In this document: positions 1 through 40,535 of the stretch, one piece after another | Layout: the number at the start of each line of letters is the position of its first letter | How positions within the stretch are numbered: the first letter of the stretch is position 1 | Origin: Aureispira sp. CCB-QB1 | GTDB taxonomy: Bacteria; Bacteroidota; Bacteroidia; Chitinophagales; Saprospiraceae | Assembly: GCA_945870185.1 (NCBI GenBank) | Contig: CAMBRK010000035.1 | Coordinates: forward strand, 1-40,535 | Length of the DNA: 40,535 bases | Direction: 5' to 3' | The notes under the pieces: model-generated | Told to the model about the DNA's origin: nothing | What the model saw: only the letters and a program-made list of their open reading frames with translations | Databases searched by the model: none | Translations under genes and position numbers: made by a program

Positions 1-10
1 AAATAATATA

Positions 11-18
11 TACTTTTG
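11..18 (+). promoter_or_regulatory. Possible -7 promoter box (TACTTTTG) upstream of ilvE
   Basis: TACTTTTG matches the Bacteroidota -7 consensus TAnnTTTG. If used, the transcript would begin near base 25 and leave a leader of about 170 nt before ilvE. The matching -33 element would lie outside the window. The leader holds a perfect short dyad, GTTCTA-AAA-TAGAAC, at 99-113, which could be an operator half-site pair or a small hairpin. Motif match only. Confidence 0.4.
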
Positions 19-194
19 TAGTGTAAATTAAGAACAAATTTAGAACGGTGTTGGTTTAAGGGGGAGTTCTTTATTTTCATAATGATTGATGAAGTTGCGT
101 TCTAAAATAGAACATCTTTGTTGTTATTCATTTTGTGTATCGCAATTAACATACTGACCACAACCAAATTTTTAACCTATTTAATCCAACCCTG

Positions 195-1250
195 ATGAGT
201 TACACATTCAAAATTACCAAAGTAGACCAGTCTGCCATTTCTAAAGTGGATTTTGACAACATACCTTTTGGAAAGACTTTTTCTGACCATATGTTTGTAG
301 CCGACTATATTGACGGACAATGGACAAATCTAGAAATCAGACCTGTTGCTCCCATTCCTACCCATCCGGGGAACATGGCATGGCATTATGGTCAAGCTAT
401 TTTTGAAGGGATGAAAGCAACCCGTGATGCAGCAGGCACCGCGTTGTTGTTTAGACCTGAGATGCATGCTGTAAGACTCAATAAATCTGCAGTACGCATG
501 AGTATGCCAGAAGTGCCGGAAGACTTGTTTTTACAGGCTATACACACCATAGTAGATATGGAAAAAGCTTGGATTCCACCACAAGCAGGCTCAGCATTAT
601 ACATTAGACCATTTATGTATGCTACGGATGAAACCATAGGCGTTAAAGCATCAGATACTTACAGATTTATTATTTTTGTTATGCCTGTAGGTCCATATTA
701 TACAGATCCGGTTAAGCTTTTGGCACAAGATAAGTATGTAAGAGCCGTAGTTGGTGGAGTAGGGGAAGCTAAGACTGCGGGTAACTATGCAGCTTCATTA
801 TTACCTTCTACCATGGCAAGAAAGGAAGGATATCACCAAGTCATGTGGCTGGATGGTGTTCATAAAAAGTTCATCCAGGAAGTAGGCACCATGAACATAT
901 TTTTTGTCATCGGTGAAGAAATCATCACGCCAAATCTCGACGGTGCTATATTAGCGGGTATCACCCGAGATTGTATGATAACACTATTTAAAGACAAAGG
1001 GTACAAAGTGACAGAAAGACCTATTACCATAGATGAAGTCATGGAAGCTGGCGAAAATGGAACCTTAGTAGAGATTTTTGGTACGGGTACCGCTGCTGTA
1101 GTAGCTCCAGTATCACATCTCAAGTACAATGATCATGTCGTTACTTTGGATATGGAAAAACGCAGCATCAGCAAGTGGGCATATGATACGATCAATGGCA
1201 TCAGAAATAGAACCATTGAAGATAAATTTGGGTGGATTGTTCCAGCTTAA
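195..1250 (+). CDS. ilvE: Branched-chain amino acid aminotransferase
   Basis: This is a PLP-dependent fold-IV transaminase that interconverts valine, leucine and isoleucine with their 2-oxo acids, using 2-oxoglutarate/glutamate in the cytoplasm. The 351-residue length fits the eukaryote-like BCAT (BCAT2-type) subfamily found in Bacteroidota. Visible signatures are 'WHYGQAIFEGMKA' near the N-terminus, 'ALYIRPFMYATD' in the middle, and 'GEAKTAGNYAAS', where Lys193 is the expected Schiff-base lysine. 'EVGTMNIFFV' and 'GTGTAAVVAPV' form the cofactor phosphate-binding loops. It starts at ATG 195. The downstream gene is separated by a terminator-like hairpin, so it appears to be monocistronic. I see no truncation and am confident of the family. 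Confidence 0.95.
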   Translation: MSYTFKITKVDQSAISKVDFDNIPFGKTFSDHMFVADYIDGQWTNLEIRPVAPIPTHPGNMAWHYGQAIFEGMKATRDAAGTALLFRPEMHAVRLNKSAVRMSMPEVPEDLFLQAIHTIVDMEKAWIPPQAGSALYIRPFMYATDETIGVKASDTYRFIIFVMPVGPYYTDPVKLLAQDKYVRAVVGGVGEAKTAGNYAASLLPSTMARKEGYHQVMWLDGVHKKFIQEVGTMNIFFVIGEEIITPNLDGAILAGITRDCMITLFKDKGYKVTERPITIDEVMEAGENGTLVEIFGTGTAAVVAPVSHLKYNDHVVTLDMEKRSISKWAYDTINGIRNRTIEDKFGWIVPA

Positions 1251-1286
1251 AAGTTAATTTTTAGGTATCTGTTTATTTAGTTATTA

Positions 1287-1326
1287 AAAAAGGTTAAAAT
1301 AAGTCATAACTTGTTTTAACCTTTTT
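1287..1326 (+). terminator. Hairpin terminator after ilvE
   Basis: Perfect 13-bp inverted repeat AAAAAGGTTAAAA (1287-1299) and TTTTAACCTTTTT (1314-1326) with a 14-nt loop, ending in a T run. It lies 36 bp after the ilvE stop. The stem is AT-rich, so termination may be weak. Its 3' edge overlaps the -7 box of the next gene, so termination and initiation sites are superimposed. Confidence 0.6.
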
Positions 1327-1333
1327 ATATTTG
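1326..1333 (+). promoter_or_regulatory. -7 promoter box (TATATTTG) of the T9SS gene
   Basis: TATATTTG fits TAnnTTTG. It overlaps the TTG codon at 1331 that would otherwise extend the following ORF by seven codons. A promoter here argues that translation starts at ATG 1352. No clear -33 TTG is seen at the usual spacing. Confidence 0.5.
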
Positions 1334-1351
1334 CGTAAAATCATTTTGGAT

Positions 1352-2398
1352 ATGCGTAAATACAGTTTAATTTTATGGGTTAGTTTGCTCTTGAATTTTT
1401 CATTAAGTGCTCAGATCAAAATACTTTATGTAGACGACTCGGATGATGTTTTTTTGAATGCGGAGACGATCTATGATGCCATATTAGATGTAGGATATGA
1501 TGCACATTATTTTAATGCTTTAGATAGTGCTGACCAACTTACTTATGAATATTTAGCCAATTATGATTTAGTCATATGGCAGACTTCCAATGATGGTACT
1601 AAACTATCCTTGTGGAATCAAGACGATACTGAAAATAATGAAATCAAAATGTATCTAGAAAATGGAGGCAACCTTTGGATAGGTGGTTTGGATTTTTTGT
1701 TTGATAAATATGGAACACCGCCTCAATCATTTGTAAAGGGTTCATTTGTTTATGACTTTATGGGTTTACAATCGTATGATTGCCAAAGTTATGGAAATGA
1801 TGGTGGGAAAGGCGTACCTTTAGTTGTACCTGAAGATACCTCAGTCATCAAGAATTTAGTACCCTTGAAGTGGAATTTTCCAACACTTTGGTGGGTTGAC
1901 GGCATCACTCCGCGACAAGAAGCTCATGTTATTTATAGAATGAAAGGAGATAATTACCTATTGGATAAGAAAATTTGTGGAGTGTTAAACTCTGGTGATA
2001 ACTATCATGTTTTTTCTAGTTTTTTTGATTTAGGCGTAGCTTTTGATTTTGAGCTCATGAAGATGTCCGTACTCCCAGTGTTGGATTTTTTTGATTCAAA
2101 AATTGTAAATACTTCCTATGATCAAAATATTCAACATGATGTAATACTCTATCCCAATCCAGTCACACACCATATCATCAATATAGAGTTTGATAAACTT
2201 CCTGTAACCAATCAAAAGGTGGAGTTTAAACTTTTTGACATCTATGGTCACTTGATATCTACTTCGGATGAAGTATTGTATGACGGAGTTAGCCGCACTA
2301 CTTATCAGTTGCACCTACCCAATATATCTACCGGCCTTTTCTACATCCAAATCAATGCTGATCATAAAATCATAACTAAGTCTTTTGTAAGAAAGTGA
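1352..2398 (+). CDS. T9SS type A sorting-domain protein with GATase1-like N-terminal domain
   Basis: Exported protein of unknown role, 348 residues from ATG 1352. An N-terminal signal peptide (about residues 1-20, hydrophobic 'LILWVSLLLNFSLSAQ') is followed by a domain beginning 'IKILYVDDSDD' and containing 'YDLVIWQTSNDG' and 'NGGNLWIGG'. This pattern resembles glutamine-amidotransferase-like flavodoxin folds found in extracellular proteins, but no catalytic Cys/His pair could be assigned. The last 80 or so residues are a T9SS type A C-terminal domain ('VILYPNPVTHHI', then 'NISTGLFYIQI' and a basic end), so the product should cross the outer membrane by the Por system. A longer TTG start at 1331 is possible but overlaps a promoter box. 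Function unknown; class assignment is firm. Confidence 0.85.
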   Translation: MRKYSLILWVSLLLNFSLSAQIKILYVDDSDDVFLNAETIYDAILDVGYDAHYFNALDSADQLTYEYLANYDLVIWQTSNDGTKLSLWNQDDTENNEIKMYLENGGNLWIGGLDFLFDKYGTPPQSFVKGSFVYDFMGLQSYDCQSYGNDGGKGVPLVVPEDTSVIKNLVPLKWNFPTLWWVDGITPRQEAHVIYRMKGDNYLLDKKICGVLNSGDNYHVFSSFFDLGVAFDFELMKMSVLPVLDFFDSKIVNTSYDQNIQHDVILYPNPVTHHIINIEFDKLPVTNQKVEFKLFDIYGHLISTSDEVLYDGVSRTTYQLHLPNISTGLFYIQINADHKIITKSFVRK

Positions 2399-2470
2399 TT
2401 TTATGGTTGGGGAAATTACTTTTTTTATAAAAGTGGTGTACATTTAGATCATTCCATTCAAAAAAAAATC

Positions 2471-2501
2471 TTACCCTTTTTAGGGTAATTTTAATTTTTT
2501 T
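2471..2501 (+). terminator. Terminator after the first T9SS gene
   Basis: Perfect hairpin TTACCCT (2471-2477), TTTT loop, AGGGTAA (2482-2488), followed by a T-rich tail to about 2501. It lies 72 bp past the stop codon. Confidence 0.7.
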
Positions 2502-2796
2502 GATATTAAGGAAATAAACACTTTAAGAAAAAAAATATACAAAATCTATTGATAGCATTGTATCTGTATAACACGGAAAATTGCCACGTATAAATCGGCT
2601 CTTTTTTTGGCATCCAAAAGGGGTATTTGTCATATTATATAAAAATCATATGGTATCATTTTTGGCTTAGTACTAGCAAATGACCAATATGTCATCACGA
2701 TTTCAAAGGAAAGGTGAAACATAAAAGTCACCAAACTCATACGAGATCAATAATCAACCTTATTGTCCTTAATAACCAAGACAAAACTCTGATATT
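2502..2796. other. Intergenic stretch before the 36-codon ORF
   Basis: No gene is visible on either strand. It holds only small dyads: TGAC-CAATAT-GTCA near 2681 and GGTGA with TCACC near 2712-2732. No TAnnTTTG box was found, so the origin of any transcript reading the following small ORF is unresolved. Confidence 0.5.
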
Positions 2797-2907
2797 ATGT
2801 TTTACAAAAAAGACGAAATTCTTTTCAGAGACTCCAGGTTTGTTTTAGCTTTTTTATTGCTTAGCGGCATTACCATTTTTATGATGCTAAGTTATCAGCA
2901 AGTTTAA
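2797..2907 (+). CDS. Candidate small single-pass membrane protein, 36 aa
   Basis: Short ORF beginning MFYKKDEILFRDSRF, followed by a hydrophobic stretch of about 16 residues ('VLAFLLLSGITIFMML') and ending SYQQV. The basic and acidic N-terminus followed by one membrane helix is the usual look of a bacterial small membrane protein. A strong terminator begins 27 bp after its stop, giving a compact transcription-unit-like arrangement in an otherwise gene-free region. I do not recognise a family. It could instead be the coding-looking part of an sRNA locus. Evidence is composition and context only. Confidence 0.4.
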   Translation: MFYKKDEILFRDSRFVLAFLLLSGITIFMMLSYQQV

Positions 2908-2933
2908 TGCAATCACAGTTTTTCTGAAATGAG

Positions 2934-2968
2934 AAGCCCCTTCGCTGAAATAGTGACGGGGCTTTTTG
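2934..2968 (+). terminator. Strong terminator after the 36-codon ORF
   Basis: AAGCCCC (2934-2940) pairs with GGGGCTT (2958-2964) and is followed by T residues. The loop can extend the stem with TCGCT against AGTGA, using one G-U pair. This is a clear intrinsic terminator with no large gene upstream of it on the plus strand since 2398. Confidence 0.75.
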
Positions 2969-3024
2969 ATTTTAGGGTTTCTTTATGATTCTCTATTTAT
3001 TTATGAATTATACCTGAATAATGT

Positions 3025-3240
3025 TTAAGCAGCGGATAAAAGCAAAGTAAATCCTTCTTGTAATTCGTGCTTTATTCCAATAATTGGCTTTTTTTCAAAA
3101 GTTTGATTTGCTATCAATGCTGAAATTGCATTATTGAAAAAGCCTTGTAAGGATCTATGTCGGGAGTGTTGAATTGAGCACATATTTTTTAACTCATCGT
3201 TCATAGATTCAATTACAGCTCTCTTTCTCCTGCTGGGCAT
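3025..3240 (-). pseudogene. IS982-family transposase, C-terminal remnant
   Basis: 71 codons resembling the C-terminal end of IS982-family transposases: 'PSRRKRAVIESMNDELKNM', then 'IQHSRHRS' and a helix-rich 'FFNNAISALIA'. This family normally has about 280-300 residues, with the catalytic DDE residues mainly upstream of this segment, so only the tail remains. Upstream in the same frame are stop codons at 3244-3246 and 3250-3252. No inverted terminal repeats were identified. It abuts the remnant of a different IS family, so this is a decayed insertion scar, not an active element. Confidence 0.7.
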
Positions 3241-3249
3241 AGTTTACAA

Positions 3250-3681
3250 TTACGTCTGGCTGTTGCCATGGCTGCACCATGAATCAGAGACGGAATGTAT
3301 TGTATAAACGAAAGCCACATAACTAATCTCCTGTTGTGGTACACCAAATTCATTGCCTTGTATCTCTAATAAAGTTCGAAGTGTCTTGTCTTCATTGACC
3401 ATATAATGCAATTCGTCATACGTTAAATTAAGCCCTAACCTATATTGGGCTAAAACAAAGATTTGCCATAAATCCATGCCGCGTCTCCCTGTGGGCTTCT
3501 TACCTTTGGTAATATATTCTTCCAATATGACAAATATTTGTTCACTGTACTCAGGCGTTTTGCATATCTCCAATAATGACAAACCAATTTTATATGCTGC
3601 GGTTCTAAAGTTGTATCTAATCTCTGTATCTTCTATGGCTACTCTCCCAAGGCTATATTGTTGCACGAATCTTTTACGCAT
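3250..3681 (-). pseudogene. ISNCY-like transposase, N-terminal remnant
   Basis: 143 codons starting MRKRFVQQYSLG and containing 'ILEEYITKGKKPTGRRGMDL' and 'YRLGLNLTYDELHYMVNED'. This is how ISNCY-type transposases begin ('MRKRFEQQ', 'GMDLWxI', 'YDxLxxxxNxD'). Such proteins are normally about 400-450 residues, so the catalytic part is missing. Homology seems to end near 'VPQQEISY', and the last 20 or so codons look unrelated. Truncation and juxtaposition with an IS982 tail indicate deletion or nested insertion. Family name is moderately sure; pseudogene status is sure. Confidence 0.65.
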
Positions 3682-3857
3682 ATTGAATGATTTTATAATT
3701 TTTTGACCAAATGTACTAAAAACATATGTATAATTAATACAATATAAGTATATTAATTTACTTATGCAAATTCATATCAAAATTATTCAAATTCTTATTT
3801 CTACACCTGTATCTGTGCATTAGTTAGTTATACGTTTTCTTGCAGACACTAGATAAC

Positions 3858-5060
3858 TTACCTATTAAACCAACTTTGTGGGTTGAGTTTGGACTTATCT
3901 TTCCATAGTTCGAAATGAAGCTCTGAGCTTCCATCATCTCCTGCAACAATGTTTCCTATGGCTTGTCCGCGTTTGATTTTCTGATCTTTGGTCACAGATA
4001 CACCATCTAGTTTTGAATACACCGAGTAGTAAGTCCCATGTTTGATAATGACCATATTTTTAAATCCTGGGATATTGGTGATACCTACCACTTCTCCATC
4101 ATAGATACAACTCACTGTTGTTGCACCAGGTATAGTGAAGTCCACACCGTTATTGGACACGTCTACATTTTTGATAGTAGGGTGAGGATGTGTACCAAAT
4201 TTTCCAGTGATGCTACCTTTGGCTACAGGCCAATTGAGAGCTCCTTTATTTTTAGCAAAGCTAGAATTGTCTATTTCTCTGGTTTTGGCCGTAGATGTAC
4301 TTTCGTTGGCTTTATCCTTTTCCTTGGCTTTGGCTAGCTCTGCAAAGATGATTTTTTCGATAGCAGTATTTAGTTTTTCACGTTGTTTTTCATTATTGCG
4401 GATTTTGGCCATCAGGTTATCTTCTTCTTTGGATAGCGATTTTACAAGTTTATCTTTTTCGATTTGTTCTTTTTGAAGTAAGGCGATGTTTTTGTTACTT
4501 TCGGTGAGGGAAGTCAGATTTTTTTGTTTCACACTTGCTATTTCTTCATTTTTATTTTTGATTTCACCCGTAATGGTTTGTATTTCTTCGAGTTTTTGCT
4601 CAGTGTACTGATTAAATTGTTGAATATATCTCCATTTGAGCATCAATTTATTGAGATTGTCAGACGATAATAAATAAGTCCAGTCGGAGCCCGCCATTTT
4701 CTGTAGGTAAGCTGTTCTAAGGATTTTTTTGTATTGAATTTTTAATGAGATATGTTTATCTTGCAACTCTTTGAGTTGGGTTTCATTTTGGGCTATCTGT
4801 TGATCATTTAGTTTGACTTCATTATTGAGGTTTTCGATAAGTTTTTTTCTAGTAGAAACTTTTTCTTCTAGTGCTTTTAATTGAGTGAGGCTGAGCTCTT
4901 TGGATTTTTTAGTGGACTGCAGTTTTTGAGATGCTTTTTCAATATCTTTAATGATTTGAATACGCTGTTTTTCAAGTTCTTGCCGGTTTTGAGCATTCGA
5001 CGCTCCTATGATTGTCAGGCCAATAAGAAAGGTGATGATGCATTTAGTTGATCTTTTCAT
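3858..5060 (-). CDS. Murein hydrolase activator EnvC-like (coiled coil + degenerate LytM/M23 domain)
   Basis: Periplasmic factor expected to activate an N-acetylmuramoyl-L-alanine amidase during septal peptidoglycan splitting. Of 400 residues, about 1-24 are a signal peptide ending 'GASNAQ'. About 25-240 are long coiled coil, including 'ELEKQRIQIIKDIEKASQKL'. About 270-400 are a LytM domain. The zinc-ligand positions of active M23 peptidases look lost: 'NNGVDF' stands where HxxxD is expected, 'YSKL' instead of YxHL, and 'SELHFELW' keeps only one His of the HxH pair. Loss of zinc binding is the hallmark of EnvC/NlpD activators. It is last of a three-gene operon, and its start overlaps the DUF4292 gene by 17 bp. 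Confidence 0.88.
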   Translation of the reverse strand: MKRSTKCIITFLIGLTIIGASNAQNRQELEKQRIQIIKDIEKASQKLQSTKKSKELSLTQLKALEEKVSTRKKLIENLNNEVKLNDQQIAQNETQLKELQDKHISLKIQYKKILRTAYLQKMAGSDWTYLLSSDNLNKLMLKWRYIQQFNQYTEQKLEEIQTITGEIKNKNEEIASVKQKNLTSLTESNKNIALLQKEQIEKDKLVKSLSKEEDNLMAKIRNNEKQREKLNTAIEKIIFAELAKAKEKDKANESTSTAKTREIDNSSFAKNKGALNWPVAKGSITGKFGTHPHPTIKNVDVSNNGVDFTIPGATTVSCIYDGEVVGITNIPGFKNMVIIKHGTYYSVYSKLDGVSVTKDQKIKRGQAIGNIVAGDDGSSELHFELWKDKSKLNPQSWFNR

Positions 5061-5790
5061 AATGCCCGGGTATTGAAAATTTAATTTCTGACGGTTTGTC
5101 TATCACAATCTCTGAAATAGTTAACTCCAAGCTCCCATTTTCGGTGTCGGAGTAAGGGTAGGAGACACTTCTTTGATAGGCTATCTTACCTTTACCAGGA
5201 TACATTCTATAATCAGAATACTGAATCACAACAGTCCTGTTTTGTAGGTCTGTGATCTTGAGTTGTGCCAGTTCCAGTGAGTTTCCGTTGATGGTGTATT
5301 CTAGTGCTAAATTATCTTCTTGGCTTTTCAGGATATAGTGATCAGTTGTCTTACTTATGACCGCTGAAGACAGCTCCGGAATCATGACATTACCTACCAA
5401 TAATTGTTGTAAATCGGTAAATGCTGCATTGATGGCAAAGATGTTTTTGATCTTATCCAGGCTTTCTACTTCATATGCAGATTCAAACTTGTAGAGAATA
5501 GTATAGGATTTAGGGTCAACATATATCTTGGCAGCTTCTATTCCAAATTTTTTGACTGATACCAGTATAGCGCTATCCTTTTGCATCTTTACCTGCATCG
5601 TGCCTGATATTTTTTCATCAGGATTATCTATGGATGTGGATAATTTAGCATTAATCCACGTGAAGTTGATGTTTCGGTTATTTAATGCACTGATAAGCTC
5701 TTCATTACTGCGCTCTACTATGTTTACTTTTTTTTGAGTAGCACAAGATAAGAAAGTGCCAATCATCAACATGATCAAATATTTACACAT
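5044..5790 (-). CDS. DUF4292-family lipoprotein
   Basis: Probable outer-membrane or periplasmic lipoprotein of the DUF4292 family, function not established. From ATG 5790, 248 residues: the N-terminus 'MCKYLIMLMIGTFLSCATQ' is a lipoprotein signal with Cys17 as the likely lipidation site. The rest is β-rich, with 'INAKLSTSIDNPDEKISGTM' and a repeated short-strand pattern reminiscent of LolA/LolB-like folds. The start at 5790 lies one base past the TPR gene's stop. A start at 5811 would overlap that gene by 20 bp and is also possible. Position between a TPR protein and EnvC is typical for Bacteroidota and suggests an envelope-assembly role. Confidence 0.85.
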   Translation of the reverse strand: MCKYLIMLMIGTFLSCATQKKVNIVERSNEELISALNNRNINFTWINAKLSTSIDNPDEKISGTMQVKMQKDSAILVSVKKFGIEAAKIYVDPKSYTILYKFESAYEVESLDKIKNIFAINAAFTDLQQLLVGNVMIPELSSAVISKTTDHYILKSQEDNLALEYTINGNSLELAQLKITDLQNRTVVIQYSDYRMYPGKGKIAYQRSVSYPYSDTENGSLELTISEIVIDKPSEIKFSIPGHYEKIN

Positions 5791-5791
5791 C

Positions 5792-7300
5792 TTATTGACC
5801 TTTGGTATCATGGAGTTTTATCTTTAATCTTCCAATATTTCCGCCATTTTGAATCGACTTTTCCCAATAAGCTCTTGCATTCTTAATGTCAAGAGTAGCA
5901 AGTGCAACGTCCCCTTTCAGTTCCCATGCGTCTCCATTTTTTTCCGTGCTGATGTCAAGCGCCTTTTGTATCCATTCATTTGCCGTTTTAAAATCTTTGT
6001 TTTTAATGGAAGGCTCGGCTTTGATAACATAAATTCTACTTAGAATATCGGGGTTTGCACCGCTGATCAGCTCTGCATCTTCTAGAAGGGACAATGCTTT
6101 TTTAGCGTTATTTATTTCGTAAGCTGCTTTAGCGCCAAAACAATAAGACAAAGCATTGTTAGGGAAGTAGTCCATAGCTTCTGTAGCAATCTCATGAAGC
6201 CTTTGGTAGTCTTTCAGTTCTACTAGGCAAAACATCAGTTGCTCCCAAACGCTGAAAATATTCTTGTTCAACGATAGCGTCTTTTCATATTGTCTTGTTG
6301 CGGCTAGTATATTTCCACTGTTTTTCAGGACATCAGCATAGAGCGCATGAGCTTTGGCTTCTTTGGGATGAGCCAAAACCAACTTATCGCCTAAGTTTAT
6401 GAGCTGTTTGGAAAGTAAAGTGTCGTCTGTTGCAGCTTGCTTTTGCAAATACGGAAGTAGTTCTTTTATTTTCATGTCCAAAGGTGCATCAGGATTACTG
6501 ACCAATGGTTGTAGGGTGATGAGTTTGTCTTCTGGCGTTCCTTTTCTATTACTGATCAAAATTAAACCTAGTTTGGCGTCTTGATCATTCGGATTGATTT
6601 CCAATATTTTTTTCAAATAAGGTTCGCTATCCATCACTCTATCATTGGCATGTAGCACGCTGATGATGAGTTTATAATACTTAGTATCATTAGGATACTT
6701 AGCCGTAAGCTGGTTTAGATAGGTCAGTGCTTGGGGTAGGTTACCCGCGGTTTCGTAAAGTTCTGCAATTTTTATGGTATTTTGGGTATTCCATCCAAAG
6801 TTTTTTTCTTTGGTTTGTAGCGTTTTTATAGCATCATCATAATCTTGTTTTTTGACCTGCAGCTGAACTAGTTTATCATATATTTCATTTTTTTTACTTT
6901 GCGAGAGTAATTGTGTTTTTAATAATACGATCGCTTCATCAGCTCTTCCTGACTTTTCTAGATATTCTATTTCAAATGTTTTGAAATACTCATTGCTTCC
7001 ATCTAATTTTAAAGCAGATTTTAAGTTCGTTTCTGTTTGGTTAAAATCTTTTTTATCGTAGTAAAGCTTCGCTAATTCAAAATAAACCATGGCTTGTTCG
7101 GGAGCTTCACGTCTGATACTGTCTAGCAACTTGATGGCTTCATCTTTTTTATCGGAAAAAATCAAGAGTTTAGCTTTCACAAAACGATCTTCAATTTTGA
7201 TCTCTTTCTCTGACATCCTAAGGTCAGTGGTCTGACTTAGTGAGATACCATAAGAACAAAACCAACATAAAACTAATAACTTACATCGTGTATATTGCAT
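5792..7300 (-). CDS. Secreted tetratricopeptide-repeat protein
   Basis: 502 residues: signal peptide (about 1-23, 'LLVLCWFCSYGISLSQ') followed by TPR helices across almost the whole length, for example 'AMVYFELAKLYYDKKDF', 'KYYKLIISVLHANDR' and 'AKAHALYADVLKNSGNI'. TPR proteins are protein-protein scaffolds; here the location is periplasmic or outer-membrane-associated. It is first in an operon with the DUF4292 lipoprotein and the EnvC-like activator, with 1-17 bp spacing or overlap, so all three probably serve one envelope process. No enzymatic motif is seen. A promoter box lies at 7437-7444. Confidence 0.88.
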   Translation of the reverse strand: MQYTRCKLLVLCWFCSYGISLSQTTDLRMSEKEIKIEDRFVKAKLLIFSDKKDEAIKLLDSIRREAPEQAMVYFELAKLYYDKKDFNQTETNLKSALKLDGSNEYFKTFEIEYLEKSGRADEAIVLLKTQLLSQSKKNEIYDKLVQLQVKKQDYDDAIKTLQTKEKNFGWNTQNTIKIAELYETAGNLPQALTYLNQLTAKYPNDTKYYKLIISVLHANDRVMDSEPYLKKILEINPNDQDAKLGLILISNRKGTPEDKLITLQPLVSNPDAPLDMKIKELLPYLQKQAATDDTLLSKQLINLGDKLVLAHPKEAKAHALYADVLKNSGNILAATRQYEKTLSLNKNIFSVWEQLMFCLVELKDYQRLHEIATEAMDYFPNNALSYCFGAKAAYEINNAKKALSLLEDAELISGANPDILSRIYVIKAEPSIKNKDFKTANEWIQKALDISTEKNGDAWELKGDVALATLDIKNARAYWEKSIQNGGNIGRLKIKLHDTKGQ

Positions 7301-7436
7301 CTTTTAGAAATGAAATTCAGAATTATAATACCAAGTCTTGGATTTTAAATTATTATTTTAATTAAATAAATGACACTAAATGGATGATAAAAACCCAAAT
7401 CCTTGCTATACTAACTCAAAACGCAGTTAGATGGTT

Positions 7437-7444
7437 CAAAGGTA
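7437..7444 (-). promoter_or_regulatory. Possible -7 box for the TPR-DUF4292-EnvC operon
   Basis: CAAAGGTA on the plus strand reads TACCTTTG on the minus strand, a match to TAnnTTTG. It would give a leader of about 130 nt. No good -33 TTG is seen. The surrounding 7301-7678 (378 bp) holds no gene; the only other notable item is a TTGTTG/CAACAA dyad at 7587-7606, downstream of pyk, without a T tract. Confidence 0.4.
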
Positions 7445-7678
7445 CAGCTTTACATATATTTATTTAATAATAATATGTTAAAATTTACAGAATTAGAATA
7501 TCATCGATGTCAATGAGGTCCACTTAGGAGACACTTTGGAAGCATCGCTGCAAAATTATGGCGTTATAATCATTACTACGTATCAATTGTTGATAATTAG
7601 CAACAAACCACAATCTATCCACAACGCGGTAGTATGAACAAAATAATTTAACATCAGACCATAAATACGAAGTACTAC

Positions 7679-9124
7679 TTATTCAATAACTGATATTTTG
7701 AGCATATTGGTACGGAATCTTTTATGCAATGGCATACTTCCTGTGTTGACTACGATATCTCCTGTTTCTACAATACCCTCATCTTTAAGGATTTGGTTTA
7801 CATCTTCGATGGTTTCATCCGTTGTTGTAAATTTAGTGTAAAGGTGACCAGTCACACCCCAAACCATGCTCAAAGTATTCAACATATGTGGTTTGTCAGA
7901 AAATATATGGATAGCTGGCGTAGGTCTGTACGAAGACATTTTGAAAGCAGTATAACCATTTACAGTAAGCCCGAGGATAGCCTTGGCTTTGACATCTTCT
8001 GCCAGTTTTGGAGCATTAATACACAATACATCTGATAAGAAGGTTTCAGTATCAGGATCCGGTTCAGACCTTTTGCCATGCATGTGATAGTGCGCTTCAG
8101 CTTCGCCTATGATTTTTCTCATGGCTTCTACTACCAATGATGGGTGATTACCTACAGAGGTCTCACCACTAAGCATTACTGCATCCGTACCATCTAGTAC
8201 AGCATTGGCAACGTCTGTCACTTCAGCTCGGCTAGGCGATGGATTGGTAATCATACTTTCCATCATTTGAGTGGCTACGATGACTGGCTTAGAATTTTTG
8301 ATACATCTATTGATAATCATTTTTTGCAAAGCAGGAAGCTTTTCTATAGGAACTTCCACACCCAAATCCCCACGTGCGATCATAATAGCATCTGAAACTT
8401 TGATAATTTCTTTGATATTTTTGATAGCTTCTGGCTTTTCTATTTTGGCTACTACCTTAGCAAAATGTTTGCTTGTTTTGATTCTTTTTTGCAGGTCCTT
8501 GACATCTTTGGCTTGTCGTACAAATGACAGCGCTATCCAATTTACTGGCTGGGTCAAGATATATTCCAAATCTTCAAGATCTTTTTCAGTCAGTGAAGGC
8601 TGCGTTACAATAGTGTCAGGTAAGTTTACTCCTTTATTGGAAGATAGTATGCTACCGAACATGACCATGAGCTTAACTTCATTTTTACCATTAGTAGACA
8701 TAACTTCCAAAACTATTTTACCATCATCTACCAATACCTTTTCGCCTACTTTTACATCGTTTGCAAAAAGTTCATATGACATGTATATCTTTTCTTTGGT
8801 ACCTAGGCATTTTTCATTTACGAAGGTCAGGATGTCGCCTGGTTTTATTTCAAGAGCATCATTTTCTATTTTTCCTATTCTGAGCTTAGGCCCCTGCAAA
8901 TCAGCAAGGATACCCGCATGTACATGATATTCTTCATTTATTTCTAGTATGTTGTTTATGACCTGTTGGTGAAGTGAGTGTGCTCCATGAGAAAAATTAA
9001 GCCTGAACACATTCACTCCTGCTTTGACAAGGTCCAATAATGCTTCCTTACTGGATGATGCCGGACCTACTGTAGCTAATATTTTTGTCTTCTGATGATT
9101 ATTGATATGGATCAATGGTGCCAT
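7679..9124 (-). CDS. pyk: Pyruvate kinase
   Basis: Converts phosphoenolpyruvate and ADP to pyruvate and ATP, the last step of glycolysis. 481 residues, normal for the short bacterial form without the C-terminal PEP-utiliser extension. Signatures: 'KTKILATVGPASSS' at the N-terminus, 'VFRLNFSHG' for nucleotide and K+ binding, 'MIARGDLGVEVPIEKLP' as the Mg2+/PEP site, 'ATQMMESMI' and 'DGTDAVMLSGETSVG'. The regulatory C-terminal domain ends near 'GDIVVNTGSMP'. It starts at ATG 9124, with a -7 box 31 bp upstream. It stands alone and is divergent from the NfeD-flotillin pair. It acts on the same substrate as the PEP carboxylase encoded 3 kb away. Confidence 0.96.
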   Translation of the reverse strand: MAPLIHINNHQKTKILATVGPASSSKEALLDLVKAGVNVFRLNFSHGAHSLHQQVINNILEINEEYHVHAGILADLQGPKLRIGKIENDALEIKPGDILTFVNEKCLGTKEKIYMSYELFANDVKVGEKVLVDDGKIVLEVMSTNGKNEVKLMVMFGSILSSNKGVNLPDTIVTQPSLTEKDLEDLEYILTQPVNWIALSFVRQAKDVKDLQKRIKTSKHFAKVVAKIEKPEAIKNIKEIIKVSDAIMIARGDLGVEVPIEKLPALQKMIINRCIKNSKPVIVATQMMESMITNPSPSRAEVTDVANAVLDGTDAVMLSGETSVGNHPSLVVEAMRKIIGEAEAHYHMHGKRSEPDPDTETFLSDVLCINAPKLAEDVKAKAILGLTVNGYTAFKMSSYRPTPAIHIFSDKPHMLNTLSMVWGVTGHLYTKFTTTDETIEDVNQILKDEGIVETGDIVVNTGSMPLHKRFRTNMLKISVIE

Positions 9125-9154
9125 AAATTATATGTTTTTATTTAAAAAGAAGTG

Positions 9155-9162
9155 CAAAGATA
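9155..9162 (-). promoter_or_regulatory. -7 promoter box for pyk
   Basis: CAAAGATA on plus equals TATCTTTG on minus, a TAnnTTTG match placed 30 bp upstream of the pyk start codon, giving a short leader. No -33 TTG at standard spacing. Confidence 0.55.
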
Positions 9163-9399
9163 GTGTATATTTGACAATATTTATTCTTTGATTGGCTAAA
9201 ATTATTTTCATTTATATGGTTATTCTTAAAAATAGTTTATAAATTGATGGTTTTACGTTTAAATTTAAATACAAATACCAAATATTATTTTTTGGCAACT
9301 ATAAAAACCCCAAAATAATGCTGATATCCTTTTTAATAAATCTAATGTTATTTTTAGGTAAATAAAAATTTTATCGATAGGTTAATGCTACTTATCGTT
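9163..9399. other. Divergent promoter region between pyk and the NfeD-like gene
   Basis: Very AT-rich, with no ORF of interest and no repeat array, unlike the other two divergent regions of the window. It probably carries upstream promoter sequences for both directions. Confidence 0.5.
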
Positions 9400-9407
9400 T
9401 ATTTTTG
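9400..9407 (+). promoter_or_regulatory. -7 promoter box for the NfeD-flotillin pair
   Basis: TATTTTTG matches TAnnTTTG. It lies inside the longest possible reading frame (start 9385) and therefore supports the downstream ATG at 9490 as the true start, with a leader of roughly 75 nt. Confidence 0.55.
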
Positions 9408-9489
9408 TAATTTTATCGCATTGTTACAAAAAGGTGAAATTATTTTATTCCGTTTTAAGTTATTGTTACAAATAAAGCCACTTTACGCT

Positions 9490-10059
9490 ATGTTTGAATT
9501 TTTAAACCAAGCAGATATTTATTTACAGACTTTTTGGTATATCGCTATACCGGTAAGTGTCATTTTTATATTCCAAGCAATCTTGACCTTTGCAGGTTTG
9601 GGTATGGACTTGGATATTAATGATAACTTTCATATAGAAGACCCTGGAGGGGTGATGGGATATTTTACCATCAGGAATGGTATCAATTTCTTGTTGGGTT
9701 TCAGTTGGGCTGGTATTTTCTTTCATGCTTCAATCGAAAATAAATTGTTTCTAATCTTAGCATCTGTTGGAGTTGGTGCCATTTTTCTGACTCTTTATTT
9801 TTATTTGACAGAGCAAGTCCAGAAGTTTGAAGAGGATAATACTTTCAATATCTCCTCTGTTGTGGGCAAAGACGCAGTAGTTTACTTAAAGATTCCTGCA
9901 AAAGGATTGGGCTACGGCAAGGTTACCGTCTCTCACAATGGAACCACTCATGAACTTGAAGCCATATCAGATAGCTTAGAATGGCCTACAGGCTCTACTG
10001 TAGTCATAAAATTTATCAATGCTGAAAATCAATTGATTGTAACTTGCCAAGAAACATAG
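9490..10059 (+). CDS. NfeD-like / YqiJ-like membrane protein with OB-fold domain
   Basis: 189-residue membrane protein expected to partner the flotillin encoded next. Three hydrophobic segments are visible at about residues 15-35 ('YIAIPVSVIFIFQAILTFAG'), 60-80 and 85-110. A soluble C-terminal domain follows ('VVGKDAVVYLKIPAKGLGYG'), typical of the β-barrel OB fold of NfeD/YuaF/YqiJ proteins. Such proteins pair with flotillins in membrane microdomain organisation. I chose ATG 9490 because the longer version from 9385 reads through a promoter box and adds a second poorly signal-like hydrophobic leader. The gap to the flotillin gene is 109 bp. Confidence 0.8.
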   Translation: MFEFLNQADIYLQTFWYIAIPVSVIFIFQAILTFAGLGMDLDINDNFHIEDPGGVMGYFTIRNGINFLLGFSWAGIFFHASIENKLFLILASVGVGAIFLTLYFYLTEQVQKFEEDNTFNISSVVGKDAVVYLKIPAKGLGYGKVTVSHNGTTHELEAISDSLEWPTGSTVVIKFINAENQLIVTCQET

Positions 10060-10168
10060 TATTGTATGAAAACATGTAATGAATGCATCATTTCTTAAGT
10101 ACTTCATGATGTAGTTACAAAAATATTAAAAACACTTTATTATCAATCATTTATAAACAAAACAGCTT

Positions 10169-11680
10169 ATGGAAACCACAATTTATCTTATTTTAATTTT
10201 GACTTTTGTGTTGATGGTCTTAGTCTTGGCCATTATTTCAAGATATAAGAGATGTCCTTCAGACAAGATTTTAGTCGTCTATGGCCGTACAGGCGGCACA
10301 TCTGCCAAGTGTATACATGGTGGCGGTGCATTTATCTGGCCTGTAATTCAGGATTACGCTTATCTGGATTTGAAACCTATCTCTATAGAAGCCAACTTGA
10401 CTAATGCCCTCAGTAGACAAAATATCCGAGTAGATGTTCCTTGTAGATTTACTATTGCCATTTCTACAGAAGCAGATAGCATGAATAATGCAGCAGAGCG
10501 TTTATTGGGATTAAAACATGAACAAATTCAAGAACTTTCTAAAGATATTCTTTTTGGTCAGTTGAGATTGGTCATAGCCACGATGTCTATAGAAGAGATC
10601 AATTCCGATAGGGATAAATTTCTCGAAAATATTTCTAAAAACGTAGATGCTGAGCTAAAAAAAATAGGTCTTAAACTGATCAACGTCAATGTCACAGATA
10701 TCAAAGATGAATCCGGCTACATCGAAGCTCTAGGAAAGGAAGCCGCAGCGAAAGCGATAAATGAAGCAAAAATCAGCGTAGCTGAACAAGAAAAAATAGG
10801 GGAGACAGGTAAAGCTATGGCAGATAGGGAGAGAGATATATCAATTGCTGAAACTCACAGAGATCGAGATGTGAAAATGGCAGTGACTCAAAAAGACAAA
10901 GAAATCAGTATCGCTGCAGCCAATCGAGATGAAGCCATTGGTAAAGCCGAAGCTGAAAGGGATACTAGAGTCAAAATGTCCGAAGCCAATGCTATAGCTG
11001 TAAAAGGTGAAAATGAAGCGAGAATCAATATCGCTAATTCTGATGCACTCAGAAGGGAAAAAGAAGCTGAATCCAATCGTCTGGCAGTAACCGCCGAAAA
11101 GGTACAACAGGCCAAAGCACTCGAAGAAGCGTACTCTGCTGAGCAAAAAGCCGAACACGCAAGGTCAGAAAGAGAGCGATCTAGTCAAATTGCCAATGTG
11201 GTCATACCTGCTGAAATCGCCAAACAAAAAGCGATCATTGATGCTCAAGCGGAAGCCGAGAGAATCAGAGAAAATGCTAAGGGTGAAGCAGATGCTATTT
11301 TTGCCAAAATGGAAGCAGAAGCCAAAGGTCTTTACGAAATACTTACCAAACAAGCCGAAGGTTACGAAAAAGTAGTCAAAGCTGCAGGTGGTGACCCAAG
11401 TAAAGCCTTCCAACTATTACTTATCGAAAAACTCCCTGAATTGGTTAGAACCCAAGTAGAAGCGGTCAAAAATATCAAGATAGATAAAATTACTGTTTGG
11501 GATAGTGGTGCCAACGGCAACGAAAATGGAGCCACTGCCAATTTTGTCTCAGGAATGATGAAGTCTGTTCCGCCGCTCAATGACTTGTTTAATATGGCTG
11601 GATTAAACCTTCCTACATATTTAAAAGGAGCAGACACATCAGAAGATGCTAAGGGAGAGTCTGAAAATAAAAAAGATTAG
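10169..11680 (+). CDS. Flotillin family protein (SPFH domain, YqiK/FloT-like)
   Basis: Membrane scaffold of the flotillin family, 503 residues, usual length. Residues about 4-27 are a membrane helix ('TIYLILILTFVLMVLVLAII'). About 30-200 are the SPFH/PHB domain ('KILVVYGRTGG', 'IRVDVPCRFTIAIS', 'KKIGLKLINVNVTDIKDESG'). About 205-400 are an Ala/Glu-rich coiled coil with many 'AEAERD' and 'EAxA' repeats that drives oligomerisation. The C-terminus ends 'LPTYLKGADTSEDAKG'. The gene follows the NfeD-like partner, a conserved pairing, and is closed by a strong terminator at 11703-11732. The role in this organism (microdomains, envelope stress) is inferred from the family. Confidence 0.92.
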   Translation: METTIYLILILTFVLMVLVLAIISRYKRCPSDKILVVYGRTGGTSAKCIHGGGAFIWPVIQDYAYLDLKPISIEANLTNALSRQNIRVDVPCRFTIAISTEADSMNNAAERLLGLKHEQIQELSKDILFGQLRLVIATMSIEEINSDRDKFLENISKNVDAELKKIGLKLINVNVTDIKDESGYIEALGKEAAAKAINEAKISVAEQEKIGETGKAMADRERDISIAETHRDRDVKMAVTQKDKEISIAAANRDEAIGKAEAERDTRVKMSEANAIAVKGENEARINIANSDALRREKEAESNRLAVTAEKVQQAKALEEAYSAEQKAEHARSERERSSQIANVVIPAEIAKQKAIIDAQAEAERIRENAKGEADAIFAKMEAEAKGLYEILTKQAEGYEKVVKAAGGDPSKAFQLLLIEKLPELVRTQVEAVKNIKIDKITVWDSGANGNENGATANFVSGMMKSVPPLNDLFNMAGLNLPTYLKGADTSEDAKGESENKKD

Positions 11681-11702
11681 CAAGTACACTTACAGATAAA
11701 AG

Positions 11703-11736
11703 AAAAGAGTTTGACTTAAGTCAGACTCTTTTTTTT
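11703..11736 (+). terminator. Terminator after the flotillin gene
   Basis: AAAAGAGTTTGACTT (11703-11717) pairs with AAGTCAGACTCTTTT (11718-11732), with one G-U pair, and is followed by further T residues. The dyad has no spacer bases, so the innermost bases form the loop. It ends the NfeD-flotillin unit. Confidence 0.8.
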
Positions 11737-11875
11737 ATATATTCTTTTGGAAAATTACAAGTATCTAACTACTTTTGTTAATAGAATTATTGTAGCACTG
11801 CATTTTAAATCCACATTCTTTAAAGAATCCAATAATTCTTTAAGCACTTTTTTCTTGATTTATTAAATTAAAATT

Positions 11876-14590
11876 ATGAATAAGGATTCCTTACAAGCTG
11901 AAGGATTGATAAAAATTAAAGCTGATTTCCTTGATTTGGTTGGCATATTTAAAGAAATGTTGGTTTCCATAGGTGAGCAAGATTTAGCTCATGCTTTGCC
12001 ATTCGGGAATGAACATCATCAAGTGCAACATGATATTTCAAATGAAAATCTAACTCAAGCTATGGGCATCTGCTTTGAATTTCTCAATTTGGTAGAAGAA
12101 AATGCCAATACTCAGTTTAGACGTAAGACTGAAACTTTTTTTGGATTGGAATCTACTCGGGGATCTTGGGGAGAGACCATCGCCCAATGGAAAAATGAGG
12201 GTATTGAAACTCAGCAAATGGCCGACAAAATGAGATCAATCAAAGTTATGCCCGTTCTGACTGCACATCCGACGGAGGCCAAAAGATCTACGGTCTTGGA
12301 GATTCATAGAGAGCTTTATCTACTTTTAGTCAAAAAAGAAAATCCTAACTGGTCAAAAACAGAGAAGGCAGAAATAAAGCAGGAAATGGTCACCTTACTG
12401 GAACGATGGTGGCGTACAGGAGAAATCTATCTGGACAAACCACGTCTTGAAGATGAAAGAAATAATTTGATGCACTATTTTGTGAATGTTTTTCCAGAAG
12501 CAGTAAGACTTTCTGACCAAAGACTTGCTGATGCTTGGAGCGCCAATGACTTGGACCCCGATTTTTTACAATGGCCTGAGCATTATCCTACGATTCAGTT
12601 TGGGAGTTGGGTAGGAGGTGATCGGGACGGACATCCATTTGTAACACCCGAATTTACGGCGTCTACTTTAAAGTTGCATAGATTGGCTGCTTTAAAGATG
12701 CTTCACCAGCAGCTATTTAATCTGGCATCTAAGTTGAGTTTTTCAGGTTTTAGAATTAAAATTCCACAAGACTTCTTAGCAGAAATAGAGTCTAAGGCTG
12801 CATTATTTGGATCTTTAGGTCAGAAAGCATTGGATCGGAATCCGGCAGAACCGTTACGACAGTTTATTAATTTACTCTTGATAAAACTCGATCATACTAT
12901 AAATGATGATCGATCTTTTGGGGATGAAGGATTTTTTAAATCCGCCGCAGATTTATCCAAAGAGCTCCTAAGATTAAGGAATACTTTGATCAGTATGAAC
13001 TCCAGTAGGATTGCAAAACAATGGCTTTTTCCTGTTGAACGATTGGTTCATACTTTTGGTTTTCACTTAGCCAAACTTGATATCAGACAAAATAGCGATT
13101 ATCATGAAAAAGCCATCAGTCAGATACTTTCAAAATCCGGCTATGAAAATCATGATTATGCATCCTGGGATGAACAAGAAAGACTTGATTTCTTAAATGC
13201 AGAGTTAAAAAGTAATAGACCTTTTATTACGTCAGGTACAACATGCGGTTTAGAAGCTGACAACGTTTTAGGTTATTTTCGCAAAGTGAAAAAATATATA
13301 GACTTATACGGTAATGAAGGTATTGGATCGATCATTGTGAGTATGACCAGAAGTGTAAGTGACTTATTATTGGTTTATTTGTTTTTGAGAGAGGCTGGAC
13401 TTGCGGATTCTGGGTTATTGGTAGTACCCTTATTAGAAACTATTGAAGATTTGGAAGCAGGACCTGAAATATTAAAATCATTTTTGGAGCATCCTGTACA
13501 CAAAAGAAACAGACTCGGGGTGGACCACTTTACTCAAGAAGTCATGTTGGGATATAGTGATAGTAACAAGGATGGTAGCATATTAGCAAGCAGGTGGAAT
13601 ATCTACAAAGCCGAAGAAAATCTAACTGAAATGGCTAGCAGTATTGGTGTTAAATTATGTTTTTTTCATGGCCGAGGAGGAACTATCAGTAGGGGCGGAG
13701 GTAAGTTGCATAGATTTTTGGACAGTATGCCACCCGGTGCTATGAGTGGACATATCAAAATGACAGTACAAGGCGAATCCATAGCCATCCAATATGCCAA
13801 TAGATTGACAGCAACCTATCACCTAGAGATGTTTGTGGCGGGAACAGCTAAGCAGGCCATGATTCCTAAAATCAAAGAAAAGAATACGTATGTTTACCAT
13901 ATGATGGATGATCTTGTAGCAGCGGCCAAGAAACATTACCGAGATTTACTGGATCACCCTAAGTTTATAGAGTTTTATAGTCAGGCTACACAGATTGATG
14001 TTTTAGAACATAGTAAAATAGGTTCCAGGCCCGCAAGAAGAACAGGCCAAAGATCATTAAGTGATTTGAGATCCATACCATGGGTTTTTAGTTGGAATCA
14101 GGCTAGATTTAATTTGACAGGATGGTATGGAGCGGGTAGCGCTTTCCAAAAGTTATTGTCAGAGCGTCCAAAAGATTTTGAGCTTTTGAAACAATTAGCC
14201 AAAGAGTGGCCCTTTTTTAAATATTTAGTCATCCAAATAGAGACCAACCTTTTACTTTCTGATAAAGATATCATGAAGGCTTTTGCTGCATTGGTTCAAA
14301 ATGCGGATACCCAAAAAGAATTATTAAGCTTGATTATTAATGACTTTGATGCAAGCTTGGCTTCCATTGGTAAGATATTGGGAGCTGATGTATCAACAAG
14401 GAGAGTCACCCGTATCAAAGATATCGGTCTAAGGAATGATGGATTAAAAGCGCTTCATAGAATGCAAATAGATAATATTGTTAAATGGAGAGCTATCCAT
14501 ACAAGTCATACTGAGCAGAACGAAATGTATCTTCTGGAGCTACTACTTTTGGTTAATGCCATTTCAGGAGGGCTTAAAAGTACGGGTTAA
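11876..14590 (+). CDS. ppc: Phosphoenolpyruvate carboxylase
   Basis: Anaplerotic enzyme fixing bicarbonate onto PEP to give oxaloacetate. 904 residues, normal length. Motifs in order: 'VLTAHPTEAKRST' (catalytic His in TAHPTE), 'GSWVGGDRDGHPFVT', 'HLAKLDIRQNS', 'MLGYSDSNKDGSILASRW' (GYSDSxKD), 'FFHGRGGTISRGGG' (catalytic loop) and 'IGSRPARR'. The C-terminus is 'SGGLKSTG', where most homologues end in RNTG; the last Thr-Gly is kept. It begins at ATG 11876 after a 140-bp gap from the flotillin terminator and has no cotranscribed partner. Its stop overlaps the stop of a convergent small ORF by two bases. Confidence 0.96.
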   Translation: MNKDSLQAEGLIKIKADFLDLVGIFKEMLVSIGEQDLAHALPFGNEHHQVQHDISNENLTQAMGICFEFLNLVEENANTQFRRKTETFFGLESTRGSWGETIAQWKNEGIETQQMADKMRSIKVMPVLTAHPTEAKRSTVLEIHRELYLLLVKKENPNWSKTEKAEIKQEMVTLLERWWRTGEIYLDKPRLEDERNNLMHYFVNVFPEAVRLSDQRLADAWSANDLDPDFLQWPEHYPTIQFGSWVGGDRDGHPFVTPEFTASTLKLHRLAALKMLHQQLFNLASKLSFSGFRIKIPQDFLAEIESKAALFGSLGQKALDRNPAEPLRQFINLLLIKLDHTINDDRSFGDEGFFKSAADLSKELLRLRNTLISMNSSRIAKQWLFPVERLVHTFGFHLAKLDIRQNSDYHEKAISQILSKSGYENHDYASWDEQERLDFLNAELKSNRPFITSGTTCGLEADNVLGYFRKVKKYIDLYGNEGIGSIIVSMTRSVSDLLLVYLFLREAGLADSGLLVVPLLETIEDLEAGPEILKSFLEHPVHKRNRLGVDHFTQEVMLGYSDSNKDGSILASRWNIYKAEENLTEMASSIGVKLCFFHGRGGTISRGGGKLHRFLDSMPPGAMSGHIKMTVQGESIAIQYANRLTATYHLEMFVAGTAKQAMIPKIKEKNTYVYHMMDDLVAAAKKHYRDLLDHPKFIEFYSQATQIDVLEHSKIGSRPARRTGQRSLSDLRSIPWVFSWNQARFNLTGWYGAGSAFQKLLSERPKDFELLKQLAKEWPFFKYLVIQIETNLLLSDKDIMKAFAALVQNADTQKELLSLIINDFDASLASIGKILGADVSTRRVTRIKDIGLRNDGLKALHRMQIDNIVKWRAIHTSHTEQNEMYLLELLLLVNAISGGLKSTG

Positions 14591-14721
14591 AAGATCAAAG
14601 GTGCTTTTCCTGTAATGAAATCCTGATTGTCGAAGTTTGTAACTTCGATACCATATCCTTCCGGTCTTTGACCGAATACGGGTGACCAGTTTTTAATACA
14701 TCCATTTTTGATTATTTCCAT
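14587..14721 (-). CDS. Small convergent ORF, 44 aa, with its own promoter
   Basis: ORF beginning MEIIKNGCIKNWSPVFGQRP and ending 'FITGKAPLIF', entirely soluble in character, with a balanced amino-acid mix unlike random AT-rich translation. On the minus strand a -7 box TAACTTTG (14744-14751) lies 22 bp before the ATG, and a -33 TTG (14772-14774) lies exactly 20 bp further up. This is the best -33/-7 match in the window. The stop codon overlaps the ppc stop. I do not recognise the family. Because it is antisense only to the last bases of ppc, it is unlikely to be a shadow of that gene. Confidence 0.55.
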   Translation of the reverse strand: MEIIKNGCIKNWSPVFGQRPEGYGIEVTNFDNQDFITGKAPLIF

Positions 14722-14743
14722 GTGCTTTTTTATTTAGCTTTGA

Positions 14744-14774
14744 CAAAGTTACTTTTTATTTGATTAATATTCAA
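14744..14774 (-). promoter_or_regulatory. -33/-7 promoter for the 44-codon ORF
   Basis: TAACTTTG (minus strand, 14744-14751) and TTG (14772-14774) separated by 20 bp, matching the Bacteroidota primary sigma factor arrangement. It points at the small ORF 14587-14721. Confidence 0.6.
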
Positions 14775-14815
14775 TAGTATATCCCATTTTTTTAGTCTGA
14801 GATGATGTTTTATTT

Positions 14816-14835
14816 TCAAAAAGCGAAACGCTTTT
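14816..14835. repeat. Short inverted repeat AAAAGCG-AAA-CGCTTTT
   Basis: Perfect 7-bp arms around an AAA loop within the intergenic region between ppc and the next T9SS gene. Possibly a terminator or repeat-element border; no T tract beyond the arm. Confidence 0.45.
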
Positions 14836-14899
14836 ACTAAGGCAAGCTCAGCAAGGACGCTTAGCTTAACGACAGTTGCGTTACTTTTACTCACCCCAG

Positions 14900-14919
14900 C
14901 CCTCTCTAAAAAGAGAGGG
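14900..14919. repeat. Inverted repeat CCCTCTCT-AAAA-AGAGAGGG
   Basis: Perfect 8-bp arms with a 4-base loop, embedded in CTCACCCCAG...GGGAGC context. It looks like a small dispersed hairpin element rather than a terminator, because no T tract follows on either strand. Confidence 0.6.
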
Positions 14920-14955
14920 AGCTTGATTCGTTCTTTGATAACTAAATGTTATTCT

Positions 14956-15060
14956 CTGCAATTCAAGCAATTTTCCACATCTGCAATTCAAGCAATTCCC
15001 CACCCGATAGCTATCGGGTCTGCAATTCAAGCAATTCAATCAATTTTGCAATTTAAGCAA
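14956..15060. repeat. Cluster of TGCAATTCAAGCAATT repeats around an 18-bp palindrome
   Basis: CTGCAATTCAAGCAATT occurs at 14956, 14981 and 15020, with a decayed fourth copy (TGCAATTTAAGCAA) at 15047. Spacings are 25, 39 and about 27 bp. Each copy holds two AATT cores 10 bp apart, one helical turn. Between copies two and three sits the perfect palindrome ACCCGATAGCTATCGGGT (15002-15019). The cluster ends right at the 3' end of the T9SS gene that stops at 15063. No gene is seen in 14722-15062. Confidence 0.7.
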
Positions 15061-15062
15061 GA

Positions 15063-16895
15063 TCACATCTTCACCACCTTCCCCTCTTTAATCTCATGCT
15101 CTCCATCCAACACCTTCCATACATACATCCCTGCTGGCAATGTGCTCATGTCTACACTATTTTGCCCATAATAGATGCGTTGTGTGATCACAGGTCTACC
15201 CGTGACATCATAGATCATAACCTGACCGTGCACGGGTACGTACTCACCGAGTGTCATGAATAGATAGTCCTGGACAGGATTGGGAAAGAGAGATACATCC
15301 GCCCTGCTTACAGACTCGTCATCGCTGCTGCTCGTGCCGAATGTGATGGTACGGCAGCTGGTATTGCTACTATTTTCATTGCTGACGGTAAGACAGACGC
15401 GGTAGGTACCATTTTGTGCAAAAGTATGATAAGGACTCTGTGTACTCACTCGGGGGCTACCATCTCCGAAATCCCAAGACCAGGTCTCCGGCCGGAAGTA
15501 GCTCAGGTCTGTAAACCGCAGCCGTAGATGATCTGTACTATCTGCTTCGTAGCGGTACTTAGCTATTGGATGATTGTCTAGGCCGAGGGTATCGCAAGGT
15601 GAGCCATCTAGTGGGCCCAGACGGTAATGCGGGAAGTTGGGGATACCTCTCGATATACCTGTAGGCATTAAAATGGAATGTTGCAAGACAGTACATGCCT
15701 CGCCTTCTTCATCTGGATACTCTATCTTGCTCATCATACGTGTACTAGCAGAGCTTGATGATATATAGATCCTGCCATCTGGAGCAAGACCTAAATAACA
15801 AAAATTGACATCATACCCTAAGGGTTGTATGGTGTCAAAAGGAAAAAAATATTTGTAACCATTATAGCTTGCCACCTGTTTTTGGGTCTGTAAAGGCTTA
15901 GTTGATCTTAGATCATATTGATAAACAAACTGCCTATTACACATATACAAATATCTATTTGAGAAGGATACACCAGTGCCCAAGCCATAAGATGAATTGA
16001 CAACTTTAATGTCACTATCAGAGACTGTTCCATTACATCTATCAAATCTGGAAAGCATCAATCTGGAGCCATCACCCGTGATCTCTCCTCCCACATACCA
16101 TGCTAACCAATTACCGTCTGGTGAACCGTACACCTGACCTATACCGCCATAAGGTAGCTTGTCGTAAAATCCTGTATGATACCTTTCATGAAAATGAACA
16201 CCTGATGGGTCAATGAGAAATACAAAAGCTTCCATACCATTGTGCCGAGGAGCTATCAACCACCAATCTCTACCGTTTCCGTGTTTTATAGCGGTTATAC
16301 TCCCTGATAATGAATCTTTTTCTATGATGACAAAATCTTTTCCAATAAGGTTTCCTTCTTTATTATCTTGGCTAACATCAAAGATTGCGTATCTTAAATT
16401 ATAATTAATAAAATATATATTAGAATGATCTGTAGACGTATAAAAGACATAATATCTTTGTTTTTTACTAACAAATGGTAAAATTAAGGCCTTTTGGATG
16501 CCTGTCATTCCTGCTGGTATAATTATATTATTATATTCTACCTTTCCATATTCCCAGCTGTCTCCATAATTGATCGTATCTTCTATGGGCCTATCATATT
16601 GGTTATTGATAACCATACCATTAGTATAAGCCAAAATTTTACCATCATTATCACAAACATTACTATTGCAACTAAAAAAATCAAGAAATCTTTTAGGATC
16701 ATAATATATCTTTGGTGGGTCGTAATTAAAATCAATATTGGAAGCACCACGGGTAGTATCTGCTGCACGATCTGGTAAAATAGTATCGTAGGGTTCATCA
16801 CCATATAGCCAAATAAAGTCTTCTTTTTGTCCATAAATATTTTCAGAACCAATTATGACAATAAGCAAAATCATAACTCCAAAATTAATATTCAT
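15063..16895 (-). CDS. T9SS type A sorting-domain protein with PKD domain
   Basis: Exported surface protein, 610 residues. A signal peptide (about 1-22, 'MILLIVIIGSENIYGQ') precedes a large region, probably a β-propeller-like domain, with short repeated strands such as 'YVFYTSTDHSNIYF' and 'LGLAPDGRIYISSSS'. Near residues 450-525 is a PKD domain ('PETWSWDFGDGSPRVSTQSP', 'HTFAQNGTYRVCLTVSNENS'). The final 75 or so residues are the T9SS domain ('VSLFPNPVQDYLF', 'STLPAGMYVWKV'). Specific ligand unknown. The 3' third of the gene is visibly richer in G and C than the 5' part. A 70-bp gap with a terminator separates it from the large T9SS gene upstream; no own promoter box was found. Confidence 0.88.
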   Translation of the reverse strand: MNINFGVMILLIVIIGSENIYGQKEDFIWLYGDEPYDTILPDRAADTTRGASNIDFNYDPPKIYYDPKRFLDFFSCNSNVCDNDGKILAYTNGMVINNQYDRPIEDTINYGDSWEYGKVEYNNIIIPAGMTGIQKALILPFVSKKQRYYVFYTSTDHSNIYFINYNLRYAIFDVSQDNKEGNLIGKDFVIIEKDSLSGSITAIKHGNGRDWWLIAPRHNGMEAFVFLIDPSGVHFHERYHTGFYDKLPYGGIGQVYGSPDGNWLAWYVGGEITGDGSRLMLSRFDRCNGTVSDSDIKVVNSSYGLGTGVSFSNRYLYMCNRQFVYQYDLRSTKPLQTQKQVASYNGYKYFFPFDTIQPLGYDVNFCYLGLAPDGRIYISSSSASTRMMSKIEYPDEEGEACTVLQHSILMPTGISRGIPNFPHYRLGPLDGSPCDTLGLDNHPIAKYRYEADSTDHLRLRFTDLSYFRPETWSWDFGDGSPRVSTQSPYHTFAQNGTYRVCLTVSNENSSNTSCRTITFGTSSSDDESVSRADVSLFPNPVQDYLFMTLGEYVPVHGQVMIYDVTGRPVITQRIYYGQNSVDMSTLPAGMYVWKVLDGEHEIKEGKVVKM

Positions 16896-16925
16896 TTCAA
16901 TACATTTAATGGGTAAAGGAATAAA

Positions 16926-16952
16926 GTTGGGTTGTAATTTTTACAACCCAAC
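16926..16952 (-). terminator. Terminator between the two minus-strand T9SS genes
   Basis: Perfect 12-bp dyad GTTGGGTTGTAA (16926-16937) / TTACAACCCAAC (16941-16952) with a 3-base loop. On the minus strand it is followed by TTTATTCC. It lies 14 bp after the stop of the 1251-residue gene and 30 bp before the next start, so the downstream gene may depend on read-through. Confidence 0.75.
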
Positions 16953-16965
16953 TATAAAGGATGCG

Positions 16966-19900
16966 TTAATCTATCAATATAAAATTACCTGCTGATATAA
17001 AATTACCACTTTTTAGTAGTTTGTATTGATAAATACCCGCTGATAAATGATTAAGGTCTAAAATTATAGATTTACCGTCAAATATATTTTGCTCGTAAAT
17101 CAAGTTACCTAAAATATCCACTATCAAAATTTTATCTACACTTTCCTCACCAAAAACGACTTCGACTATTCCTGTGCTTGGATTGGGGTATAAAGATATA
17201 CTAGCTTCATGCTTTTGATTACTTCTAGGCTCAAGCAATGTAGTGCAATCTTCATTAAATTGATGATTGACAAGTGATTCATCTTTTGTCACCAGTAACC
17301 CATAAGCTTCGTACACAGCACTTCCAAAAGAGACAGTACACATATTAGCAATGTTAGCTATTTCATTCCATTCTGACTGACTAAGTGATGCAATACCATA
17401 AAGCCTTCTTTTGGTATCAAGTTCCCAAATCCTTTTGCGGGCAGCAAGGAAAGGATGATTTGTATGGAAGACTGTTAATTGTTGTGTTAAATTCTGCAAT
17501 ATATTATGATTGAGCGCATTTTTTTCTACTCGCCAATTTTGCAGAGCTTCTTGTTCTTCTCGCAAAGTTGCATATAATGCGGTTAAAGCATCGCTTGATG
17601 CTTCCTCAGATGCCTGGCCATACCAATTTTTGATTGAAAGCTGAATATTTTTAATATTTCTTATTTTTGTAGCAAGCCACCTATGTTCATCATTTGTCAA
17701 GGATGTGAGGCTTTTTTTGGTGTTTTCTATTTCGTACCATGCTATCATTTCTTGGTCTAAATTATCAAAATAATAAGGACTATTTACTTGAGAGCTAATT
17801 TTCTCAGTCCATGCTATTTGTGGGTTATTTCTCACCGTGCTATACATAGAATAATGGCTTTCCCAGACATGCCTATAATGGGGGTATGTAGGATCATCAT
17901 AGATATCAGCATTATTAAAATAATTGGCAATCATCGCGTTCGCTTCTTCTTGTGGCAACAACACAAACTGTGCATATTGTGATGTGTCTTCTCCAATAAT
18001 TGGTAAATCAAATTGGATAGAACTACATGAAGACATGTTACTGCAAGAATTAGGAGCACCGTTAAGTGGAAACCAGTCATTTGCAAACTGCGAAGGCCAA
18101 ATTACTGAAGGGCGAGGGCCTGTTTGAGATGGATCAACTTTAAATTTTATTTTATCAAAATAAGATTGACTACCCGATGGCATAGAATGCTGAGTATCGC
18201 CCCACGCTCTAGCTTCGGATCCTGAGGCAAAGACATTTCCTCTAGAATCTTGGAGTCCTATGTTTGTTGAATTTTGCAAGCGAATATTATTAATATTGTT
18301 GCCTCCTAAGGTATATAACATATCTCCACCATTAAAAAATCGAAATGTCTTAATATTGGATGATGTACTATTGCAACAATACTTACTTAGTCGACTTAAA
18401 CTACTTGATATAAATTCCGTACCTGTTGCAGAAGCAGCTAAAACATTCCCTTTGTAAAAATTATTACTACTATTAGATTGATTTATCCTTCCTCCTCTAT
18501 TTTTAAAATCATTTTCCAATAATACTAATCTTGTCGAATTGAACAAATTAATGTCAAATTCTGAAAGAATTCCTTCAAATTCATTTTCTCTAATCAAGCC
18601 GTAAACACCTCCTAAAGGCGTGCAAGAAGTAATGTTCATTATATCCCCATTATTAGTAGTTCTATCATAAAATTTATTTCGATCAACTTTTAATGAAGAA
18701 TAAGTAAGATCAGATAGAAATATTGCATGGTTGGTTCCTTCTATATGAAATTCATTATCATTAGAAATATCCACAAAAATATTTTCGCTACTTAGGACAT
18801 CTATTGCTCTACATAGTTTAAAATTACTTAAAACATGAAATTCGTTTCCATACATTTGAATATTATTTAAACTACCGTTAGTACTATAAAAACATTTATC
18901 AATGTCTCCAGAAAACCTATTATTAAGTAAATAAGTCAAGTCATTGGGGTGGTCTTCTTTAATTCCATAGGAAAGGTAATTATTTGCGGCTGCATCTGTG
19001 ACTTCGAAATGTGTATTTTGTATGGAAATACCTGTTCTTGACGCTAGGATTCCATGGGACAAATTTTTAAAAATACTTCCATATGTAAACTCATCACCAT
19101 CTACTAATATACCTCTTACTGTAAAAGCTTCTATGCCTGCATAGCCCCTGCTGGTCCAGGAAGGTTGCCCACTATAGGCTGGTTTCATGCCTCCTGTAGA
19201 CTCAAATTTGCAATTGTAAAAATATGAAAAAATTTGATTATGTGAGTTGGTGAAAGGATAATGGCACCCTACATAATTATTAATAAATCTTGACTCATCA
19301 GCAGTCAACCTCCAGCCATTTGACAATTCAATAGCTCTATAAGCATCCATAATGGTTGTATTAGTGAATATCAATTGACCAGTAGTATAAAAATAAAAAG
19401 GATTAGGGTTTCCTATTGACCTAATGCCTCTCCACATTGATGAACACCCTTCTAATCTTGAATCTATAAACGTAACTGCACCACTAGGCCCGAAATAGTT
19501 ACATATTATAGAAGACCCTGGACCACAAAACCAATTTGTATTCAAAAACCTAACATCTTGAATGTCAATAATTAAATCACCTACTAGGTTAAAACATTGG
19601 TTTGGGATTGCTGTAGAAGTTCCCCTTACGAATGATTGTATCGTTGGATTAGGGCCTGAAATCAAGGAACTTAGGTAAACTGTACCCCCAGGCATTCCAA
19701 TATTTTTACACGAAGATCCAGCTACACAATATGGCTCCGTAATGATTACTTCTTCACATTTTTTACCACAACAGCCGTGGCAATCAATGACTTCTACGCA
19801 AACATTGTAGGTACCAGCTGAAGAAAAAATATGATTTGGGGTAGGTTGTGTAGAAGTATTATTTTGTATCCCACTTGCAGGGTCTCCAAAATTCCACTTA

Positions 19901-20721
19901 AAAGATTCAAATTGACAAGTATTATCATTATTGGTTGTTCCAAAACCTACTTGTTTACCTGAAATTGATGTCGTGATATCTGTAAGGGCGTTTGTATTAC
20001 ATGTTAAAACTGCATTTTTAAATGTGAATGCACCTTGAATTATATTGGAGCCTAAAATAAAAGTATTACCAATCCAGATTTGGTTAAATCCAGAATTGGC
20101 TTGCACTGTGAAAGGAACGGTTAATGTTGTTAAGTTAGTATTGGTAATTGTGTGAGTTATTAATGTTTGTTTTGGATTATTATAAAATGAAAACAAGGGC
20201 ATATCATTTACGAGGTCTTTTGTTACCCTAATTTCCATTGTGTTTCCTATTTTATTTTTTTCACACTGCAATCCAGCAACATCAATAGAAAATTCAAATG
20301 AGAGATTTGGATTTTGCAGGATACTTACATTTTGGAAAATTCCTTCATGGGTTTCAATGCAAGTAAATTCAGAACCATTGTAAGGTTGCCAAGGAATGTT
20401 CCAGTTATCGCAAAGTTTATCATGGGGAGATAATGGGTTTGGCATTGCGTGATGAGGGTTAGGTGGTGCACAAAACCAATTATCAACACAACCACCCCCT
20501 AAACTACTTGAAGCATTATTATTAGGCAAAGTACAAGGAGGCCCCAATAAGAAATTAGGATTTTGTATTATATTTTTGCCACATTGCCCCCATCCGACAT
20601 CAACCTTTACCATCAACAAAAATAATGTCAGAACAAAGGTCCTAATAAGATTAATACCTAAGTCATTGTTAAGTAGAACAGGTACACACCTACTTGGAAC
20701 ATGAAATCTATTCATTTTCAT
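16966..20721 (-). CDS. Large T9SS protein with PKD domain and right-handed β-helix region
   Basis: 1251 residues, exported. The signal segment ('IRTFVLTLFLLMVKVDVGWG') spans about residues 25-45, so the true start may be slightly internal. About 50-250: a carbohydrate-binding-like β-sandwich region beginning 'CGKNIIQNPNFLLG'. About 255-330: PKD domain ('FESFKWNFGDPASG', 'HIFSSAGTYNVCVEV'). About 350-830: parallel β-helix with many N-rich rungs ('LTYLLNNRFSGDIDKC', 'IQMYGNEFHVL'). About 930-1150: a helical region. Last 75: T9SS domain ('ISLYPNPSTGIVEV', 'NHLSAGIYQYKLL'). It resembles Bacteroidota surface adhesins or polysaccharide-active proteins, but no catalytic residues can be assigned. Confidence 0.88.
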   Translation of the reverse strand: MKMNRFHVPSRCVPVLLNNDLGINLIRTFVLTLFLLMVKVDVGWGQCGKNIIQNPNFLLGPPCTLPNNNASSSLGGGCVDNWFCAPPNPHHAMPNPLSPHDKLCDNWNIPWQPYNGSEFTCIETHEGIFQNVSILQNPNLSFEFSIDVAGLQCEKNKIGNTMEIRVTKDLVNDMPLFSFYNNPKQTLITHTITNTNLTTLTVPFTVQANSGFNQIWIGNTFILGSNIIQGAFTFKNAVLTCNTNALTDITTSISGKQVGFGTTNNDNTCQFESFKWNFGDPASGIQNNTSTQPTPNHIFSSAGTYNVCVEVIDCHGCCGKKCEEVIITEPYCVAGSSCKNIGMPGGTVYLSSLISGPNPTIQSFVRGTSTAIPNQCFNLVGDLIIDIQDVRFLNTNWFCGPGSSIICNYFGPSGAVTFIDSRLEGCSSMWRGIRSIGNPNPFYFYTTGQLIFTNTTIMDAYRAIELSNGWRLTADESRFINNYVGCHYPFTNSHNQIFSYFYNCKFESTGGMKPAYSGQPSWTSRGYAGIEAFTVRGILVDGDEFTYGSIFKNLSHGILASRTGISIQNTHFEVTDAAANNYLSYGIKEDHPNDLTYLLNNRFSGDIDKCFYSTNGSLNNIQMYGNEFHVLSNFKLCRAIDVLSSENIFVDISNDNEFHIEGTNHAIFLSDLTYSSLKVDRNKFYDRTTNNGDIMNITSCTPLGGVYGLIRENEFEGILSEFDINLFNSTRLVLLENDFKNRGGRINQSNSSNNFYKGNVLAASATGTEFISSSLSRLSKYCCNSTSSNIKTFRFFNGGDMLYTLGGNNINNIRLQNSTNIGLQDSRGNVFASGSEARAWGDTQHSMPSGSQSYFDKIKFKVDPSQTGPRPSVIWPSQFANDWFPLNGAPNSCSNMSSCSSIQFDLPIIGEDTSQYAQFVLLPQEEANAMIANYFNNADIYDDPTYPHYRHVWESHYSMYSTVRNNPQIAWTEKISSQVNSPYYFDNLDQEMIAWYEIENTKKSLTSLTNDEHRWLATKIRNIKNIQLSIKNWYGQASEEASSDALTALYATLREEQEALQNWRVEKNALNHNILQNLTQQLTVFHTNHPFLAARKRIWELDTKRRLYGIASLSQSEWNEIANIANMCTVSFGSAVYEAYGLLVTKDESLVNHQFNEDCTTLLEPRSNQKHEASISLYPNPSTGIVEVVFGEESVDKILIVDILGNLIYEQNIFDGKSIILDLNHLSAGIYQYKLLKSGNFISAGNFILID

Positions 20722-20967
20722 AAAATTTGCAATTTAGAGAACTTATGGTTTTTTCTTACATTTGTGAGTCGTTTACACCAGTATACTTGCCGGATTGCAG
20801 GAGATCGATCACGATTTTAAGTAGGACATGTCGTAATATTTTGCATCGATGCAGTGATCAAAATCCTGTAATTGTCTAACATGTATTTTTCTTGTTGTTG
20901 GGTAAAGCTTCCTTTTAGTAATTCATCATGTGAGTCCAAAAAATTATGTTAAAAAAAAATGTCCAAA

Positions 20968-20975
20968 CAAAGATA
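20968..20975 (-). promoter_or_regulatory. Possible -7 box for the large T9SS gene
   Basis: CAAAGATA on plus reads TATCTTTG on minus. It would give a leader of about 240 nt containing the palindrome GCATCGATGC near 20845. No -33 TTG at standard spacing. No gene is visible in 20722-21100. Confidence 0.35.
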
Positions 20976-21100
20976 AGGGAATTAAATTTTACACAGGTAA
21001 CTTTATAGCCATTTTTTCATATATTTTTATTCATAAACCAAAATATACCCTTTTTGGGGTAGGAGTGTAGATTCTGCTCTATGGCAGTACTATTAAAACA

Positions 21101-21373
21101 TATCTGTTCTTGAACAAAAAACTCTTACTTCTTGAATAAAATTGCGCACTTTTACCATAAAACTGCGTACTTTTAATATAATACTATGTACATTTTGAAT
21201 ATAGTTTTGTACTTTTATCAAATATGTGCGTACTATTTGAATAAAAGAGCGTATTATTAACAAATTAGTGCGTACTTTTAAAACAAAAGTGAGTACATTT
21301 AACATAAAATATTGTACATTTAGCACTATACTGCGTACTATTTGAATATAATTGTGGTCTTTTTGAAAAAAAT
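21101..21373. repeat. 21-bp tandem repeat array A (about 13 degenerate units)
   Basis: Units of exactly 21 bp with no spacers; phase is kept over twelve units from 21122 to 21373, plus one decayed unit at 21101. Plus-strand unit shape: TGCGTACTTTT, then two or three variable bases, then ATAAAA-like. The most conserved part is GTACTTTT; GTAC is a palindrome. T and A tracts sit near opposite ends of each unit, about one helical turn apart. Because the unit is a multiple of three, a long open frame exists on the minus strand with a heptad pattern, but the array is degenerate and has no start context. I call it a non-coding repeat. Confidence 0.9.
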
Positions 21374-21436
21374 GATTTTTTTTTGATGGATTGTACACAT
21401 TATTTTTTACACTCTCTTACACTCTCCTCAATAACT

Positions 21437-21709
21437 TTCTTCAAGTACTTAACAACCTTCTTTAAGTACTCGACAACCTTCTCTAAGTACTCTATAAGCT
21501 TCTTCAAGTACTTGATAACCTTCTCTAAGTACTCTATAACCTTCTTTAAGTACTCTATAAGCTTCTTTAAGTACTTGATAACCTTCTCTAAGTACTCTAT
21601 AAGCTTCTTCAAGTACTTGATAACCTTCTCTAAGTACTCGATAAGCTTCTACAAGTACTTGTCAACTCTTTTTGAGTGCTCGAAGACTTTCTTTCGATAC
21701 TCAAAGTCT
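21437..21709. repeat. 21-bp tandem repeat array B (13 units, AAGTACT core)
   Basis: Thirteen contiguous 21-bp units, the central ten nearly identical. Each reads TTCTT(C/T)AAGTACTTGATAA or the variant with CTCTATAAG, then two or three bases to the next unit. Edge units are decayed (21668-21709). AAGTACTT is a perfect palindrome. On the minus strand the core reads as ideal heptads (LIEYLKK, VIEYLEK) for 70 codons at 21400-21612. Upstream, in the same frame, an AAG-to-TAG change blocks a longer frame that would continue the heptads. Array A ends 63 bp away. Confidence 0.92.
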
Positions 21710-21791
21710 TTTTTTGGGTCTCTATGGATGATTTTTACTAAAATCCAAAAAAGGAGCTTGGTTTTAGCATCCAATACAAGGTGGTTTTGGG

Positions 21792-21821
21792 TTTAACCCG
21801 GATTATATAATGCGGGTTAAA
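21792..21821. repeat. 30-bp near-perfect palindrome bordering array B
   Basis: Arms TTTAACCCG (21792-21800) and CGGGTTAAA (21813-21821) flank an inner ATTATATAAT palindrome. Only one symmetric pair of positions mismatches over 30 bp. It could form a cruciform or an RNA hairpin, or bind a dimeric protein. No T tract follows on plus. Confidence 0.7.
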
Positions 21822-22062
21822 ATTTAAAATCACCATTTTATCCTTAGATTCCTAGACAGAAGATGTTAATATTAAATTTCTTGGATTACGCTAGTAAATG
21901 TTCGTATTGAATGACCATAAAAGGAAACAAATTTGCATTTTAGGCATTATTATTTTGGTGTTTTCACTATTTGAGAGCAAAAACATTATTGAAACTATTG
22001 TGCCTAATTGAAAAATACATATAAATTTTTAAACTAAATTAAAATAAGTTTTTATTTTTTTG
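21822..22062. other. Intergenic region upstream of pheT
   Basis: AT-rich sequence without a credible ORF between the 30-bp palindrome and the pheT promoter boxes. Confidence 0.5.
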
Positions 22063-22082
22063 TAAATTTGCCCTTAAATTTG
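22063..22082 (+). promoter_or_regulatory. Twin -7 boxes upstream of pheT
   Basis: TAAATTTG occurs twice, at 22063-22070 and 22075-22082, both matching TAnnTTTG and offset by 12 bp. Either would give a leader of about 85-105 nt for pheT. No clean -33 TTG. Confidence 0.5.
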
Positions 22083-22091
22083 TGCAAGTTG

Positions 22092-22131
22092 GACCTAAAA
22101 TAGGCTGTATATTAAGTTTTTTGTTTAGGTC
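22092..22131 (+). promoter_or_regulatory. pheT leader hairpin
   Basis: GACCTAAA (22092-22099) and TTTAGGTC (22124-22131) form a perfect 8-bp stem. The left arm also lies in a competing small hairpin, CCTA-AAA-TAGG (22094-22104). Two mutually exclusive folds directly upstream of a tRNA synthetase gene could be regulatory, but no Phe-rich leader peptide or T-box was recognised. Confidence 0.35.
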
Positions 22132-22176
22132 TTCAGGTAATATTTAGGGTGGTTAATATTTTAATAAAAGTGTAGT

Positions 22177-24621
22177 ATGAAGTTGTCGTTGAACTGGTTA
22201 AAAAGATATCTAAAAATCACTTACACACCAGAAAAAATAGCAGAAATGCTAACCATTATCGGGTTGGAAGTTGAGGGTATTGATAAAGTAGAGTCTATAA
22301 AGGGTGGCCTGAAAGGTGTGGTTGTGGGTGAAGTAGTAACTTGTGATAAACATCCTGATGCTGATCGACTTTCTGTTACCACAGTAAATATTGGAAGTGG
22401 TGATCACCTTCAGATTGTATGTGGCGCTCCTAATGTGGCAGCAGGTCAGAAAGTCATGGTGGCTACTATCGGTACTGAATTATATGCCAAAGACGGTACT
22501 CCCTGGGCGATTAAAAAAGGAAAAATACGTGGCGTAGAGTCACAAGGAATGATTTGTGCTGAGGATGAACTCGGTATTGGAGAAGATCATTCTGGCATTA
22601 CGATACTACCTTCAGACACCAATATTGGCTTAGATGCGGCTACATTTTACCAAATTGAGGACGATTATGTTTTTGAAGTAGGTTTAACACCTAATAGATC
22701 TGATGCTACATCTCAGTTGGGTGTTGCAAGAGATTTATTAGCATACCTCAGAGTAAATGAAGGATATACAGATGATATCATTGAGCCCGATTTGTCCCAT
22801 TTTATCACAGAAAGGGTTGCATTAAATCTAGACATTGAAATAGAAGACAAAATTGCGTGTCCAAGGTACACCGGTATCACTATTAATAATGTCAATGTCC
22901 AGGAATCTCCCGATTGGTTGAAAAAATTACTGAAAGCAGTAGGAGTAAAACCCATCAACAATGTTGTGGATATCACTAATTATGTTTTAAACGAATATGG
23001 CCAACCACTTCACGGCTTTGATGCAGATAAGATTTCCGGTAAAAAAGTCATTATTAAAAAACTTCCCCAAGATACTGAATTTGTGACTTTGGATGGGGTA
23101 ACCCGAAAGCTTCACCAAGATGACCTGATGATTTGTGATGGCGAAGGACAACCGTTGACAATAGCAGGTGTATACGGAGGATTGAATAGTGGCATCACTG
23201 AGCAAACTCAAAATGTATTTTTGGAATCAGCCCATTTTCAAGCCAAAGCGATCAGAAAGACAAGTACACGACATAATCTTAGGACAGATGCTGCTAAAGT
23301 ATTTGAAAAAGGTTCAGATCCCAATATTACAGAAATAGCTTTGAAGCGAGCGGCCACATTGATCAGAGATTTAGCAGGAGGCTCTATCAGTGACAAGTTG
23401 GTAGATGTTTATCCGACCAAAATCCCATCAGTAGAAGTCAGGTTGTATTATGCTCATATAAATCAATTGATTGGTACCCAAATCAGTGAAGAAGATGTAC
23501 ATGCTATTTTACAAGCAATGGATATGGAAATCGAGCCATTTGATGACGATAGTATTTTGGTAAAAGTACCTACCAATAAGACAGATGTAATCAGAGATGT
23601 CGATTTAATAGAAGAAATCATCAGAATTTATGGTCTCAATAGAGTACCCGTATCCAATCAGATTCGCAGCACCATTTCGTATACTGAAAGACCTGACAAA
23701 CATAAAACCAAAGAATTAATTTCTGATTTTCTTGCATCATCTGGTTTTAATGAAATGATGGGGCTATCATTGGTAGAATCAAGGTTTTACAAAGGCTTGG
23801 ACTTCGTAGATGAAGCCAACTTTGTTTACATCAACAATACTTCCAATATTCATTTGGATATCATGAGACCCGACATGTTGGTCAGTGGTTTGATATCCGT
23901 ATCTTATAACCTTAATAGACAACAAAATAACCTACAGTTGTTTGAGTTGGGTAAGAGTTACAACAAGATATCTTCTGGATATGAAGAAAAGGAAATGCTT
24001 TCTATTTTCATGACTGGAAAAAAGAATGAAGAATCTTGGCTTAGTGACAGTAAATCAGAAAAATCGTTTTATGATATCAAGAAAGCGGTCATTTCGGTTT
24101 TAAATAGAGTAGGGATTCAACAGTTTCAGACTGAAGAAATCCACGGTCAAGGCAGATGGGCTTATGGAATCAGAATTCATAGAGGCCCGATCATCATTGC
24201 TGAACTAGGTGAAGTGCAAAAGCAAGTTGCCAAATCCATGGGAGTAAAAACCAATGTGAACTATGGTGAAATACATTTTACAAGTTTATTAAAATGTATG
24301 GGCAAAGATAAAGTTCAGGTAGCTGAAATTAGTAAATACCCTGCGGTAAGAAGGGATTTAGCATTGGTAATAGACAAAAAAGTGAAATTTGCCGAAATCG
24401 AACAAATTGCAAAACAATCAGAAAAGAAAATTTTGAAGCAAATTTCTCTATTTGATGTTTACGAAAATAAGCAACAATTGGGTGAAGATAAAAAATCTTA
24501 TGCAGTCTCTTTCGTTTTTGAAGATAGCTCCAAAACACTTAATGATAGTGAAATTGATCACATCATGCATAAAATTTCAACACAATTGTTAGAAAAATTA
24601 GGAGCAAATATTAGAAAATAG
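22177..24621 (+). CDS. pheT: Phenylalanine-tRNA ligase beta subunit
   Basis: Large subunit of the α2β2 enzyme that charges tRNA-Phe. 814 residues, typical. N-terminal 'MKLSLNWLKRYL' is the family start; about 40-150 is the EMAP-like tRNA-binding domain ('GVVVGEVVTCDKHPDADRLS', 'IVCGAPNVAAGQKV'). About 210-395 is the B3/B4 editing domain ('NNVVDITNYVLNEYGQPLHG'). About 405-480 is B5, 490-700 the catalytic-like core, and about 720-814 the FDX-ACB anticodon-binding domain ('ISKYPAVRRDLALVID'). pheS is not in this window. It appears to head a cluster with the coiled-coil gene and zapA (28-31 bp gap, then overlap). Confidence 0.97.
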   Translation: MKLSLNWLKRYLKITYTPEKIAEMLTIIGLEVEGIDKVESIKGGLKGVVVGEVVTCDKHPDADRLSVTTVNIGSGDHLQIVCGAPNVAAGQKVMVATIGTELYAKDGTPWAIKKGKIRGVESQGMICAEDELGIGEDHSGITILPSDTNIGLDAATFYQIEDDYVFEVGLTPNRSDATSQLGVARDLLAYLRVNEGYTDDIIEPDLSHFITERVALNLDIEIEDKIACPRYTGITINNVNVQESPDWLKKLLKAVGVKPINNVVDITNYVLNEYGQPLHGFDADKISGKKVIIKKLPQDTEFVTLDGVTRKLHQDDLMICDGEGQPLTIAGVYGGLNSGITEQTQNVFLESAHFQAKAIRKTSTRHNLRTDAAKVFEKGSDPNITEIALKRAATLIRDLAGGSISDKLVDVYPTKIPSVEVRLYYAHINQLIGTQISEEDVHAILQAMDMEIEPFDDDSILVKVPTNKTDVIRDVDLIEEIIRIYGLNRVPVSNQIRSTISYTERPDKHKTKELISDFLASSGFNEMMGLSLVESRFYKGLDFVDEANFVYINNTSNIHLDIMRPDMLVSGLISVSYNLNRQQNNLQLFELGKSYNKISSGYEEKEMLSIFMTGKKNEESWLSDSKSEKSFYDIKKAVISVLNRVGIQQFQTEEIHGQGRWAYGIRIHRGPIIIAELGEVQKQVAKSMGVKTNVNYGEIHFTSLLKCMGKDKVQVAEISKYPAVRRDLALVIDKKVKFAEIEQIAKQSEKKILKQISLFDVYENKQQLGEDKKSYAVSFVFEDSSKTLNDSEIDHIMHKISTQLLEKLGANIRK

Positions 24622-24652
24622 TATCGTATTATAAAAAAAATATATATCTTTG

Positions 24653-25009
24653 ATGCAAAATTTAGCTGAAAATCTTGAATTAATCATTGAAAAAACCAAA
24701 CGATTGGTCAATGAGTGTCAACTTTTAAAAGCTGAAAACGAAAAATTAGAAGTTCAATTAAGTCATCTAAAAGTAGAGGCTGATCAATATAAAAATATGG
24801 CGCAACAAAAAAACGCCATAGAGGAAGAAGAAATAGTGGAGGATAAAACAGAAAGCAAAATACAAGTAGATATTGAAGACCAAAATATAGCTGCAGTTCA
24901 GGACGGGCAAACCCCAGATAGTAAACAGCTAAAAATCAAACTGGACGAATTTATCGAAGACTTAGATCAATGTATTCAAATCATTCAATCCGGTGAGCAT
25001 GGAAAATAA
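24653..25009 (+). CDS. Small coiled-coil protein preceding zapA
   Basis: 118 residues. Residues about 1-65 are a strong amphipathic coiled coil ('MQNLAENLELIIEKTKRLV', 'QLLKAENEKLEVQLSHLKVE'), followed by an acidic linker and a short C-terminal helix ('LKIKLDEFIEDLDQCIQII'). Size, coiled coil and overlap with zapA suggest a division-associated partner of ZapA, comparable in character to ZapB, but sequence identity to ZapB cannot be judged here. ATG 24653 is preferred over TTG 24650. A TATCTTTG box directly before the ATG is probably chance, as it would leave no leader. Confidence 0.75.
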   Translation: MQNLAENLELIIEKTKRLVNECQLLKAENEKLEVQLSHLKVEADQYKNMAQQKNAIEEEEIVEDKTESKIQVDIEDQNIAAVQDGQTPDSKQLKIKLDEFIEDLDQCIQIIQSGEHGK

Positions 25010-25283
25010 TGAGACGAAAACAATTCAGATAACTGTAGCTGGTAGGACATTTCCCGTAAAGGCCACAAAGGATGAAGAAGTTGTGATGCGGAATCTAGAA
25101 ACTGAAATCAATGGTAAAATTCTGGAATTCCAGAAAATGTATCCCATGAGAGATAAGTTGGATTGTGTCATCATGACCGTGTTAACATACACTTATGATC
25201 TGCAAAATAAAAAAGATGATAACGATAAAGCCCAAATTGACCAAAAGGTCGATACTTTATTGACTTTATTAAGTGACATTTAA
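24999..25283 (+). CDS. zapA: Cell division protein ZapA
   Basis: 94 residues. ZapA proteins bind and bundle FtsZ filaments at mid-cell. The N-terminal β-hairpin ('KTIQITVAGRTFPVKATKDE') and the helix with 'MRNLETEINGKILEFQKMYP' followed by 'DKLDCVIMTVLTYTYDLQNK' match the family, as does the length. ATG 24999 lies within the last 11 bp of the upstream coiled-coil gene; a GTG six bases earlier is an alternative. The overlap implies translational coupling with the upstream protein. Confidence 0.88.
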   Translation: MENNETKTIQITVAGRTFPVKATKDEEVVMRNLETEINGKILEFQKMYPMRDKLDCVIMTVLTYTYDLQNKKDDNDKAQIDQKVDTLLTLLSDI

Positions 25284-25314
25284 TTATTAGGCTGCTGGAC
25301 GTTTATTTTCTTTC

Positions 25315-25424
25315 CTGAATCTCTTCCTATTGCTGAATAAAAGTGATTATTTTTGGTAATCCAATACATTCAGCGCAATAGCAAAGCCCATATTGGGTAT
25401 TATTCATTTTTAAAACTTATTCAG
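25315..25424 (+). ncRNA. Structured zapA-rny spacer, possible 6S-like RNA or rny leader
   Basis: Nested pairings fill this 144-bp spacer: CTGAAT (25315-25320) with ATTCAG (25419-25424). Inside that, CTATT-GCTGAAT (25327-25338) pairs with ATTCAGC-GCAATAG (25368-25381) apart from a two-base bulge. GATTA (25345-25349) pairs with TAATC (25357-25361). A small CCCA-TAT-TGGG hairpin (25387-25397) sits on the 3' side. A long terminal hairpin with a small hairpin on the 3' bubble strand next to zapA is reminiscent of 6S RNA. Against this, the closing helix is short and a TATTTTTG promoter box (25348-25355) lies in the loop. Confidence 0.3.
25348..25355 (+). promoter_or_regulatory. Possible -7 box for rny
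   Basis: TATTTTTG matches TAnnTTTG. The nearest upstream TTG leaves only 15 bp spacing, shorter than usual. If used, rny would have a leader of roughly 65 nt, and the frame extension back to TTG 25353 would not be translated. Confidence 0.4.
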
Positions 25425-25427
25425 AAT

Positions 25428-27077
25428 ATGGAGTCTATAATAGGACCAATTTTGGGTTTGTTAGTAGGAGGAGGAGCATCTTATTTTGTGGTCCAATCCA
25501 TTTTCAAATCCAGAGTAAAACAAGCCAACGACCAGGCTGATATTACATTAAAAGAGGCAGAACTTACTGCAAAAAGAAAAGTTGACGAGGCTGAAAACAA
25601 GGCCGAGAAAATTGTATCTAGAGCTGAACAGCAAAACGAATCTGTAAAACAGAAAAAAATTCAGGAAGCACGGGATAATTTTTCTAAATTGAAGTCCGAG
25701 TTTGAAGCTTGGAAAGCAGATCAAAAAGTAGAGATCAAAGAGCGGGAACTCACTGCAGTGGCACTCGAAAAAGAACTGAAAGTCAAACAAGATGCTATCC
25801 TTTATGAACTAGAATCCATCGAGACAAGAGAACAGGAAGTCAATGCTATCCGTGAAAATCTGGATGTTCAGATGAAAATAGTAGCCAAGAAAAAGGAAGA
25901 GTTGGATTCTGCCCATGACCGATTTATCAAGGAATTGGAGACGATATCCAAACTGACACAGCAGCAAGCCAAAGATCAATTGCTCGAAGCTGTAAAAGGA
26001 AAAGTGCAAAATGAAGCATTGGCTATAGAAAAAGAAGCCATCACTAATGCTCATACCAATGCTAATAAGGAAGCTAAGAAAATCGTCATTCAGACGATTC
26101 AACGTATGTGTGCTGAGTACACTATAGAAAATACGGTTTCTGTATTTAACTTGGAATCAGATGAAATCAAAGGACAAATCATAGGTCGTGAAGGTAGGAA
26201 TATCCGAGCTTTGGAAGCAGCTACGGGTGCGGAGATCGTAGTAGATGATACACCTGAAGCAATTGTCATCTCCAGCTTTGACCCTATCAGAAGAGAACTT
26301 TGTCGACTAGCGCTTAAGAAATTGGTAGCAGATGGTAGAATTCACCCTGCAAAAATCGAAGAAACCGTAGCCAAAGTTAAAAAGCAACTCGAAGAGCAAA
26401 TCATCGAGATAGGAGAGCGTACTATCATAGACTTGGATATTCATGGTTTGGCACCATACCTAGTCAAAATGGTAGGTAGAATGAGATTCAGATCATCTTA
26501 CGGTCAGAACCTTCTGAAGCACTCCATAGAAACAGCCAATTTATGCGCAACGATGGCGGCTGAACTAGGCCTCAATCCTAAACAGGTCAAAATGGCCAAA
26601 AGAGCCGGACTATTGCATGATATAGGTAAAGTAGCTGAAGAAGATTCTGAATTGTCGCATGCACTTCTCGGTATGGAGATATGCGAAAAGCATAAAGAAC
26701 ATGCGGTCATCCTCAATGCTGTAGGGGCACACCACGACGAGATCGAGATGAATAATATCATATCACCCATTGTACAGGCATGTGATGCGATCTCAGGCGC
26801 AAGACCGGGCGCAAGAAGAGAAATCCTAGAGAGTTATTTGAAGCGTATAGGAGAGTTGGAAGAACTAGCCTTATCTTATGACGGTGTACAAAAAGCTTAT
26901 GCGCTGCAAGCAGGTAGAGAGCTTAGAGTCATCGTAGAGTCTGAAAAAGTAACTGACCAATATGCAGATGACTTGGCATTTATCATCTCTCAAAAAATAC
27001 AAGATGAAATGCAGTATCCTGGACAAGTAAAAGTCACCGTCATCAGGGAAAAGCGAGCTACAGCATTCGCTAGATAA
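25428..27077 (+). CDS. rny: Ribonuclease Y
   Basis: Membrane-anchored endoribonuclease that initiates mRNA decay. 549 residues from ATG 25428. Residues about 1-22 are the membrane helix ('[19 protein letters not shown]'); about 25-240 a long coiled coil. About 245-310 is a KH domain with '[20 protein letters not shown]'. About 370-470 is an HD domain ('[20 protein letters not shown]', '[10 protein letters not shown]'). The C-terminus ends '[19 protein letters not shown]', as in the family. A 25-codon upstream extension from TTG 25353 would put charged sequence before the helix and overlaps a promoter box, so it was rejected. A terminator follows. Confidence 0.96.
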
Positions 27078-27101
27078 TAAGATACTTTGTAAACATTTTA
27101 A

Positions 27102-27138
27102 AAAAGGGCGCAGGATTAGATTCTGTGCCCTTTTCTTA
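27102..27138 (+). terminator. Terminator after rny
   Basis: AAAAGGGCGCAG (27102-27113) pairs with CTGTGCCCTTTT (27123-27134), with one G-U pair and a 9-nt loop. The T-rich 3' side continues as CTTATT. Confidence 0.8.
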
Positions 27139-27262
27139 TTAAATGGTCAAATATTGGAAAATAAAATGAAAATATATTATAAAATGTTTTGCACTTTTGG
27201 TGTAAGTGTTATTTCACACTAAGATTTTATATCTATATCAAAATTTTACCATTTTTTAATCA

Positions 27263-28219
27263 TTGAAGCACACACATGAGAAAGTTTTACTTGTTTTTTT
27301 TTGTTTAGCATGTTATGCTTCCCTATATGGGCAATGTGGTTGGGCAGGCAATATGAATTATCCAACTGGTCCTATAAATCAAGGAAGTGGATATGAAGTT
27401 TTTGTCCAAGTTCGGCAAGACGGTGTTACTAATCCTGGAGGTCAAGGAGCAAATATTAATGGTTTTGTACATAGAGGGACAGTTTCTAATTTTGGAGGTT
27501 CATGGTCTAAGATTCAAACATCACCCATGAGTTATCATTCTGATACAGGTAATAACGATGTTTATGTTCTTAATATCGGTCCTTCTTTAACACAAGGATT
27601 GTATGAATATACATGTTATTGTACATGCAATAGCTCAGCACAAAGTTGGGTTGGTGGTTTGAATGCACAATTAACTGTAAACGCTCCACTACTTGTAAAA
27701 TACCAAAACTTTAATGTGAGCAGAAAGTCATCTGTAAACTACTTACAATGGACCACCGCCTCTGAAACCAATAATGAATATTTTGAAGTACAACATAGTA
27801 CTGACGGTCGTCATTTTGCAGCAGTAGGTCAGGTTAAAGGTTATGGCAATAGCAATATGGACAGAGATTATAATTTTAGTCATAAAGAGTCAGGAACAGC
27901 TGTATCCTATTACAGACTCAAGCAAGTAGATTTTGATGGCAAATATGAATATTCGGGTATTATTTCAGTTCGATCCGAAAATGATCGTTTGGATGAAAGT
28001 ATAGCTGTGAGTCCAAATCCTGTGGCCGACTTTTTATTTGTTAACGGTATATCAGAACAAGCTGAGTACATAGTTACCGATTTTTCAGGTAGACAATTGA
28101 TGACTGGTTCAGTTGTTTCAGGACAAGGTTTGGATGTTGCTACATTGTCATCAGGATTTTATACATTGATCGTTCAAGAAGGAGCTCAAAAATCAGCTCA
28201 TAAATGGATTAAAAAATAA
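27263..28219 (+). CDS. T9SS type A sorting-domain protein, start uncertain because of a T9 tract
   Basis: Exported protein of unknown function, 318 residues from TTG 27263. Signal peptide ('LLVFFCLACYASLYG'), then a β-rich domain (about 24-145, 'CGWAGNMNYPTGPINQGSGY'). A fibronectin-like linker domain common in T9SS cargo follows ('YFEVQHSTDGRHFAAVG', 'SYYRLKQVDFDGKYEYSG'). The last part is the T9SS domain ('IAVSPNPVADFLFV', 'ATLSSGFYTLIV'). The start is odd: ATG 27276 begins the more natural MRKFYLFFF signal peptide but is out of frame. Nine T's at 27294-27302 separate it from the main frame; ten T's would join them. Either TTG is used or the gene is switched by slippage. Confidence 0.8.
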   Translation: MKHTHEKVLLVFFCLACYASLYGQCGWAGNMNYPTGPINQGSGYEVFVQVRQDGVTNPGGQGANINGFVHRGTVSNFGGSWSKIQTSPMSYHSDTGNNDVYVLNIGPSLTQGLYEYTCYCTCNSSAQSWVGGLNAQLTVNAPLLVKYQNFNVSRKSSVNYLQWTTASETNNEYFEVQHSTDGRHFAAVGQVKGYGNSNMDRDYNFSHKESGTAVSYYRLKQVDFDGKYEYSGIISVRSENDRLDESIAVSPNPVADFLFVNGISEQAEYIVTDFSGRQLMTGSVVSGQGLDVATLSSGFYTLIVQEGAQKSAHKWIKK

Positions 28220-28228
28220 GTTAAGGTT

Positions 28229-29128
28229 TTATTCATAATTCCACTTACTTATACGAAGCTGGTATCTTTTTTCACTAACATTCCAAAGGGATGGATCGAA
28301 AGTAGATTCCAGCTTTTCTTCTTCCATATCATTGAACATGCTTTCAAAAAAATCTATGGAAGTTGCCTTTTCTATGTCATTAATAGCGACCATAAAATTT
28401 TGTAAAGGCTTATCTGTCATTTCATGAGGAATGATGAAGCCAATGGCTTTTTTATTTTTATAATCCAGTAGGACCTTGTAAAAGGCAGAAGGTACGGTGA
28501 CTTGATTACTTTTACCGATGGTTTTGATAGGATTGCTGAGGATGGGACCTGTGATGACATAAAGGGTTTCTGCTTTGTAGGTCCAATCTCGGATATTTTC
28601 TTCTAGTTCTTTCCACACACCATTATTAAACTGTCGAAGCTGTGGCGACATATTACTCATATAAAACGTCTCTCGCATAGCTATCTCATCAAAAGCCATA
28701 TCTCCTGCAGGTACCATATGTCCACGCGTATATCCGGAACCACTGTAATCGTTGTGTCTTGCCGAATGAGTGGTGACCAACGGATCTTCTGAAAATTCTT
28801 TATGGCGAGGTACATTGGGCGCATTGAGCATATTTCTATCCATCATATAGGCTGTCCATTCTGATTGTTCATGATCTTCCATATATGAAATACTGTAATA
28901 TGTATGATGAACCAATTCACCTTGCTGAGATGGTAAATAAGTACGGGCTGTTTCATCATTGGGGCCGAATACATCAACCGGTTTTGTCGGTTGGGAAGTA
29001 AATTTTTCGTTGACGTACCAAATCCCACCCATAAGCATAGCCGTAATCAGTATGAGCAACATGACCAATCTGAATGTTGTTTGGAGTCCTTTGCCTTGCT
29101 TAGCGTGATTTTGTCTGAACTGTGCCAT
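28229..29128 (-). CDS. Membrane-anchored DNA/RNA non-specific endonuclease (NUC1 / ββα-Me family)
   Basis: 299 residues. An N-terminal membrane helix at about 20-38 ('RLVMLLILITAMLMGGIWYV') without an obvious cleavage site suggests anchoring with the nuclease domain outside the cytoplasm. The NUC1 signature is clear: 'SGYTRGHMVPAGDM' with catalytic His137, preceded by 'SARHNDY', and 'MSNMSPQLRQFNNGVW' supplying the metal-binding Asn near 168. Later 'LYVITGPIL' is also typical. Expected activity is metal-dependent cleavage of DNA and RNA, perhaps for nutrient recovery. Its ATG shares one base with the stop of lysC (TAATG), so it is translationally coupled to aspartate kinase. Confidence 0.9.
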   Translation of the reverse strand: MAQFRQNHAKQGKGLQTTFRLVMLLILITAMLMGGIWYVNEKFTSQPTKPVDVFGPNDETARTYLPSQQGELVHHTYYSISYMEDHEQSEWTAYMMDRNMLNAPNVPRHKEFSEDPLVTTHSARHNDYSGSGYTRGHMVPAGDMAFDEIAMRETFYMSNMSPQLRQFNNGVWKELEENIRDWTYKAETLYVITGPILSNPIKTIGKSNQVTVPSAFYKVLLDYKNKKAIGFIIPHEMTDKPLQNFMVAINDIEKATSIDFFESMFNDMEEEKLESTFDPSLWNVSEKRYQLRISKWNYE

Positions 29129-30429
29129 TATACGTTGGGATTATCTTTGCGTTTCATCTTGGGTAGGTTCCTGACTACGATTTGTACGGTTTCGGAAAGA
29201 CGCTCTTCAAAGAGTACCAATTTATTCTCTTTCATATCCTTGAGGACATCTTCATTGAAATGTCTGATCGTGATGAGTTCTAGATCATTGTCAGCCACCA
29301 TTTTAAATTCTGAACCGAGTTCTTTTTCAAATTTTTTGATTCTATCAGGAACTGTATTGACACAAACAGAAAAACTAATGGCCGTATTTCTCATCATATT
29401 TACCTTAAGTCTGCACTTGGCTAAAAGCGCAAAAATCATACTTAAATGATGTTCTGCGGCAAACGAAAAGTCATTAGTAGAGATATGCAATAAAGATTGA
29501 TCAGGTTCAATGACGATGACCGGCGGGTAGCTGAGTTCCTTTTCATCACTGATGATCGTACCTTCACTTTTGGGATCCAAAAATGGACGTACATACAGTG
29601 GGATTTGTTTGTTTTGTAACGGTTTTATAGTCTTTGGGTGGATCACCTTGGCTCCATAGTAAGTCATTTCTATGGCTTCCTTGTACGAAAGCCTAGGCAA
29701 CATGATCACTTCGTCAAAAATACGGGGATCACCTGTCAATACTCCCGGTACATCTTTCCATATGTGCATACTGGAAGCATCCAAACAGTAAGACATGATG
29801 GCTGCGGTATAATCTGAACCTTCTCTACCTAGTGTAGTGGTAAAGTTTTCAGTGGTACTTCCTATAAAACCTTGCGTCACGAGGTGATTGTACTTTTCGA
29901 AAAGTGGTTTGGTTTTATTTTGGGCATTTTTCTGGGTGACATCCCAAATAATCTTGGCATCTCTATAGGTATTGTCTGTCAGGATGATATCCCGCACATC
30001 CATCCACGCAGTATTGATTTTAAGATAATTGAGATAGTGATTCAGGATTTTGGAAGATAACATTTCTCCAATAGAAACGATTTGGTCATAGGTATAATCA
30101 TAGTCTTCATGAGGTGGTTCTTCTAGTATCCACTCTATTTCCACAAAGGTATCATTAATATCATCGGTGACTTCATTATTGGCAGGAAACAACTGATTGA
30201 TCAGGTCAAAGTGATTGTTTTTTATTTCTTCCAACAGGTTATTGACTTTCCCATCCTGAGCATAATAACTTTTGACTACTTCTTCCAAAGCATTGGTCGT
30301 TTTGCCCATGGCAGACACCACTACAATGAGTTTGTCTTGTTGGTACAATTTTAAAATCTCACCTACGTTTTTGAAACCATTAGCATCTTTAACTGAAGCC
30401 CCACCAAATTTAAATACCTTAATTTGCAT
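29128..30429 (-). CDS. lysC: Aspartate kinase
   Basis: Phosphorylates aspartate, the first committed step to lysine, threonine, methionine and isoleucine. 433 residues from ATG 30429. Motifs: 'MQIKVFKFGGASVKDANGF' at the N-terminus (KFGGxS), 'IVVVSAMGKTTNAL', 'TTLGREGSDYTAAI' (nucleotide/aspartate site) and 'IHPKTIKPLQNKQIPLYVRP'. About residues 300-430 are ACT regulatory domains. There is no homoserine dehydrogenase domain, so it is monofunctional. A longer frame to 30522 exists, but its extra 31 codons look unlike protein and include a promoter box. The symbol is by role; the isoenzyme type (lysC versus thrA-like) cannot be fixed. Confidence 0.92.
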   Translation of the reverse strand: MQIKVFKFGGASVKDANGFKNVGEILKLYQQDKLIVVVSAMGKTTNALEEVVKSYYAQDGKVNNLLEEIKNNHFDLINQLFPANNEVTDDINDTFVEIEWILEEPPHEDYDYTYDQIVSIGEMLSSKILNHYLNYLKINTAWMDVRDIILTDNTYRDAKIIWDVTQKNAQNKTKPLFEKYNHLVTQGFIGSTTENFTTTLGREGSDYTAAIMSYCLDASSMHIWKDVPGVLTGDPRIFDEVIMLPRLSYKEAIEMTYYGAKVIHPKTIKPLQNKQIPLYVRPFLDPKSEGTIISDEKELSYPPVIVIEPDQSLLHISTNDFSFAAEHHLSMIFALLAKCRLKVNMMRNTAISFSVCVNTVPDRIKKFEKELGSEFKMVADNDLELITIRHFNEDVLKDMKENKLVLFEERLSETVQIVVRNLPKMKRKDNPNV

Positions 30430-30458
30430 CTCTAGATTAATGTTTTTTGATCCAACCG

Positions 30459-30466
30459 CAAAAATA
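30459..30466 (-). promoter_or_regulatory. -7 promoter box for lysC-nuclease operon
   Basis: CAAAAATA on plus reads TATTTTTG on minus, a TAnnTTTG match 29 bp before the lysC ATG at 30429. It lies inside the longest possible lysC frame and so supports the shorter start. Confidence 0.55.
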
Positions 30467-30568
30467 CCATAAAAATTAAAATTACAGATGAAATCTAATA
30501 AATCCGCAGGATAATAATCCAAACCAACAACTTGTTCGGCCGGAGAAGTATGACACTTATTATTGTAA

Positions 30569-30860
30569 GCAGGTGCTCCAATTATTAATGCGAACGGTAA
30601 TTATATAAATGTGGATGCTCCAATGGTTAATGCGGACGCTCATTCTATAAATGCAGGTGCCCCAATTGTTAATGCGGACGCTCATTCTATAAATGCGAGT
30701 GCTCCAAATGTTAATGCGAACGGTAACTTTATAAATGCGGGTGCTCCAATTGTTAATGCACACGCTAATTCTATAATATCACATAGCTATTCCATAAAGT
30801 CACACTCTAATTCCATAAAATCACACGCTAATTCCATAAAATCTCATAGGTATATGAAAT
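30569..30860. repeat. 21-bp tandem repeat array C (about 14 units, partly a 42-bp higher-order repeat)
   Basis: Contiguous 21-bp units from 30569. In the first ten, units of type GCGGGTGCTCCAATTGTTAA alternate with type GCGGACGCTCATTCTATAAA, giving a 42-bp super-period. The last four switch to TCACACGCTAATTCCATAAA. No spacers interrupt the units. Both strands stay open across most of the array (plus-strand frame of period-7 residues such as 'GAPIVNADAHSINA'), which follows automatically from a stop-free 21-bp unit. I regard it as a non-coding repeat; a secreted repeat peptide cannot be excluded, but no signal sequence is seen. Confidence 0.9.
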
Positions 30861-31027
30861 ATGTAGGAAGTTAGTGATGACCAACATCAAGATCAAATGA
30901 TTTCACTTACTTAATTGTTGCAACAAATATGTTATCAGACTTTATTACATTCGACATTTATTGTATATGTAAAATAAAAATATAAAAATTACCCCTATCA
31001 AAATTTTTAAGTTTGGTAATGGTCACT

Positions 31028-31035
31028 TATCTTTG
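31028..31035 (+). promoter_or_regulatory. -7 promoter box for the metalloprotease gene
   Basis: TATCTTTG matches TAnnTTTG and would give a leader of about 130 nt to ATG 31172. The stretch from 30870 to here holds no gene. Confidence 0.5.
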
Positions 31036-31171
31036 TATCGATAAAAATTTTTCTACATTCCTATTTTTAGTTTACTACAGCTTCCGGTAAAAAAACGACC
31101 CCAATTCCGATTCTGATGTGACTACCAAAAAGATGGAGAAACTTATTTTTTTATTTTTTAAATTTTTTATC

Positions 31172-34100
31172 ATGAAATCAACAAAATTTTCTTTTTTTCT
31201 GATTTTCTTTTTGATCTCCTTTATGGGGATTAATGAGTTAAAATCTCAACATTTTAAATGTGGGACACCACCACCTACGGAAGCACAACGGGCTGAAATC
31301 ATACGTAGATTGAGGCTTAATGATGCCAGTAGGAATACAGGTTGTACTGATCCAGTGAACAATAGTACTAAAACTTATAAGCTAATCTTAGAATATGCAG
31401 TAAAAAATGGCGTGCATTTTTTAAGCCAATCTGATAAGACAAATATCGAAAACCATTTAAACAGCACCTTTTCTACAGTTAATGTTAGTTTTCAAATTTC
31501 TTATTGGCCTGTAATGTGCGACAATTGTGACCTTTATGATAAGGGGAATTGGGGGAGAGATAATCCACTTGACAATAATATAGATTTTAAAGATTGTTTA
31601 TGGGGACGGCTTACTGCCGGAAATGTAGATGGCGGAGGTGGTGTAGGCAATTACGAAGGTAGGTTTGTAAGCACGAAAGATTTATCAACAATAGCCCATG
31701 AATTAGGACATGCTCTTGGTCTACGACATACATTCGATAATTTCTCTGACGTCAATTCACAAAATAACGAAAATGTTTTCCAAGACAATAGAGCAGGTTG
31801 TCCATGTAATTGTAGGCTTAAAGGTGATTATATTTGTGATACACAAGTTGATCCTTATGTGTTTAGAAATGATAATTGGAATACACAAATGTTCAATAGT
31901 GCTCCTTATCTGGCAGGAACATTAACTGCAAATAATCCTACCATGAATAGGGTAAATTCATTTTCTCCTGGAAATTGTATCTTATCATCATTAAACACCA
32001 ATGTATATCATGTAGCAACTGAATTTGCTGTATCTGCTACAGGTAGTTATACATTCAATTCAACATTATTTGCGGGATCTGGCTCAGGCGGTTCACTCTA
32101 TTTATATGAAGATTCATTTAACCCTTCAACGCCATGTGCAAATTTATTACAAATAGCTGTTGGTACAGATAACTTGATAAGGATTTTAACAGCAGGCGTC
32201 AATTATATTTTGGTTGTAGCAGCTAACGTAAATGGAGATGTAGGAAATTATAGGGTAAAAATGGACCCCATCGCGGGGCAAATCATTTCTTCTGCTAAAA
32301 CAACACAACTTGGGTTAATTAATCTTGATGACATTCAAGATCAATGCGGTACTATTTACTCCAAATTAAACATAAATGAAAACCAAGTTCTTAACAATCT
32401 TATGTCATATCACAACCAAAGTAATTTGACACCAGGTCAAGGATCATTTATTAAGTTATGGAATTTAGGTAAGCCATGGGAGACCAGTGGGTCTGCACCT
32501 CCAAATGCAGGACCAGGTATGGATCCTGGCTTTGTAGTAAATAGCCCTATGACCATATCAAGTCCAATGAACCTCACAGGAGATATCATTGTTAATAGCC
32601 ATCTGACTATAAGTAATACTGTCTTAGGTTTTATGCAGGATAAAGGTATTATAATCAATGCAGGAGGCGCCATCACTGTAGACAATAGTCATCTGATTCC
32701 TTATTCAGGTGCTGGATGCTTTCCTCAGGCACAATACTGGAAGGGAATAGAAGTCAAAACACCGTCGAAAGTTCGAATTATGATCAAAAACAATAGTGTT
32801 ATTGATAGGGCTTTCACTGCGATTAAGGGCCACAATTGTAATATAGAAGGTTATATAATTACTGGATCTAGAATAAATAGTTATAACTATACTTCTTTAG
32901 ATATTCTGAATAATGCAGGATACTTTCAAGTAATTGAAAGGTGTATTATTAATGGTAAAATAGCATTTGAAAACTCCATAGATGGCTTACGTATCTCAAG
33001 TTCAAGTGTAACTGGACCATTATTTAAAGTTAAAAGTGCGACGCTAACAATTTTGGGTTCTAAAATATATTCACCTTTGGAGATTGAAAACATGGGAAGT
33101 CACACAGTGAGACTTTACAACAGTACTTTTTTCAATTTTGTAAACGCAAATCCTTTGAATGGAAAAGGTGTAGTCAGAGACAATACTTTTAATACTAGCG
33201 TGAATACATTTTTTAATACTTTGGATTTGGATATGTATAACAATACTTTTGAAGGTAATGACGGACCTACTATACTTGGATTTAGGCCAATAAATGTGCT
33301 TCTTTTTAAAAACAGTATGAGTAGTGCAAGATATGGTATTCAAAATGCTAACTTTTTTAGTAATACCCGTATAGAATGTAACAACTTCTTAACTCAAGGA
33401 ACCAATGACCTATTTTTAAGGGAACCCATAGCCACCTTCCAAGGAAACCTATCCCTCGCCGCAGGTAACTCCTTCTCCCGAACACCCAATCTCGAAGTCA
33501 ATTATTCAGGTGGCCCTGAAATAAAATATCATTTTAGGGATAATAACACAGAAGAACCGCTCAGAATTACACCAATTTCTAATTTTAGCCCCATAAGGAT
33601 TGACAACAAATTACCATCAGCCTGTGATATAAAATATCCTGACACTCCACCTATACCAGATCACTGCAATAACGAAATCAAAGATGGTGACGAAACGGGT
33701 GTAGATTGTGGTGGCTCTTGCCCTAGATACCCCGATACCCCTGTCATCATCACACCTTCCAACTGTATCAATGGTATACAGGATCAGGGCGAGACGGGCA
33801 TAGACTGTGGTGGACCATGTCCTCCTTGTCTGGTATCGTGCTCCAATGGTATCCAGGATAATGGAGAGTATGGAGTGGACTGTGGTGGACCTTGTCCGCC
33901 ATGTGTCAGTAGCACACCGCCTACCTGTACAGACGGTATTATGAATGGCAACGAATCAGGTATAGACTGTGGTGGCTCATGTCCACCATGCGGATACTAT
34001 CCACCTATCGGTGGTAGTAGTGGAGGCAATGGTGAGACGGGTGGAAGCTCAGGCAAATATACTAAAGGAGACCATACCGCCTTCATACAGCAGCTCAATG

Positions 34101-35200
34101 CCATCTATGGCAGTGGATTTATGACCGGAGCGCGGTATCAGGTCAGTCAGGATTTTGCACAGCATCAAGCTACGCTGGATGGTGGCAATACCTGCGCTGT
34201 TCGTGTCTTTATCACCAGCCAAAGTGCAAGCCAACCCGCCAAGGTATTGGAGATGCTTACGGCTATAAGCCCCAATGTCAGTCCAGCGGTGATCCATGCA
34301 CTATTTGAAAAGAGTCCACATTTTACATCATCACAAGTAGCTCAAATCTTGGCACTCAATCCTGCCTTGCTTACAGACGCCTATGTATCTGGTGTGGTGT
34401 ATAAAACGAATACCTTTGGGACAACGGATAAAAACATCATACTCAACGCTGCATCAGCCAACAGTAGTAGAGTCAATACCGAGGTCATGCTCAGCTACAA
34501 AAAACAATATCAGGATGCAATCATCAGAGACAATATAGGCATGCTATCGCTCAATACTCCTATTGACTTCAATGATATTCGTGCTGAGCTCGCAACCAAC
34601 CCTAGTCCTTACAGAATCTTTGATATAGCACAGACCTATGCCGATCAGGGCAGACCAGATCTGGCAGCAGAGACGCTTACCGGAGCTGATCTATGCCAGA
34701 TCACCAACCCTATATACAGATCACAACTCACTGGTTTGTCTTATATCTACTCCAACTGGCAAGGTATCCAGGATGCCAAATCATCATCTCGAAGTGACTT
34801 AGGTACTATGGTAAATGATCTAATCACTCATGAACATGGTATCGCTACCGACATAGCTGCTCAAGTTTCAAGTGCAGAGGTAAAGCTAAAAGAAAGATGG
34901 AAGTATGAGCCATTGGTATTTGCAACGCCATCATCTAATATTGATCTTCTTACATATGATGTAGAAGTATATCCAAACCCAGCTCATGATATACTCTATA
35001 TCAATATCAAAGGAACCGTAGGGTACAAGGCACTTACAGCTACGATAATCAATATCGATGGTAAAGTGATGTCCACTTCATCTGTAGATAGAGACAATAA
35101 TCCTTTAGATATTAGTTCCTTATCACCGGGAATCTATACTGCCAAAGTCATGAATGATAATCAGGTGGTCTTTGTATCCAAATTTATCAAAATACAATAA
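31172..35200 (+). CDS. T9SS-exported M43-like zinc metalloprotease with β-helix and DCGG repeats
   Basis: 1342 residues from ATG 31172, chosen because 'MKSTKFSFFLIFFLISFMGI' is a proper signal peptide; GTG 31118 and ATG 31133 add a second hydrophobic leader. The zinc motif HELGHALGLRH is at 176-186, followed by 'GDYICDTQVDPY', as in pappalysin-like M43 peptidases. The expected Met-turn 'NNLMSYHNQSNLTPGQ' appears only near 408-423. The gap is filled by a β-sandwich resembling pre-peptidase C-terminal domains. About 440-800 is a β-helix. About 830-945 holds four Cys-rich repeats ('NGIQDNGEYGVDCGGPCPPC'). The last 80 are a T9SS domain ('VEVYPNPAHDILYI', 'SSLSPGIYTAKVM'). Substrate unknown. Confidence 0.9.
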   Translation: MKSTKFSFFLIFFLISFMGINELKSQHFKCGTPPPTEAQRAEIIRRLRLNDASRNTGCTDPVNNSTKTYKLILEYAVKNGVHFLSQSDKTNIENHLNSTFSTVNVSFQISYWPVMCDNCDLYDKGNWGRDNPLDNNIDFKDCLWGRLTAGNVDGGGGVGNYEGRFVSTKDLSTIAHELGHALGLRHTFDNFSDVNSQNNENVFQDNRAGCPCNCRLKGDYICDTQVDPYVFRNDNWNTQMFNSAPYLAGTLTANNPTMNRVNSFSPGNCILSSLNTNVYHVATEFAVSATGSYTFNSTLFAGSGSGGSLYLYEDSFNPSTPCANLLQIAVGTDNLIRILTAGVNYILVVAANVNGDVGNYRVKMDPIAGQIISSAKTTQLGLINLDDIQDQCGTIYSKLNINENQVLNNLMSYHNQSNLTPGQGSFIKLWNLGKPWETSGSAPPNAGPGMDPGFVVNSPMTISSPMNLTGDIIVNSHLTISNTVLGFMQDKGIIINAGGAITVDNSHLIPYSGAGCFPQAQYWKGIEVKTPSKVRIMIKNNSVIDRAFTAIKGHNCNIEGYIITGSRINSYNYTSLDILNNAGYFQVIERCIINGKIAFENSIDGLRISSSSVTGPLFKVKSATLTILGSKIYSPLEIENMGSHTVRLYNSTFFNFVNANPLNGKGVVRDNTFNTSVNTFFNTLDLDMYNNTFEGNDGPTILGFRPINVLLFKNSMSSARYGIQNANFFSNTRIECNNFLTQGTNDLFLREPIATFQGNLSLAAGNSFSRTPNLEVNYSGGPEIKYHFRDNNTEEPLRITPISNFSPIRIDNKLPSACDIKYPDTPPIPDHCNNEIKDGDETGVDCGGSCPRYPDTPVIITPSNCINGIQDQGETGIDCGGPCPPCLVSCSNGIQDNGEYGVDCGGPCPPCVSSTPPTCTDGIMNGNESGIDCGGSCPPCGYYPPIGGSSGGNGETGGSSGKYTKGDHTAFIQQLNAIYGSGFMTGARYQVSQDFAQHQATLDGGNTCAVRVFITSQSASQPAKVLEMLTAISPNVSPAVIHALFEKSPHFTSSQVAQILALNPALLTDAYVSGVVYKTNTFGTTDKNIILNAASANSSRVNTEVMLSYKKQYQDAIIRDNIGMLSLNTPIDFNDIRAELATNPSPYRIFDIAQTYADQGRPDLAAETLTGADLCQITNPIYRSQLTGLSYIYSNWQGIQDAKSSSRSDLGTMVNDLITHEHGIATDIAAQVSSAEVKLKERWKYEPLVFATPSSNIDLLTYDVEVYPNPAHDILYINIKGTVGYKALTATIINIDGKVMSTSSVDRDNNPLDISSLSPGIYTAKVMNDNQVVFVSKFIKIQ
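33665..33995 (+). repeat. Four tandem DxxExGxDCGGxCxxC coding repeats
   Basis: Inside the metalloprotease gene, four copies of C-x-[ND]-x-I-x-[DN]-G-[DE]-[EY]-[TS]-G-[VI]-D-C-G-G, then a Pro/Cys-rich tail, of unequal spacing (first to second separated by a longer linker). Such Asp/Cys-rich repeats look like small disulphide- or Ca2+-stabilised modules between the β-helix and the C-terminal part. Confidence 0.85.
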
Positions 35201-35226
35201 TCTGATTTAAATCCAATAATGTCACT

Positions 35227-35266
35227 GCAAGACATCGATACAATATCACCGATGTCTTGCTTTTTT
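35227..35266 (+). terminator. Terminator after the metalloprotease gene
   Basis: Perfect 11-bp stem GCAAGACATCG (35227-35237) / CGATGTCTTGC (35250-35260), 12-nt loop and TTTTTT directly after. It is the strongest intrinsic terminator in the window. Confidence 0.92.
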
Positions 35267-35291
35267 AAACTTTTTTTAATGTCCGCTCCAG

Positions 35292-36813
35292 ATGAAACAT
35301 TTTATTTCATTACTCATTTATGCTTTATTAATTATTAGTTCCGCCACTGTACAAGCCCAAGATAAATCGTGGAATTTACTCCTGGAAAAAGTAGTGGCTA
35401 GATATATCGGATTTCAAGTGTACGAAACGGATTCGTTTTATATAGTGGTAGGGACATCAATAGATACCTTCGGTACCTCTGAGCAAGGATTCTCTATTTC
35501 CAAAGTGGACAAAAAAAAGGGGAGCCTTGTGGCTACTATTCATTATGAAGAGCATGGGGTACTTTTCGATTTTAATCGCAGTAGGAATGGATACCTCATA
35601 GATAATGCGATTATTTTTCCGCAAATAACAAATACGTTACCAGCCTTAATAAAGTTATTTAAAGTTAATATCAGAACTTTAAAAATTGAAACCCTACTAT
35701 CAATGCCACCACCTGACTCTACGAGCAAATACACTATGTTTTTATATGATTTTATTCATATCAATCATAAATATTATATGGCATTGGATTATGTTACAGG
35801 GATATTTGATACACCAAGTTTCAAAGTTCATTGTTTTTTTTTTGTATTGGGATTCATTGACCAAAGATACTAAAATTATTGCATTAAGACAAGACAACAA
35901 AATTTCTATAAAAAGAATGGCGTCATTTGATAATGGATTGCTAGTGTTTTGTACTATATTAGGAGAAAAAGTTGCAACAGGCAAAATGTTAATCTACTAC
36001 CTTGATCTGGAAGGTAATATCAAATGGGAATATCAGACCCCTGCACTCAGTCCTATACATGAGGTCATAGACATATATCCACTAGATGATCGAGAAGTCT
36101 TGCTGGCATCTTATGATTCCTTTTTTGATTATGCCAAATTTGAGCTATACACCCGATGGACGGTCACACGATATGATGTGGTAAATAAAAAAATCATCTG
36201 GTCCAACTTCTGGGACGAACCTAGAAAACCATATATATGGGGTACTGCCAAAATCATCAAAACAAAAAAAAATGGCGAGTATTTTCTTATGGCCAATGAC
36301 TATATAAGACAAGATACATTCAGTTATACTTCTGGGAAAATTGTTAAGTTTAACGAAGAAGGCAAAAGATTATGGCAAAAGTCGTACTATTTTAGAACTA
36401 TTTGGTCATTGAGTAATGATTTTAATAATATTATATCAACATCGGGTGGAAACTATTTAATAGTGGGGTATGAATCTTTAGGTAGAGCTCCCTGGCTCGT
36501 AAAAATAGACGAAGATGGTAACATCCTACCCATAGACACCACATCTGCGACCGCTGACCACAACAACATACCTGAGATCAAAATCTATCCCAATCCTGCA
36601 TCGCACTCTATCGTCATCAATCAAGGCGAGATCACCGATATGACCTATCAGCTCGTAGATATGATGGGTATAGTTGTGAAGAAGATACCACTTCCATATG
36701 CTCACCATCATGTAGTGTGGGATATCAGTGATGTGGCAGCAGGTACTTATTTACTTACGATGTTGCAAGGTGAGAAGGTGATCGGTAGTAGGCAGCAGAT
36801 TATTATCAGGTGA
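35292..36813 (+). pseudogene. T9SS type A surface protein split by a +1 shift at a T10 tract
   Basis: Two overlapping frames make one protein of about 506 residues. The first (35292-35873) has a signal peptide ('LLIYALLIISSATVQAQ') and runs to 'TPSFKVHC', then hits TAA. The second continues with 'LYWDSLTKDTKIIALRQDN' and ends in a T9SS domain ('IKIYPNPASHSIVI', 'SDVAAGTYLLTML') at 36813. The switch lies at ten T's, 35834-35843; nine T's would fuse the frames. The body has repeated 'NGEYFLMANDY' and 'WLVKIDEDGNIL' strands, suggesting a β-propeller. Both halves are intact otherwise, so this is a recent lesion, a slippage switch or a sequencing error. Function unknown. Confidence 0.85.
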
Positions 36814-37195
36814 TCTAGTTATCTGTGATCTTATGATCGGTGAGTTTGTGATCGGTGATACCGCTTACAGCGGCACAAGTTCTGGTGAGCAGTGATCCTG
36901 TGATTTAAGAGACGTATATCGATCAAGATTTGCTTTTCTCTATCTGAATAATCTGATAAGGTCAGTGAGATAAAATTTAATAGCTCACGGAGCTTGTGCT
37001 TCCGTAGCAGTCTTATACGGATGGCACAAAATGTATCTTTTTTTATTTATGCTCTTTCATGTAAGTATAAGAAATTCAATTTATTGTACATGATTACAGT
37101 GATTTTAGATTTTAAACAAAGAATTAAATGCTGGTTTAAATAGGATATGACAAAAAATATTTCTAATTTCGCTCCCTGATCATTAAAATCACTTT
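36814..37195. other. Intergenic region with TGATC(GGTGA) repeats and two hairpins
   Basis: TGATC occurs at 36811, 36826, 36834, 36849 and 36893; the copies at 36834 and 36849 extend to TGATCGGTGA. A hairpin CCGCT-TAC-AGCGG lies at 36861-36873, and ACGGA/TCCGT arms near 36986-37004. No gene, no clear terminator and no clean TAnnTTTG box for oadG (nearest TAATTTCG near 37164). Confidence 0.5.
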
Positions 37196-37459
37196 ATGGA
37201 AAGTAATATTGGCAATGCCTTTTTGCTGTTACTTGTAGGTATGAGCACCGTTTTTTTAATGTTGTTTTTGCTCGTATCTTTTGGAAAAATTTTGATCCGT
37301 TGGGTCAATACAATAGATTTAGATATCCACGAATTACCCTTTACGAAGTTGAAAACGGAGACCAACATGAATAGGCAAGAGGCTGCTATCCATTTGGCTA
37401 TACAAAAATTGACGGACCACAAGGCCAAAGTGGTGTCTATAGAAAAACTGAAATCTTAA
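37196..37459 (+). CDS. oadG: Oxaloacetate decarboxylase gamma subunit (OadG family)
   Basis: 87 residues, small membrane subunit that anchors the α subunit to the β subunit of the Na+-translocating decarboxylase. Residues about 8-32 are a single membrane helix ('AFLLLLVGMSTVFLMLFLLV'), with the typical 'GMSTVFLML' core, followed by a charged cytoplasmic tail with 'EAAIHLAIQKL'. Its Zn-binding tail motif, known from some family members, is not evident. The oadA gene starts 25 bp downstream. Identification rests on the helix motif plus gene order. Confidence 0.85.
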   Translation: MESNIGNAFLLLLVGMSTVFLMLFLLVSFGKILIRWVNTIDLDIHELPFTKLKTETNMNRQEAAIHLAIQKLTDHKAKVVSIEKLKS

Positions 37460-37484
37460 AAATTTTAAAACACATTAAGACAAA

Positions 37485-39341
37485 ATGATACGAAAGGAAA
37501 TAAAGTTGGCTCTCATGTATCGCGATATGTGGCAATCATCCGGCAAGTACATGCCCAGAGTAGACCAATTAGAAAGGGTAGCGGAGCCTATTATAAAAAT
37601 GGGATGTTTTTCCAGAGTAGAAACCAATGGTGGTGGTTTTGAACAAATCAATTTACTGTATGGAGAAAATCCCAATATATCTGTCAGGAAATGGACCCAA
37701 CCTTTTAATGACGCAGGGATACAAACCCAAATGCTGGAAAGGGGATTGAATGGACTCAGAATGAATCCCGTACCCAAGGATGTCAGAAAACTGATGTTTA
37801 AACTGAAGAAAATCCAGGGTACCGATATCTCCAGATCATTTGATGGACTCAATAACCCACAAAATTTGGCTTTATCATTTCAATACGCCAAAGAAGGTGG
37901 CATGATTGCTCAAGGAGCCTTAAGTATGACCGTATCACCACTGCATACTGTGGAATATTTTGTAGATTTAGCCGACGAGTTTATAGCATTGGGTGCAGAA
38001 GAGATTTGTCTCAAAGATATGGCTGGTATCGCCAGGCCTGCTTCAGTGGGTAGGATAGTCAAAGGTATAAGAGAGAGACACCCGGATATCATCATACAAT
38101 ATCATGGACACTCCACGCCTGGATTTTCGGTGGCGTCTGCATTGGAAGCTGCGAGAAATGGGGTAGATATCATAGATGTAGGTATGGAACCATTGAGTTG
38201 GGGTACCGGACATGCTGACTTATTAACGATACATGCTATGCTCAAAGACGCAGGATTTTCTGTCCCTGATGTCAATATGAAAGCATACATGCAAGTGCGA
38301 ACACTGACGCAGGAATTTATGGATGACTTTTTGGGGTACTACATCAGCCCCAAAAACCGAGAAATGAATTCGCTGCTCATTGGCTCAGGATTACCGGGTG
38401 GCATGATGGGCAGTTTGATGTCAGACCTGGAGCAAAATCTGACGAGTCTCAATACCTGGAAAGAAAAAAATAATCAAGTCAAACTATCTCAAGACGATTT
38501 ATTAGTGAAACTTTTCGATGAGGTAGAGTATGCCTGGCCAAGATTAGGTTATCCACCTTTGGTTACTCCGTTTAGCCAATATGTAAAAAACGTAGCACTG
38601 ATGAATGTGATTTCTATGGAGAAAGGCAAAGAAAGATGGTCCATGATCGATGAAAACACCTGGAATATGATTCTGGGTCAGCAGGGCCAACTTTTAGGTA
38701 CATTAGATCAGGAAATTATTGACTTGGCCAATGCTCAAGGAAGAACATTTTTTGACGGAAATCCACAAGATTTATATCCTGACCAGTTAGAAATGTATAG
38801 ACAAAAACTCAAAGACAATGGATGGTATGCAGGCCCAGATGATGAAGAGTTGTTTCAGTATGCTATGCATCCCGCTCAGTATGAAGCTTTTAAATCAGGA
38901 GAAGCTAAGCTGAAATTTGAAGAAGATTTAGCCAAAAAACGGACACCCAAAACAGTGGTTTCTGAAACCTCGACCCCGATATATCCTTCAACTATCGAGG
39001 TAGAAGTAGAAGGTCAAAAATATTTGGTAAAAATAAATCATAATCACGGACAGACGGCACATGTTGCGGCAGACTCATCTGAATCATCACTCAAAGCCAC
39101 ATCTGAAACACACAGCGTGATCACTAGTCCATTAGAAGGTAAATTCTTCCTGACTAAAGATGCCGGCGAAATAGGAATCAAAATTGGAGACATGGTCAAA
39201 AAAGGAGATACAGTAGCTTATGTTGAGGCCATGAAAGTCATCAATGCGATTTCGTCTCCATATGATGGGACCGTAACACAAATACTGGTAACTAAAGGAG
39301 CAGATGTCGAAGAAGATCAGGAATTGATTTATATTAAATAG
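37485..39341 (+). CDS. oadA: Oxaloacetate decarboxylase alpha subunit (carboxyltransferase + biotin carrier)
   Basis: 618 residues. It removes CO2 from oxaloacetate and carries it on biotin to the β subunit. Carboxyltransferase TIM barrel at about 1-300: 'LMYRDMWQSS' with metal-binding Asp14, 'EICLKDMAGI' with Lys177 (the carbamylated-Lys position) and 'YHGHSTPG' with His207/His209. Conserved PYC/OADA domain at about 300-460 ('GGMMGSLMSDLEQNL'). After a linker, the biotinyl domain ends the protein: 'AYVEAMKVINAISSPYDG' with Lys584, about 35 residues from the end. Closely related to pyruvate carboxylase subunit B and methylmalonyl-CoA decarboxylase; the adjacent oadG and oadB favour the decarboxylase pump. 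oadB starts at the next base after its stop. Confidence 0.93.
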   Translation: MIRKEIKLALMYRDMWQSSGKYMPRVDQLERVAEPIIKMGCFSRVETNGGGFEQINLLYGENPNISVRKWTQPFNDAGIQTQMLERGLNGLRMNPVPKDVRKLMFKLKKIQGTDISRSFDGLNNPQNLALSFQYAKEGGMIAQGALSMTVSPLHTVEYFVDLADEFIALGAEEICLKDMAGIARPASVGRIVKGIRERHPDIIIQYHGHSTPGFSVASALEAARNGVDIIDVGMEPLSWGTGHADLLTIHAMLKDAGFSVPDVNMKAYMQVRTLTQEFMDDFLGYYISPKNREMNSLLIGSGLPGGMMGSLMSDLEQNLTSLNTWKEKNNQVKLSQDDLLVKLFDEVEYAWPRLGYPPLVTPFSQYVKNVALMNVISMEKGKERWSMIDENTWNMILGQQGQLLGTLDQEIIDLANAQGRTFFDGNPQDLYPDQLEMYRQKLKDNGWYAGPDDEELFQYAMHPAQYEAFKSGEAKLKFEEDLAKKRTPKTVVSETSTPIYPSTIEVEVEGQKYLVKINHNHGQTAHVAADSSESSLKATSETHSVITSPLEGKFFLTKDAGEIGIKIGDMVKKGDTVAYVEAMKVINAISSPYDGTVTQILVTKGADVEEDQELIYIK

Positions 39342-40535
39342 ATGGAAATGGAGTTATTGGATAAACTTTTTAAAATGACAGCCTTTGGAGCCATTGGTGA
39401 TGATCCATGGGTTTTGGTCATGATATTATTGGCCTTGTTTCTATTGTATCTGGGCATTGGCAAAAAATTTGAACCACTACTTTTAGTTCCCATAGCTTTC
39501 GGGATATTATTGGCAAATTTTCCTGGTGGGAATATGGGAGTCATACCCGCTGATGAAATTAATGGTATCGGGGATAAGACGATTTTAAAAATCGCTAGCG
39601 ATCATGGCATCATGAACATGTTGTATTATTTATTGATCAAAACCGGTTTATTGCCTCCTTTGATATTTATGGGTGTAGGTGCACTTACTGATTTTGGACC
39701 CATGCTTCGCAATCTTCGGTTGGCGTATTTTGGTGCCGCTGCTCAGATAGGTATTTTCTTTGTTTTAATGTTGGCCGTTTCTGTAGGCTTTACTTTAAAG
39801 GAAGCAGCGGCTTTAGGAATCATTGGTGGTGCAGACGGACCCACGGCTATATATACAGCTATTGTGCTTGCGCCTCATCTATTGGGCCCTATTGCTATCG
39901 CGGCATATTCTTATATGGCTTTAGTTCCCGTGATCATTCCTTTGGTGGCCAAATTGACGATGAAGGAATCAGAGTTTAAAATTAACATGAAAGAGCAAGA
40001 CAGACTATTTCCTGAAGCTATACAAATCAAAAACCTGAAATTGCTCAAGATTATTTTTCCTATAGTTCTTTGTGTCATAGTCTCTTTGTTTGTTCCTTCA
40101 GCTACGCCATTGGTAGGTATGTTACTTTTCGGAAATTTAGTCAAAGAGATTGGAACAGATACGCACCGCTTATTTGCCGCCGCATCAGAAACCATATTAA
40201 ATACAGCCACTATTTTTTTAGGATTGACTGTTGGAGCTACCATGACAGCATCCACATTCCTTCAATCGCAAACACTCATGATTATAGCGGGTGGATTTAT
40301 AGCATTTTGTCTTTCTGTGGCCGGAGGTATTTATGCTGTGAAAATTTATAATATCTTTGCACGCAAGAAAATCAATCCACTCATTGGAGCCACAGGACTG
40401 AGTGCTGTTCCTATGTCATCGAGAGTGGCCAATGAAATGGCCTTAAAATACGATCCCAATAATCATATTTTACAATATGCCATGTCATCCAATATTTCAG
40501 GCGTTATAGGCAGTGCAGTCGCTGCAGGGGTTTTA
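39342..40535 (+). CDS. oadB: Oxaloacetate decarboxylase beta subunit (Na+ pump), 3' end cut by window
   Basis: Polytopic membrane subunit that decarboxylates carboxybiotin and exports Na+. The frame is open from ATG 39342 (directly after the oadA stop) to the window end, 398 codons; the family is about 400-430, so only the tail is missing. Multiple membrane helices: 'WVLVMILLALFLLYLGIG', 'LVPIAFGILLANFPGG', 'PPLIFMGVGALTDFGPML'. The functional region 'GIIGGADGPTAIYTAI' carries the conserved Asp165 (GGADGPT). Near the end 'SSNISGVIGSAVAAGVL' holds the conserved Asn/Gly/Ser pattern. Family and role are confident; the exact substrate is taken from the context. Confidence 0.93.
   Translation, partial: MEMELLDKLFKMTAFGAIGDDPWVLVMILLALFLLYLGIGKKFEPLLLVPIAFGILLANFPGGNMGVIPADEINGIGDKTILKIASDHGIMNMLYYLLIKTGLLPPLIFMGVGALTDFGPMLRNLRLAYFGAAAQIGIFFVLMLAVSVGFTLKEAAALGIIGGADGPTAIYTAIVLAPHLLGPIAIAAYSYMALVPVIIPLVAKLTMKESEFKINMKEQDRLFPEAIQIKNLKLLKIIFPIVLCVIVSLFVPSATPLVGMLLFGNLVKEIGTDTHRLFAAASETILNTATIFLGLTVGATMTASTFLQSQTLMIIAGGFIAFCLSVAGGIYAVKIYNIFARKKINPLIGATGLSAVPMSSRVANEMALKYDPNNHILQYAMSSNISGVIGSAVAAGVL

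Follow-up and report, generated by a model that had tools for sequence, protein, structure and literature searches.

Background

The nearest known kind of repeat to the arrays described here is BrickBuilt, a minisatellite or MITE of Porphyromonas gingivalis that is found as a spacer-free tandem repeat in many intergenic copies. It is described as having a 23 nt unit of a single sequence, with a leader and a tail that carry IS5-like inverted ends and target duplications. The number of units differs among strains, translational stops are frequent, promoter activity resides in the flanking segments, and five of 19 copies lie beside T9SS (PorSS CTD) genes (PMC4596501).

Two further systems resemble the arrays in part. 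In Haemophilus influenzae, 7 bp repeats are situated between two promoters of the surface adhesin gene hmw1A and have a measured effect on expression (PMC8262952). Many intergenic sets of the direct repeat TAACTGA occur in a single genome of the Beggiatoaceae, for which a regulatory role has been proposed (PMC4679880). Among the literature matches listed, none described a class of 21 bp arrays in Saprospiraceae.

The DNA analysed here, referred to as the window, is a stretch of 40,535 nucleotides from Aureispira sp. CCB-QB1. An original prediction had described three arrays of 21 bp units within it, all between divergently transcribed genes, and suggested that these represent a fast-evolving family that could bind a cooperative protein, bend DNA or insulate divergent promoters.

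Results

Three minisatellites at two loci

A period of 21 bp was re-detected at all three places by Tandem Repeats Finder, with 42, 63 and 126 bp as higher-order periods. Array A (about 21113..21364, reverse strand) comprises 12 units of 21 bp and array B (21427..21709, reverse strand) 13 such units; array C (30572..30860, forward strand) has a period of 21/42 bp, with two unit types and 12 units in register. Units are arranged head-to-tail, and unique spacers between repeats are absent, in agreement with the earlier view that these are not CRISPR arrays. Within this one genome, the arrays consist of diverged head-to-tail units varying in number among copies, as do intergenic VNTRs or minisatellites, and the three blocks are real minisatellites that are apparently non-coding.

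As had been described, both loci lie between divergently transcribed genes. Arrays A and B separate the gene for a 1251 aa secreted protein (PKD, Por_Secre_tail; 16966..20721, reverse strand), with the A/B cassette described below upstream of it, from a gene that we take to be pheT (22177..24621, forward strand). Array C is found between what is presumably lysC (29128..30522, reverse strand; start codon uncertain) and the gene for a secreted reprolysin-like metallopeptidase of 1360 aa with a Por_Secre_tail (31118..35200, forward strand; likely start ATG 31172), the names pheT and lysC following the original prediction. Between A and B (21394..21414, reverse strand), 21 bases match exactly the tip of the left end of an IS256-family element of this genome. 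No Rfam match at the gathering score was found within 20500-31400.

Dispersal within the genome

All three arrays have relatives elsewhere in the same genome; the window loci are designated W_AB and W_C, and the others by their contigs. Relatives of A are found on C134, C146 and C23, those of B on C134, C10 (two), C69, C56, C114, C40 and C109, with a short match on C23, and those of C on C83, C89 and, in part, C6. Unit numbers vary among copies from 11 to 16 for A, 3 to 16 for B and 11 to 13 for C. Across 1.10 Mb of the genome, comprising the window, background, small contigs and stretches chosen because they contained array matches or paralogs, each of the 15 period-21 arrays with about three copies or more belonged to type A, B or C, those outside the window having been located by homology to these three. 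In 27 background stretches (538 kb), chosen regardless of A and C and with three included for single weak unit-sized matches, there were no period-21 arrays of at least three copies, against 10 intergenic arrays with other periods, most of them short; this goes against the test set in the original prediction, in which period 21 was to be commoner than other periods. This absence counts against the explanation preferred below. Searching with a DNA pattern for B units gave no matches in the named genome collection, from which own or near-own records were possibly excluded, and array B DNA matched one of 150 genomes of the family, its own, with at most four candidates scored per genome and only five of 16 own places recovered, which makes this search a weak one.

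The IS256-family element (Transposase_mut) has 10 full left ends in the genome, two of which abut B arrays, on C10 and C40. The two ends of this element are bordered by an identical 8 bases on C40 and C56, so a single B array appears to have been split by it between these contigs. A search of three regions for inverted pairs of at least 14 nt found none flanking the window arrays and one, of 15 nt and 87% identity, flanking the C69 array; the ends of BrickBuilt, at 12 nt, fall under this limit.

A shared 5' cassette behind the arrays

Array A is followed by the 5' cassette of the 1251 aa gene (20585..21100, reverse strand) and array C by that of the metallopeptidase gene (30861..31260, forward strand), each comprising a leader, a promoter-like motif and the signal-peptide code. 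The motif, TATCTTTG, is located at 20968..20975 (reverse strand) and 31028..31035 (forward strand), and was present in all five aligned A/B leaders and all three C leaders, making eight of the eight compared, as well as on C114. It fits TAnnTTTG, which we take to be the -7 consensus of Bacteroidota; this pattern is also found elsewhere within several of the loci. Wherever both share a contig, the array is upstream of TATCTTTG, the intervening distance being about 135-175 bp in six of seven A and C copies and about 310-325 bp in C134.

Leaders of the C family are 96, 92 and 93% identical over three pairs (96% between W_C and C83, 92% between W_C and C89), and A/B leaders from five contigs are 87-100% identical over ten pairs, those involving C134 and C23 being compared across about 140-170 bases only. 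The W_AB leader is 87-90% identical to those of C146, C57, C134 and C23 (the last two across around 145 bases only). C57 possibly continues C134 or C23 on the gene side. High identity spans the signal-peptide code and then falls: in successive 60 base steps between W_C and C89 it is 0.97, 0.83 and then 0.27, and at fourfold sites in the mature coding parts it is 0.34, 0.45, 0.42 and 0.26 in the four pairs compared, near saturation. On the far side, BLAST similarity starts at the array edge between W_C and C83 and between W_AB and C134 (within about 10 bases), and inside the array between W_C and C89 and between W_AB and C146. In the global alignment of W_C and C83, one 60 base step at the far end has an identity of 0.72 where BLAST gave no match.

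Since the identity of leader and cassette greatly exceeds that of the mature coding parts, the common history of array, motif, leader and signal-peptide code is, judged by these alignments, far younger than that of the proteins behind them. In our reading, exchange or conversion may have moved the cassette between genes; alternatively, strong constraint may be what keeps the leader alike. Several cassette copies stop at contig ends, and the genes behind these are those predicted from the cassette. Some B arrays lie outside such a cassette (C40/C56, C10a and C10b).

Neighbouring genes

Thirteen loci were counted, leaving out the partial copy on C6, weaker single-unit matches and C57, a gene-side contig end. 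The genes behind the cassette mostly encode T9SS-secreted proteins. The adjacent ORF contains Por_Secre_tail above the Pfam cut-off at three of the 13 loci (W_AB, W_C and C10a) and below it at two (C69 and C109), and at two more the neighbour is paralogous to the W_C gene (C83, and C89, where the match ends before the tail). At four loci (C134, C146, C23 and C114) the link to T9SS was deduced from the cassette alone, and at two (C10b and C40/C56) none was found. The C10a ORF is a 162 aa fragment with its 3' end towards the array, and near C10b a weak tail occurs only in the next gene but one. In the background a YPNP-like tail was found in 7 of 355 ORFs, using a simple motif that differs as a yardstick from the Pfam profile.

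Both neighbours were readable or inferable at 10 loci; C10b, C114 and C109 reach contig ends and are outside this count, and at C134, C23 and C146, where the downstream gene is beyond the contig end, its direction was taken from the cassette. Five loci are divergent (W_AB, W_C, C134, C23 and C89), four tandem (C146, C83, C69 and C10a) and one convergent (C40/C56, joined through the shared 8 base duplication). Five of 10 is unremarkable because 29-35% of background gaps are divergent (P 0.14-0.26), and the divergent placement seen in the window does not amount to a rule. Nor can insulation of divergent promoters be the general role of the arrays, since tandem and convergent copies occur.

Constraint on spacing and sequence

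Two spacings were off the 21 bp register among the 247 units detected over 21 arrays, which bears out the strict spacing originally reported. The same arrays contained 506 array-by-position variants, in which shared variants are counted per array and are not independent events. In the leaders, 11 gap events were found against 162 substitutions in A/B pairs and none against 61 in C pairs, the pairs not being independent; by this small yardstick for indels, unit spacing looks constrained.

The consensus units of A and B, and of A and C, were no more alike than shuffles across all phases and both strands, placing the motifs once thought common to these pairs at chance level; B and late C gave a fraction of 0.097, among six pairs at or below 0.1 of the 55 tested. 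In array B, seven positions vary and the others hardly do so, concordantly over seven arrays (none of 5000 permutations was as uneven). Private rare variants fall evenly along the unit in all three families: the less variable positions contain six in A against 5.1 expected and three in C against 3.3 expected, and the dispersion p in B was 0.69. Because such variants are not depleted at less variable positions, the concordance of B may be shared ancestry, which it would fit better than a guarded binding site. An even spread is as expected of a satellite, and was counted in favour of our preferred explanation.

Predicted curvature did not exceed that of column-permuted arrays in the 14 arrays of this genome among the 20 with at least five units (fractions of at least 0.26), and DNA bending is not supported; one array from another genome of the genus (locus L237 of G003) was more curved than all 300 permutations. 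RNA folding compared with shuffles gave z scores of -5.3 for B, -0.7 for A and +1.6 for C, the folding of B being as expected of a quasi-palindromic repeat. Curvature, cross-family motifs, Rfam and RNA folding thus gave no lead. With motifs at chance level, curvature not enriched and rare variants not avoiding the core, neither a constrained core for a binding protein nor the specific cooperative protein of the original prediction is supported.

Arrays in related genomes

Stretches of four genomes of the same genus were scanned. G007 (230 kb) contained three intergenic period-21 arrays, one of 22/50 and a short one of 11, and G003 (400 kb) contained three period-42 rows across two loci, three of period 24, one of 12 and two of 7; the stretches of G004 (169 kb) and G009 (161 kb) held no arrays of period 21 or 42. 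The intergenic period-21 and period-42 arrays in these two of four genomes are unrelated in sequence: units from G007 and G003 were not more similar to A and B than shuffles, and early C against one unit of locus L221 gave a fraction of 0.04, among the 55 pairs. One G007 array family is present at two loci, and no second locus was found for the G003 array searched. The proposed family of fast-evolving 21 bp arrays is supported in widened form, as arrays dispersed in the genome, with unrelated arrays of 21 or 42 bp in two of the four same-genus genomes sampled.

Over five loci (L205, L209, L210, L221 and L237), the G007 and G003 arrays were not regularly upstream of T9SS genes, which counts against the explanation preferred below. 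At the three loci whose neighbours were scanned, the L209 array is 3' of a gene with a T9SS tail, the L205 array is 3' of a gene for a giant Ig-like protein that lacks one, and the L237 array precedes a DUF6261 gene. In G003, the locus of the metallopeptidase gene homolog had no 21 bp array. At the pheT loci of relatives, the nearest named of which are bins from metagenomes (among them Chitinophagales bacterium UW1SPNA035 and Bacteroidetes bacterium OLB9), there was no period-21 array of at least three copies and one of 2.2 copies (L103). Among 29 pheT loci labelled mostly as Saprospiraceae (468 kb), there was no intergenic period-21 array and one coding one, and a further 51 loci (1.02 Mb), most of them Bacteroidota by title, yielded one marginal period-21 array of 72 bp.

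Discussion

The period of these arrays is strict, their unit numbers differ, they are dispersed through the genome, their cassettes are far more alike than the coding sequences behind them, and similarity ends at the array. We suggest, with a probability of about one half, that the non-coding minisatellites are the upstream edge of an exchanged 5' cassette. Arrays would grow, shrink and diverge through slippage and unequal exchange, and those of types A and C would border a cassette of array, promoter-like motif, leader and signal-peptide code that is exchanged or converted among genes for T9SS-secreted proteins with distantly related mature parts. The array would serve mainly as a recombination landing pad, crossovers probably falling inside it, and secondarily as a length-variable spacer tuning the promoter behind it, such that unit number may affect expression; 21 bp might have been kept as two helical turns. 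The nearly stop-free frame of array C, the small indel yardstick from the leaders, the B arrays lying outside a cassette and the cassette copies cut off at contig ends all count against this explanation. A broader version can be offered only tentatively: that the genus carries a kind of satellite DNA whose sequence may change freely while its period stays at two helical turns (21 or 42 bp), and which in this species would act as the edge at which mobile promoter-plus-signal-peptide cassettes are exchanged, re-dressing distantly related T9SS surface proteins.

It is doubtful that the arrays instead bind a phased protein at 21 bp intervals along one face of the helix, activating or silencing the promoter of the downstream surface gene, with the sequence drifting along with the protein between species. 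Such binding would account for the 21 bp register kept in unrelated sequences of three species, for the similar distance to TATCTTTG in all A and C copies except C134, and for the variation of the same seven B positions over seven arrays, but would sit poorly with private rare variants that are not depleted at less variable positions, with families lacking a common motif and with the placement of C40/C56 between convergent genes. An unlikely reading is that of a neutral or selfish minisatellite, without a role and carried by gene duplication and IS activity: retention of the 21 bp register despite many variants, the recurrence of 21 or 42 bp in unrelated sequences and the association with T9SS cassettes all speak against it, set against the even spread of rare variants, the IS256-family element in B arrays (once with an 8 bp duplication), curvature that is not enriched and motifs that are not shared. 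A reading as heptapeptide repeats that are or once were coding (21 bp being seven codons) is very improbable and was rejected, with a caveat for one frame of C that has 0, 0 and 1 stops in three copies and its most variable positions third (0.51 versus 0.37 and 0.35), as the frames open through some arrays (for example, the 137 aa ORF at 21383-21796) would arise from any stop-free 21 bp unit, the fewest-stop frame of B has stops in the B arrays of the window, C134 and C40 and varies most at first rather than third codon positions, and the window C frame meets a stop just before the array.

If exchange of cassettes at the arrays is the correct explanation, the secreted proteins of these Saprospiraceae-like bacteria would have in common, and trade at satellite arrays, the 5' parts that serve their control and export, a route to variable surface expression. 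The recurrence of 21 or 42 bp with unrelated sequences also makes it testable whether selection sees helical phasing rather than sequence.

Set beside the known systems, the arrays share with the hmw1A heptameric repeats a position by the promoter of a surface gene and a varying copy number, but are diverged 21 bp repeats upstream of a predicted promoter rather than 7 bp repeats. They resemble the TAACTGA repeats of Beggiatoaceae in forming many intergenic repeat sets in one genome, whereas the unit of the latter is 7 bp and of one sequence. With BrickBuilt, they have in common that they are spacer-free, intergenic and multi-copy in one Bacteroidota genome and that some copies lie beside T9SS genes. 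In contrast to its 23 nt unit, however, a period of 21 bp is found in 15 arrays of this genome with several unrelated sequences, and the arrays are flanked by a gene cassette comprising a promoter-like motif and signal-peptide code.

Short-period tandem repeats

Octamer arrays, containing up to 18 copies of their unit, comprise ATCTTGTG in contig C146 (locus L055, 778-920), TCACAAGA in locus L081 (12587-12653) and ATCACAAA in locus L146 (9692-9756). Runs of seven to eight copies of the pentanucleotide TATTG are found in contigs C69 (L049, 5454-5495) and C109 (L053, 34-69); a secreted-protein gene begins approximately 110 bp past the run in C69, and such a run could be a phase-variable promoter tract. 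In the same-genus genome G003, the metallopeptidase gene beside array C has a homolog, and the stretch that matches the 5' end of this homolog, in which one TAA is reported, includes (AAATA)7 (L182, 2191-2227), possibly a frameshift switch.

Insertion sequences and genes adjoining repeats

An IS256-family element, with an 8-bp duplication, appears to lie inside a B array represented by the end of contig C40 (L052) and the start of C56 (L050). The flanks of another copy, in contig C71 (L185), match those in C155 and C94 rather than one another, hence C71 may be recombined or chimeric. A 21/42-bp array adjoins a DUF6261 gene in two species (genes at L048, 11391-12152, and, in G003, L237, 1637-2470). 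Also in L050, a Y1 transposase-like gene (413-1158) is adjoined by a 44-bp repeat pair, a combination that is perhaps REP-like.
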